From positions 103,382,501 through 103,446,500 of the forward strand of contig CM065815.1 of assembly GCA_033398695.1 (NCBI GenBank): a DNA stretch of 64,000 bases, in the 5' to 3' direction. Made by a program: the position numbers and the translations under genes. Origin of the DNA: Orobanche coerulescens. Its lineage: Eukaryota; Streptophyta; Magnoliopsida; Lamiales; Orobanchaceae. Each line of letters starts with the position of its first letter. The stretch's first letter is position 1. The notes beneath the pieces were generated by a model. The model ran no database searches. It was given only the letters and a program-made list of their open reading frames with translations, and was not told the origin of the DNA. Positions 1 through 64,000 of this stretch are shown here, one piece after another.

Positions 1-590
1 CAGATTGGAATCTCTCAATTCGAGCTCACGCAGTCGTCGTCCCCATCTCAGGTCTGAACACCAATTTACTGCCACTCTATTTCTGGTCGACGCCTAAAAA
101 TCAATTCCCAACTACAACCCGCTCGGTGCCGGTGTAACCTAGACACCAGACCAGCAACCCAGCCCACTGTAAGCCCTAGTCCGACCCTCAATCTAGTAGC
201 CCGGACTGTGACCCTACACCAGCAGAAGGAAACCACGACACTACTGCCCAGCCCGATCTGCTACAGACCCGACCCGCTGTCCAGTCCGGTCCCATTAAAA
301 AAACAGGTTTTTTTTCTCTCTTAATCACGACGAAGATAAAGAAATCGAACCCTACTATTTGCAGTGATTTGCATGCTTTAATCATTTTTGTTGCATATTT
401 ACATTTCATAAATTTGGTATATTTATATCTAATTAAACCAGTTAAAGCATGCTCCATTAATAATTTTAATCAATCTACAATCGCGCCATAAGCCTTAGAT
501 ATCATGTCTTAGACTTTTTAACTGCATTTCTTATGTGTATAAAGATATATTCACATGAATTGTTTTTTTTTTTTTTTGTGTGTGTGTGTA
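1..590. other. No recognisable gene
   Basis: The first 300 bases are C-rich with only short reading frames. The sequence then becomes AT-rich. A T run (563-577) followed by a GT run (to about 589) abuts the LINE remnant. I see no domain, LTR terminus or RNA gene here. Confidence 0.6.
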
Positions 591-1003
591 GGGTTGCTGC
601 AGGCGGCTAGGAGGTGGAGAGGTAAGCACGTGGTCAACATGGCTTATCGTATTTTCCTAGCTGCTTTGATCAATTTGATTTGGCAGGAGAGGAATGAGAG
701 GAGATTTGGTCAGAGGCGTCGATATTCTCATACGGTTACTTTTAAGGGGATCGGTCTCGTTCGTGATATTATTTCTTAGAGATGGCCCATTCGTTCTCTT
801 TCTACTCTGGCTGTTAGGCGTATTTGGAGGATAGCTTGGTTGTATTTTATCCTTGTAGCTTGGTAGATTTTGTAGCTTATATAGCTTATGTAGGTTATGT
901 ATTGCTAGATCTGGTTCTTTGTAATGTTGTTTGGCTATAGGGTTGCCGGGTACTGGCCAGCCTTGTTGGCCACTCTTATTTATTTAATACAATTGACTTT
1001 TCC
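591..1003 (+). pseudogene. 5'-truncated LINE (non-LTR retrotransposon) 3' end
   Basis: One frame from 591 to the stop at 864-866, broken only by a stop at 777-779, encodes a stretch with the signature NLIWQERNERRFG. This W-x-ERN-x-R-x-F pattern is typical of the zinc-binding C-terminal tail that follows reverse transcriptase in plant L1-type LINEs. The RT core is absent, so the copy is 5'-truncated, as most LINE copies are. The non-coding tail continues to about 1003 and ends at a TA microsatellite instead of a clear poly-A. The family call rests on the short motif and its position at a repeat-tailed 3' end; the clade cannot be given. Confidence 0.6.

Positions 1004-1005
<2 letters not shown>

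Positions 1006-1048
<43 letters not shown>
1006..1048. repeat. (TA)n then (CA)n microsatellite
   Basis: An uninterrupted TA run (about 1006-1040) is followed by CACACACA. It lies directly downstream of the LINE tail and may be its 3' terminal repeat. Confidence 0.9.
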
Positions 1049-1161
1049 TATGCAATTATGCTATATAATTCGTAGATTTTAATACAATTTCTAATGACTA
1101 TAAAGTACCATGATAATGAGGCTTCATGTGTATTTCTAAAATCGCATCGGAATTATGTCCA

Positions 1162-2689
1162 TGTTGGGTTTTACGTGTATCAAATACAGTAAATATGAGC
1201 AAGACGCAACGGAATAAATAAGCGAAAAACTCATATGAGGATCTTCATGCAGTAATTTAATTGATTTATAAAGAGTTCGTCGAATTACCTTAATTCGAAA
1301 AACAGATCTGAATCCGGACTAGAAGCTGATTAAAATCCTTTCCTCTTTCGGTGATGCACTAACGAACAACTGGTACAAGCCGGATTACTAGATCCTTACG
1401 AATAGTGTTGATAAACAAATAATTCCTTGCTAGAAGAATTTGTACTGTTGATCTAAATCAACTAAGGAAAGAAGACGGAGATGACCAAAACGGACTTCCC
1501 GGACAGAAAACTGTTCGGCCGATTTGAAAAGGGAGGGCCGATTTTTTATCTCACACCATTAGGATTGTCTAATTTTTGTCTTATAACAACTCCTTGTCCA
1601 AGATCCTTTATTTATACTAAATAAACACTAGAGTCAAACTCTAGTATTTGCTTAGTTGCCTCTCAATTTATTAAATAATACAATACATATTATTTATTAT
1701 TTAATCTTCTAATAAATATAATATTTAATTAAATAATATAATATATAATATCCTATATCATATATTATTCATTATTTAATTTCTTTAAATAAATACAATA
1801 TCCAATATTATATCTATTAATTATTCTTGCTTGTCGTTATGTGCGACCCAAAAGGCTTATATTATGTTGGCAATTATTTAATACCTTATTAAATAATAAG
1901 TCATAAGTAGTCTATAGCAAGACATTATGACTGCCCAAATAATATAATTTTTTAGTCCATTAAACCATTTAACGTGTCAATTTCCTTTGTCACGCGATAT
2001 CATATTTGAACTAAGATATGAAAATTGTCATACTTATTGTGTTCAAAAGCTTTCTCGATCTTAAGTAGACTGATTGAATCAAATGACTCTTCATTTGAGT
2101 ATGACCATGCATTTCCTTCAGTCCTACTTATCGAGGGGCCCAGCAGATATCTCTCTCTCTAAAGAGAAAACAAATTCTCATCTTGATTATTCATTGCCCT
2201 CTACATGACTCCTACTAATCCCGATAACTAACCTTTATGATCACCATGTTTCAGATGACGTTGGATTACGTCAAGGCATAACATGTTGGACTCTATGATA
2301 ACCTCAGGTTCAAAGATTTATTGAGATACTGTTATATTGAGATTTACTTATGACATTTTCATGAAGTGAACTCAATACGGGTCTGTCCAGTATTGGTTCT
2401 CCAACCAATATCCATAAGTTTGATTCATACCATACGCATAATCATCCGATGATTTTCAATCAAACTTATACTAGTATATTAATTATTTGAGTCTCCACTC
2501 TACGTGATTGGGCCAGGTATATTTGAATAATCTTATTATTCATAAATAACCATTATTCGATTATTATAATATTAAAATATGCACACATTATAATAATTAA
2601 CGAGAAATAAATGATATCAAATAATTTAATTTAAATGTGACAATTATAAATCTAGGCACACCGAATGTCCTAGGGCACTATTCCCAACA
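1162..2689 (-). repeat. Copia-1 3' LTR
   Basis: 1528 bp with TG..CA termini, clearly matching 11087-12607 along its length but with many substitutions and small indels, so not a recent insertion. A TATA-like TATAAATAA on the minus strand lies at about 1609-1617. The neighbouring internal bases 2690-2702 read GTGGGAGAT on the minus strand, a polypurine tract. The centre is rich in AT direct repeats. Confidence 0.92.
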
Positions 2690-2703
2690 ATCTCCCACTT
2701 GCA

Positions 2704-4844
2704 CTAGGACCATTCATTCATGACTTTTAGTCCTATCGATCTAGCATGCTCAACACGCTTTCCTTGTGGGAGAGGCTTGGTAAGTGGATCAGCAACATTC
2801 TCTTCCATTGCTACTTTGCATACTGTAATATCTCTTTGTCTGACTGTCTCTCTGACTAGGTGATATTTTCTGAGCATATGTTTGGAATTATGATGGGGCC
2901 TAGGCTATTTAGCTTGTGCAATAGCACCATTATTGTCACAATAAAGGCTTATGAGACCCTGGATGGTCGGTACCACTCCTAGTTCGGTAACGAACTTTTT
3001 GATCCATACGGATTCCATAGATGCATCCGATGCTGCCAGGTACTCAACTTCTGTTACAGAATCAGCAACCTTGCTTTGCTTGGAACTCTTCGAACTCACA
3101 ACACCTCCATTCAATACAAATACATAACCAGTTTGCGATTTAAAATCGTCTCTGTCGGTTTCAAAATTGCATCGGCGTAACCATTTACAGCCAGCTCGTT
3201 TCCCACACCTCCATAAATTAGGAACAAATCCTTAGTTCTTCTTAAGTACTTTAGGATGGTTTTCACTGCTATCCAGTGACTCTCACCTAGATTTGATTGG
3301 TATCGACTTGTCATGCTAAGGGCAAACGATACACCTGATTGAGTACAAATCATGGCATACATAATCGATCAAATGACTGAGGCATATGGAATCTTGCTCA
3401 TGCGGGTTCGCTCATCAGGAGTCGAAGGACTCTGAGTCGTACTTAGGTGAATGCCATGTGAGATTGACAAGAGTCCTATCTTGGAGTCCTGCATATTGAA
3501 CCTCTTCAATATTTTGTTATTGTAGGTATTTTGACTCAGACCAATCGTTCTCTTTGATCTATCTCTATATATTTTTATCCCAAGAATGTAAGCAGCTTCT
3601 CCTAAGTCTTTCATTGAGAAACAACTTCCCAACCAAGTCTTGACTGTCTGCAAGGTGTGTATGTCATTTCCAATGAGTAATATATCATCTACATATAAGA
3701 CTAAGAAAACAACTATGCTCCCACTAACCTTCTTGTACACACATGGTTCTTTGAAGCTTGCAAATCTTTTTAGAATTTTCTGGATAAATAAAACCCACAG
3801 GTAGTGTCATGTACACATCCTCGAGTAAGTTTCCATTAAGAAACGTTGTTTTGACATCTATTTGCCATATTTCATAATCATAGTATGCGGTAATGGCAAA
3901 TAAAATTCTAATTGATTTAAGCATGACTACTGGCGAAAAAGTCTCATCATAGTCAACACCATGAATCTATCTATAAACTTTTACCACTAGTCTAGCTTTA
4001 TAGGCTTGCAGATTATCGTCCATGTCTTTCTTCTTTTTGATGACCCATTTGCACCCAATGGTTTAGCACCCTCATGTGGATCTATCAAATTCCCAACTTG
4101 ATTGTCGTACATGGATTGCATCTCTGACTTCATGGCCTCTAGCCATTCCTCGGAGTGGTCCTGAAAGCAGCTTCTATATAGGTACTAAGCTCAACATCTA
4201 TGATCGATGCGTCATTATCCTCTGTCATGAGATACCCATATCCCTCAGGTTCATGTCTCACCCTATCAAATCTGCGAGAGGCTTGTGTACTTTGAACTGG
4301 CTCTTCAACTGATTGTTGAGCCTGTTCAGCTTCCATCGGTGAAGCATTGTCTTCTTGTGGTTCTCGAGTTTCCTCGATAATTACCTTTTTCCCACTGTCT
4401 CTTTTGGAAATAAAGTCACTTTCTACGAAGACAGCATTTCGAGCAACAAATACTTTGTTCTCAGCGGGCTTATAAAAGTAGTATCCTTTAGTTTCCTTAG
4501 GATATCCCACAAATAAACATCTTTCAGATCTGGATGCCAGTTTGTCAAACACTTAGCGCCTTACGAACGCTTCGCAACCCCAGATCTTTAGAAAAGACAA
4601 GTTTGGTCTCTTACTAGTCCATCTCTCAAATGGTGTCTTTTCAACTGCTTTAAATGGAACACGGTTGAGGATGAATGATGATGTTTCTAAGGTGTGGCCC
4701 CAAAATGATAATTGAAGCTCCGTTAGAATCATCATAGATCGAACCATATATAATAAAGTTCGATTCCTCCTCTCGGACACTCCGTTATGTTGAGGTGTTC
4801 CAGGAGGACTAAGTTGTGAAACAATTCCACAACTCCTAAGATGA
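2704..4844 (-). pseudogene. Copia-1 pol, 3' part: integrase C-terminus, RT, RNase H
   Basis: Read from 4844 down to the stop at 2704-2706. 4780-4553 holds the SERRNRTLL region with the third integrase catalytic residue (Glu). 4552-4139 is the integrase C-terminal/linker region. 3924-3724 and 3740-3369 are reverse transcriptase, with the intact catalytic box YVDD at 3684-3695. 3362-2704 is the RT tail and RNase H, ending near ENVADPLTKPLP, a typical copia C-terminus. The parts lie in different frames, and some junctions overlap, so several indels have accumulated. In the original element this segment joined 7924-9624; element F now separates the integrase Glu from its two Asp residues. Confidence 0.9.
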
Positions 4845-4849
4845 TCATC

Positions 4850-6137
4850 TGTTGGCCACTAAGTATACAAAATACAGCTTGGAAAGGTATTGGTACAACA
4901 AGCTGTACGTTTTTTGAATTACAGTGCGTAGCAGAAGTTTTTTTAAGTGAGTTGCTGTAAATACAGCAACTAGGTTTTCTCCTATTAGCTTGATGCGTAC
5001 AGGGTATGCAATGCATACTTATGAATAATCACAATAATGAGAAACAGTAAATGCAGAAGGTAAATAACACAGTATTTAAAGTGGTTCGAGGTAAACCCCT
5101 CTACATCCACTGGTCCTCCACATAGGAGTAAAAGTGTTTATTATAATCACTACGTACACAAGTACGTGACTATAATAAATCCTATCCTTGTATCGTTCAC
5201 ACAAATTGATACAAAGACTGTCGCTTTCAACCGTTCACACAGATTGGTTTAAATCTTTCACTTGACTTGCTTCTTTACACACAGTTCAAAAGCTTCGTCT
5301 ACAATGTAGATCCGTCACACACATTTTCAGGAAAAGCAAGGCTTTCTTCAGTCCACACAGGGCTGATGGTTTACTTCAAATATAAGAAAATGAGTTGAAC
5401 AACACCTTGACTTCTTGAGCTTGAGCTGATGATGTGTTGTTCAAGGTTGAGCACTTGTATATTTCTTCTCTCAAGAATGGCAGTATGCTCGAAGAAATAT
5501 GTTTGCTCTTGATATACTGTTCTTGTAAGGTTCACGTGTGTATCTTAGTATATCTTAGTTCGTTTAGTTTTCAGTCGTTCGTTCTATATCTGTGCTCTGA
5601 CCTTCAAACTTCGGGGTATATAGCCTTTGGAATAGACCCGTTGTGAATAGATCTGTTGAGCAAAGAGTCCGTTCCAACGTGTTGATTGACTTACAAAATA
5701 CAAGATCCGGATTTTGCTCCTTGTCTGAAGATCTTTGTCGGCTGGTATTTAAATACTTTATCCAGTCAGTATTTAAATACTTCTTTTCAAATGGTGGCTT
5801 AACTTTAGCGTATAAAGTAGATTCCGTTCCAACGATCTTCAGTTCTATTGGATAAGTGTTGAAGATCCTAATACTTTAAAGCCTATTTATTGTATCCAAC
5901 ATGTTGCATTTATAAAGCTGTAGCTATAGGTTCCAACCCTGTAGGCTATCTCTTAGTGCTGCTGTATGGAAGGTGCTGTATGAATGTTTCCGGACAGCTT
6001 CCATACTTGGTGTCGGCAACTTGTAATCTTCTTACTGTATGATGGCAATTTATCCTTTTGCTGTATGATGGCAGCACGAAGACTTGCTGTATGTTGGCAC
6101 TTTATCAAGACAAAGTACAAGATTGTTTATCCCAACA
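4850..6137 (-). repeat. Element F 3' LTR
   Basis: 1288 bp, starting TGTTGGCCACT and ending TTTATCCCAACA on the plus strand. Near the outer U3 end it holds direct repeats of CTGTATGATGGCA type (about 6034, 6060, 6085) at 25-26 bp spacing, plus two further CTGTATG units near 5961 and 5974. Confidence 0.93.
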
Positions 6138-6525
6138 GAAATTTTGTTTTCGTTTGAGATCTCAGTCCCCTTACAAATCATCTTGAGTTTATCCCAGATT
6201 TCCTTAGCTGTCTTACAGCTCCTTACCTTTGAGAATGTACCTTTGTCGAGAGCGAAAAATAGCGCATTCTTAGATACTTTGTCGAGGTTGGCACACTTGC
6301 GCTCGTCAGTTGTCCACTGCTCGCGCTCTTTCTCGAGCATCTCGGCATGAGCTTGGCCTTCAATCCTTGCGGTAGGATTTACCTTCATGATCTTTATGGG
6401 GCCATTTGAATGACAAAAATCATTTCTTCGTGCATGGCTTCAAGATGAGCTTCCATCCCGATTCTCCAGTCATCAAATTCGTTAATCGGGAACATAAGGA
6501 CCTTATTTATCATAGAGGTATCCAT
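6138..6525 (-). pseudogene. Element F gag N-terminal fragment
   Basis: The likely start is the ATG at 6525 (minus), matching the same position after the primer site in element G. The product resembles UBN2-type copia gag, with a DDWRIGMEAHL motif near the N-terminus and SCKTAKEIWDKLK near the break. A 1-base frameshift lies near 6400 (the two frames overlap around MAP/PIKIMK). The frame runs straight into the 3' LTR at 6137, so roughly the first 130 residues survive and everything downstream is lost. Gag would form the capsid-like particle; this fragment cannot. Confidence is high for the family and moderate for the start. Confidence 0.8.
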
Positions 6526-6621
6526 ATGAGAAAATAGGAAAGATCAAGACTGTTTTAAAAAATAAGTGATTTTAGGATCTGATTCGGTTAAAAATACGAC
6601 TGATTCTTTTTAGAATCAACC

Positions 6622-6633
6622 GCTTCGATACCA
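6622..6633 (-). promoter_or_regulatory. Element F primer-binding site (initiator-Met tRNA)
   Basis: The minus strand reads TGGTATCGAAGC two bases inside the 5' LTR, close to the plant iMet tRNA complement TGGTATCAGAGC. Confidence 0.8.
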
Positions 6634-6635
6634 CT

Positions 6636-7918
6636 TGTTGGCCACTAAGTATACAAAATACAGCTTGGAAAGGTGTTGATACAACAAGATATACATTTTT
6701 CGAATAAGAGTGCATAGCGGAAGTTCTTTTAAGTGAGTTGCTCTAAATACAGCAACTACGTTTTCTCGTGTTAGCTTAATGCGTTCAGGGTATGCAATGT
6801 ATACTTATGAATAATCACAGTAATGATAAATAGTAAATATAAAAGGTAAATAACACAATATTCAAAGTGGTTCGAGGTAAACCCCTCTACGTCCACTGGT
6901 CCTCCACACAGGAGTAAAAGTGTTTATTATAATCACTACGTACACAACTACGTGACTATAATCAAACCTATCCTTGTATCGTTCACACAGATTGATACAA
7001 AGACTGTCGCTTTCAACCGTTCACACAGATTGGTTTAAAGCTTTCACTTGACTTGCTTCTTCACACACAGTTCCAAAACTTCGTCTACAATGCAGATCCG
7101 TCACACACAGTTTCAGGAAAAACATGGCTTTCTTCAGTCCACACAGGGCTGATGGTTTACTTCAAATGTAAGAACACGAGTTTGAACAACAACTTGACTT
7201 CTTGAGCTTGAGATGATGATGTGTTGTTCAAGGTTTAGCACTTGTATATTTCTTCTCTCAAGAATGGCAGTATGCTCGAAGAAATTTGTTTTCTCTTGTT
7301 CTTGTAAGGTTCACATGTGTATCTTAGTATATCTTAGTTTGTTTAGTTTTCAGTCGTTCATTCTATATCTGTGTTCTGATCTTCAAACTTCGGGGTATAT
7401 ATATCCTTTGGAATAGATTCGTTGTGAATAGATCCGTTGAGCAAAGAGTCCGTTCCAACGTGTTGATTGACTTGCAAAATACAAGATCCGGATTTTGCTC
7501 CTTGTCTGAAGATCTTTGTCAGCTGGTATTTAAATACTTTATCCATTCAATATTTAAATACTTCTTTTCAAACGGTGGCTTGACTTTAGCATATAAAGTA
7601 TATTTTGTTCCAACGGTCTTCAGTTCTGTTGGATAAGTGTTGAAGCTCCTAATACTTTACAGCCTGTTTACTGTATCCAACATGTTGCATTTATAATGCT
7701 GTAGCTGTAGGTTCCAACGTTGTAGGCTATCTTTTAGTGCTGCTGTATGGAAGGTGCTGTATGAATGTTTCCGAACAGCTTCCATAGTTGGTGTCAGCAA
7801 CTCGTGATCTTCTTGCTGCATGATGGCAATTTATCCTTTTGCTATATGATGGCAGCATGAAGAATTGCTGTATGTTGGCACTTTATCAAAATAAAGTACA
7901 GAATTATTTATCCCAACA
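6636..7918 (-). repeat. Element F 5' LTR
   Basis: 1283 bp with TGTTGG..CCAACA termini. It is collinear with 4850-6137 and clearly diverged by substitutions, so the insertion is not very recent. Confidence 0.93.
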
Positions 7919-7923
7919 TCATC

Positions 7924-9624
7924 GAATTCTTGGCTCAAGTATTCGCCACCTTGATCCGATTGAAGGGCTTTAATTTTCTTGCCAAGTTGATTATGTACTT
8001 CACTCTGGAATATTTTGAACATTTTAAAATATTCATGTTTATGCTTCATGAGATAAACATATCTATACTGGCTAAGATCATCGGTAAATGTGATGAAGTA
8101 TTGGTATCCGCCTATGGCATGAGTGCTAAGAGGTCCTCATACATCAGTATGTACTAGGCCTAATAGATCATTAGCCCCTTCTCCATGACCGGTAAAAGGA
8201 TTTTTCGTCATCTTGCTCAATAAACAAGATTCGCATGTCCCATATGACTCATAGTCAAAAGAGTCTAAAAGTCCATGGTTATGGAGTTTACAAATGCGTT
8301 TCTCATTTATGTGACCAAGTCGACAGTGCCATAAGTAAGTCGGGTTAGAATCGTTGAGCTTAGGTTTCTTCGTTGCAATGTTATAGACTTCCAAAGTGTT
8401 GGACTCATCTAGATCAATATTGTAAAGGCCAGTATATAATTTTGCAGTACCATAAAGCATGTCATCAAAGAAAATACGAATAACCTTACTCTTAATAAGA
8501 AAACTGTAACCTTCACAATCTAATTTAGAAACTGAAATAATATTTCTATTCATAGCAAGAACATAATAGCAATTATTCAAAACTAACAAAAGCCCATTGG
8601 GTAAAACTAGATCATAAGTTCCTACGTCTAGTGCAGCAACTCTTGCTCCATTGCCGACTCTTAGATCCACTTCCCCTTTCTTCAGTGCTCTACTGCTTCT
8701 CACCCCATGCACATTTGTACAAATGTGAGATCCACATCCAGTATCCAATACCCAAGAGTTAGAAGTAGATAAGTTAACTTCTATAACAAATATACCTGTG
8801 ACAGTCTCACTACCCTTGGTACGCTTTAGCTCTTCCAAGTAAACCTTATAATTTCTTTTCCAGTGTCCTGGTTTATTTCAATGATGGCAATTCCATCTTT
8901 GGGAGCTTTATCCATGAAAAACAGCTCGGTAGGGTCTTCTTGGCAACTTTTGTCTTACCTTTGTCCTTGCCTTTGTTCTTCAAGGACTTCTGTGTGCTGA
9001 CCATCAGCACGTGGCTTGGTTTCTTCTTAATATTTTGCTCATCCGTTTTAAGTATCCCATGCAGCTCAGTAATGTACTTCTCCATCTCATTCATATTATA
9101 GTTGATAATGAACTGCCCGAAACTATCGGGCAATGAGTTTAGGATCACATCCATGGAGTGCTCCTTAGAAAGTGGAAAACCAAGCCTATCAAGATGATCA
9201 ATATATTCTTTCATCTTGAGAATATAAGCACTGACAAATGTCCCCTCAACTATCTTGCAAGCATACAAGACTTTTGAAAGGTCTCACACCTCTCTTGCGT
9301 AGCGTGTTTTTAGAAAGTTTCCTTGAGATGAGCATTATAGGCTTCCATTTCTTCCAGATTCTTCTGAAGTTCTGGACAAATGTAGACAACATAAGACAAT
9401 TGACATCAATGGAATCATCACAATGTTTTTTCCATTTTTTCTGCTTTGTTAGCATTGTCAGCAGGCTCATCGGGAATTTCATCCTAATGAACATACAACT
9501 TTCTTTCTTGCTAGAGACTATTCTCAAGCTCTCGATCCAATCCAGATAGTTACTGCCATTTTTTTTGAGCTTGTCCTCTCAAGGACGGATCGCAGTGAAA
9601 TTTGGAAGTGTTGTTTGATGCCAT
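7924..9624 (-). pseudogene. Copia-1 gag, protease and integrase N-terminal part
   Basis: Gag starts at the ATG at 9624 and is recognisable through about 8870 (LNSLPDSFGQF region), in at least two frames. The aspartic protease motif DTG lies at 8737-8745 within WVLDTGCGSHIC. Next come the GAG-pre-integrase HHCC finger (LWHCRLGH, CESCLLSK) and the first integrase Asp in HTDV near 8140. A stop follows almost at once. The second Asp is in SDQGGEY just before 7924. Here the target duplication and element F interrupt the frame; the missing Glu is at about 4770. The gag zinc knuckle at about 8870-8900 is out of frame. Confidence 0.9.
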
Positions 9625-11086
9625 TCTAGTATCTATAAAATTCAACATGCAAAGTATTTAGGTACATTATTTTATTTCTCGAAAAATACTCCCACTAAAC
9701 AAAATACCCTCAATTTTACAACGTTTGTAATTTTAGTGGGCTAAGACCCCCATTTTATACAATTCTAAACTCAGCTTTGGCCTGGCGCCTAAGATTGAGC
9801 GACTTAAGGTGGACAACTCTTTATCGATTACATCATATGTAACTCTTAGATTATATTTATGGGATTTGGCATCTTATGACCAAGCATGTTATAATCCCAT
9901 CTTATGCCTTAAGGTTCAAAACTATTTTGAATTCTTAGTTCCATTAAAACACATAGGTATCACCATTACCTATCCTAGCTCACTAAGATAATCCGAGCAC
10001 CCAGCATTGGCATTTCCTGCTCAAGATGATCGAAGTATTGTAGGTGTTTTAATTAAACGACATTTAAAAATTTTTTAATGAGGGGTTTTATCCTATGTTG
10101 CATGTCTATGTTGGCTAACATACATCTAAACATACATCGCATAACATTCATGCATAAATTTACACATACGCATCACATGACATAAAAGGCATAGGACCGT
10201 GTATAGCATGACCATAATCCTAACGTGATTTTCAGGAGCCAACATGAAAATCACAAAGGTCAATATAAAGAGTATAATTGGTCTTCCTTGATCTTCCAAC
10301 TCCTTGGAACGTCATACGCGATCAATTGGCTCCTCGAGTCTGTCCTTCGTCTCCTTCTTGTCTTCATTACATTAATGAAAATATACTACACTAGTAAAAA
10401 ATACAAGAGGGCAAACGACGCACAGGCTATAAATTATAATAATAAATTAAAAGACGACTCGCAGGCCGTAAAAACCAATTAAAATTAAACGACACGCAGG
10501 CCGTTAAAACCAATCTAATAATAAATTGAAATATCCAATCATATTGGTCAATTTATGGTCTTGCTATACACCAACATATACTAAAAATTAATCATCACAT
10601 GATTAATTTAAACCTGACAGATAATATATAAATAATATTTAGCATCCTAATTGAACAAAAGAAGAACACAGAACAGTGGCCGAAGGGATGAACAGCACCC
10701 CCGGTCCCCCAGGTTCAAAACCTAGGACACGCAATATTTTGTGCTATTTTTCACACAGGGCCGCGGGTCGCGGGTCATGGGAGCGGGTCGACCAAGATTC
10801 GGTCATCAAGTAACCCTAGCCCAGACCCTGTGGGTCGACCCAAGTCGTGACCCATTTCTGGACAGTTTTATCCAGAACAGTTTCTGTGTATTAACAATGC
10901 GGAAAATAGCAAAAAACAGTATAAAAATTAATTCTTAACGATACGATTTAATCAAATTAAATCAAAAAATATTTAGAAAATCTCTATTTCATAAATATGA
11001 TCAAGAACATAATTTTATATATTCAAACCATATAAAACACGTTCTACATAAACACTTAAATCACTGCAACCTTGCTCCGATACTAC
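9625..11086 (-). other. Copia-1 untranslated leader with primer-binding site
   Basis: About 1.46 kb between the 5' LTR and gag with no supported gene. The primer site is at 11074-11085 (minus strand TAGTATCGGAGC, two mismatches to the iMet complement). A short tandem motif around CGCAGGCCGT recurs at about 10420-10505. Confidence 0.75.
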
Positions 11087-12607
11087 TGTTGGAGTTTACG
11101 TGTATCAAATACAGTAAATCTGATCAAGATGCAGCGGAATAAATAAACAAAAAACCCAGATGAGGATCTTCATGCAGTAATTTAATTGATTTATAAAGAG
11201 TTCGTCGAATTACCTTAATTCGAAGAACAAATCTGAACCCAAACCAGAAGCTGATTAAAATCCCCTTCCTCTTTCGGTGATCCACACATGAACAACTGGT
11301 ACAAGCCGGATTGCTAGATCCCTACGAATAACATTGATAAATACTACCAATAATTCATAGCTAGAAGGATTTGTACTGTTGATCAAAATCAACTAAGGGA
11401 AGAAGACGGAGATGGCCAAAAAGGACTTCCCGGACAGAAAAACGGTCCAGTTGATTTGAAGAGGGAGGGCCGATTTTTTTATCTCACAGAATTAGGATTG
11501 TGTAACTCTAGTATTTGCTTAGTTGCCCCTCAACTTATTAAATAATACAATACATATAATATCTTATATTATATATTACTTATTATTTAATCCGCTAATA
11601 AATATAATATCTAATATTATTTTTATCTTTCCCGGTTGATATAATTTAATAATATAATATAAAATATCCTATAGTATATATTACTCATTATTTAATTTCT
11701 TTAATAAATATAATATCTAATATTATACCTATTAATTATTCTTGCTTGTTTTTAGTTGTCGTATGTGTGACCCGAAAGGCTTATATTATGTTGGCAATTA
11801 TTTAATACCATATTAAATGATAAGTCATAAGCGGTTTCTAGCAAGATATTATGACTACCCAAATAATATAATTTTATAGTCCATTAAATAATTTAACGTG
11901 TCAAATCCCTTTGTCGCGCGATATCATATTTGAACTAAGTCATGGAAATTGTCATACTTATTATGTTCAAATGGTTTATCGATCTTAAGTAGACTGATTG
12001 AATCAAATGACTCTTCATTTGAGAACGGCCATGCATTTCCTCCAGTCCTACTTATCAAGGGCCCCAGCAGACATCTCTCTCCCTAAAGAGAGGGACAAAT
12101 CCTATCTTGATTATTCTTTGCCCTCTACATGAATCCTACTAATCCCGATCGCGAACCTTTATGATCACCATTTGGATTACGTCAAGGCATAGAAGTTATC
12201 ATGCTGGACTATATGATAATCTCAGGTTCAAGGATTTATTGACATACTGTTATATTGAGATTCACTTATGACGTTTCCATGCAGTGATCTCAATGCAGGT
12301 CTGTCCAGTATTGATTCTCCAACCAATACCCATAACTTTGATCCGTACAATATGCATAATTATCCGATGATTATCAATCAAACTTATACTAGTATATTAA
12401 TCACTTGAGTTTCCACTCTATGTGATTGGACCAGACACATTTAAATAATCTTATTATTTGTGAATAACCATTATTCGATTATTATAATATTAAAACATGC
12501 ACACATTATAATAATCAAAGAGAAATAAATGACATCAAATAACATTATTTAAATGTGACAATTATAAATCTAGGCATATCGAATGTCCTAGAGCACTAAT
12601 CCCAACA
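11087..12607 (-). repeat. Copia-1 5' LTR
   Basis: 1521 bp with TGTTGG..CCCAACA ends. It is collinear with 1162-2689 apart from small indels, including loss of a short segment around 11500-11520 relative to the left copy and local insertions in the AT-rich part. Confidence 0.92.
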
Positions 12608-14075
12608 CATGTCTCATGATTATGTGAAATGCATTCACTTCATTCTCTTGTTACGAATATGGTTAATCCAACTCGTTCGAAATTTGGCATCTTGGACTCG
12701 GAAGGAATTGGGTACCATAGATGAGGTTTTAATATTGAGACCTCTTTTGTCGTTAGAGAATATTGGGTAGTGCCTTTTGTTCCTAAAGACGACGAACTGT
12801 TTAAAAAGGTAAAAGCAAGTGCATTGAAGTTTTTTTAGGCGACACCTCGACCCAGCTTATGGTCGGAATATTTTTAGTCGAAACCCCCAACGAACTGCAT
12901 GATGTCATTAAGGGCAAATTTCAGAATATTACTTCCCGAGTTGACCAGCAGTGGGACGAAACCCGCTCGACTAATTGTCACGGGTCAACAATTTCAAGAA
13001 TGATATGCTCCGGCTTAAGGCGCTTTTGAACTCTTGTGAAAAGTTACTCACATAAGATGACATGATCCAGAAAGAAACTTTCTAATTTTCCTACTTAAGC
13101 GTTTGTACTAGCGAAAATATATGTTGGAGTACAATTATGTCAGGCTTGCCGGCACGAAGCAAATTCCGAAAGCTAGTAATGGCAAAGTGAAATGTGGAAA
13201 GAAACCAGACGAAAAGGGAACTCGACGTGCCAATCCCAAAAATTACATGTAACGAACTCGCATAGTGGAAACATATGTGGCAGTCGTAGACATCGTCGTG
13301 ATCATGAAAGCTTTTCCAATGTAGTGAGAAGAGAGTATGCTCGCGGCCCCCAAGAAATGAGTTGGCTCCTAAAGTGAGATTGTTGCCATTGGTATACAAA
13401 CTGCCATGCAAGCGAATATTTCACAGCCAACTAGAAGAGATATTGAGATTCGTTAAAATAGAAGTATCACTAAATAGAAGAAGACGACCATGACATAACT
13501 CCCAATGTCATTTTCACACTTACTGATGGCAGTATTGTCCCATTATACATGCCAAAGTCAATATATGCCCCCATAACTAATTTTATCGGTAGACATTTTA
13601 GTATTTATTAATAATGGTCTGATACATTTTGGTTTCGGATAAGATATTATTGTTGCTTACGTATACAAGTGATTGACTTTCAAAGTACCGAATATTGTCC
13701 CTATGCTCATGGTTTAGAGTATTTATTACTCGTGTTCTCACTTGATGAATGAATCGAGGAACACTCGAGTGATAGGCTGATAGCAGTAGCCTATAAAATA
13801 TAGATGACTATGATAATTGGATCATGACACATCATCCTATGATGCATCACCACCCAATTCTCGATGCATAACGACACTATTTTATAGTCACGATACTCTA
13901 TATGCATTGAGAGTGACTAACTCGAACCATACGAAGCTTCAAGGATGTATGTAGCGACAACTTTTATGTTGAAACCCATTGTGAGAATGGAATAGACTAT
14001 ATCACCTCTAATGAATGTGGCAAAAAGTGCATCTTAGAGAAACTTACGAGTCAATCGAGTGGACTGTACGTCACT
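12608..14075 (+). pseudogene. Copia-2 gag region, heavily decayed
   Basis: Plus-strand remnant preceding the Copia-2 integrase. Short in-frame stretches such as NPTRSKFGILDSEG (from about 12660) sit where gag should lie, but no frame runs far and no zinc knuckle or protease motif survives clearly. The assignment rests mainly on position and orientation relative to the recognisable GAG-pre-integrase at 14076. The 5' LTR is not identifiable; Copia-1 sits immediately upstream and may have displaced it. Confidence 0.45.
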
Positions 14076-15180
14076 ATGGTCAGGGTTGTGGAATCCTATG
14101 TGATTACCTATCACGAACTTTGGGACGCTGACTCGTATAGGCTTTGGCATGATCGACTGGTCTATTTATATCGTGGCATGATGATCCTTATTCTTAAGCA
14201 TATGCAAGGACATCCTTTCTTTCTAGTGCAAAGTAGAAGCAGGCAACAGACCCACATAACGAACTTTGTTGGTGTTCCTCAAGCTATGTTGTCCAAAGCA
14301 TCATAGACATCCGCACGTCCTACACGTTTGACCCTGTCAAATACACATCGTCACTTTTGCAAAGCCTGTGCTTTAGCCAAAGTAGGAGCGAGACCTTCCT
14401 ACAAGATGTGAAAATTCCATTCTTACATAGGATTCAAATTGACTTTTGTGGATGATTCAACCACAGTGTGGACCATTTGGATGTTTATGGTTCTGGCTGA
14501 CGTTTCGACATGGTGGTCATATGTCGCCCTATTGTCCACTCGAAATGCTGCTTTTTTTCCAAAATTTCTAGCACAAATTGTCTGTCTAAGGGCTCACCAC
14601 CCTGACCACCATGTTCGGTCTATAAGACATGATAATACTGGAGAGTTCACATCTAAAGTACTTGATGAATACTACATATCGATTAGGATTGACGAAAAGA
14701 ATCTCGCCACGTACATACTTTCGCAGAGGCAACCATCAAACGAATTCAGATGGTAGCCCGACCAATGGTTAAGCGCACCAATTTGCCTATTTCTGTCTTG
14801 GGTTACGCTGTCTTGCATGCAGCTTTACTTATTCGCTCATTTAAGACTTTGCTAGCCAAACGAAATATGCGTACCAGTTGGTGACTGGATAAGCCCTGAT
14901 TTTTACATTTTGGACTCAGACGAATTTAAGTGCCAATTGCGCATATTTGATTATGTAGTATTGATCCTTCTATACTCTGACAGCGCATGGATCTTTAGAT
15001 ACGAATAAGTAGTTGCGTTGGATAAGAATCCCTAATCATTATTCGTTATTTAGAACCTTCGATCGGCGATCTCTTTACCACTCGACTGTAGATTGTCACT
15101 TCGATGAAATAACTTTTCCATGGTTAAGGAGGGGAGATAAGACGAACTTTATCAAGGAACGATAAGAATTATCATGGTAT
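14076..15180 (+). pseudogene. Copia-2 GAG-pre-integrase and integrase
   Basis: 14076-14306 encodes SYRLWHDRLVY, the HHCC zinc-finger segment ahead of integrase. 14439-14756 carries the integrase core with FVDDSTTVW and SIRHDNTGEFTS, the latter around the second catalytic Asp. 14757-15180 continues in broken frames through LGYAVLHAALLIR and CHFDEITFPW, typical of the integrase C-terminal half. Stops and frameshifts occur throughout. This element's transcripts cannot encode a working integrase. Confidence 0.8.
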
Positions 15181-17201
15181 GTCACCACTTTGTCTCATTT
15201 TCATCCCCAAATTTTGTTATGTTATAGTGAAATGAAAAAGAGTCCTCGACCTTCAGAACATAGTAGATTTGATGTCTGATGCATTTACTGATATCGTGAA
15301 AGTGATGATATCAGATATACCAACTGGAGATATACAGGTAAGGTTGTAAGTCCTCGGTAAGGGGTGCAACACCGATGAACCGAGTGCTGCTGTTGGACAT
15401 GGTGGATGTGTGACTTAGGCCATAGCTCCCTAAAGGAAGAGGTGAAAGCTACATAGTTCGACTTAATACTCACCTAAAGAGGAGGCAGAGTAAGGCACAC
15501 ACTTATATATTAGACATCAATGAACTCGTTTCATGAGATCATACTTGAATTTACGATGTCCATGATTCATGACAAGGGGGACGCCCAGAAAATTAATATG
15601 ATTAAGAAAATCAAGAAATCTCGGCGAATCACGAGGGTGTGGACTAATCATCCACCGCTTTGATGATCTATTGTCGCTCAAAGAATAAAGCAAGACAATG
15701 TCGAAGCTCTCTCTGTTATATGATATCAACATTGAGTTGATTGCCCTTAAAGGATAAAGCATTCTCCGCATAACTAGATTCTTTTACAAAGAGACATGTC
15801 ATTGGTAGGTAGTGCTAACCTCACCAAGTATAAATCATATAGGACATAAAATAAACCTTTGTAAGTAAGCGTAATCAGAAAAATGAAGTCCTAAAGTACA
15901 TGTATCGAAGGTTCTCATAAACGCCCTCGAATTGACTGAGGAGATGTAATATCCCCTAAGCTATATCATTAGCTTAGTAATTTTTGGAGGATTGTAAATG
16001 CAGCTCATAAATATGGTTAATGACATCTCTATGGGGATCTTGATACTGAGATATATATGAAATCCCAATAGTATTTTATTACACAAGTCAAGTGACTCTA
16101 GACCACGAAGTGCGTTTGCAGTAAGTACAGTTCAAACGCTCAATTTATGGATTAAAACAATACGGATGGATGATATATCCAGCTAAGTGACTACTTGATT
16201 GAAAGGGGATAAAATAATGACGAATTGTGTCCATGCATGTTTATTTAGAAAATAATTTATGAATTTGCGATTATAGCTATGTATGTCGACGATATGAACA
16301 TAATCGAATCTTTTTACGAAATAAGAAAAACCGCAGGTATCTATATCCAAATTCGAGATGAAAGATCTGGGAAAAACTCAGTCTTGTCTAGGACTTGATC
16401 TAGAACACCGAGCTAGTGGAATCCTTGTCCACCCATCTCCCTATGCCCAGAAGAAAATTAGGCGTTTTAACATGGATAATTCATATACGGTTAGCACTCC
16501 CATGAACGGTCATCGTTTGGACTTGAATGAAGATCTATTTCATTCGAAGGAATGTGACAAAGAGCATTTGGGAGACAAATTTTCCTATCTAAAATGCAAT
16601 ACGCATTATTATACTTGGCTCAGGGTGCTCGACCTAATATTGCTTTCTCAGTAAACTTGTTGGCTAGATATAGTACTAAGCCCAAGAAACTTCATTGGAA
16701 TGGTGTCAAGAACATCTTTCGATACCTCAAAGGAACCATTAACGTGGTACTTTTCTTTCCCCATAAGGATAACGAAATTACAGACGAATGTGCCACCACT
16801 AAAGTAAGTGTAAATGTCGACGAAACTATCCCGATATATGTATTGGTAGGATTTGCTGATGCTGGGTATCTTTCGGATCCACACAAAGGTGGCTCCTAGA
16901 CCGGTTATGTGTTTACCATTGGGAACACCGCCATCTTAGAGATTAACTAAGCAAATCCTTGTTGAAACCTACTTGAATCACGTTGAGCTTATCGCTCTAC
17001 ACGAGGCAGTATGCGAGTGTATATGGTTAAGAGTCATCATTACATATATTCGAGGTAACAGTGGACTAAGTAACATCACTGATGCATCCACATGCATATA
17101 CAAAGATAATGCCGCTTGCATCGAACATATGAAGCTTTGGTACATCAAGGGGATGATAAGAAGCATATCTCTACAAAGTTTTTCTACAATGGGTAACAAC
17201 A
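15181..17201 (+). pseudogene. Copia-2 reverse transcriptase and RNase H (5' part)
   Basis: The first kilobase is too decayed to follow. The RT catalytic box YVDD is at 16282-16293 in the context AMYVDDMN. From 16358 the frame MKDLGKTQSCLGLDLEH and from 16594 ARPNIAFSVNLLARYS mark the end of RT and the connection to RNase H. RNase H runs on (NHVELIALHEAVCECIWLR from about 16973) until it is cut by Gypsy-A. It resumes across the 31-kb insertion at 48227 with the sequence that normally follows. Confidence 0.85.
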
Positions 17202-19132
17202 TGTAACACCCCCAAGATGATCAGGGCATATTACAGCGCCATGTACCCCACCCCTTGGAGTCCACCAGGCTAACACATAAACCCGACAAGACAAAAGTGA
17301 TATACGTCATCAACAAACATACAATTTCTCAATCTAAGAGATTCAAAACAAAAGACTCAACTCAACAATACTATTCAGTATCAAATCCACCCCAAAATGG
17401 GTACACGACAATAATAAATCCAAAGAAGGAAGTACTTGAGTACTTAAGCAAATGACATAATAAATAAATTTAAAAGACTTGACACGCAACAAACGACCAC
17501 TGAACAGAATCACTCTTGCCCATCATCCTTGTACTGCCCGCATGCTCGTTCTCCTCCAAGGCCTGTACCTGAAATACAAAAGTATGTCCCCCATTTAAGG
17601 GGTTAGCGACATCTGCTAGTGCAAGTACAATCCATTCTAATCAGATATAAAATGCGCCAAAATCAATTTTGAAAACATTTATATTGCGGAATATTACGGT
17701 GCACGAGCACAAAACACATTTCTCCAACAAAACATTTCAAAGTTTAACCGTTGGTATGAGACTCACGGCCACCGTACCCCGCAGAGGCCCCGTCGGACCA
17801 TCCCTGGGTGGTTAACTCCAGTTCGTGATACACACACACGACAATACGTATCCCCAGAGGCCCCGTCAGACCATCCCTGGGTGAACATACACATTCACAT
17901 CCACAACATACATGGTAAGCCATAATCTAAATACTAGAATATGCAAACAAATGTAAAGTACTTGCCTTTGAGACATCTTCGACAACACGGGAAAGAACAA
18001 CGACTACGAATGACCCGGAGGGAACACGACCGTTCCTAAATGAAGGATTAACATAACTCAGTCTTATACGATAACAATAATCGAATGGAATACGCCCACA
18101 ACCCCGATTACAAGTTATAACAACATACGTACAATTGATATGGGCGAGGGTTTTCACAAAACCTCCCCGAATCAACAATCTACGGATTAAGCACAATGGA
18201 ATCGGATTGGGAATCACCCAATCCCAATAATCGATAAGGAATATTACAACATAACCTAACAATTCGAGTTTAACATGAAAATTCCCAGAAAACCCCCAAA
18301 AATTGATGAAGTTAGGGTTGTAGACGAAAATACCCTGAATTCGGACGGGGGAAGATGATTACGTTGGTGATGAAATACTCGTACGATCTCACGGTGATGA
18401 AGAATGAAGAATACACAGATTGAAAGTGGTGGAAATCGCCCTGGAGGTTTACCTCGGATCGCCCGACAAAAAAACGAAGGAAGGAAGTGAAATGAGGTTC
18501 TGACCTCTGCCCGCTGTTTTAAAACAGCGGGCTGTTATGACCACAATAGGTTGATACTTAAAGCCGTAACATGGCTAACTTACGGCCGTAATTGCTGGGT
18601 GTTACGGCCGTAACACCCTTCTGGGCAGCAGTCAGTGCTGTCCAAACTATCCCGAACGACCCTGAAACACGAACCTGCTAACGAACCAAAAATATGGTTA
18701 CGAAGTATTCACGATGACGAATCTAAGCGCTAAAAGGAAACATAATTCTGACTTCCCGAAGGTTCGGAATTCGACGACGGAAGTAAATTTTCCTTAAGTT
18801 ATAGGAAATTACAAGACGGCCCGAACATTCGAAAATCACGATATGACGTCAGATTAACAAACCAAAACTCAAAACATGAACAACTCAACTATACGAACTC
18901 ATGTAAACAAAGGAACAACGAAATCGAATGAGTTTTACGAGAATCGAACGTACATATGAAGATCATAACATAAGGCAAAAAATCACATAAAAACACATCC
19001 GAAACTCCACTAAATGGAAAAACACCAAGAACAAAATAGATTCAAAACGTCGAAATAGTTACAAGCGAGTCAATAAAAATAGACATGCGACAAAATAGAA
19101 ATTGATAAAAGTGGAAAGGTACAAATATTACA
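17202..19132 (-). repeat. Gypsy-A 3' LTR
   Basis: 1931 bp, TGTAACACCCC..ATTACA on the plus strand. It contains two copies of a CAGAGGCCCCGTCGGACC-type segment (near 17782 and 17861), a GC hairpin at 17588-17602 and the palindrome cluster at 18509-18613. It is about 470 bp longer than the other LTR because that copy is deleted internally. Confidence 0.94.
18509..18613 (-). promoter_or_regulatory. Gypsy-A palindrome quartet plus 24-bp palindrome
   Basis: A perfect 24-bp palindrome centred on TTTTAAAA (18509-18532) is followed by four 12-bp sites at 18535, 18558, 18580 and 18602, at 23, 22 and 22 bp spacing. The latter two are perfect TTACGGCCGTAA; the first two are decayed here. In the 5' LTR the same four are at 47606, 47629, 47651 and 47673 and read TTACGGCCGTAA or TTACGACCGTAA. 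The layout matches the TAGCG..CGCTA arrays of the other LTRs. A regulatory role is inferred. Confidence 0.7.
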
Positions 19133-19156
19133 TTCTCCCCCTTTTCATCCCGAAAC

Positions 19157-19500
19157 TTAATAATCAAAAAGCTCGGGGTGTCTTGCGCGCATATCCTCCT
19201 CCTATTCCCATGTTGCTTCTTCCACTCCATGCCTCGACCATTGCTCTTTAACCAAGGGAATGGTTTTATGCATTAACTGTTTGTCCCGACGTTCCAAAAT
19301 CCTCACCGGCCTCCCCTCAAACGTAACGTTCTTCTCGATCTCCATGTCCCCGAAGTCAATAACATGAGTTGGGTCCGGAACATACTTCCTCAATTGGGAA
19401 ACGTGAAATACACTATGAACATGACTCAACGATGGGGGTAATGCCAAATGGTAAGCTAACTCGCCGACTCTCTCCAATATCTCGAAAGTTCCAATATACC
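19157..19500 (-). pseudogene. Gypsy-A pol C-terminus (chromodomain-like)
   Basis: From 19500 the frame encodes ILERVGELAYHLALPP and then VFHVSQLRKYVPDP. It ends with VKEQWSRHGVEEATWE, a stop, and EEDMRARHPELF before TAA at 19157-19159. This is the C-terminal module of Tekay/Del-type integrase, a chromodomain-like fold thought to steer insertion to heterochromatin. The W-x-x-H-x-x-EEATWE core is intact. It is the tail of the frame that ends at 26142, now separated by Gypsy-C with its ATACC duplication. Confidence 0.9.
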
Positions 19501-21512
19501 TGTAACACCCCGAAGTTATTCAGGGCATATTACAGCGCCGTGAGCCCCTCCGTGGGCCCCACAAGGCTAAACATACGCGGAACTATAATTTTTGACCGAG
19601 AGGGTCTAAACACAACGAAATGAAGAATAATACAATGGGTATTCAAACCATAACCAATGTATTCAAATACATCACAACACAACACAATACTTCGGCAACG
19701 CAGGCCAGAACATCAAGGAAACTGAAAAGCGATACTCGAGTATTCAATAACCATTCCAGTACAACAACACTGAATGGAGGAACACTAAATATAACCAGAA
19801 ATAGGACACAGTATCACGCTTGCCCATCATCTTCATGCCAACCCGATATTTGCCTTTCCGCTCTCCTAGAACCTAAAATACATAAAAAGTATTTCCCCCA
19901 TAAAGGGGTTAGCCATCTAATAGCTAGTACAAGTATATCAAATATGAAATGCAATACTCCTCGACAATAAAGTAAAAGTAACCGAAAATTCATCCTTTAA
20001 AGACTAGTATTCCGGAATAACTAAATCTCATAGCATCACATCAATACATACATGATCAACCGTGGAACCGCACCAGAGGCTACAGAACCCTCAGAGGACT
20101 CGTCGGTCCATCCCAGAGTGGTTAGCTCATATTATCCATGGAATCACACCAGAGGCTACGAAACCCTCAGAGGATCCGTCGGCCCATCCCAAAGTGGATA
20201 TAAATAAACATGCCATTCATATATCTTACTTTCAAAGTCGAGAACGTACAATCATAAATATATACTTGCCTTTGAGACATCGAGAAATCGAACGGAAAAG
20301 AGTATGAGTTCGGTAGGTCCAAGAACGCTCTTCCGGTACCTAAACGATTCGTAAGGGATATGATAATCAATAATCCATACTCATAACTCATGAAGAAACT
20401 CCCAAAACCCGTCTACGATTCATGAAAATACAAGGGTAAACAACTAGAGGTTGGAAAATCACCCAAACCCTCACAAGTCCGAACACGACACAGACCAATC
20501 CATAAAATCGTAGGAAAAGCATATATACGGGATAGATACATCATAATCTCAAGGTTATCAAGCTTCAAAACGGATAAATCGGACAAATCTAAGAAAAACC
20601 CCAAAATTCCCAAAAATAGGGTTCTAAGGATTTTTACCTTGATTTGGACGATATAATGGATTGGATGTTGTTAAATCCTTATTCTCTAACCAAAGATGTT
20701 GATATCTGAAGAAGGATCGTCTTCGAACTCTCCAAATCGCCGAAACCCGCTGCTCTCGATCGAAAAAGTGAGAAAGATGAGAAAAATGACGAAATGGAAG
20801 TCAACTGTCCAATATATACTCGCCCAGTCTAGCGCACGCTATGCCTATAATATTAGCGTGTGCTAGCGGGGTCACTGGGTAGTCCAGTGGATTCTGTCGG
20901 CCCCATTAGCGTGCGCTAATCGCCTTCCTTTAGCGTGCGCTAGCCGAAAATGGTGTCCAGAAATCGGAGTCCAGAACCTACTATCCTCTGCCCTGCTCAA
21001 GTCTTAGCGTGCGCTACGGCGATAGCTTACCGTGTGCTACTCAGTCCTTATAGCGTGCGCTAGCCGAAGCCTAGCGTACGTTACTTGATAGTCCAGACAG
21101 CCTGACAATCTCACTGCCTCTGCCGACCAGCCCGTTAGCGTGCGCTACGGATGGATGTTAGCGTGCGCTATTGACCATGAATAGCGTGCGCTAACGAACT
21201 CCTAGCGCGCGTTAGCTGCCAGTCCAGAAAGCAGGATGAGTTACTGGTTCTGACCTGACTGGTCCCTTAGCGCGCGCTACGGCTCAAAGCTAGCGTAAGC
21301 TACTCAAGGAGAATTAGCGTGCATTAACCTAGGCCTAGCGTGCGCTATTTCTCTGACCCAGAACACTTCTGCAAGGTCTAAACAACACAATCATGATCCA
21401 AACAAGGTACGAAACTCTATAACAATATCGACAACATCACCAAGAGTTTACAGAGTGCCAAAATAGGAAGAACGACAAGGTCAAACAGTCAATAAAAAGT
21501 ACGGGCATTACA
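19501..21512 (-). repeat. Gypsy-C 3' LTR
   Basis: 2012 bp. Holds, in plus-strand order: a hairpin (19895-19908), two tandem copies of a roughly 80-bp segment with CCTCAGAGGA (20062-20210), a TATA box (minus TATATAT, about 20812-20818), and the palindrome array 20830-21347. A polypurine tract on the minus strand adjoins at 21513-21530. Confidence 0.95.
20830..21347 (-). promoter_or_regulatory. Array of sixteen 12-bp TAGCG..CGCTA palindromes, Gypsy-C 3' LTR
   Basis: Sites start at 20830, 20854, 20907, 20931, 21005, 21028, 21051, 21072, 21136, 21159, 21182, 21203, 21268, 21291, 21315 and 21336. The commonest form is TAGCGTGCGCTA (reverse complement TAGCGCACGCTA); TAGCGCGCGCTA is fully self-complementary. 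Three quartets with internal spacing 21-24 bp begin 131-132 bp apart. Seen on the minus strand, the array sits in U3 and ends 11 bp before the TATA box. Function is inferred. Confidence 0.85.
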
Positions 21513-21547
21513 TTCTTCCCTTCTAAAAAGAAGTTTCGTCCCGAAAC

Positions 21548-22200
21548 TTAAGAAATAAAAAGTTCGGGGTACTCCGACCGCATATTCTCTTCCGTCTCCC
21601 AAGTCGCCTCCTCGACTCCATGCCTCGACCATTGCACTTTAACCAACTGAATGGTCTTATGCCGAAGTTGTTTCTCACGACTTTCCAGTATATTCACGGG
21701 TCTCTCTAGAAAGGTAATAACCTCGGCTACGTCAATATCACTATAGTCAATAACATGGCTCGGATCCGGCACGTACTTTCTCAACTGAGACACATGAAAA
21801 ACACTATGAACGTGACTCAAAGCTGGAGGCAGCGCCAAGCGATAAGCTAAATCTCCAACCCTGTCCAAAATCTCGAAAGGTCCGATATACCTCGGACTAA
21901 GTTTCCCCTTTTTCCCAAAGCGGAAAACCCCTCTGGTCGGCGACACCTTGAGTAAGACATGATCCCCCACTTCGAACTCCAAGGGTCGACGACTAGTATC
22001 AGCATAAGATTTCTGATGGCTCTGGGCAGTCAACAACCGGTCCTGGATGATAGAAATCTTTTCTTTAGTCTCTATCAACATGTCCGGCTCCGTTCCGATT
22101 AGCTCCGAAGCCTCGTCCTAACATAATGGCGACCTACATCGCCTACCGTAAAGTGACTCGAATGGTGCCATTTTGATCGACGCATGCCAACTATGTACAA
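21548..22200 (-). pseudogene. Gypsy-C integrase C-terminus and chromodomain-like tail
   Basis: The frame from 22081 to the stop at 21548 encodes the end of integrase (AQSHQKSYADTSRRPLEF, VGDHVLLKVSPTRGVFRFGK) and a complete chromodomain-like tail (VKVQWSRHGVEEATWETE). 22082-22200 continues upstream as the GRRCR/KMAPFES region out of frame with what precedes it. The catalytic core of integrase is missing through an internal deletion, so this part cannot integrate DNA. The tail itself is well preserved and close to those of A and B. Confidence 0.9.
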
Positions 22201-23881
22201 ATGTAGTGAACCATATTTCTTTTTCACAAAAAGGACAGGCGCGCCCCAAGGCAAAGCACTCGGTCTGATGTACCCTTTCTCCAGAAGTTCTCCCAACTGA
22301 TTCTTTAATTCCTGTATCTCGGAAGGTGCCATCCGATAAGGTGCCTTAGAAATCGGGGCCGCGTCAGGCTCTAAATCCACAGAAAAGTATATTTCTCGAT
22401 CTGGTGGTAATCCCGGGAGGTCGTCTGGAAAAACATCGGGATACTCATTAACAACTGGAATCGAAGCGAATTCGACTACGTTCCCCTCCGTTTTCAAAGC
22501 ATAACACCAATAGCCCGTGCAATCTTTATTCAAAAGTTTTACGGCCTTCATGGCGCTGATAAGCATCTTGGATTGGCACGACTTACGTCCCAAAAATGAG
22601 TACTCGGATCCATCGTTAGTCATCATGGTGATAACCTTAGTACGGTAATTCATAATCGCTTGATGACTATCAATCCAATCCTCGCCGAGGATCACGTCCT
22701 CGCCTTCCATATCAACTACAATCAGATTCGATAACCAATCTATACCGGCTATAACCACCAGAAAATATCTAATCTCCCGGTTTCCCACAATTCTATCCCC
22801 ACTAGGTAGTTTCACAATGAAAGGATCGCAAGCAGTTATACAAGTTATATTCTAACGGCGCACACACTCCAAGGAAACGAAAGAATGTGTAGCACCCGTG
22901 CATTCCAAATTAACGTGGCCTGGACGACCACAATTATAGCAAGTCACCGTGTGAGCTGAGGTGCCCGGAGCAGAACGGAAACCTCTCTTTCCTTTAATAG
23001 AACATGACGAATGTCTGGCGGAACGGTTAGTCGTCTGTGACCTCTGGAAGTTGCCACTCTTAGAGCCAGAAAAATTTCCCACGATCTTCTGCTTCTTCGG
23101 TTCTTCGTTGGTGTCATTGTTGAGGCTTAACAAGTCATGGGCCAAAGCTCTGTCCTGATATTCCTTCAACGTGGTGCAAGCAAATCCGGCTATGTACCGC
23201 CGTAAGTCCATATTTATCCGCATATCAAAGTAACGGATCTTATCACGCTCGTTTCGCACTTGATCCTCCACGTGGATCAATTGTTGGTTGTACTCCACGA
23301 TTGCCTGCGAAACGGGAATATTCTGCGGTTTAGCCTCGAAAAAGGCTCGAATTCGGCCTTCTCGCCCCGGCCAAGGACAAAATTCGGCCTCCAAAAGTTC
23401 TTTAAACTGGTCCCACGTAGCAACACGATCCTGTGGCTTGATGACTTTCCACCACGTCGCAGCCTCCTTGGTGAGGAAATACTGAGGAATCGGTACTTTC
23501 CTCGCTTCAGGACAATCAACCACTTCAAAAATTTTCTCCAACTCCACTAACCAATCCTCCCAACCTAACGGGTCTGTGGCACCGCCAAACTGTGGAGGGT
23601 GCATACGGATAACATTTTGCAGCAAGGCATCCATTGTTGGGTTGGTATTGTTCAACTGAACGACTTGGACTAAAATGGTCATCTGATTAGCCAATTGTTG
23701 AAGTACATTCGCAACTCCAACATCCGCGCTGTTCCCCGGCGATCGGTAGTCGTCGACTTTCGGTGTCAGGATGCACCGAGTTAGATAGGCTGGGGTTGGT
23801 CGATCCCGCAACGGAACTGAGGGAAGCGGCCGCGCCACGTCCTCGTCCACGTCCACGACCTCGTCCCCTACCAGCTGACAT
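22201..23881 (-). pseudogene. Gypsy-C gag with truncated protease and RT start
   Basis: The start is the ATG at 23881, beginning with an Arg-Gly repeat run like the other gags here. A frameshift lies near 23700-23740, after which 23717-22855 is open. Retrotrans_gag motifs (PPQFGG, YFLTKEAATWWK, EFCPWPG) precede one CCHC knuckle CYNCGRPGHVNLEC. This knuckle is fused directly to [12 protein letters not shown] of the protease, so the second knuckle, linker and the protease Asp are gone. After one stop (22852-22854) the same frame continues to the protease end, the pre-RT linker and [16 protein letters not shown], and then breaks at about 22200. Gag may once have been functional; no enzyme domain is complete. 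Confidence 0.9.
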
Positions 23882-24124
23882 ACTAAAGAACACAAAAGGC
23901 ACGTAAGTACAATTCAATCGCACATCACCGAGGTGACCGATTCTCAAAATACTAAAAATAGAAGCAAAACGATAAAGGAAGCACCATAAGAGTAAGAGGC
24001 CTTACAGGTACCGGTCGCACTGTGATGATGGCAAAGTAGTAATACTGTAGACAAACGATGACTCAATCAACCCAAAAGACCGACAGCCTAGGTATCCATA
24101 GACCTAAGTTCCGATACCATATTC

Positions 24125-26136
24125 TGTAACACCCCCCACGTTATTCAGGGCATATTACAGCGCCGTGAGCCCCGCCGTGGGGCCCACAAGGCTAAACATA
24201 TGCGGAACTATAATTTTTCACCGAAAGGGTCTAAACACAACGAAATGAAGAATAATACGAAGGGTATTCAAACCATAACCAATGTATTCAAATACATCAC
24301 AACACAACACAATACTTCGGCAACGCAGGCCGGAACATCAAGGAAACTGAAAAGCGATACTCGAGTATTCAATAACCAGTACAGTACAACAACACTGAAT
24401 GGAGGAACATTAAATATAACCAAAAACAGGACACAGTATCACGCTTGCCCATCATCTTCATGCCGACCCAATACCTGACTTTCCGCTCTCCTAGAACCTG
24501 AAATACATAAAAAGTATTTCCCCCATAAAGGGGTTAGCCATCGAATAGCTAGTACAAGTATATCAAATATGAAATGCAATACTCCTCTACAATAAAGTAA
24601 AAGTAACCGTCAATTCATCATTCCAAGACTAGTATTCCGAAATAACTAAATCTCATAGCATCACATCAATACATACATGATCAACCGTGGAACCGTCCCA
24701 GAGGCTACGGAACCCTCAGAGGACTCGTCGGTCCATCCCAGAGTGGTTAGCTCATATTATCCGTGGAATTGCATCAGAGGATACGAAACCCTCAGAGAAC
24801 CCGTCGGCCCATCCCAGAGTGGATATAAATAAACATTCCATTCATATATCTTACTTTCAAAGTCGAGAACGTACAATCATAAATATATACTTGCCTTTGA
24901 GACATCGAGAAATCGAACGGAAAAGAGTATGAGTTCGGTAGGTCCAAGAATGCTCTTCCAGTACCTAAACGATTCGTAAGGGATATGATAATCAATAATC
25001 CATACTCATAACTCACGAAGAAACTCCCGAAACCCGTCTACGATTCATGAAAATACAAGGGTAAACAACTAGATGTTGGAAAATCACCCAAACCCTCACA
25101 AGTTCGAACACGGCACAAACCAATATGTAAAATCGTAGGAAAAGCATGTATATGAGATAGATACATCATAATCTCAAGGTTCTCAAGCTTCAAAATGGAT
25201 AAATCGGACGAATCTAAGAAAAACCCCAAATTCCCAAAAATAGGGTTCTAAGGATTTTTACCTTGATTTGGACGATAGAATGGATTAGATGTTGTTAAAT
25301 CCTTGTTCTCCAACCAAATATGTTGATATCTGAAGAAGGATCGTCTTCGAACTCTCCAAATCGCCGAAACCCGCTGCTCTCGATTGGAAAAGTGAGAAAG
25401 ATGAGAAAAATGACGAAATGGAAGTCAACTGTCCAATATATACTCGCCCAGTCTAGCGCACGCTACGCCTCTAATATTAGCGTGCGCTAGCGGGGTCACC
25501 GGGTAGTCCAGTGGCTTATGTCGTCCTCGTTAGCGTGCGCTAATCACCTTACTTTAGCATGCGCTAGCCGGAAATGGTGTCCAGAAATCTGAGTCCAGAA
25601 CCTACTGTCCTCTGTCCTGCTCAAGTCTTAGCGTGCGCTACCGCGATAGCTTAGCGTGCGCTACGCAGCCTTTATAGCGTCCGCTAGCCGAAGCCTGGCG
25701 TACGTTACCTGATAGTCCAGACAGACTGACAACCTCACTGCCTCTACTGACCATCCCGTTGGCGTGCGCTACGGATGGATGTTAGCGCGCACTACTGACC
25801 ACGAATAGCGTGTGCTAACGAACTCCTAGTGCGCATTAGCTGCCAGTCCGGAAAGGAGGATGAGTTACTGGTTCTGACCTGACTCGTCCCTTAGCGCGTG
25901 CTACGGCTAAAAGCTAGCGTGCCCTACTCAAGGAGAATTAGCGTGCGTTAGCCTAGGCCTAGCGTGCGCTATTTCTCTGACCCAGAACACTTCCGCAAGG
26001 TCTAAACAACACAATCGTGATCCAAACAAGGTACGAAACTCTATAACAATATCGACAACATCACCAAGAGTTTACAGAGCGCCAAAATAGGAAGAACGGC
26101 AAGGTCAAACAGTCAATAAAAAGTACGGGTATTACA
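24125..26136 (-). repeat. Gypsy-C 5' LTR
   Basis: 2012 bp, collinear with 19501-21512 and the same length, with scattered base changes. The palindrome array is at 25454-25971. Primer site 24108-24119 (minus TGGTATCGGAAC) lies five bases inside. Confidence 0.95.
25454..25971 (-). promoter_or_regulatory. Palindrome array, Gypsy-C 5' LTR
   Basis: Counterpart of 20830-21347 with the same site order and spacing. Several sites differ by single bases from the other LTR, which shows their independent decay since insertion. Confidence 0.85.
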
Positions 26137-26141
26137 ATACC

Positions 26142-29100
26142 TTGGAGTAAGCTTCCCCTTTTTCCCAAAATGGAAAAATCCCTTCGACGGAGACACTCTC
26201 AACAAAACATGATCCCCTACCTAAAACTCCAAGGTTCGACACCTAACATCCGCATAAGACTTTTGTCGACTCTGAGCCGCCAACATCTTCTCTCGAATCA
26301 ACTCAAATTTCTTCCTTGTCTCTAACACAAGATCCGGCTCGGTGCCAATTAAATTGGACAGCTCGTCCCTACATATCAGTGATCGACACCGTCGGCCATA
26401 AAGCGCCTCATATGGTGCCATCTTAATCGATCCATGCCAGCTATTATTATAAGTAAACTCGATCAGGGCCAAATGCTCCTCCCAGTCACTACTCCAGTCT
26501 AACGCACACGCGGGCAACATATCCTTGAACGTCTGAATGGTACGCTCATACCGTCCATCGGTATGAGGATGGAAAGATGTACTCAAATGCAAACGTGTCC
26601 CCAATACCTTATGTACCGCCTGCCAAAAATGCAATACGAGCCGGCCATCTATGTCCAAAATAATAGTCTTCGGCGTACCATGAAGTCTCACGATCTGTGC
26701 GATAAAAATACGAGCCAATTTTTCTGGACCCCAAGTGTCCTTGATGCCCAGAAAATGTGCCGACTTAGTTAGTCGGTCTACGATCACCCACACCATATTC
26801 ATTCTGGTTTTCGTCCTCGGAAAATTCGTGACAAAATCCATAGAGATATCTTCCCACTTCCATTCCGGGATGGAAAGTGGTTTCAGCAACCCGGCTGGTC
26901 GCTGATGCTCGATTTTGACCTATTGACAAGTCAAACACTTAGTCACAAATTGTACTACCTCATTCTTCATGTCATTCCACCAGAAACTCTTCCTGAGATC
27001 CTTATACATTTTACTCGAGCATGGATGGACTGAGTAAGGTGACGTATGAGCCTCTCGCATAATACCCTTTCTCAATTCCAAGTCGTTCGGAACACACAGC
27101 CGACCTTGGAATCTCAATACACTATCCTCATGAATCTCGAATAACGGGGCTTTCCTCTTCACCATATTCTCACGGAGCTGAATAAATATCGGATCTTCCA
27201 ACTGTTTGGATTTAATGTCGTCGACCAGAGTCGAAGAGATCTCAAAGTACGCAACTACCCGGCACTCCCTGGTAGCAGAACCTCCACACCCAACCCTATC
27301 AACTCTCGCTAGAGCCCTGACTGGTCCATGAGTAACTCAAGTGCCCGAAGCGATACCGAATTCTGACTCAAGGCATCTGCCACCACATTTGCCTTGCCCG
27401 GATGATAAAGGATTTCAATATCATAATCCTTAATTGACTCCAACCATCTTTTCTGTCTCATATTCAGTTCTTTCTGCGTGAAAATATACTTCATGCTCTT
27501 ATGTTCGGTGAAAATCTGACAGGACGAGCCATATAAGTAATGACGCCGAATCTTCAATGCAAACACAACTACGGCCAACTCAAGATCGTGGGTAGGGTAA
27601 TTCAAATCGTACGGTTTCAACTTACGAGAAGCATAGGCAATCGTTTTCCCGTGCTGCATGAGTACACATCCAATCCCTTGGCCTGAAGTGTCGCTATAAA
27701 CTGAGAAACCCTCATTACCAATCGGTAAAGCCAAGATGGGAGCGATCGTCAACCGCTTCTTCAGCTCCTCGAAACTCTTCTGCCTCTCGTCGGTCCACAC
27801 AAACTTCTCTGACTTCTGCAACAACTGAGTAAGCGGTCGAGCGAGCTTAGAGAACCCCTCGAAAGATCTACGATAATACCCGGCCAAACCCAGAAAACTA
27901 CGGACCTCCTTCACATTCTTGGGCGGCGCCCAATCCAACACTGCCTCTATCTTGTGTGGGTTCACATGAACACCCTCGGCCAAGATCACGTGGCCTAGAA
28001 ACATAACCTCCCGCAACCAAAACTCACACTTTGAGAACTTTGCATAAAGGCGTTGAGTTCTCAAGATTCCCAACACAATACACAAATGATGTGCATGCTC
28101 CTCCGCGCTCCTCGAGTAAATCAAAATATGTCGTTAAAGATGACTACACATTTATCGAGATATTCGATAAAGACTTTATTCATTAACTGCATGAACACGG
28201 CTGGAGTTGGTTAGCCCAAAAGGCATAACCAAAAACTCGTAGTGGCCGTATCTCATCCGAAAGGCCGTCTTCGGAATATCGGAATCCTTCACTCGGAGCT
28301 GGTAATACCCCGATCTCAAATCAATCTTCGAAAACACGGTTGCCCCTTGCAATTGGTCAAACAAATCATCAATCCTCGGGAGCGGATACTTGTTTTTGAT
28401 AGTCACTTTGTTCAACTCTCGATAGTCAATACCTAGACGAAGTGACCCATCCTTCTTCTTTACAAACAAGACCGGTGCGCCCCCAAGGTGAAGCGCTCGG
28501 TCGAATATAACCTATGTCTAACAACTCTCCCAACTGTTTATTCAACTCAATCATCTCGAAAGGTGCCATGCGGTACGGCATCTTCGAAATCGGAGCCACA
28601 CCCGGCTCTAAATCAACAGTAAACTCAACCTCACGGTCTGGTGGCAAACCCGGCTACTCATCTGGAAAAACGTTAGGATACTCACTCACTACCGAAATAG
28701 ACGAGAGATCGACTCCTCCTTCTTTCGATCTCAAGGCATAACACCAGTAACCAATGCAACCTCCTCGAAGAAGTCTCACTGCTTCCATAGCGCTGATCAG
28801 AAATCTATGACTACTCCGCTTTCGTCCCACAAAAGAATGCTCGGTACCGTCAGAGGCTAACATCGAAATGGTTCTCGCTCTATAATTCATGATCGCCCCA
28901 TGAAGATCTAGCCAATCCTCACCAAGAATCAAATCCTCATCCTTAATGTCTACCACAATCATATTAGAAGACCAATCCCTCCCCGAGATACTCACCGGAA
29001 AATTTCTAATCTCTCGATCCCCCATGATACTATCTCCATTAGGCAGTTTAACAACAAATGGTTCACATGCAACTAGACAATTAACATGCAGACCATGCAC

Positions 29101-29609
29101 ACAATATATAGATATGAAAGAATGCGTAGCACCAGAATCGAATAACACAGAAACACGATGGTCAAGGATGTGAACGGTACCTGTAGCCACCGTCGCGTCA
29201 GGATCTCCCACTCGTCTCATCTCATATACACGGGGTGGAACAGACCCCACACTAGTAGCTCCCCCCCTAAAAGGCTGCCTACGTCCTCGACCTCTGCCAA
29301 AACTCTACTGAGGTTGATTAGCTGTCAGCGTCTGATTCACACTTGGTTCACTCATAGCTGGGGCCGACACCTGAGTAGCTGGTGCCCGAATCGCATCTCC
29401 ACAAAACTTAGCACGATGCCCCATCCGACCGCAAGTAAGACACTGTAGCGGCGACCTGTCACACTCACCCATCATGTGTCCGGGAAGACCACAGTTAAAA
29501 CAAGTAGGACCACAAAAGGAAATAGCCAGAGCAAACTTAGAACTATTTCCTCGCCCAAAAGATGGAGACTGATTCCCGAAGACTCGCGAACCAAACTGAG
29601 CCTTCTGAT
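26142..29609 (-). pseudogene. Gypsy-A gag end, protease, RT, RNase H and integrase
   Basis: In minus order: two zinc knuckles (CFNCGLPGHMMGEC, CLTCGRMGHRAKFC) at about 29490-29395; protease VLFDSGATHSFIS near 29130; RT from about 28640 ([17 protein letters not shown] at 28430). The RT catalytic pair at 28130-28135 reads Asn-Asp instead of Asp-Asp and is followed by a stop. RNase H and the connection run to about 27340, with a small frame break before the integrase HHCC region (27201-26920). In the integrase core, Asp (ISMDFVTNF), Asp (LDIDGRL) and Glu (YERTIQ) all survive. The frame is cut at 26142 by Gypsy-C and at 29609 by Gypsy-B. Confidence 0.93.
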
Positions 29610-31677
29610 TGTAACACCCCCAAGATATTCGAGGTATATTATAGCGCCGTGAATCCCTATATGGGACCCACCAGGCTAAACAACCATCATACTCATCGAC
29701 TCGCGGAAACAACAAAATAACACCTCGTCATAAAGATGCAAAACAAAAATAATCCACCCGGTTCAACCGGTCAAACACAACACAATCATCCGACACAAAC
29801 ACAATAGACAACGATACAATCCGGACAAACAAGAACTCCTAAGTACTCGAGTACTTCTATTAGTTTACAAACCCACAAATGGTAAAAATATAGAAGACAA
29901 TAAGACACCACTCGTGCACAATCATCACGCACGGCCATCATCCGCATACTGGTCCAGTGCCCGTTCGTCTCGATTAACCTGACCTGAAATTCATAAAACG
30001 AATTTACCCAAAATGGGTCCCCAGAGGGGTTAGCAATTACGCTAGTACAAGTAACCAAATGAACAAATTACATCTTACACATATAGTCAAAGCAAGCAAT
30101 AATGAAACTTCGGTTGAAACACTCATTTCCGGAAACGCTAATATCAAAACACATTTGTGAAATACACCACAATTAACTGTGGATCCACCCCTCCGTAGAC
30201 CCCTACCGAGACCCCGTCGGATTTAACCCATAGTGGTTAAAAGCAAGCTCGCGGATCCACTCCTCCATGGACCCCTACCGAGACCCCGTCGGATCTAACC
30301 CACAGTGAGCATACACACACACACACACACAATTCTCATGCAATACTACTATGATAAGATTGTAAGTTCATAAGGGTACTTGCCTCGATTAATAGACGGT
30401 GACACGCACGGGAAGGAAGAGTCAAACACAACCACGAGGAATCGTCGAAACCGAACCTAACGATTCGAAGAATACAATCACAACCATTCCTAGACGAATA
30501 CGGAAAATGAAAGCACCCAAAAACCCACCGACGGTTCATGTATATTCGTACAAAAACAACAATGAGGGCGGACCACAACCAAACCCTCTCGATTATGCAA
30601 AAAACAACGAAATATACAATGAATCCGTAGGGAAACCAAGAATACTAACAAGATTAATTATATTCATCATGAATTAATCAACAATACGGAACGAATCGAA
30701 GAAAAACCCGAAAACCCCCAATTTACCCAAAAGTAGGGTTCTTAGAAGATTTACCTTGGATTAGGATGATAGATTCGTGTTGATGTTGATATTATACACC
30801 AAGAACTCAAAGAAGATGATGGTTGAGATGATTGGAGGAAGAAATCGCCCAAATCGCCAAAGCCGCGGGGGAAGGAGAAGAAATGAGAAAAGGCGTAAAT
30901 CTGGGTCAACTCCCTGGTTTATATAGCCAGGGGGCGTTAGCGCGCGCTAATCCTCAAAAGTTAGCGTGCGCTAATGGGACAAAACTCCAGTCCAGAAAGT
31001 TAACACCTCAGTCCAGTCCTCAGAGTTCTATACTGCTAGCGTACGCTACCCGAAGCGTAGCGTGCGCTAAGAGCCTCTCGGTAGCGTACGCTATCAGCCA
31101 TAGCGTGCGCTACCTGGACATCAGCCGAGTCCAAGTGAATCGCGATACTCATATGACCCGTTAGCGTCTGCTGGGCCAGACGTAAGCGTGTGCTAGTTGA
31201 CATCTCGGTAGCACGCGCTATCAGCCATAGCGTGCGCTACCTGGGCACCTGAGCGAGTCCAGGAGTAAACTGTCCAGTACTGGACTGACTCGCTAGCGTG
31301 TGCTACCAATCAAGCGTAGCGTGCGCTACTGAAGGATGCTTAGCGTGCGCTATACAATAATATTAGCGCGCGTTAGGCATGTGGTAACATGATTCTAAAC
31401 GCCAAAACGCCAAAACACGACTGAAGCATCAAACGGAACAATGCAATGCGCATGATAACATACAATGGATTTACGGCAACCCCGAAACGGCGGTTCCAAA
31501 CAACAATTACGAGAATCGGGTCAATGAGCAACGGAGAAGTTAACAATTGCGGAATTGAGTAGAATAAATCCGAAAATAAGTATTCTCGAGATACACATAC
31601 AGTCGCACACGAGCCACCAAGACAAGAAAAGCACTACATCAAGAAAGTACTGGGGAAAGAAAAATGCGGATATTACA
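29610..31677 (-). repeat. Gypsy-B LTR1 (outer 3' LTR)
   Basis: 2068 bp, beginning TGTAACACCCCC (canonical terminus). Contains a hairpin pair 30007-30029, a twofold 66-bp repeat with CCCCGTCGGAT (30180-30305), a CA microsatellite (about 30310-30331), a TATA box (about 30919-30925) and a palindrome array. Confidence 0.95.
30938..31375 (-). promoter_or_regulatory. Palindrome array, Gypsy-B LTR1
   Basis: Fourteen sites start at 30938, 30962, 31037, 31058, 31082, 31101, 31162, about 31185, 31209, 31228, 31294, 31317, 31341 and 31364. Spacing inside quartets is 19-24 bp and quartets begin 125-132 bp apart. Twelve bases separate the first site from the TATA box. Confidence 0.85.
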
Positions 31678-31712
31678 TTCTACCCCTCTAAAAATAAGTT
31701 TCGTCCCAAAAC

Positions 31713-34700
31713 TTAAGAAACAAACAACTCGGGGTACCTAGCACGCATGCTATCCTCGGTTTCCCAAGTTGCCTCCTCGACACCATGTCTCGACCACTGC
31801 ACCTTGACCAAAGGGATGGTCTTATGCCTCAGTCGCTTCTCACGATGCTCCAAAATCTTCAAAGGACGCTCCTCAAAAGTAATATCCTCGGCGACATCAA
31901 TCTCACCATAATCGATGACGTGACTAGGATCCGGAACATATTTCCTCAGCTGGGAAACATGGAAAATACTATGAACGTGACTCAAGGCCGGAAGTAACGC
32001 CAAACGGTACGCAAATTCGCCTACCCTCTCGAGAATCTCAAAGGGCCCAATAAATTTCGGGCTAAACTTTCTCTTCTTCCCGAAGCGGAAAACCCCCTTC
32101 GCCGGCGACACCTTTAGCAAAATGTGGTCTCCCACCTCGAATTCCAAAGGTCGACGACGAACATCAGCATACGACTTCGCCGACTCGAGCAACAACATCC
32201 TCTCACGAATCAATTCCACCTTCTGCTTCATCTCCATAATGATATCCGGCTCGGTCCCAACCAAATCGGATGCCTCATTCCAACAAATCGGTGATCGACA
32301 TCGTCGCCCGTAAAGCGCCTCATACGGTGCCATCCGAATCGACGCGTGCCAACTATTGTTGTACGTGAACTCGATCAATGGGAAATGCTCCTCCCAGTCA
32401 CTGCTACAGTCGAGAGCACAAGCACGTAACATATCCTCAAGCGTCTGGATAGTGCGCTCTGACTACCCGTCCGACTGGGGATGAAAAGAAGGGCTCAGAC
32501 GCAAACGAGTACCCAATGCCTTGTGCACTGCCTGCCAAAAGTGCAATACGAAACGACCATCCTGATCCGAAACAATAGACTTCGGAGTACCGTGAAGCCT
32601 CACAATCTGCGCGATAAACACACGAGCCAACTTCTCCGGGCCCCAAGTGTCCTTGATGCCCAGAAAGTGTGCCGACTTGGTCAGACGATCAACAATCACC
32701 CAGACCATATTCATGCCCGACCTCGATCTCGGAAAACTCGTAATGAAATACATCGAAATATCTTCCCATTTCCATTCCGGAACGGGAAGTGACTGCAATA
32801 ACCCGGCCGGTCGCTGATGCTCGATTTTGACCTGCTGACAAGTTAAACATCTCGCTACAAACTATGCGACCTCCTCCTTCATATTATTCCACCAGAAATT
32901 CCTTCTCAGGTCCTTGTACATCTTACTCGAACCAGGATGAACGGAGTAAGGTGTAGCATGGGCCTCGCGCAAAATACTTTGTCTCAACTCTGAGTCGTTC
33001 GGTACACAAATCCGACTCTGGAATCTCAAAACACCATCCTTGTGAATCACAAACTCAGGAGACTTTCCCTTAAGAACGTTCTCTCGGACTTGAGTAATCA
33101 TCGGATCCTCCAACTGCTTCAGCTTAATTTCATCGATCAAAGATGACGAAATCTTTAAAGCACAAAGTTGCCCGACAGCTCCAGGCAACAAAACCTCAAC
33201 ATCCAACTCGATCAAAACCTGCTGAAGCTCAGATTGAGACGTAAGGATCTCAAGCGTTCGCAACGCAACTGGTTTCCGACTCAAGGCGTCGGCCACGACA
33301 TTCGCCTTGCCCGGATGATAAAGGATTTCGAGGTCATAATCCTTAATCAGCTCTAACCACCTCCTCTGCCTCATATTCAGCTCTCGCTGAGTAAATATGT
33401 AGTTCAGACTTTTTATGATCGGTTAAAATCTGACATGCAGAGCCAAAAAGGTAGTGACGCCAAATATTGAGCGCAAAAAAAACTGCCGCTAATTCCAAAT
33501 CGTGCGTAGGGTAGTTGAGCTCGTACGGCCTCAACTGTCTCGACGCATATGCAATGGTCTTGCCGTGCTGCATCAATACGCACCCAAGACCCTGACCCGA
33601 AGCATCACTATAAATAGCAAAACCCTCATTGCCACACGGCAACGCTAAAATCGGGGCTAAAGTCAAATGCCTCTTCAGCTCCTCAAAATTGATCGCCTCT
33701 CGTCATTCCGCATTTAACTTCTCGGACTTCTGGAGCAACTGTGTAAGTGGCCGAGCCAGTTTCGAGAAACCCTCGACGAACCTACGGTAGTAGCCGGCCA
33801 AACCCATGAAACTATGGATCTTCTTCACATTCTTGGGCGGTGTCCAATCCAACACTGCTTCAATCTTCTGCGGATCCACACGAACTCACTCGGCTGAAAT
33901 CACATGACCTAGAAACATCACTTCCTTCAGCCAGAACTCACATTTCGAGAACTTCGCATAGAGTTGCTCAGTCCTCAAAATGTCTAACACTACTCGCAAA
34001 TGATGGGCATGCTCTTCCTCGTTCCTCGAATAAATAAGAATATCGTCAATGAAAACGACGACACACTTATCCAAATACTCGATAAAGACTTTGTTCATCA
34101 ACTGCATGAACACCGCTGGCACATTACCCGAAAGTCATAACTACAAACTCATAATGTCCGTATCTCGTCCGAAAAGCTATTTCCGGCACATTGGACTCCC
34201 ACACACGGAGCTGATAGTACCCCGATCTCAAATCAATCTTCGAGAATACCGCAGCACCCTGAAATTGATCGAACAAGTCATCAATCCTCGGCAAAGGATA
34301 CTTGTTCTTGATGGTCACCTTGTTTAGTTCACGATAGTCGATACACAAACGCAGTGAACCATCCTTCTTCCGCACAAACAGACCGGTGCACCCCAAGGGG
34401 AAGCGCTCGGTCGAACATACCCCGACTCAAGAAGCTCATTCAACTGCTTCTTCAACCCAGCCATCTCTGAAGGTGCCATGCGATACGGCGCCTTCAAAAT
34501 CGGAGCCGCGTCCAGCTCTAACTCTATAGCAAACTCGACCTCATGATCCGGTGACAATCCCAGAACTCGTCAGAAATACGTCAGGAAACTCACTAACGAC
34601 TGGAATCGACAAAGCTCGACTCCACCATCCTCCACCTTCAAGGCAGACCACCATTAACTGGTTCCCCCCTTTAGCAGGAGTCTAATCGCCTTCTAGGGAT

Positions 34701-36345
34701 TTATTAGTATCTTCTGGTTTCCGCTCTTTCGCATTTCGATAGAGTGCTCGGTGCCATCATCAGCTAACATAGTGATGATTCTCATGCGGTAGTTCATGAT
34801 TGCACCATGCCGCTCGAGCCAATCATCCCCAAGAATTAAATCCTCACCCTCAATACCCACGACAATAAGATCTGAGAGCCAAGCCCTCTCGTAAATAATC
34901 ACAGCACAATCTCGGATCTCCCGATCACTAACGATCCTATCCTCGCTAGGACGTTTAACGATGAAAGGCTCGCAGGGCGACAAACAATCAAAACCCAGAC
35001 GGCGCACACATTCCAAAGAGACAAATGAATGCGTATCACCGGAATCGAAAAGCACACTGACAGGATGAGAATGAATGTGAACAGTACCTGTGGCAACGGT
35101 AGTGGCCAGATCATCAGCCCTCCTCATATCGTAAACTCGTGGATGGGCGGAGCCGACACTAGAAGCTCCCCCTCTGGCGGTCTGACCCCGACCTCTCCCT
35201 CGACTGGCACTCGGTGGGGACTGAGAATCAAACGATCCTTGATTCATGCTTGGTTTCCTGGGCGTTGGAATGGAAGCCTGGGCACCAAGAATTCTCTCTC
35301 TCTCGGCACAGAAAGCAGCCTTGTGGCCTGGCTGGCCACACCGATTACACGTCAACAAAGGGCTCGGATAATTATGACTGATGTGGCCGGGCTGGCCACA
35401 GTTAAAACACTTCACCTCCCGAGAAGGGGCACTGGCAGCCCTGCGGGGAACCTCAGTAGAACGAGCTGGGCCACCACCAGCGGAAAAGTTAGCAGACTGG
35501 AATTTATGCTGACCCCCACATTTGTGGCCCGAAAAATTCCCGACGGACTTCTGCTTCTTGCTCTCGCGGGCCGCCTCACTAGCCGTCATAGACATATCAT
35601 AAGCAAGGGCCCTACTCTGATAATCCTTCAAGGTAGTGCAGACGAGCCCAGACATGTAGTCACGAATCGACAATTTCATCCGCCTGGAGAAGTGAAAAAT
35701 TTTGTCGTTCTCCTCGACAACTTGGGTCTTCACGTAGCCCAACTCCTTGTGGAAATTGGCAATAGCTTGAGAAACAGGAATATCCCGAGGCTGAGCATCA
35801 TAAAAGGCATGAACTCGAGCTTGTCTAACTGGCCACGGGCAATATTCGGTCTCCATTAGGTCCTTGAATTCCGCCCACGAAGCAACGTGGTCCTTAGGCC
35901 CAACGGCCTCCCACCAGTCAATAGCGTCCCTAGTGAGAAAATACTGGGCAATAGGGACCTTACGGTCCTCGGGACAGTTGGTGGCAACAAAGACTTTAGA
36001 TATCTCCTTGATCCACCCTTCCCAACCGATCGGGTTTGATGCTCCCGAAAACTGAGGAGGATGCATCTTGATGACATCTTGAAGCCAACGGTCTGCTCTG
36101 CCCCGATTAGCATGTGCCGGATTAGGGTTATGAACCACCTGAGCTATAGCCGCCATCTGGTTCACCATTTGCTACATGACAGCCGCAATTCCAAGGTCGG
36201 CGCCATCTTGGGAAGAAGCATGGCTATGATGGTCACCAGTGCTGCTGGCTCCTTAAGAATGCGACGTGGCCGCCCCACCGGCTGCCCCACGTCCCCGGCC
36301 GCGTCCACGGCCACGACTACGACCACGGCCTCTTCCAGCATCCAT
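31713..36345 (-). pseudogene. Gypsy-B left unit gag-pol
   Basis: Starts at ATG 36345 with an Arg-Gly run and a stop about 30 codons in (near 36252). 36168-34693 is open: gag core (PPQFSGA, EYCPWP), a first knuckle [15 protein letters not shown] with its last Cys replaced by Tyr, an intact second knuckle [14 protein letters not shown], and protease [14 protein letters not shown] follows with FIDD at 34042-34053, but a small deletion near 34130 shifts the frame. RNase H is broken by one extra A near 33413. In integrase the first catalytic Asp is Tyr (32748-32750), and a stop replaces Gln at 32463-32465. The chromodomain-like tail is intact to the stop at 31713. Local differences from the right unit cluster at about 32170, 33695 and 34560-34720. 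Confidence 0.93.
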
Positions 36346-36566
36346 ACTGATGTTAAAGAAGTAGCAAAGGCCATACGATGGTAACTACGTGAGGAAAAGC
36401 AACCACAATCAAGAATCGAAGGTGTGATGCAAGGAAACAAAGAACGGAGTAAGGAAAAACTTACGGGCACCGGTACCATCGGAATCATGGCAGCGTGATG
36501 ATGATGTGCAAAATGACACACAACAAGACCCAATAACGGACAAGCCTAGGTATCCATAAACCTAGC

Positions 36567-36580
36567 GCTCTCTGATACCA
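36567..36580 (-). promoter_or_regulatory. Gypsy-B primer-binding site, left unit
   Basis: The minus strand begins TGGTATCAGAG five bases inside LTR2, matching the iMet tRNA complement. A CTAGGT..ACCTAG hairpin follows immediately. Confidence 0.85.
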
Positions 36581-36585
36581 TTTTC

Positions 36586-38654
36586 TATAACACCCCCAAG
36601 ATATTCGAGGTATATTACAGCGTCGTGAATCCCTACATGGGACCCACCAGTCTAAACAACTATCATACTCATCGACTCGCGGAACCAACAAAATAACACC
36701 TCGTCATAAAGACGCAAAACAAAAATAATCCACCAGGTTCAACCGGTCAAACACAACACAATCATCCGACACAAACACAATAGACAACGATACAATCCGG
36801 ACAAACAAGAACTCCTAAGTACTCGAGTACTTCTATTAGTTTACAAACCCACAAATGGTAAAAAGATAGAAGACAATAAGACACCACTCGTGCACAATCA
36901 TCATGCACGGCCATCATCCGCATACTGGTCCAGCGCCCGTTCGTCTCGATGAACCTGACGTGAAATTCATACAATGAATTTCCCCAAAACGGGTCCCCAG
37001 AGGGGTCAGCAATTACGCTACTACAAATAACCAAATGAACAACTTACATCTTACACATATAGTTAAAGTATGCAATAATGAAACTTCGGTTGAAACACAC
37101 ATTTCCGGAAACGCCAATATCAAAACACATTTGTGAAATACACCACAATTAACCGTGGATCCACCCATCCGTGGAACCGACCCCATCGGATCTAACCCAT
37201 AGTGGTTAAAAGCAAGCTCGTGGATCCACCCCTCCGTGGACCCCTACCGAGACCCCGTAGGATCTAACCCATAGTGAGAATACACACACACACACACACA
37301 CAATTCTCATGCAATACTACTATGTTAAGATTGTAAGTTCATAAGGGTACTTGCCTCTATTAATAGACGGTGACACGCATGGGAAGGAAGAGTCAAACAC
37401 AACCGCGAGGAATCGTCGAAACCGAACCTAACGATTCGAAGAATACAATTACAACGATTCCTAGATGAATACGGAAAATGGAAAGCACCCAAAAACCCGC
37501 CTACGGTTCATGTATATTCGTACAAGAACAACAATGAGGGCGGACCACAACCAAACCCTCTCGATTACGCAAAAACCACGAAATATACCATGAATCCGTA
37601 GGGAAACCAAGAATACTAACAAGATTAATTATATTCATCATGAATTAATCAACAATACGGAACGAATCGAAGGAAAACCCGAAAACCCCCAATTTACCCA
37701 AAAGTAGGGTTCTTAGAAGATTTACCTTGGATTAGGATGATAGATTCGTGTTGATGTTGATATTATACACCAAGAACTCAAAGAAGATGATGGTTGAGAT
37801 GATTGGAGGAAGAAATCGCCCAAATCGCCAAAGCCGCGGGGGAAGGAGAAGAAATGAGAAAAGGCGTAAATCTGGGTCAACTCCCTGGTTTATATAGCCA
37901 GGGGGCGTTAGCGCGCGCTAATCCTCAAAAGTTAGCGTGCGCTAACGGGACAAAACTCCAGTCCAGAAAGTTAACACCTCAGTCCAGTCCTCAGAGTTCT
38001 ATACTGCTAGCGTACGCTACCCGAAGCGTAGCGTGCGCTAAGAGCCTCTCGGTAGCGTCCGCTATCAGCCATAGCGTGCGCTACCTGGACATCAGCCGAG
38101 TCCTGAAGTGAACTGCCCAGTACTCATATGACCCCGTTAGCGTGCGCTGCTGGACAGACGTAGCGTGTGCTAACAGCATCTCGGTAGCACGCGCTATCAG
38201 CCATAGCGTGCGCTACCTGGGCACCTGAGCGAGTCCAGGAGTAAACTGTCCAGTACTGGACTGACTCGCTAGCGTGTGCTACCAATCAAGCGTAGCGTGC
38301 GCTACTGAAGGATGCTTAGCGTGCGCTATACAATAATATTAGCGCGCGTTAGGCACAGGGTAACAACAGTTCTAAACGCCAAAACGCCAAAACACGACTG
38401 AAGCATCAAACGGAACAATGCAATGCGCATGATAACATACAATGGATTTACGGCAACCCCGAAACGGCGGTTCCAAACAACAATTACGAGAATCGGGTCA
38501 ATGAGCAACGGAGAAGTTAACAATTGCGGAATTGAGTAGAATAAATCCGAAAATAAGTATTCTCGAGATACACATACAGTCGCACACGAGCCACCAAGAC
38601 AAGAAAAGCACTACATCAAGAAAGTACTGGGGAAAGAAAAATGCGGATATTACA
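36586..38654 (-). repeat. Gypsy-B LTR2 (middle, mosaic LTR)
   Basis: 2069 bp, beginning TATAACACCCCC (terminal G to A). From 36586 to 37673 it matches LTR3 at sites that distinguish LTR3 from LTR1. From 37704 onward it matches LTR1, apart from some changes private to LTR1. Palindrome array 37919-38351. Confidence 0.95.
37919..38351 (-). promoter_or_regulatory. Palindrome array, Gypsy-B LTR2
   Basis: Same organisation as LTR1: a pair followed by quartets with 19-24 bp spacing, a short distance from the TATA box on the left. Site variants follow LTR1, not LTR3. Confidence 0.85.
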
Positions 38655-38689
38655 TTCTACCCCTCTAAAAATAAGTTTCGTCCCAAAAC

Positions 38690-41600
38690 TTAAGAAACAA
38701 ACAACTCGGGGTACCTAGCACGCATGCTATCCTCGGTTTCCCAAGTTGCCTCCTCGACACCATGTCTCGACCACTGCACCTTGACCAAAGGGATGGTCTT
38801 ATGCCTCAGTCGCTTCTCACGATGCTCCAAAATCTTCAAAGGACGCTCCTCAAAAGTAATATCCTCGGCGACATCAATCTCACCATAATCGATGACGTGA
38901 CTAGGATCCGGAACATATTTCCTCAGCTGGGAAACATGGAAAATACTATGAACGTGACTCAAGGCCGGAAGTAACGCCAAACGGTACGCAAATTCGCCTA
39001 CCCTCTCGAGAATCTCAAAGGGCCCAATAAATTTCGGGCTAAACTTTCTCTTCTTCCCGAAGCGGAAAACCCCCTTCGCCGGCGACACCTTTAGCAAAAT
39101 GTGGTCTCCCACCTCGAATTCCAAAGGTCGACGACGAACATCAGCATACGACTTCTGTCGACTCTGAGCAGTCAACATCCTCTCACGAATCAATTCCACC
39201 TTCTGCTTCATCTCCATAATGATATCCGGCTCGGTCCCAACCAAATCGGATGCCTCATTCCAACAAATCGGTGATCGACATCGTCGCCCGTAAAGCGCCT
39301 CATACGGTGCCATCCGAATCGACGCGTGCCAACTATTGTTGTACGTGAACTCGATCAATGGGAAATGCTCCTCCCAGTCACTGCTACAGTCGAGAGCACA
39401 AGCACGTAACATATCCTCAAGCGTCTGGATAGTGCGCTCTGACTACCCGTCCGACTGGGGATGAAAAGAAGGGCTCAGACGCAAACGAGTACCCAATGCC
39501 TTGTGCACTGCCTGCCAAAAGTGCAATACGAAACGACCATCCTGATCCGAAACAATAGACTTCGGAGTACCGTGAAGCCTCACAATCTGCGCGATAAACA
39601 CACGAGCCAACTTCTCCGGGCCCCAAGTGTCCTTGATGCCCAGAAAGTGTGCCGACTTGGTCAGACGATCAACAATCACCCAGACCATATTCATGCCCGA
39701 CCTCGATCTCGGAAAACTCGTAATGAAATACATCGAAATATCTTCCCATTTCCATTCCGGAACGGGAAGTGACTGCAATAACCCGGCCGGTCGCTGATGC
39801 TCGATTTTGACCTGCTGACAAGTTAAACATCTCGCTACAAACTATGCGACCTCCTCCTTCATATTATTCCACCAGAAATTCCTTCTCAGGTCCTTGTACA
39901 TCTTACTCGAACCAGGATGAACGGAGTAAGGTGTAGCATGGGCCTCGCGCAAAATACTTTGTCTCAACTCTGAGTCGTTCGGTACACAAATCCGACTCTG
40001 GAATCTCAAAACACCATCCTTGTGAATCACAAACTCGGGAGACTTTCCCTTAAGAACGTTCTCTCGGACTTGAGTAATCATCGGATCCTCCAACTGCTTC
40101 AGCTTAATTTCATCGATCAAAGATGACGAAATCTTTAAAGCACAAAGTTGCCCGACAGCTCCAGGCAACAAAACCTCAACATCCAACTCGATCAAAACCT
40201 GCTGAAGCTCAGATTGAGACGTAAGGATCTCAAGCGTTCGCAACGCAACTGGTTTCCGACTCAAGGCGTCGGCCACGACATTCGCCTTGCCCGGATGATA
40301 AAGGATTTCGAGGTCATAATCCTTAATCAGCTCTAACCACCTTCTCTGCCTCATATTCAGCTCTCGCTGAGTAAATATGTAGTTCAGACTTTTTATGATC
40401 GGTTAAAATCTGACATGCAGAGCCAAAAAGGTAGTGACGCCAAATATTGAGCGCAAAAAAAACTGCCGCTAATTCCAAATCGTGCGTAGGGTAGTTGAGC
40501 TCGTACGGCCTCAACTGTCTCGACGCATATGCAATGGTCTTGCCGTGCTGCATCAATACGCACCCAAGACCCTGACCCGAAGCATCACTATAAATAGCAA
40601 AACCCTCATTGCCACACGGCAACGCTAAAATCGGGGCTAAAGTCAAATGCCTCTTCAGCTCCTCAAAATTCGACTGCCTCTCGTCATTCCAGACGAACTT
40701 CTCGGACTTCTGGAGCAACTGTGTAAGTGGCCGAGCCAGTTTCGAGAAACCCTCGACGAACCTACGGTAGTAGCCGGCCAAACCCATGAAACTATGGATC
40801 TTCTTCACATTCTTGGGCGGTGTCCAATCCAACACTGCTTCAATCTTCTGCGGATCCACACGAACTCACTCGGCTGAAATCACATGACCTAGAAACATCA
40901 CTTCCTTCAGCCAGAACTCACATTTCGAGAACTTCGCATAGAGTTGCTCAGTCCTCAAAATGTCTAACACTACTCGCAAATGATGGGCATGCTCTTCCTC
41001 GTTCCTCGAATAAATAAGAATATCGTCAATGAAAACGACGACACACTTATCCAAATACTCGATAAAGACTTTGTTCATCAACTGCATGAACACCGCTGGC
41101 ACATTACCCGAAAGTCATAACTACAAACTCATAATGTCCGTATCTCGTCCGAAAAGCTATTTCCGGCACATTGGACTCCCACACACGGAGCTGATAGTAC
41201 CCCGATCTCAAATCAATCTTCGAGAATACCGCAGCACCCTGAAATTGATCGAACAAGTCATCAATCCTCGGCAAAGGATACTTGTTCTTGATGGTCACCT
41301 TGTTTAGTTCACGATAGTCGATACACAAACGCAGTGAACCATCCTTCTTCCGCACAAACAGGACCGGTGCACCCCAAGGGGAAGCGCTCGGTCGAACATA
41401 CCCCGACTCAAGAAGCTCATTCAACTGCTTCTTCAACCCAGCCATCTCTGAAGGTGCCATGCGATACGGCGCCTTCAAAATCGGAGCCGCGTCCAGCTCT
41501 AACTCTATAGCAAACTCGACCTCATGATCCGGTGACAATCCCAGTAACTCGTCAGGAAATACGTCAGGAAACTCACTAACGACTGGAATCGACAAAAGCT

Positions 41601-43324
41601 CGACTCCACCATCCTCCACCTTCAAGGCATAGCACCAATAACTGGTACACCCCTTTCGCAGGAGTCTCATCGCCTTCAAGGCATTAATAACGAACTTCTG
41701 GTTTCCCCTCTTTCGCCTTGCGAAAGAGTGCTCGGTGCCATCATCAGCTAACATAGTGATGATTCTCATGCGGTAGTTCATGATTGCACCATGCCGCTCG
41801 AGCCAATCATCCCCAAGAATTAAATCCTCACCCTCAATACCCACGACAATAAGATCTGAGAGCCAAGCCCTCTCGTAAATAATCACAGCACAATCTCGGA
41901 TCTCCCGATCACTAACGATCCTATCCTCGCTAGGACGTTTAACGATGAAAGGCTCGCAGGGCGACAAACAATCAAAACCCAGACGACGCACACATTCCAA
42001 AGAGACAAATGAATGCGTATCACCGGAATCGAAAAGCACACTGACAGGATGAGAATGAATGTGAACAGTACCTGTGGCAACGGTAGTGGCCAGATCATCA
42101 GCCCTCCTCATATCGTAAACTCGTGGATGGGCGGAGCCGACACTAGAAGCTCCCCCTCTGGCGGTCTGACCCCGACCTCTCCCTCGACTGGCACTCGGTG
42201 GGGACTGAGAATCAAACGATCCTTGATTCATGCTTGGTTTCCTGGGCGTTGGAATGGAAGCCTGGGCACCAAGAATTCTCTCTCTCTCGGCACAGAAAGC
42301 AGCCTTGTGGCCTGGCTGGCCACACCGATTACACGTCAACAAAGGGCTCGGATAATTATGACTGATGTGGCCGGGCTGGCCACAGTTAAAACACTTCACC
42401 TCCCGAGAAGGGGCACCGGCGACCGCTGGGAACCTCGATAGAGCAGTGGGCCACCACCAGCGGAAAAGTTAGCAGACTGGAATTTATGCTGACCCCCACA
42501 TTTGTGGCCCGAAAAATTCCCGACGGACTTCTGCTTCTTGCTCTCGCGGGCCGCCTCACTAGCCGTCATAGACATATCATAAGCAAGGGCCCTACTCTGA
42601 TAATCCTTCAAGGTAGTGCAGACGAGCCGGACATGTAGTCACGAATCGACAATTTCATCCGCCTGGAAAAGTGAAAAATTTTGTCGCTCTCCTCGATAAC
42701 TTGGGTCTTGACGTAGCCCAACTCTTTGTTGAAATTGGCAACAGCTTGAGAAACAGGAATATCCCGAGGCTGAGCATCATAAAAGGCATGAACTCGAGCT
42801 TGTCTAACTGGCCACGGGCAATATTTGGTCTCCATTAGGTCCTTGAATTCCGCCCACGAAGCAACGTGGTCCTTAGGCCCAACAGCCTCCCACCAGTCAG
42901 TAGCGTCCCCAGTGAGAAAGTACTAGGCAATAGGGACCTTGCGGTCCTCGGGACAGTTGGTGGCAACAAAGACTTTAGATATCTCCTTGATCCACCCTTC
43001 CCAACCGATCGGGTCTGATGCTCCCGAAAACTGAGGAGGATGCATCTTGATGACATCTTGAAGCCAACGGTCTGCTCTGCCCCGATTAGCATGTGCCGGA
43101 TTAGGGTTATGAACCACCTGAGCTATAGCCGCCATCTGGTTCACCATTTGCTGCATGACAGCCGCAATTCCAAGGTCGGCGCCATCTTGGGAAGAAGCAT
43201 GGCTATGATGGTCACCAGTGCTGCTGGCTCCTTAAGAATGCGACGTGGCCGCCCCACCGGCTGCCCCACGTCCCCGGCCGCGTCCACGGCCACGACTACG
43301 ACCACGGCCTCTTCCAGCATCCAT
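38690..43324 (-). pseudogene. Gypsy-B right unit gag-pol
   Basis: Near-copy of the left unit. Start ATG at 43324, early stop near 43231, gag in pieces (43156-42396), knuckles and protease in the long open stretch 42399-41104, which also includes RT up to the MTFG break. FIDD at 41022-41033. RNase H carries the same extra-A frameshift near 40393. Integrase has the same Asp-to-Tyr change (39728-39730) and the same internal stop. The tail ends at 38690. It preserves the linker and RT start ([15 protein letters not shown]) that are garbled in the left unit. Its own garbled spot lies at about 42415-42450 in gag. The shared lesions show that mutation preceded duplication. Confidence 0.93.
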
Positions 43325-43564
43325 ACTGATGTTAAAGAAGTAGCAAAGGCCATACGATGGTAACTACGTGAGGAAAAGCAACCACAATCAAGAATCGAAG
43401 GTGTGATGCAAGGAAACAAAGAACGGAGTAAGGAAAAACTTACGGGCACCGGTACCATCGGAATCATGGCAGCGTGATGATGATGTGCAAAATGACACAC
43501 AACAAGACCCAATAACGGACAAGCCTAGGTATCCATAAACCTAGCGCTCTCTGATACCATTTTC

Positions 43565-45623
43565 TATAACACCCCCAAGATATTCGAGGTATATTACAGC
43601 GTCGTGAATCCCTACATGGGACCCACCAGTCTAAACAACTATCATACTCATCGACTCGCGGAACCAACAAAATAACACCTCGTCATAAAGACGCAAAACA
43701 AAAATAATCCACCAGGTTCAACCGGTCAAACACAACACAATCATCCGACACAAACACAATAGACAACGATACAATCCGGACAAACAAGAACTCCTAAGTA
43801 CTCGAGTACTTCTATTAGTTTACAAACCCACAAATAGTAAAAAGATAGAAGACAATAAGACACCACTCGTGCACAATCATCATGCACGGCCATCATCCGC
43901 ATACTGGTCCAGCGCCCGTTCGTCTCGATGAACCTGACGTGAAATTCATACAATGAATTTCCCCAAAACGGGTCCCCAGAGGGGTCAGCAATTACGCTAC
44001 TACAAGTAACCAAATGAACAACTTACATCTTACACATATAGTTAAAGTATGCAATAATGAAACTTCGGTTGAAACACACATTTCCGGAAACGCCAATATC
44101 AAAACACATTTGTGAAATACACCACAATTAACCGTGGATCCACCCATCCGTGGAACCGACCCCATCGGATCTAACCCATAGTGGTTAAAAGCAAGCTCGT
44201 GGATCCACCCCTCCGTGGACCCCTACCGAGACCCCGTAGGATCTAACCCATAGTGAGAATACACACACACACACACACAATTCTCATGCAATACTACTAT
44301 GTTAAGATTGTAAGTTCATAAGGGTACTTGCCTCTATTAATAGACGGTGACACGCATGGGAAGGAAGAGTCAAACACAACCGCGAGGAATCGTCGAAACC
44401 GAACCTAACGATTCGAAGAATACAATTACAACGATTCCTAGATGAATACGGAAAATGGAAAGCACCCAAAAACCCGCCTACGGTTCATGTATATTCGTAC
44501 AAGAACAACAATGAGGGCGGACCACAACCAAACCCTCTCGATTACGCAAAAACCACGAAATATATCATGAATCCGTAGGGAAACCAAGAATACTAACAAG
44601 ATTAATTATATTCATCATGAATTAATCAACAATACGGAACGAATCGAAGGAAAACCCGAAAACCCCCAATTTACCCAAAAATAGGGTTCTAAGAAGATTT
44701 ACCTTGGATTAGGATGATAGATTCGTGTTGATGTTGATATTATACACCAAGAACTCAAAGAAGATGATGGTTGAGATGATTGGAGGAAGAAATCGCCCAA
44801 ATCGCCAAAGCCGCGGGGGAAGGAGAAGAAATGAGAAAAGGCGTAAATCTGGGTCAACTCCCTGGTTTATATAGATAGGGGGCGTTAGCGCGCGCTAATC
44901 CTCAAAAGTTAGCGTGCGCTAACGGGACAAAACTCCAGTCCAGAAAGTTAACACCTCAGTCCAGTCCCCAGAGTTCTAGACCGCTCGCGTACGCTACCCG
45001 AAACGTAGCGTGTGCTAATAGCCTCTCGTTAGCGCGCACTATCAGCCATAGCGTGCGCTACCTGGACATCAGCCGAGTCCAGAAGTGAACTGCCCAGTAC
45101 TCATCTGACCCCGTTAGCATGCACTACCGGATAGATGTAGCGTGTGCTAACAGCGTCTCGGTAGCGCGCGCTATCAGCCATAGCGTGCGCTACCTGGGCA
45201 CCTGACCGAGTCTAGGAGTAAACTGTCTAGTAATGGACTGACTCGCTAGCGCGCGCTACCAATCAAGCGTAGCGTGCGCTACTGAAGGATACTTAGCGTG
45301 CGCTATACAATAATATTAGCGCGCGTTAGGCACAGGGTAACAACGGTTCTAAATGCCAAAACACATCTGAAGCATCAAACGGAACAACGCAATGTGCATG
45401 ATAACATATAATGGATTTACGGAAACCCCGAAACAGCGGTTCCGAACAACAATTATGAGAATCGGGTCAATGAGCAACAGAGAAGTTAACAATTGCAAAA
45501 TTGAGTAGAATAAATCCGAAAATAAGTATTCTCGAGATACACATACAGTCGCACACGAGCCACCAATACAAGAAAAGCACTACATCAAGAAAGTACTGGG
45601 AAAAGAAAAATGCGGATATTACA
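43565..45623 (-). repeat. Gypsy-B LTR3 (outer 5' LTR)
   Basis: 2059 bp, beginning TATAACACCCCC like LTR2 and ending ATTACA before the CTGAT duplication. Its TATA-side and array half differ from LTR1 and LTR2 at many positions. Primer site at 43546-43559. Confidence 0.95.
44886..45328 (-). promoter_or_regulatory. Palindrome array, Gypsy-B LTR3
   Basis: Same site order and spacing as LTR1. Several sites here are the fully self-complementary TAGCGCGCGCTA where LTR1 has TAGCGTGTGCTA or TAGCACGCGCTA; others are decayed. Confidence 0.85.
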
Positions 45624-46511
45624 CTGATACCCACCAGACTTACCTCCCAAAAACTGACCGGAGGTCTTCTGTTTCTTACCCTCGGTTGCTGCCTCTGTCG
45701 CAGAAAATGACATCTCATAATCCATCGCTTTGTTCTAGTAATCCTTCAAAGTTGTACACCCGAGACCAGACGTGTAGTGACGAACCCTCGGCTTCATCCA
45801 CATGTCAAAGTGGTGGATCTTATCTAGCTCATGTCGGACTTGATTTCTCACATAATGAAGCTGCTGATTGTAGTCCTTGATCGCCTGTGAAATAGGAACA
45901 TCCTGTCTTTTTGCCTCAAATAAGTCTCGAATCCTCCCCTATTTTACCGGCCACGGACAATATTCATCCTCCATCAACTCTCAGAACTCTTCCGACGTGG
46001 CTGCCCGGTCACGTAGTTTCACTTCTTGCCATCACGTTGCTGCCTCCTTGGTGAGGAAGTACTGAGCTATAGGTACCTTCCTCTCCTCGGAGTAGTTAGC
46101 CGCCTCGAATACCTTCTCCATCTCGAATAACCAACTCTCCTAACCAGAAGGGTCGGAAGTACCATCGAACTACGGGGGACGCATACGGATCACGTCCTGA
46201 AGTAGCTTATCAGTGCCGGAACTAGTAGGCGGAACCGGGTTAGCATTAGCGTGGTTGACCAGAATGGCCTGAGTCAGTAATGTCATCTGATTTGCCACTT
46301 GCTGGAGAATGTTCGCTACTCCAACGTTATCATGAGCATTACCGTAATTAGCAGACTAATCCTGCTGGCCCTCGATGCTAAGCGGGACACTGTTCGACAA
46401 AGAAGGTGTTGCCGAACCAGCCCCTGAGCTTTCGGACATGGCCGCCCCACCGGCTGCGCCACGTCCCCTACCGCATCCACGACCGCGTCCGCTTCCTCTA
46501 CCGGCAGGCAT
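45624..46511 (-). pseudogene. Gypsy-A gag (N-terminal and core)
   Basis: Starts at ATG 46511 with a Gly-Arg-rich run. The single frame can be followed to the Gypsy-B insertion through gag-core motifs (YFLTKEAAT, DEYCPWPV, DVPISQAIKDYNQQL), interrupted by at least seven stops. Most stops replace Trp, Gln or Arg codons, as expected from C-to-T decay. The zinc knuckles lie beyond the insertion at about 29490-29395. Capsid protein function is lost. Confidence 0.9.
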
Positions 46512-46733
46512 TCTGAAGAAGTAACGTGTAAGTACAATTCAAACGCAAAACACAACATGATACTAAGAAAGGAACATAACAGGGTAACATAACAAATCAA
46601 GTTAGGAAAACTTACGAGCATCGGTGTACTGAGATGATGGCGTAGTAGTGATACTGTTCAAAAACGACACTAAACTAGACCCAAATAACCGACAGCCTAG
46701 GTATCCATAAACCTAAGCTCCGATACCATAATC
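46512..46733 (-). other. Gypsy-A leader with primer-binding site
   Basis: The primer site at 46717-46728 (minus TGGTATCGGAGC) has one mismatch to the iMet complement. It is followed by a CCTAGGTATCCATAAACCTA hairpin-like segment (about 46696-46715), also present in B and C. Confidence 0.8.
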
Positions 46734-48226
46734 TGTAACACCCCCAAGACGATCAGGGCATATTACAGCGCCGTGGACCCCACCCCTTGGAGTCCACCAG
46801 GCTAACACACAAACTTGACAAGACAAAAGTGATATATGTCATCATCAAACATACAATTTCTCAATCCAAGACATTCAAAACAAAAGACTGAACTCAACAA
46901 TACCATTCAATATCAAATCCACCCCAAAACGGGTACATGAGAATAATAAATCCAAAGAAGGAAGTACTCGAGTACTTAAGCAAATGACATAATAAATAAA
47001 TTTAAAAGACTTGACACGCAGCAAATGACCACTAAACAGAATCACTCTTGCCCATCATCCTCGTACTGAACGCATGCTCGTTTGACTCTAAGGCTTGTAC
47101 CTGAAATACAAAAGCATTTCCCCCATTTAAGGGGTGAGCGATAACTGCTAGTGCAAGTACAATCCATTTGAACTACCATTCTAATCAGATGAAAAATACG
47201 CCAAAATCATTTTAGAAAACATTTATATTCTCGAATATTATGGTGCACGAGAACAAAACACATTTCTTTAACAAAACATTTCAAAGGTTAACCGTTGGTA
47301 CGAGACTCACGGCCACCATACCCCGCAGAGGCCCCGAGTTTAACATGAAAATTCCCAGAAAACCCCCAAAATTGATGAAGTTAGGGTTCTAGATGAAAAT
47401 ACCTTGAATTCGGACGGAGGAAGATGATTACGTTGGTGATGATATACTCCTTCGATCTCACGGTGATGAAGGATGAAGAATACACAGATTGAAAGTGGTG
47501 GAAATCGCCCTGGAGGTTTACCTCGCGTCGCCCGACCAAAAAAAACGAAGGAAGGAAGTGAAATGAGGTTCTGACCTCTGCCTGCTGTTTTAAAACAGCG
47601 GGTTGTTACGGCCGTAATAGGGTGATACTTACGACCGTAACATGGCCAACTTACGGCCGTAACTGCTGGGTGTTACGACCGTAACACCCTTCTGTGAAAC
47701 TGTTGTCCAAACTGTTCCGAACGACCCCAAAACCCGAACCTGCTAATGAACCAAAAATATGGTTACGAAGTATTCCCGATGACGAATCTAAGCGCTAAAA
47801 TGAAAAATAATTCCGACTTCCTGAAGGTTCGGAATTCGGCGACAGAAGTAAATTTCCCTTAAGTTATTGGAAATTACAAAACGGCTCAAATGTTCGAAAA
47901 TCACGATACGACGTCGGATTAACAAACCGAAACTTACAACCATACGAACTCATGTAAACAAAGGAACAACGAACAACTCAACCATACGAACTCATGTAAA
48001 CAAAGGAACAATGAAATCGAACGAGTTTTACGAGAATCGAACGTACATATGACAAGATCATAGCATAAGGCAAAAAATCACGTAAAAACACATCCGAAAC
48101 TCCACTAAATGGAAAAACACCAAGAACAAAATAGATTCAAAACGTCGATACGGTTACAAGCGAGTTAATAAAAATAGACATGCGACAAATAGAAATTGCT
48201 AAAAGTGGAAAGGTACGGATATTACA
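46734..48226 (-). repeat. Gypsy-A 5' LTR, internally deleted
   Basis: 1493 bp. It lacks the segment equivalent to 17793-18266 of the other LTR, with a CG overlap at the join near 47338. It retains the palindrome quartet (47606-47684) in better condition than the left LTR. Confidence 0.93.
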
Positions 48227-48379
48227 CAACATGCTTTCCTCAACATCCAAGTTAAGCAAGTGAAGTCTGAGGAGAATGTTGTTGATTTATTTAATAAATC
48301 ATTGCCCAAGGCTGTATTTGAAAAACATGTGAGAAACATCAAAATATGTAGGATCTCCGAACTCCCAAGATCGAAGTAA
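48227..48379 (+). pseudogene. Copia-2 RNase H C-terminus
   Basis: Opens with the CAACA duplicate of the target and continues the frame cut at 17201. NIQVKQVKSEENVVDLFNKS followed by LPKAVFEKHV is the usual end of copia RNase H. A stop occurs at about 48377. This proves that 12608-17201 and 48227 onward were one element before Gypsy-A arrived. Confidence 0.88.
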
Positions 48380-49065
48380 GGATTGGATGGGAGGATGAGG
48401 TATAACGAATCTTAACCACCAATATCATGCTCTTTTCTTTGACCAAGGTTCATCATATCCAAATGTTTTTTGTTACTTGACGAAGTTTTTAACGAGGCAA
48501 CGACACATGTATTGTTTTTCAAATTCTTTGATTGATAAACTAATCAGGGCGAGATGTAGACTTTACGGGGAGTCTTACATCCACATTGCAAGTTATACTC
48601 TTTTCTTAATCAAGAATTCTTTTTCCCACTGGGTCTTTATCACTTGGAAAGGTTTTTAACAAGGTAACCAGATATGTAGGTCATTGATCGATGGATTGAT
48701 CACGTTCTTGAGTACATTGATCGACAGAATGATCAATAGAGGTTTTGGCTTAATGAAATCAGCATAACCCACATGTCTAGATGTTGTACTTTTTTTCCTC
48801 TGATCAAGGCATTTTTTCCATGGGGTTTTTGGTTGACGAGGTTAAACGAGGCAACTTAATCTACGTTGAAGACTCAGCACAAGGGGGAGTATTAAAGTAA
48901 ATACACATGTGTCTGTCTTAATCTACAAGTTATGGGAAAGTTAGGATATGACTAGGCTAGTTGGAATGTTCCGGAATATGTCATCTCTCCCTGTTTAAAG
49001 GGATTCCATCAATAAGAATAAAGACATCTTTTGCCCTAATTCTTGTCTTGTATGCTTTTACTTCA
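48380..49065 (+). mobile_element. Copia-2 3' untranslated region, PPT and partial 3' LTR
   Basis: About 500 bases of non-coding sequence with repeated TTTTTAACGAGGCAAC-like segments lead to the purine tract AAGGGGGAGT (48881-48890). The LTR should begin there (ATTAAAGTAAATACACATG). Its outer end is not definable; recognisable promoter/leader-like sequence fades near 49065. Confidence 0.6.
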
Positions 49066-49165
49066 ATAGTTCCGTAATTTTAAGAATAATTAGAATTAGT
49101 TTAGTCTATTTTAGTTAATCAATCATTCAATAATTTTAGTCAAATTTATGCAGTGACAAATTTTG

Positions 49166-49400
49166 CACTACTACAAAAGAGACATTTAACATGGTTTTTT
49201 TATTTAACATTGGTGTTGGAACCGATGTTAAATGTGCAATGTTAAAATTAACATCGGTTTTTAATAACCAATGTGAAACTTCAGCTTTAACATCGGTTTT
49301 TATAACAACCAATATTAATTTTAACATTACGACATTTAATATTGGTTTTTCCGGAATCGATGTTAAATTTTGCGATCTTAAAATATTATCGCACCGCGCT
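49166..49400 (+). mobile_element. CACTA-like (En/Spm) terminal fragment
   Basis: Begins CACTACTACAAAAGAGACA, the CACTA-type terminal inverted repeat. Subterminal repeats of AACATCGGTTTTTA and its inverse follow, typical of the subterminal regions where CACTA transposases bind. No matching opposite end (TTTTGTAGTAGTG) was found, so this is a single orphan end. No transposase seen. Confidence 0.65.
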
Positions 49401-49499
49401 AGCCTAGCCATCCAACCCAACCCCAGCCCCAACCCAACCACTCGCGCAGCCACCCACCCCAACCACCATCCAACCCGCAACAAAAACTATTAAATTTCG

Positions 49500-49560
49500 C
49501 TGTTGGTGGGTTTCGAACCCACGACCTCTTGCTTGTGAAAGTGTAATCTTACCACCCCGT
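49500..49560 (-). other. tRNA-like fragment with B-box
   Basis: The minus strand carries GTGGGTTCGAAACCCACC, a perfect T-arm with pol III B-box sequence. Upstream bases do not give a full cloverleaf with a convincing acceptor stem and A-box, so it is treated as tRNA-derived (SINE-like or captured) rather than a gene. Confidence 0.45.
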
Positions 49561-49569
49561 CAGATGAAC

Positions 49570-50090
49570 TTGTACATTTGTTGCTATGTATTATATTTAT
49601 ATACTATATACATTTATATACTTATATAAATATAACATAACTTAATATATATCATATAACTTTGAATATTCTTGAATATGTATAATATAACTATACATGT
49701 ATAAATATTAATCTATAGATATAATTGAATACATTTATAATATATAAATTTTTATATACATATTATGATATAACTATAAAAATATGTATTAAATTATATT
49801 AAATAGAAAAGTGTATAATATAAAACTATTTATTGGTAAAAAAGTAACCTGGCACTATTGTAATGTATCTTTAAATATATATAATTTTAAATATAATCGA
49901 ATATATCTAATATAAATTTATATATACATATCATAATATAAATTTAGCAATATATATATAATTATATTAATTTAAAAGTCATAAAAAATTTAAAGCTATT
50001 TATTGATAAAAAGAATAACGATACCTATATACATGTTACAATATAACTATATATACATAATATAATGTAACTTCAAAGGAATCGAGGGTG
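49570..50090. other. AT-rich sequence without recognised features
   Basis: Very AT-rich, dominated by TATA/ATAT and TATAACTATA-like motifs. No open frame or terminal repeat seen. Confidence 0.6.
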
Positions 50091-50480
50091 AGTCGGTTCA
50101 AGTATACTAATCTCATTAGCATACCTATAACGTGTTCTCCCACTAACCAATAGTGATCGACAAGCACTCTCCAGGTCAGAGAACACGTCATACAAGTCTT
50201 CACATAAACTTAACGCTCAGTCAAGTTTCATCGACTTGCGAACGATTAAGTATTTGAGCCATAAACCTTTCCAGTGCCGATCCCCTTATCCAATAAGGAG
50301 TGGAATGTTTTTCTCTCAAATACTTGGACTAGTTTCTATATATATTTACGAGTCAAGAATGGCAGTGACTACCAGTAAATAAAGAAATATTTAATTGCCT
50401 TCTGATAATAATTACATAATAACAAGCACGATGCCCTGACTCTAACATCCTAAGAGTGGCATTCGAGGGCATACTCCTAA
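50091..50480. mobile_element. Possible truncated copia LTR
   Basis: The segment ends GAGGGCATACTCCTAACA, which resembles the 3' terminus of Angela/BARE-like copia LTRs. Internal phrasing (GGTCAGAGAACACGTCATAC) also fits. No partner LTR or target duplication is visible, so this is tentative. Confidence 0.35.
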
Positions 50481-50525
50481 CAGAGGTAATAGATTGTTAT
50501 GTGCTGGCCACTCGAGCGAGGCTTC

Positions 50526-50543
50526 GGGGGGGGGGGGGGGGGG
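50526..50543 (+). repeat. G18 homopolymer
   Basis: Eighteen consecutive G on the plus strand, just upstream of the Ulp1-like remnant. Its length is prone to sequencing error. Confidence 0.85.
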
Positions 50544-50689
50544 AGTCCACAATGTTGGTGTTGGTAGAGTTGGCACTGTACTTGTCTGCTCCAAATTTAT
50601 TGTAAGTTCTATAAAATTTTCTTTATATCATTGGTGTGATGTGGAAGTCCTTTTTTTATTTTGTGCTTTGGTTTTTTGTAGTTAATTAT

Positions 50690-51374
50690 GACCAATGAGT
50701 TTGCAAATCTCCATCCGAATAATCCACTGGGTATCAAGGTGACAGGGAACGATTTACATGGGTTGGAAAGTGCCTAAATCCATCGAGGACTTCATGACAG
50801 GTCTTGATACACCAAATGCAGTTCCTTGGTCAAATTGCGATGAAGTAAGTTTGAAAATGATATTTATAAATGATTTGTTAGGTTTGATGTGATGATCTTA
50901 TGTTTACATATTTTGTTTCAACATATCATTGCCATTTGTTGCGTCGACCAAAACCACTGGGTGACTATCAAGATTAACATCATAGTGGAGTTGTACAATT
51001 CCTTGTCACACCTACATCAAGAAGGTCGATACTGATTCAACCAACTACAACCAATTACTCGTCTGATGTATCAACTACAACAAATTACTCGTCTGATGTC
51101 TCGTATGCTAGCTCAATCGGGGTATTGGCAGAACAACCAATCGTATAAAAAGTATGATACGGAGATGAGTTTTAATATTATGCCACAAGTACTGCAATCC
51201 AAACAAACCGACAATCATAGTTGTGGCCCCTTCACGTGCATGTACTTGGATCGCCTCATCCCTGCAAACCAAGCAGGAAGGCATCAAATCAAGGAAATGA
51301 CTGAGAAATATATTAAGAAATATCGATATGGTTTAGATGCTATGATCTTTATGTTGTCGTTGGACCTAGTGTAG
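50690..51374 (+). pseudogene. Ulp1/C48-type cysteine protease domain remnant
   Basis: Two blocks fit the Ulp1 (SUMO protease) fold. NHWVTIKINI at about 50950 holds the catalytic His and is followed by LYNSL, where the family normally has the catalytic Asp (YDS). The open stretch 51066-51374 has TDNHSCGPFTCMYLDRL, with the catalytic Cys in a CG-x-FTC context, and ends at TAG 51372-51374. A GTAAGT donor near 50846 suggests a former intron. A stop and frame changes lie between the blocks. Ulp1-like domains are known passengers of plant MULEs and some CACTA elements; the MULE next door, on the opposite strand, is the likely owner. Unlikely to be active. Confidence 0.7.
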
Positions 51375-51479
51375 ATAATGTATTTTTTGATACTGATGAG
51401 TATGTATTTTAATTTTAATTCAGATATATTTGGGCAAGATTGATGTGTTGTGTTGGTAAATCTGAAAAAATAGGTGTAT

Positions 51480-51860
51480 GGTGCAGTTGGTAAATCGAGA
51501 CCAACTCTGTACTGCACATGATGGCTGCACACAATGGCAGCCATCGTGTGTTACCATCATGTGCATCCTGCCCACGTTCATCGGGTGCTGTAGTCGTGTG
51601 CCCACTATGGATGCCATGACCGTGTGCGCACGATGGTCAGTCCCATCGTGGGCACGGTCATGGGCTGCTGCTGTCATGTGCCCATGATGGTTGCCCTGAC
51701 CCTGCGCGCATGATGGTCAGTCCCATTGTGGACACGGTCATGGGCTATCATCGTGTGCGCACACGATGGTTGCCATGCCATGACTGTGTGCACATGATGG
51801 CTAGTCTCATTGTGAGCACGATCATGGATGCCATCGTGTGCCCATGAACTTTGGGTTTTT
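51480..51860. repeat. GCACACGATGG/CATCGTGTGC inverted-repeat cluster (MULE left side)
   Basis: Many direct and inverted copies of a CCATCGTGTGC-type unit separated by TGGTCAGTCCCA-like linkers. 51749-51768 is a perfect 20-bp palindrome. GATGGCTGCACACAATGGCA at about 51520 recurs inverted near 61960. Confidence 0.8.
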
Positions 51861-53040
51861 TGACCAATTTGATTTAATATGTTATCTATTTGGATGTTTT
51901 GTGATTCTAGAATTGCTTGTTCAAACATTAAAAACTACATAACATCTTATGCAAACTCATACTTATTATTTCATGTAATTAATTAGTATATGAGCTATTT
52001 CATACGGGTGATGAACTTATATATACGAACTTATACATTGAGAACATATAGACTACACATGATATGCAATAGATTATGTTAATTCAGTCTGTAACTTTTT
52101 AAATAAGTATATTGTTAACAAATATTTGTTAATATATGAGTAACAATACGTAAATTGGCGAGTTATTTTATAAATTAGTGAAAAATATGCATGTTCTTAT
52201 GCACACGATGACTAGTCCCATCATGGGATCGATCGTGTGCTCCATCGTGTGCACATGAACTTTGGATTTTTTTGCCAATTTGATTTAATGTGTTATCTAT
52301 ATGAATATTTTGTGAATCTAAAATTGATTGTTCAAATATTAACAACTACATAACATCTTATGCGAACTTGTATTTATTATTTCGTGTAATTCATTAGTAT
52401 ATGAACTATTTCATACATATGATGAACTTATATGTATGAACATATACATATAGACTACACATGATATGTAATAGATTATATTCAGTCTATAACTATATAA
52501 ATAAGTATATTGTTAACAAATACTTGTTAATATATAAGTAACAACACGTAAATTGGCTTAGAAATTAGTGAAAAATGTGCATGTTCTTGTGCATAGGACG
52601 GCTAGTCCCATAGTGGGCACGATCGTGTACTACATCGTGTGCCCATGAACTTTGGTTTTTTTGACAATTTGATTTAATGTGTTGTCTATATGGATATTTT
52701 TTGTTATTCTAAAATTGCTTGTTCAAACATTAGAAATTACATAACATCTTATGCAAACTTGTATTTGTTATTTCCTGTAATTAATTACTATATGAGATAT
52801 TTCATACAGATGATGAACTTATATGTACGAATTTATCATTGAGAACATATAGACTACACATGATATGCAATACATTATGTTAATTCGTTTCATAACTTTA
52901 TAAATAAGTATATTGTTAACAAATACATGTTAATATATAAGTAACAACACGTAAATTGGCGAGTTATTTTAGAAATTAGTGAAAAACGTGCATATTCTTG
53001 TGCACACGACGGCTAGTCCCATTGTGGGCACGATCGTGTG
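51843..53040. repeat. Three tandem units of about 400 bp
   Basis: CATGAACTTTGG marks the units at 51843, 52254 and 52644 (periods 411 and 390). Each contains the same order: AT-rich body, ATAGACTACACATGATATGC, AATAAGTATATTGTTAACAA, then a CATCGTGTGC segment. The third ends near 53040, where sequence diverges. Confidence 0.85.
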
Positions 53041-53324
53041 CTCCATCGTGTGTGGACGTGGATATAATGACATGGTGACACCATGGACACAGTGACACGT
53101 AGTTCCCAAATTTCAGATTTGCACACGATGGGAGCATACGATCGCTGTCATCGTGGGTTACCATCGTGTGCACTACAGAGGGCAACATCAAATTTCAAAT
53201 AAAATCATATTTTTTTAATTCACGAACATAACTTACAGTCAGAATGATGAATCAATACATAGATATTCCATCGAGAATATCAGCACTTGATTGTTGTTAG
53301 TCACAAATATAATCTATAAGCAAT

Positions 53325-54217
53325 TTAAGTTTCACAGTAGGGACATTCCCTTATGTAATAGTCATCATTACGACAAATGGTACATCTCTTCTTCTGCCGG
53401 TGCCTTTGCCTCGTTTGTTCTCCATCCATTTCTTGAGTTCCTTCTGGAGTGATATTCAAATCCACACCACTTATGGGAATGAATGCTTTGTAATAATATC
53501 TATTGTGGCTGGTTCCCTTACACCTACCGCACACCTGAGGCCGTCTACCTGTGGGCAAATTTTCAACAACGGACCGTGCAGACCATCCTTTGATGGTCAA
53601 CTTGTCGTACCTCCTCTAGAGGTAAGCAAACAATGGATGTGATCTCCGGTGGGATATTCCACTCATCAGGATATGGGATAGGATTAATATGTTCCTTATA
53701 AGTCTCTCTAAGGCCTTGTTGCTTGAAATAACGACTAACGAAATCATACACAGACAAACTATTACCAGCGCGCCTGTTACAATAAGCAATTATATCACAC
53801 ACATAGAGAAGAATATTGAATGATGTGCACATTGAAGCAAAACAATTATCTTATAACGGAAACATCATGACAACATGCAATATAATCCAAATCAAACTCC
53901 CGACAATAACATGTCCAGGTTTGAAAGTCGACCTCATAAGAAACTTTGTTTTCTTCGAATTTATAAACATGTGGGGTGGTAGCTCGAACAGTAAGAGTCT
54001 GACTAGTTGCACAGAGTTAGAGATCTTTTTAAAAGTGTGAACTGTCAACTCATGGTCTCTTGATGCAACTTCTCCTCGCTTCTCATCGAATCAATTCTCT
54101 AAAATTAGGCAGAATATCTCAAGTAACGAGCAAACCGGTAAACACCTCACCCACAACATAAGATTATTAAAGCATTCAACGATATTGGATGTCAAGAAGT
54201 TATATTATCGTACCAGA
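53325..54217 (-). pseudogene. MULE transposase C-terminal part with SWIM zinc finger
   Basis: From 54217 in broken frames: LTSNIVECFNNLMLWVR and LPVCSLLEIF (typical post-core segment), then TWTCYCREFDLDYIACCH (about 53935-53880), a CxCx(n)CxH SWIM finger. Next come RRAGNSLSVYDFVSRYFK with INPIPYPDEWNIPP, and a C-terminal knuckle CGRCKGTSHNR. The stop is at 53325. SWIM fingers are diagnostic of MuDR/MULE transposases and are thought to bind DNA. Several frameshifts and stops are present, so it is inactive. 53041-53324 downstream holds only MULE repeat units. Confidence 0.88.
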
Positions 54218-54995
54218 TGTTGGAGCAATATTGGTCGGTATCGCCATTTGAAAATAGAGTTATAAAACTCTTTCACATTGCGGAAGCAATTTAAATAACG
54301 GTGTGGAAAATAAATCGACACAAGATTTATAGAGGTTCGACCAAACGTGCCTACATCCTCTCTTCGGTATCTTTTTCTCTAGGATGAAGATCAACCTCTG
54401 CACCTATCTTCTATCGATCGAGGGATAACCATTACAAACTCGTCTTCTATCGGTTCGAATAAACCGTTCAATCACTTGTATTTTTGTCAGTCCAAGTTAA
54501 ACCGTTTTCCTTTTCTATTGGACAAGGAATCAATCAATCTAGCTTTCTATAGATACTAGATAAAACTCACGTAGATATCAATTGTGATTCTAACAATTCC
54601 GGATCCTTGATCCTAATAACACAAAATCCAATCGTATCCTTTCTTTTTCCTCTCTTGTATGATTTCGTGTATAACACTCGATCACTAAACAATATAAGCT
54701 CAAATACAACAACTAAAATGATTACAATGATATCTCAAGTATGAATGCTTTTCTCAATGTTGTTACGTGGTTTGATACCAAATGGTTTGGTATTTATAGC
54801 CATTTTCATCCAACTAGCCGTTAGCTCCTTTTGACTATGTAGCGTCGCTAACCTTTCTTCATAGAGTGCGTTATGGCTCATTACATATGTTATATGTATG
54901 CTGTAGCGTACGTTATCAGCTTTCAGTTTCAGTCCAGTAGCTTTTGTTTCTTCCTTTACATACGTTGTCAATTCGTATTACGTACGTTAATCAGT
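54218..54995 (-). repeat. Copia D 3' LTR, truncated
   Basis: Collinear with the first 780 bases of the 5' LTR. It has a TATA box (minus CTATAAATA near 54790) and six palindromic sites at 54840, 54862, 54881, 54904, 54956 and 54978. The deletion breakpoint falls about 5 bases beyond the last site. Confidence 0.9.
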
Positions 54996-55879
54996 CTCGG
55001 CAATTCTTCGCAAAGTGGCCTGGTTTTCCACAGATTCGACAGTTGTTGTCGAATTTCTTAGATTCACCCATTTTTGAGGTCTTTCTTTCTCCGGTTTAAT
55101 AAGTTTTGAAACTTATTAATATTTTTGGCATAATATGCCGATTCTTCGTCACTTTCATCCACCGGGATTTATTTCTTTCGAGACATCTTAGATTTCATAG
55201 CTATTGTTCTTTCCTTCGGTTTCGGCTTGTTGTTCCGTGATTTTAGAACTATCTCATAATTAATTAGCGAACTAACGAGGGTGCTAAAGTTTAGCGTATT
55301 GAGATCTTTATATTCCATGATAACCGTCACAGTGCCGTCCCATTCGCTAGGTAGTGATCGTCTGATTTTCTTGACTTTCTCACTGCTCACTAGCGGTTTT
55401 CCGAACGAATCAAGTCCATTAGTAATGACCGAAAATCGGTCGAGCATGTTGGTGATGGACTCGTCACCCTTCATCATGAATAACTCGTAGTCATGGAGAA
55501 GCATATTGAACTTCGTCTCCTTGACTTGATTTGTGCCTTCGTTTGTGATTTCTAACATCTTCCAAATCTCTTTGGCGCTATCACAAGAAGATATCTGGTT
55601 GTGTTCTTCCGGATTTAAAGTACAATATAATAGTTGCGTAGCTTTGCAATTATAGTGATCATTTTTCCAATCGGGATCATTGTACTCTTCGAAACTTTTA
55701 AGCATACCATCGGATTTGATTAGAATTTTCAGACCAAGTCAGATCACTTTCCACAATTCGATGTCGTAAGCTCGAATGAATATAGACATCTTCTTCTTTC
55801 ATGTCATGAAGTTTGATCCATCGAAGAATGGAGGTCGGTTTAGCGCAAGACCTTCAACTGGAGCAAATTGAAGAGCCAT
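54996..55879 (-). pseudogene. Copia D gag
   Basis: Start ATG at 55879 (MALQFAPVEGLALNRPPFFDG, copia-type N-terminus shortly after the primer site). A frameshift occurs near 55720. 55705-55169 is open with UBN2-type gag motifs (SCDSAKEIWKMLEITNEGT, KIRRSLPSEWDG). A CCHC knuckle CRICGKPGHFAKNC lies near 55050-55010, in another frame. The sequence then runs into the truncated LTR. No enzyme domains remain, so it could only have moved, if at all, with help from a related element. Confidence 0.88.
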
Positions 55880-55936
55880 CAGATCTTTTCTCCTCAGATG
55901 TTATGCCACTTCTAGGAGTACCATTCTGATACCAAT

Positions 55937-57170
55937 TGTTGGAGCAATATTGGTCGGTATCGCCGTTTGGACATAGAGTTATAAAACCCTGTTGCGTTGC
56001 GGAACCGATTTAAATAACAGTGCGGAAAATAAATCGACACAGGATTTATAGAGGTTCGTCCAAACGTGCCTACATCTTTTCTTCGGTATCTTTTCTCTAG
56101 GATAAAGATCAAACTCTGCAACTCTATTCTATTGGTCGAGGGATAACCATTACAAACTCGTCTTCTATCGGTCCGAGTAAACCCTTCAATCACTTGTCTT
56201 TTTGTCGGTCCAAGTTAAACCGTTTTTCTTTTCTATTGGACAAGGCATCAACCAATCTAGCTTTCTATGGGTACTAGATAAACCTCACGTAGATATCGAT
56301 TGTGATTCTAATAATGCCGGATCCTTGATCCTAATAACAACGAATCCAATCATATCCTTTCTTTTTCCTCTCTTGTATGATTTCGTGTTTAACACTCAAT
56401 CACTAAACAATATAAGCTCAAATACAACAACTAGAATGATTACAATGATATCTCAAGTATGAATGCTTTTCTCAATGTTGTTGTGTGGTTTGATACCAAA
56501 TGGTTTGGTACTTATAGCCATTTTCATCCAACTAGCCATTAGCTCCTTTTGACTATCTAGCGTGCGCTAGCCTTTCTTCGTAGCGTGCGTTATGGCTCAT
56601 TACGTACGTTATATGTATGCTGTAGCATACGTTATCGGCTTCCAGTTTCAGTCCAGTAGCTTGCGTTTCTCCCTTTACGTACGTTGTCAATTTGTATTAC
56701 GTGTGTTAATCAGTCCCTGTAGCGTACGTTAACAATACGCTGTAGCGTACGTTAACCTCCTATAACCATTGTATGCAATTGTCAAAGTATCCGTTTGAAT
56801 CTTGACTTTGACCAGAATCTTTCCAACGTTCATCTGTTTGAATTCGTATTCAAACTTCGTTACGTACGTTAACACATATGTGTTATGTATGTTAATCACC
56901 TTCGGTAGAGTACGTTAAGCTTGTGACTTAGCATGCGTGAAACACATCTGTTAACTTGACTTCAGGAAACTTTGAACTCGTCTAATTTGCAGGTAGCCTC
57001 GTTAGCGTGAGCTAACTTTGATTACTAGCGTGCGCTAGCTTTGCAGTTTGTGTGACTTTTTGCGTCTTCGACTTCTTTGTTGATTTGATTGCTTTTTTGT
57101 TGTATTCCTTTGTATAGCAACTAATCATCAAAACTCGATTAATGAATATTTGGAATAAAATATTCCAACA
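55937..57170 (-). repeat. Copia D 5' LTR
   Basis: 1234 bp, TGTTGG..CCAACA. The primer site just to its left reads TTGGTATCAGAATGG on the minus strand (about 55922-55936). TATA-like CTATAAG at about 56511-56517. Palindrome array 56558-57037. Confidence 0.93.
56558..57037 (-). promoter_or_regulatory. Palindrome array, Copia D 5' LTR
   Basis: Fourteen sites in groups of 4+4+4+2 start at 56558, 56581, 56600, 56623; 56675, 56697, 56720, 56743; 56860, 56883, 56906, 56929; 57003, 57026. Spacing is 23 bp in most steps. End sites are TAGCGTGCGCTA; inner ones drift to TTACGTACGTTA and TAGCGTACGTTA, keeping self-complementarity. It lies upstream of the TATA box (41 bp, or about 16 bp if a degenerate site near 56533 is counted). 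Confidence 0.82.
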
Positions 57171-57936
57171 CCAGACACTTCAACTTAGCCCACATCTCTG
57201 GCCCAATTTCAGAAAGGCGCATGTGAAGCCCATTAGGGCTTTTAATATGTATTTTCGAAAAGTAGTTTTCAAACACTTCATCACGATACATATATGCTGC
57301 AGTTCTAAAGAGTCCTGTAGCATGAGCACCATAGGAGGTCAATTCTTTTGCAAGATGGTGATAGCATAACCTGTGGAATGCATTCAGATAGACGGCTCAA
57401 TCAGCATTCTGAATGCTATTATGTTGGTCACTCACAATCAATAAATCTTACATAGGATTGTAGCATCCGCACAGGTTATACAGAAAATAAGTCCAATGTC
57501 AACTTAATAATTCTCCAAAGCCGTCATATGTGTTCACTATCGCTATATTCCTCATTTGGAGAGCAAAATTGTATAGCATGTTGATGCTGTACTCCCTATG
57601 CATCTCTACAATCATCTCCTTTAGCCTCAAAGTGACCCCTACCAGTCAATCTTTTAGCAAAATACTGAGCAGCAGAAGTGACTGACCGTGCGGCAGCGCG
57701 GTTCAAGTTAGGGTAACAGCTGTGATCCAAGGTCAACTTAGTAATTCTCCAAATGATTGCACCCTCAATAGCACACAACCTAAACTGACAATTATGTCTC
57801 CCACTATTACAGAGAAACACTATACATTTATTGACGTAATGATTAGTGATACACTGTAACATATTTTCCAAATTATACATTCCTACAGTTATCCTCAACT
57901 CTGTCTTGGACCGAAAGGTGGACCCCACCTCTAGTT
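57171..57936 (-). pseudogene. MULE transposase DNA-binding domain and remnant of catalytic core
   Basis: 57936-57596 encodes the MuDR-type N-terminal zinc domain (FRSKTELRITVGMYNLEN, HNCQFRLCAIEGAIIWRI, HSCYPNLN). 57600-57480 follows in another frame. 57450-57340 has IVSDQHNSIQNAD and FHRLCYHHLAKELTS, the second catalytic Asp (SD-x-H) and the C-x-x-H motif of the MULE core. The segment with the first catalytic Asp is missing, because too few bases separate these blocks, so an internal deletion removed it. Several stops. It joins 61038 upstream and 54217 downstream. Confidence 0.85.
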
Positions 57937-60900
57937 TGTAAAACCCGTAATTTCGATTTCCGGTAATTTCTTTTTTTTCGGCGGAAGTCCGTTTTGACGA
58001 CTCTCTCATGACCGTTTCGTCATTATGAGAATGATTAATTCTACACTTTTTGTCATCCGAGTTCGTTTCGGTGTTGTTTTGTTGAGTTTCGTGCTTTTTA
58101 GCGACTTTTTCCGCACTTGAGTTCGATTCTTGCGAATATCGTTCGAAACTGCTGTTTCGAGTTTCCCGTAAGTCCGTTTAACTTTGTTAGATGTGTTGTG
58201 AACTTCGGTTTGGTTATTCGATCACGTATCGTGATTTCCGGGCGTTTTGGGCCATTTTGTAATTTCTTAAAAGTTACGGGTATCCGTATCTGTAATTGTT
58301 GTCTCGACCCGTTTCTTGGTCGCGTATGATTAATTATTGTATTATGTTTTCATTTCGGGTCGAGGATGTTGTCCGCAAACTTTTCGTCGTGTTCGTTCCG
58401 TACGTTTTCGGGAATCGAGTCGTCGGGCCCTGGTGGCCGGGCACTGGCCGGACGGTTGCGGGACTGGCCGGATGATTGCAGGCACCAGCCGGACGAGTGC
58501 GGCAGGAACTTGCGTAGCGCACGCTACGGCCGGGAGGCAGCGCACGCTACGCCCGGTTGTCTGCGCGCTAGCGGGCCGGGGCAGTAGGGCAGTGGGGGTA
58601 CTGGACTCGGTGGATCGGCAGGTAGCGCACGCTACTGCCGGACACTACGTACGCTACGGCGGACAGGTAGCGCACGCTACGGCCGGAAGGCTGCGCACGC
58701 TACCTGGCCGAGCAGTCTAGTCTAGGAGGTCACTGGATTGCGGCCTGGGCCGATAGCGCGCGCTAGCTCGGCAGCCTAGCGCACGCTAGTCCGGCCCAGT
58801 ATAAATGTGGCTGAGCAGCCTCATTTTCACTCATTTTTCATTTTCTTTCTTTTCGATCCGCGGCTGGAGCTTCGGAGGTGACGAAGCCATGTTGTTTAAC
58901 AACAAATCCACGAAGTTCTTGAGTTCATAACATCAATCAATCATCCGTTATCATCCTTTGATCCAGCGAAACAAAGGTAATCTTCCTTAGAACCCTAATT
59001 TCGTGAATTTGGGGGTTTTTGCATTTTTGTCCGATTCGTTCCGTGTTGTTGATTAATTCATGATGGGTATGATTAATCTTGGTAGTATTCTTGTGTTTAA
59101 CATCATTTAATCCATTGTTCTTCGTCGAATCGAAGTATATTTCTTGATTTCCTTCAAATCGACTTTTTGGGGGATTTGTTCTCGATCTCGTTTTCCATCC
59201 GTTTTTGTTGGATAAATTGTGGTTAAATGATGTTGTTAAACATATTCTATGGATTGTATATCCATATTTCGACTTGGAATCCGTTTTCGTGTTTTGTCGG
59301 GACGAATCGTGTTCTTGGCCGTTTTGGGGAAAACACTTGAACTTTCGTCATTTGTTCTTTGAATTCAACAGCTTTGAGTCGTGTTATGGAATTCATTTTT
59401 GTTGTTGTATTTGTCCTTCATAGTTTATTATTGCGAGTTGGCGATCGGTGGAGTGGGCGGGTTCGTAGTCGGCTCGTGTCAACCTACTTTGGTCGATTCT
59501 CCGTGTTGTTCTTATTCGAGGCATGTACCTTGCTCATTCATTTCTTATTTTGTGGATATGATGATCGGTGATTGTCTTGGTGTGTTTGTTTGGTTGTTTG
59601 AAATGTAGTTTCAAAAGATTTCGGTTTGGCCTCGTTAAAGGCTTTCTTTCAAAATGCGTGTGTTTTGTGAACGGTGTGTTTTGGGAATTGATTATGATTT
59701 GATTATTTTGAACGTTGAAGGCTTTGATGACACCCCTGTTGTTTAAAGTATGGAATCATGTATTCCGTGTTTAATCTTGTTATTGTGATTTGAAGAGTTT
59801 GATAACGGCGCCGAGTAAGTGGCCATCTCTAGTAAGTATTCTTGATGAACTTACATTCTTAGCATATTAGTATTGCATGAGTAACGTGTGTGTGTATGCT
59901 CACTACAGGTTAGATCCGACGGGGTCTCGGTAGGGGTCCACAGAGACGTGGATCGACGAGCTTGCTTTTAACCACTACGGGTTAGATCCGACGGGGTCTC
60001 GGTAGGGGTCCACAGAGACGTGGATCGACGGTTAATTATGGTGCATTTTAGAAATGTGACTCAATTATGGCATTTCCGGAAATGAGTGATTTTGAACGGT
60101 TTTCATGATTGCATGCATCGACTAAGTGTGTAATAGGTAAGTTGTTCATTTGGCTTACTTGGCTAGGATGGCACTGGAGTATTTTGTTGTTTGTGTTAAA
60201 TCCTTTAATTGTGGATTTTGATGTTGGAAGACGAACCTTGTTGTCGTTCTCGTGTATTGTGAGTTGATGAGATTTCGGGCTAAAATCCCAATGGTTTTGT
60301 AAAAGTCATTTTACGGATTTGGGGCTAAAATCCCAACGGTTTGGTAAATGTCATTTTACGGAAAGTAAACCTTTGGGGCGGTGACCCCTTTCGTCTTTTG
60401 GGTTTTGGAAAAGTAGGATTTGATAATCCTAAATTGACTTCTATTAAAACTCTCGATGGCATTCTAAACCGTTTTATAAATTATTTCCATTGATTTGTGA
60501 TCTTTCGATTTTGAAATGTTTTCTCAAACTCTTGCCTCGGGAAGTATTTTTCGTTTCGTTTGGATCTTGAGGATTTCTGGTTATTGTTATTCGTGGAATG
60601 TGAATTGTATGGCTCGTATTTGCACTTTGTTCTTGCACTAGCAAAACAGTGGAGTTTTGCTAACCCCCGAGTATTCGGGGGATGGATGTCTATTTTGCAT
60701 TCAGGTTTTGGAGCATAACACAGGGTCGGCACGAAGGATGATGAAAGATGATCGATACTAATCACATGAGGAACCGTACATCGTGTATTGGTTCAGTTGT
60801 ACTTTATTTTCCGCTGCTATATTTTTCCCGTTGTACGGGTGTGGTTGTGTTTTGACCCCTGCGTGGGCATGAGTTGTATTTGAGTTGTATGTATTTATTG

Positions 60901-61037
60901 AAAGACCAAATCGGTCTACTGAGTCATTTTAGCCTTAAAGGCATGGTTGAGTTGTTATATGTTGTTACCAGCCTGGTAGATCCTTGAGGAAAGGTTCTAC
61001 GGCGTGTAATATCCCTGAGCGGATTGGGGGTGTTACA
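57937..61037 (+). mobile_element. Solo gypsy LTR E (chromovirus, Gypsy-B relative) in the MULE
   Basis: 3101 bp starting TGTAAAACCCG and ending GGGGGTGTTACA, with perfect target duplication TAGTT (57932-57936 and 61038-61042). No internal region remains, so it is a solo LTR from LTR-LTR recombination. It shares the GATCCGACGGGGTCTCGG segment with Gypsy-B LTRs in reverse orientation. TATA box at 58800-58806. A perfect hairpin lies at 60664-60681. A 70-bp tandem duplication lies at about 59909-60032. It interrupts the MULE transposase between its N-terminal region and DNA-binding domain. Confidence 0.94.
58515..58788 (+). promoter_or_regulatory. Palindrome array, solo LTR E
   Basis: Nine sites start at 58515, 58538, 58559, 58623, 58645, 58668, 58691, 58754 and 58777, mostly TAGCGCACGCTA, with 21-23 bp spacing within groups and 63-64 bp between groups. 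The last site ends 11 bp before TATAAAT at 58800. Confidence 0.85.
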
Positions 61038-61850
61038 TAGTTGACCGGTGACAGGTGGAGGCTGCTCGACCCAACCCAAAGTCCCGGCACTACCGGGATC
61101 GGGAAATGGAATGATCCAATTACGCATTGAACGTTGATGCTCACGCTCGCTCACGGACTGATGGTCGGATGAGAAGTTCCGACGACTCATAATCCTATCC
61201 ATTTGGGTAGGTTGGCGAACCCAAACAAGAAACTCCACAGACAGTGACTCAAGCAAGTCTTTACAATAATCTTCATCTTCAGACGTATGCACCTCCTCAC
61301 CTTCCTCTTCTGCCTCGTCTTCCTCATCTTCCTCATATTGATAATTTTTGGAAGGCATGTCATAATAGATGTTGTCGGGCTCTACTCTCGAGCTGCTACA
61401 TCCTACATTAACCTCGGGGGTGGAGGATCTGCCTTTCTCAACATAGACCTCAGGATCCTCTTTGTATTCTACTAGCTATCGAAGTATCTCGGTATCGCGC
61501 CATAATAGGACTTTTACTTTGTTGACCTTGACCATGTGTGTCAAGTACCATAATTTGTAATCAGACTCATTTAGACCACCCAAACCCACTCTTATAACCC
61601 CCATGAGGTTTATACGACTAACTTTGCTCGTGTCGATGTAGACAGAAAAGTAGTCCCAATCTACATATGTCACTGGCTCCCAATGACCACCATGATGTAT
61701 CAAAACACACTGCCATGATATCTGATTAGAAGAAGATGAATAACTTATTAGAAAACTGATCGAACAATATTCTAGCATATCTTCACAGCCTTGGACACGA
61801 CCAACGATCATGTGCAATTTTCCTAGCCATGAAATGGCCTTGAACATGAT
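61038..61850 (-). pseudogene. MULE transposase N-terminal region
   Basis: About 61735-61480 encodes VLIHHGGHWEPVTYVDWDYF and LWYLTHMVKVNK, the conserved N-terminal region of plant MULE transposases. After a stop (about 61476) the same frame continues as an acidic stretch and then 61358-61043, ending WVEQPPPVTGQL at the solo LTR. The initiator is unclear: an ATA occupies the likely start before SWQC. The reading frame above 61735 is probably not coding. Confidence 0.75.
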
Positions 61851-61985
61851 CGCTGCACATGATTGTTGACGATCGTGGACATGTTAGTTGTGCACATAAA
61901 ATATCAATGACCTTGAGCATGACCGTTGCACACAGTGGCTTGCCATTGTGTGCAGCCATCGTGTCCAGAAGAACATGTCGAAAAA
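61790..61985. repeat. MULE right-side repeat cluster
   Basis: GTGCACA/CATGATCG-type units and a CCATTGTGTGCAGCCATCG segment, the inverse of that at about 51520. Consistent with subterminal inverted repeats of the MULE. 61986-62128 shows no further feature. Confidence 0.6.
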
Positions 61986-62128
61986 AATTTCGGCAGTAAA
62001 ATTTTGATGCATACCTTCTAAATGAACCCAGAAGCACGAGAAATGAAGTCTTATTTGAACATCAACTTCTCTTTTTGAATAATCGTGTGATTTGTATAAA
62101 GAGTTTGGGAGACCCATTGTAAATAATA

Positions 62129-63399
62129 TGTTGGGATAAACATTCATGTTTCGATAAATTACCAATATACAGCAAGAAGTCTTAAAGGAGTCAGAATGTT
62201 GTTACTGTTAGGAGTCTCCATACAGCCCGTCCATACAGCAAAGAGATCTTCTACAATCCATCCTACAGAGCCTACCTAATACAGCGAAGAAACTTAATGT
62301 GTTGGATACAACATACAGTCTGAAGGTGGTTTACTTTTGAAAAGTAAAATACCTCCAACAAGACTAAACATAAAAAGCTTTAAACCGTTGCGACATAAAC
62401 ATTGTTTATTCATAAAGTATTCATGGTTAAAGCAGTATTTATTGATGATATGACATCATTTAATGCAGTCGGAGAGAGACAAATTTGAACACCCTGAAGA
62501 GCATTTAATGCAAAGACAGAAAGGATGTTTGAAGGATTAAATGCGATCTGCTTTAATTCAAACATTAAGCATCCGCGAATCAAGAGACAGACGTCAACAT
62601 CTCACCAACCAACAACGGCTACATTTATAACGGATATATTTCCAAGGTTATAAATAGCTCCAAGCAAGAGGACTTTAAGACACACGAAAAGCTATTCATT
62701 ATCGCGCATATTCTGACAAGATTACTCAGACAATCTAGCTATTCAAGAGCAGCATATTTCGTGAGCATACAACAATATCCAAGTGAAGAAATATACTAAG
62801 TCCCCAATCCAAACAGCACAGCATACCATGATTGTTCATCAAAGATAAAGCTGCTGTTTGAGGTTTGTTCAACCCTTTCCATTGAAATTATCATTAGCTC
62901 GGTGTGGACTAAGGATCCTTGCGTATTCCAACCTATGTGGGAAGAATAGCATTAAAGACGAAGCTTCAATCTATGTGAGATGAAGCGAGTCAGAAAGAGC
63001 TTGAAGCGAATCTGTGTGAACGGAAAAAGATACAGTCCCTGTATCAATCTGTGTGAATGATATAGAGACAGGTTTAGTTAAAGTCACGTAGTTGTGTACA
63101 TAGTGATTTTAATAAACTCTTTACTCCTGTGTGGAGGACCAGTGGACGTATAGGGGTTTACCTCGAACCACTTTAAACTGTGTGTTATTTACCTTTTGTC
63201 TTTACTGTTTTCATTCTATTGTGATTTATATGTATACATTGTAAAATCCTATACGCATCAAGCAAACAGGAGAACACCTAGTTGCTGTATTTACAGCAAC
63301 TCACCCAACATACTTCCGCTACGCAATTAAATTTGAAAATCGTACAACTTATTGTGCTCTTACTTTCTATGCTGTTTATTGTATACTTAGTGACTAACA
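62129..63399 (+). repeat. Copia G 5' LTR
   Basis: 1271 bp, TGTTGGGATAAAC..ACTAACA, the inverse-orientation relative of the element F LTRs. ATACAGC direct repeats near the U3 start. TATA box TATAAATA at 62649-62656. Confidence 0.9.
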
Positions 63400-63400
63400 C

Positions 63401-63415
63401 GTCGTATCAGAGTGG
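63401..63415 (+). promoter_or_regulatory. Copia G primer-binding site
   Basis: GTCGTATCAGAGTGG directly after the LTR. Its GTATCAGAG core matches the iMet tRNA complement TGGTATCAGAGC. Confidence 0.75.
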
Positions 63416-63506
63416 TTGATTCTAAAAAGAATCAGTCGATTTTTAACTGAATCAGATCCCATAATCACTAGTTTTTGAAAACCTTTTTTTATACTCTCAT
63501 CATTCC

Positions 63507-64000
63507 ATGTATAAAATAGACTCTTCTATGATAAACAAGGTTCCTATGTATTTTACTAATGAGTTTTATGACTGGAGAATCATGATGGAAGCCCATCTTG
63601 CGGCCATGAATGAGGAAATGATTTATGTCATCATCATAATTTTGAAGGTCAACATGGCCCCAAGGATGGAAGGGAAACCTTATGGCGAATGCTCGAGAAA
63701 GAGCGTGATCAGTGGAGCGCAAGCGAGCCAATCTGGACAACGTCGCCAAGAATGCGCTATTTGTCACTCTCGACAAAGACACATTCTCAAAGGTAAAGAG
63801 CTGTAAGACAGCTAAGGAAATCTGGGAAGAACTTAAGTTGATTTACAAGGGTACTGAGCACTCGAAAGAAAATAAAATTTCTAAACTTACTCAGCAATTC
63901 GAATTCTTTGAAATTAAATCTTCCGAAATGCTTGAGGAGCTTGACCTCAGATTCACTGGCAGTGTTGGTGAACTTGAAGCATTGGGTAAATTGTATACCC
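63507..64000 (+). pseudogene. Copia G gag, 5' part (runs off window)
   Basis: Start ATG at 63507. YDWRIMMEAHLAAMNEEM is the UBN2-type copia gag N-terminus, like that of element F. A frameshift lies between about 63640 and 63730. The second frame continues through NLDNVAKNALF and SCKTAKEIWEELKLIYKGTE to the window edge. Pol should lie beyond 64000, but cannot be judged here. Confidence 0.85.

Follow-up and report, generated by a model that had tools for sequence, protein, structure and literature searches.

The question raised by this locus is how one short palindrome, repeated at a fixed pitch, came to occupy the promoter region of long terminal repeats (LTRs) in two unrelated retrotransposon superfamilies, copia and gypsy, and what would read it there. 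The sequence analysed, hereafter the window, is a 64,000 bp stretch of contig CM065815.1 of Orobanche coerulescens, and coordinates refer to it unless otherwise stated. It contains a copia element, Copia D, whose 5' LTR lies on the minus strand at 55937..57170 (about 1.23 kb, sense TGTTGGA...TCCAACA), its ends and the junction CAACA/ATTGGTATC being placed by pattern. The palindrome array occupies 56558..57037 of the minus strand and consists, in sense order, of 2, 4, 4 and 4 sites separated by gaps of 74, 117 and 52 bp. Sites start at 56558, 56581, 56600 and 56623 (group 1), at 56675, 56697, 56720 and 56743 (group 2, with an extra poor site at 56657), at 56860, 56883, 56906 and 56929 (group 3) and at 57003 and 57026 (group 4). 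The preliminary description had reported groups of 4+4+4+2 sites at almost exact 23-bp spacing; these were confirmed, with a pitch of 19–23 bp that is mostly 23 bp, as were the sequence TAGCGTGCGCTA at both ends of the array and the TTACGTACGTTA-type sites inside it. The end sites are imperfect palindromes with the centre CA on the element's sense strand, and the promoter-proximal run is 23-19-23.

Sites were counted against the sense form TARCGYRCGYTA. Five exact sites, 10 with at most one mismatch and 14 with at most two were present in the 480 bp, where the count of 14 takes in 56657 and leaves out 56883, which has three mismatches. Dinucleotide shuffling of the array stretch (1,000 replicates) gave means of 0.005, 0.07 and 0.65 for the three classes, with maxima of 1, 2 and 4, which rules out a chance origin of the 14-site array. 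The remainder of the Copia D LTR held no site at up to two mismatches. The array has a G+C content of 41%, begins some 135 bp inside the LTR and covers about 480 of the approximately 650 bp upstream of the TATA-like box. This box, TATAAGT (56510..56516, minus strand), was identified by sequence and by its offset pattern across copies and families, and lies 41 bp past the last site. A second short motif, GTCCAG/CTGGAC, was found by sequence inside the array at 56651..56656 (no strand assigned) and is enriched in other families.

Adjacent to the LTR, ATTGG and the primer binding site TATCAGAAT were located by junction comparison at 55923..55936 (minus strand), the primer binding site itself spanning 55931-55923. 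A broken copia-type gag fragment follows on the minus strand at 55000..55880 (approximate limits; frame 0 with stops), and then a truncated 3' LTR (54211..54996, minus strand; 91% identical to 55930-56715), which retains the TATA-proximal part of the array over the portion covered, with decayed sites; the 3' part of the element is deleted in this copy. The gag of a family copy (L031) matched five proteins, four of the five with PF14223. Gag-only frames in the window copy and in the inner region of L033, together with four LTR pairs only 3.2–3.5 kb apart, suggest that Copia D is a non-autonomous family. The inner pieces L031, L032 and L034 contain other sequence, such as a gypsy-integrase-like frame in L031, which is probably nested.

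The available text on Sireviruses gives their junction as CA/ATTGG plus TATCAGAGC (PMC2829016). The window copy, CAACA/ATTGG/TATCAGAAT, matched this at 7/7 positions of the junction and 7/9 of the primer binding site, and the same junction type, reading ATTGGTATCGGAG, was found in copies L007, L008, L009, L022 and L026. A polyC-rich integrase signal, expected roughly 21 bp ahead of the LTR terminus, could not be recognised by eye in the terminal 42 bases of the Copia D LTRs inspected; L079 has AACCCCCCTTCTAG. Because the junction is present and the polyC signal is absent, Copia D may be termed Sirevirus-like on sequence grounds.

Six further arrays in the window belong to gypsy elements. On the minus strand they lie in the first (20830..21347) and second (25454..25971) LTR of gypsy A and in LTRs 1, 2 and 3 of gypsy B (30938..31375, 37909..38351 and 44886..45328). 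On the plus strand, the solo LTR of gypsy C carries an array at 58515..58788, oriented by LTR similarity to gypsy B. TAGCGCGCGCTA sites occur in all three families, which are chromovirus-like and may belong to Tekay. RT_RNaseH adjoins the gypsy A LTRs, and gypsy B has a Tf2-1-like SH3 domain and a Chromo match of 20.7 bits, below the cut-off of 25.1. Two other copia LTR regions of the window had no sites with up to two mismatches, one at 4850-7918, with the AGTGG variant of the junction, and one whose limits were set by eye at about 62130-63400; the array is therefore not general in such elements.

Several structural features of these elements were also recorded. Gypsy B (29612-45623) has three LTRs and two internal regions in an LTR-internal-LTR-internal-LTR tandem (29612-38654 vs 36588-45623, 97.6%), which probably arose by recombination. 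The gypsy C solo LTR (57937-61037, about 3.1 kb) is flanked by 5-bp repeats, TAGTT/TAGTT. At about 59905-60035 it holds two direct copies of the repeat GGTTAGATCCGACGGGGTCTCGGTAGGGGTCCACAGAGACGTGGATCGACG, and this region matches the LTRs of gypsy B as well as gypsy remnants adjacent to the copia locus L080. Overlapping direct repeats of several hundred bases, 75–88% identical, lie at 51564-53052.

To follow the array through the Copia D family, the genome (3.65 Gb, 1,279 contigs) was searched with the 480-bp array, which gave 41 match rows: one for the window, 39 for other places and one for a 61-bp fragment next to one of the latter (40 of 3,457 candidates scored). Since this query is blind to copies without an array, the R/U5 part (55940-56500) was used as a second query and gave 41 rows (40 of 7,303 candidates scored). 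From these, 20 copies were chosen at places absent from the array-query matches, and 521 bases were inspected at the expected array position. At least eight sites (up to two mismatches) were present in 19 of the 20, and one site in L140; the array is not absent from other family members. In copies L004-L010 the pattern was 2, 4, 4 and 4 sites with gaps of 74, 117 and 52 bp, with small exceptions. In the 19 further copies the pitch of 23 and the 23-18/19-23 end persisted in most, and the longest gap ranged from 84 to 130 bp, often 107 or 117–119. Across L133-L152 the longest inter-group gap took values of 84, 92, 107, 117–119 and 128–130, as if by about one helical turn per change.

Conservation was assessed on 27 loci plus the window (28 copies, some being both LTRs of one element). 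Variation at A/T columns was 0.019 within sites and 0.051 in spacers, a difference with one-sided p=0.026; for C/G and CpG columns the trend had the same direction but was not significant (p=0.35 and 0.28). When the 14-site mask was slid by up to 14 bp, context-corrected variation had its minimum exactly at register 0. On the sense strand, outer sites were mostly TAGCGCACGCTA, and inner sites shifted towards TAACGTACGTAA.

The palindrome is extremely abundant genome-wide. The exact pair TAGCGYRCGCTA-N2-32-TAGCGYRCGCTA occurred 499,704 times and the pair of TAGCGYRCGCTA with N36-66 316,230 times, each with 0 in the reversed control. The D-type pair TAACGTACGTWA-N2-32-TAACGTACGTWA occurred 36,094 and 35,936 times on the two strands (controls 1 and 0). 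Elsewhere, a prokaryote collection of 257 Gb yielded 10 stretches with the canonical pair, and two viral contigs had it as well. Two viral-collection contigs that were read, L001 and L002, hold one palindrome pair each, most likely unrelated.

The families read are a local sample, the places listed by the genome-wide pair searches all lying at the start of one contig. For superfamily assignment, coding pieces between two array copies were translated stop to stop without read-through, their tie to the flanking LTRs being one of position. Copia and gypsy reverse transcriptases fall in different Pfam families. Copia pol (PF07727, RVT_2) was detected in L072, beside a D-type array (LTR L079), and in L098, beside a canonical array of 20 sites (LTR L093). 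Gypsy reverse transcriptase (PF00078, RVT_1) was detected in L068, L069, L070 and L071 beside canonical arrays and in L074 beside a D-type array (LTR L078). Both motif types thus occur in copia and in gypsy, and motif type is not tied to superfamily. Array loci outside this set have a superfamily by sequence clustering at most, and L073 and L099-L102, examined to class further arrays, gave no safe assignment. At L038 (C1:105534), a four-site array fragment lies between copia pol coding sequence and organelle-like DNA, both recognised by eye; this looks like a rearranged locus.

The arrays follow a common grammar. At 20 loci the short pitches were 23 (85 cases), 24 (29) and 18 (10), with all others amounting to 11 together, and four-site runs of 23-18-23 or 23-18-24 occurred 28 times in a set that includes overlapping loci. 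The 23-18-23 run adjoins the promoter in gypsy L078 and in copia L079-L082, and also in L083 and L091, which are gypsy by clustering only.

Twelve families were oriented without the motif, 11 by coding strand and gypsy C by LTR similarity to B. With a pattern widened after inspection of L078, a TATA-like match followed the last site by no more than 45 bp in 12/12 (1.18 expected from shuffled downstream bases), and one was present at the opposite array end in 1/12. The TATA offset was 11–14 bp in eight gypsy families and 19 bp in L096, and 41, 41 and 38 bp in three copia families. Orientation by the motif fails on arrays that are close to symmetric, L078 and L096 among them. With it, 13 of 20 loci had a TATA within 45 bp, L078 being counted although it was read backwards. 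Among the remaining seven loci, L083 and L096 show a TATA on reversal, L089 has a decayed TATA, and L084, L086, L087 and L097 have none. In L035, L051 and L094 the TATA often lies within a short inverted repeat (GTCCAGTATAAATACTGGAC in L035), partly built from the second motif. Many families are related, so these counts are not independent.

The sites are also biased in sense. Central dinucleotides on the sense strand were CA (77), TA (22), CG (15) and TG (8). CpG decay of a single ancestral palindrome predicts CA = TG at the centre and was rejected on the excess of 77 over 8.

Gaps between groups (at least 36 bp) were tested for helical phasing, with homologous spacers of similar length counted once and inherited lengths of related families partly remaining. 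For 91 clusters from 250 spacers, the period was about 10.8 bp with a resultant of 0.396, reached by 0 of 3,000 jittered controls; without spacers that hold a decayed site (n=57) the resultant was 0.475, reached by 1 of 3,000. When each lineage was represented by a single array (9 clusters, n=22), a like period and strength were obtained with p=0.052, or p=0.28 for any period, so that at lineage level the helical period is no more than suggestive.

Inter-group spacers of 14 of 19 representative families, three of them copia, contained CTGGAC/GTCCAG, where the best shuffled 6-mer reached 8 (200 letter shuffles; families picked and oriented by hand). Copia D falls outside the 14, its gaps being split by weak sites, though it has the GTCCAG noted above. 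In the window the motif occurred 29 times in the 5.5 kb of array regions vs 17 times in the other 58.5 kb, and the extended form CTGGACT is a second motif common to copia and gypsy arrays. Among the top 7-mers in these spacers was AAGTCAA/TTGACTT, in 8 of the 19 families, a W-box-like sequence.

The observation that started this analysis is therefore real and broader than claimed, the Copia D array exemplifying a module that gypsy and copia families of this genome have in common. As to the earlier suggestion of a portable module, the part that stood is that the same motif and arrangement recur promoter-proximally in many copia and gypsy LTR families; capture of a whole block was unsupported. 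On the copia side the finding is more to be expected than first supposed, because palindrome arrays before the TATA are described for Sireviruses (PMC2829016).

We consider that the array is probably a proximal enhancer of the copia promoter, read by one or more host factors common to gypsy and copia, a reading drawn from sequence features. On this view a dimer of a single sequence-specific nuclear protein, or of a small family of such proteins, made by the host, would occupy each 12-bp site; such a candidate factor would bind both TAGCGCACGCTA and TAACGTACGTTA. With sites in groups of two to four at a pitch of 23, often 23-18-23 by the promoter, and gaps close to an integral number of helical turns, a multi-protein complex would form on one DNA face, assisted by a second factor at CTGGAC/GTCCAG. 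The complex would activate, rather than repress, a TATA at a distance set by superfamily, 11–19 bp in gypsy and 38–41 bp in copia. Such a multi-dimer activator is inferred from the pre-TATA position, the sense bias, the fixed pitch and the phased gaps; the use of the sites by two superfamilies points to a factor of host origin, and gypsy and Sirevirus-like copia elements would employ the same code since both rely on it.

Known plant factors were compared by eye with the half-site TARCGY, and no core considered fits every variant. BZR (CGTGYG), SPL (GTAC), CAMTA (CGCG), FHY3 (CACGCGC) and bZIP (ACGT) cores each miss some site variants. For NAC proteins, the text seen of PMC4081100 gives sites TTNCGT[G/A] or T[G/A]CGT, bound as palindromes by dimers, with the palindromic site searched as CGTN7-8ACG. 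TTACGT in the D-type sites overlaps this motif, but the half-sites abut here rather than being N7-8 apart, and the TAGCGCGCGCTA sites of gypsy A, B and C are without the CGT[G/A] core, so that NAC fits the D-type sites but not these.

How the superfamilies came to share the module is a separate matter, and comparison of the spacers bears on it. With sites masked, copia D aligned to gypsy A, B and C with scores of 16, 18 and 16; among 200 trials with shuffled spacers, 78, 32 and 23 respectively scored at least as high. Among the controls, the score of gypsy A-B was reached in 1/200 and that of A-C in 0, but that of B-C, although these LTRs are related, in 43/200. Because the B-C control fails, the test detects fairly recent sharing only, and an old exchange would escape it. 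The possibility that the array is a fragment of a gypsy LTR found no significant alignment outside the sites with gypsy A, B or C in this weak test, and insertion of such a fragment in one copy was ruled out by the family-wide array together with this limited-power result. When nine copia sequences were compared with the other arrays after masking, matches beside the arrays were mostly gypsy remnants, and one match lay inside, a second palindrome alike at 24/25 nt (96%) in copia L093 and gypsy L095, the sole shared stretch found inside masked arrays.

Alternatively, one transfer or a small number of them may have carried a whole regulatory cassette between gypsy and Sirevirus-like copia elements, by template switching or recombination of nested elements, with the spacers drifting afterwards and the sites being kept. 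The non-trivial grammar shared next to the promoter, the second palindrome of L093 and L095 and the similar gap lengths would fit such a transfer. Against it stand the spacers of copia D, for which no homology to those of gypsy A, B or C was detected (a comparison in which related B and C also fail), and the TATA offset, which differs by superfamily. We regard it as doubtful, if slightly less so than before the B-C control failed. For convergence, the closest precedent by analogy comes from Brassicaceae, where COPIA families, ONSEN among them, have repeatedly acquired heat-responsive elements that are species-specific in most families, with ONSEN sites having grown by duplication of a proto-site, as far as described in the text seen of PMC5059998. 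The likeness lies in host-factor sites within LTRs, factor binding in our arrays being predicted; the differences are that heat-shock factor sites and COPIA families are concerned there, and a palindrome, both superfamilies and up to 20 sites (L093) here.

A function at the level of RNA or cruciform structure, in which the palindromes would attract small RNAs as a silencing liability or decoy, appears improbable. Bousios and colleagues reportedly proposed a small-RNA or silencing role for maize Sirevirus palindromes in 2016. The sites are indeed palindromic, and RNA folding of the D array gave z = -2.1 with 3/100 shuffles as good, which is not decisive. Sirevirus LTR palindromes are small-RNA mapping hotspots in the material available from PMC5311732. 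The sense centre is, however, asymmetric (CA 77, TG 8), which a hairpin does not need, the units are of 12 bp only, and the fixed pitch, phasing and TATA offset better suit a DNA-bound protein. Binding of a retrotransposon-encoded or domesticated transposon protein that counteracts silencing, as in the VANC system of VANDAL elements, where an anti-silencing protein goes with dense short-motif arrays, is very unlikely, for although dense short motifs in very many copies would resemble VANC-type arrays by analogy, the L033 D-family inner region has gag frames only and the scanned coding pieces, which are pieces and not whole elements, contained only the usual gag/pol domains.

Sirevirus LTRs offer a close parallel. 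The text available from PMC2829016 describes a short palindrome that recurs 3–14 times in the 3' LTR, chiefly in the upper half of that LTR and before the TATA, with function unknown and a core CGG-CCG except in Tnd-1; its comparison is within copia. Copia D shares the palindrome cluster in the upper LTR shortly before the TATA, and the CA/ATTGG junction. Its array begins about 135 bp into the LTR vs 200–400 bp for the cluster there, the commonest site form here has CG-YR-CG rather than CGG-CCG, and chromovirus-like gypsy elements here have the palindrome, its pitch and the second motif as well. Insertion preference for palindromes is a further subject, treated in the part seen of PMC6911290. 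A literature search by exact palindrome strings (titles and abstract openings) returned no retrotransposon paper among the matches listed, which likewise included no report of this palindrome in retrotransposons and no single array common to copia and gypsy. As far as these partial sources go, the palindrome itself, its sharing with gypsy and its grammar are new, and Sirevirus palindrome arrays before the TATA are known (PMC2829016).

More tentatively, one host factor with a partner at CTGGACT might be a common transcriptional switch of the dominant LTR retrotransposons across the copia/gypsy divide, through sites that probably number about a million and obey a fixed grammar with helical phasing. 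These elements would have arrived at a host operator code by convergence, or exchanged it across superfamilies, and would constitute for the host a vast reservoir of ready-made response arrays. If one factor reads the arrays, one protein and one motif would be connected with hundreds of thousands of site pairs, common versus separate control of unrelated retrotransposons would become directly testable, and capture versus convergence of modules between superfamilies could be answered by comparison of related species. The array would also be a cis-element for annotators to seek near genes in this and related large plant genomes.
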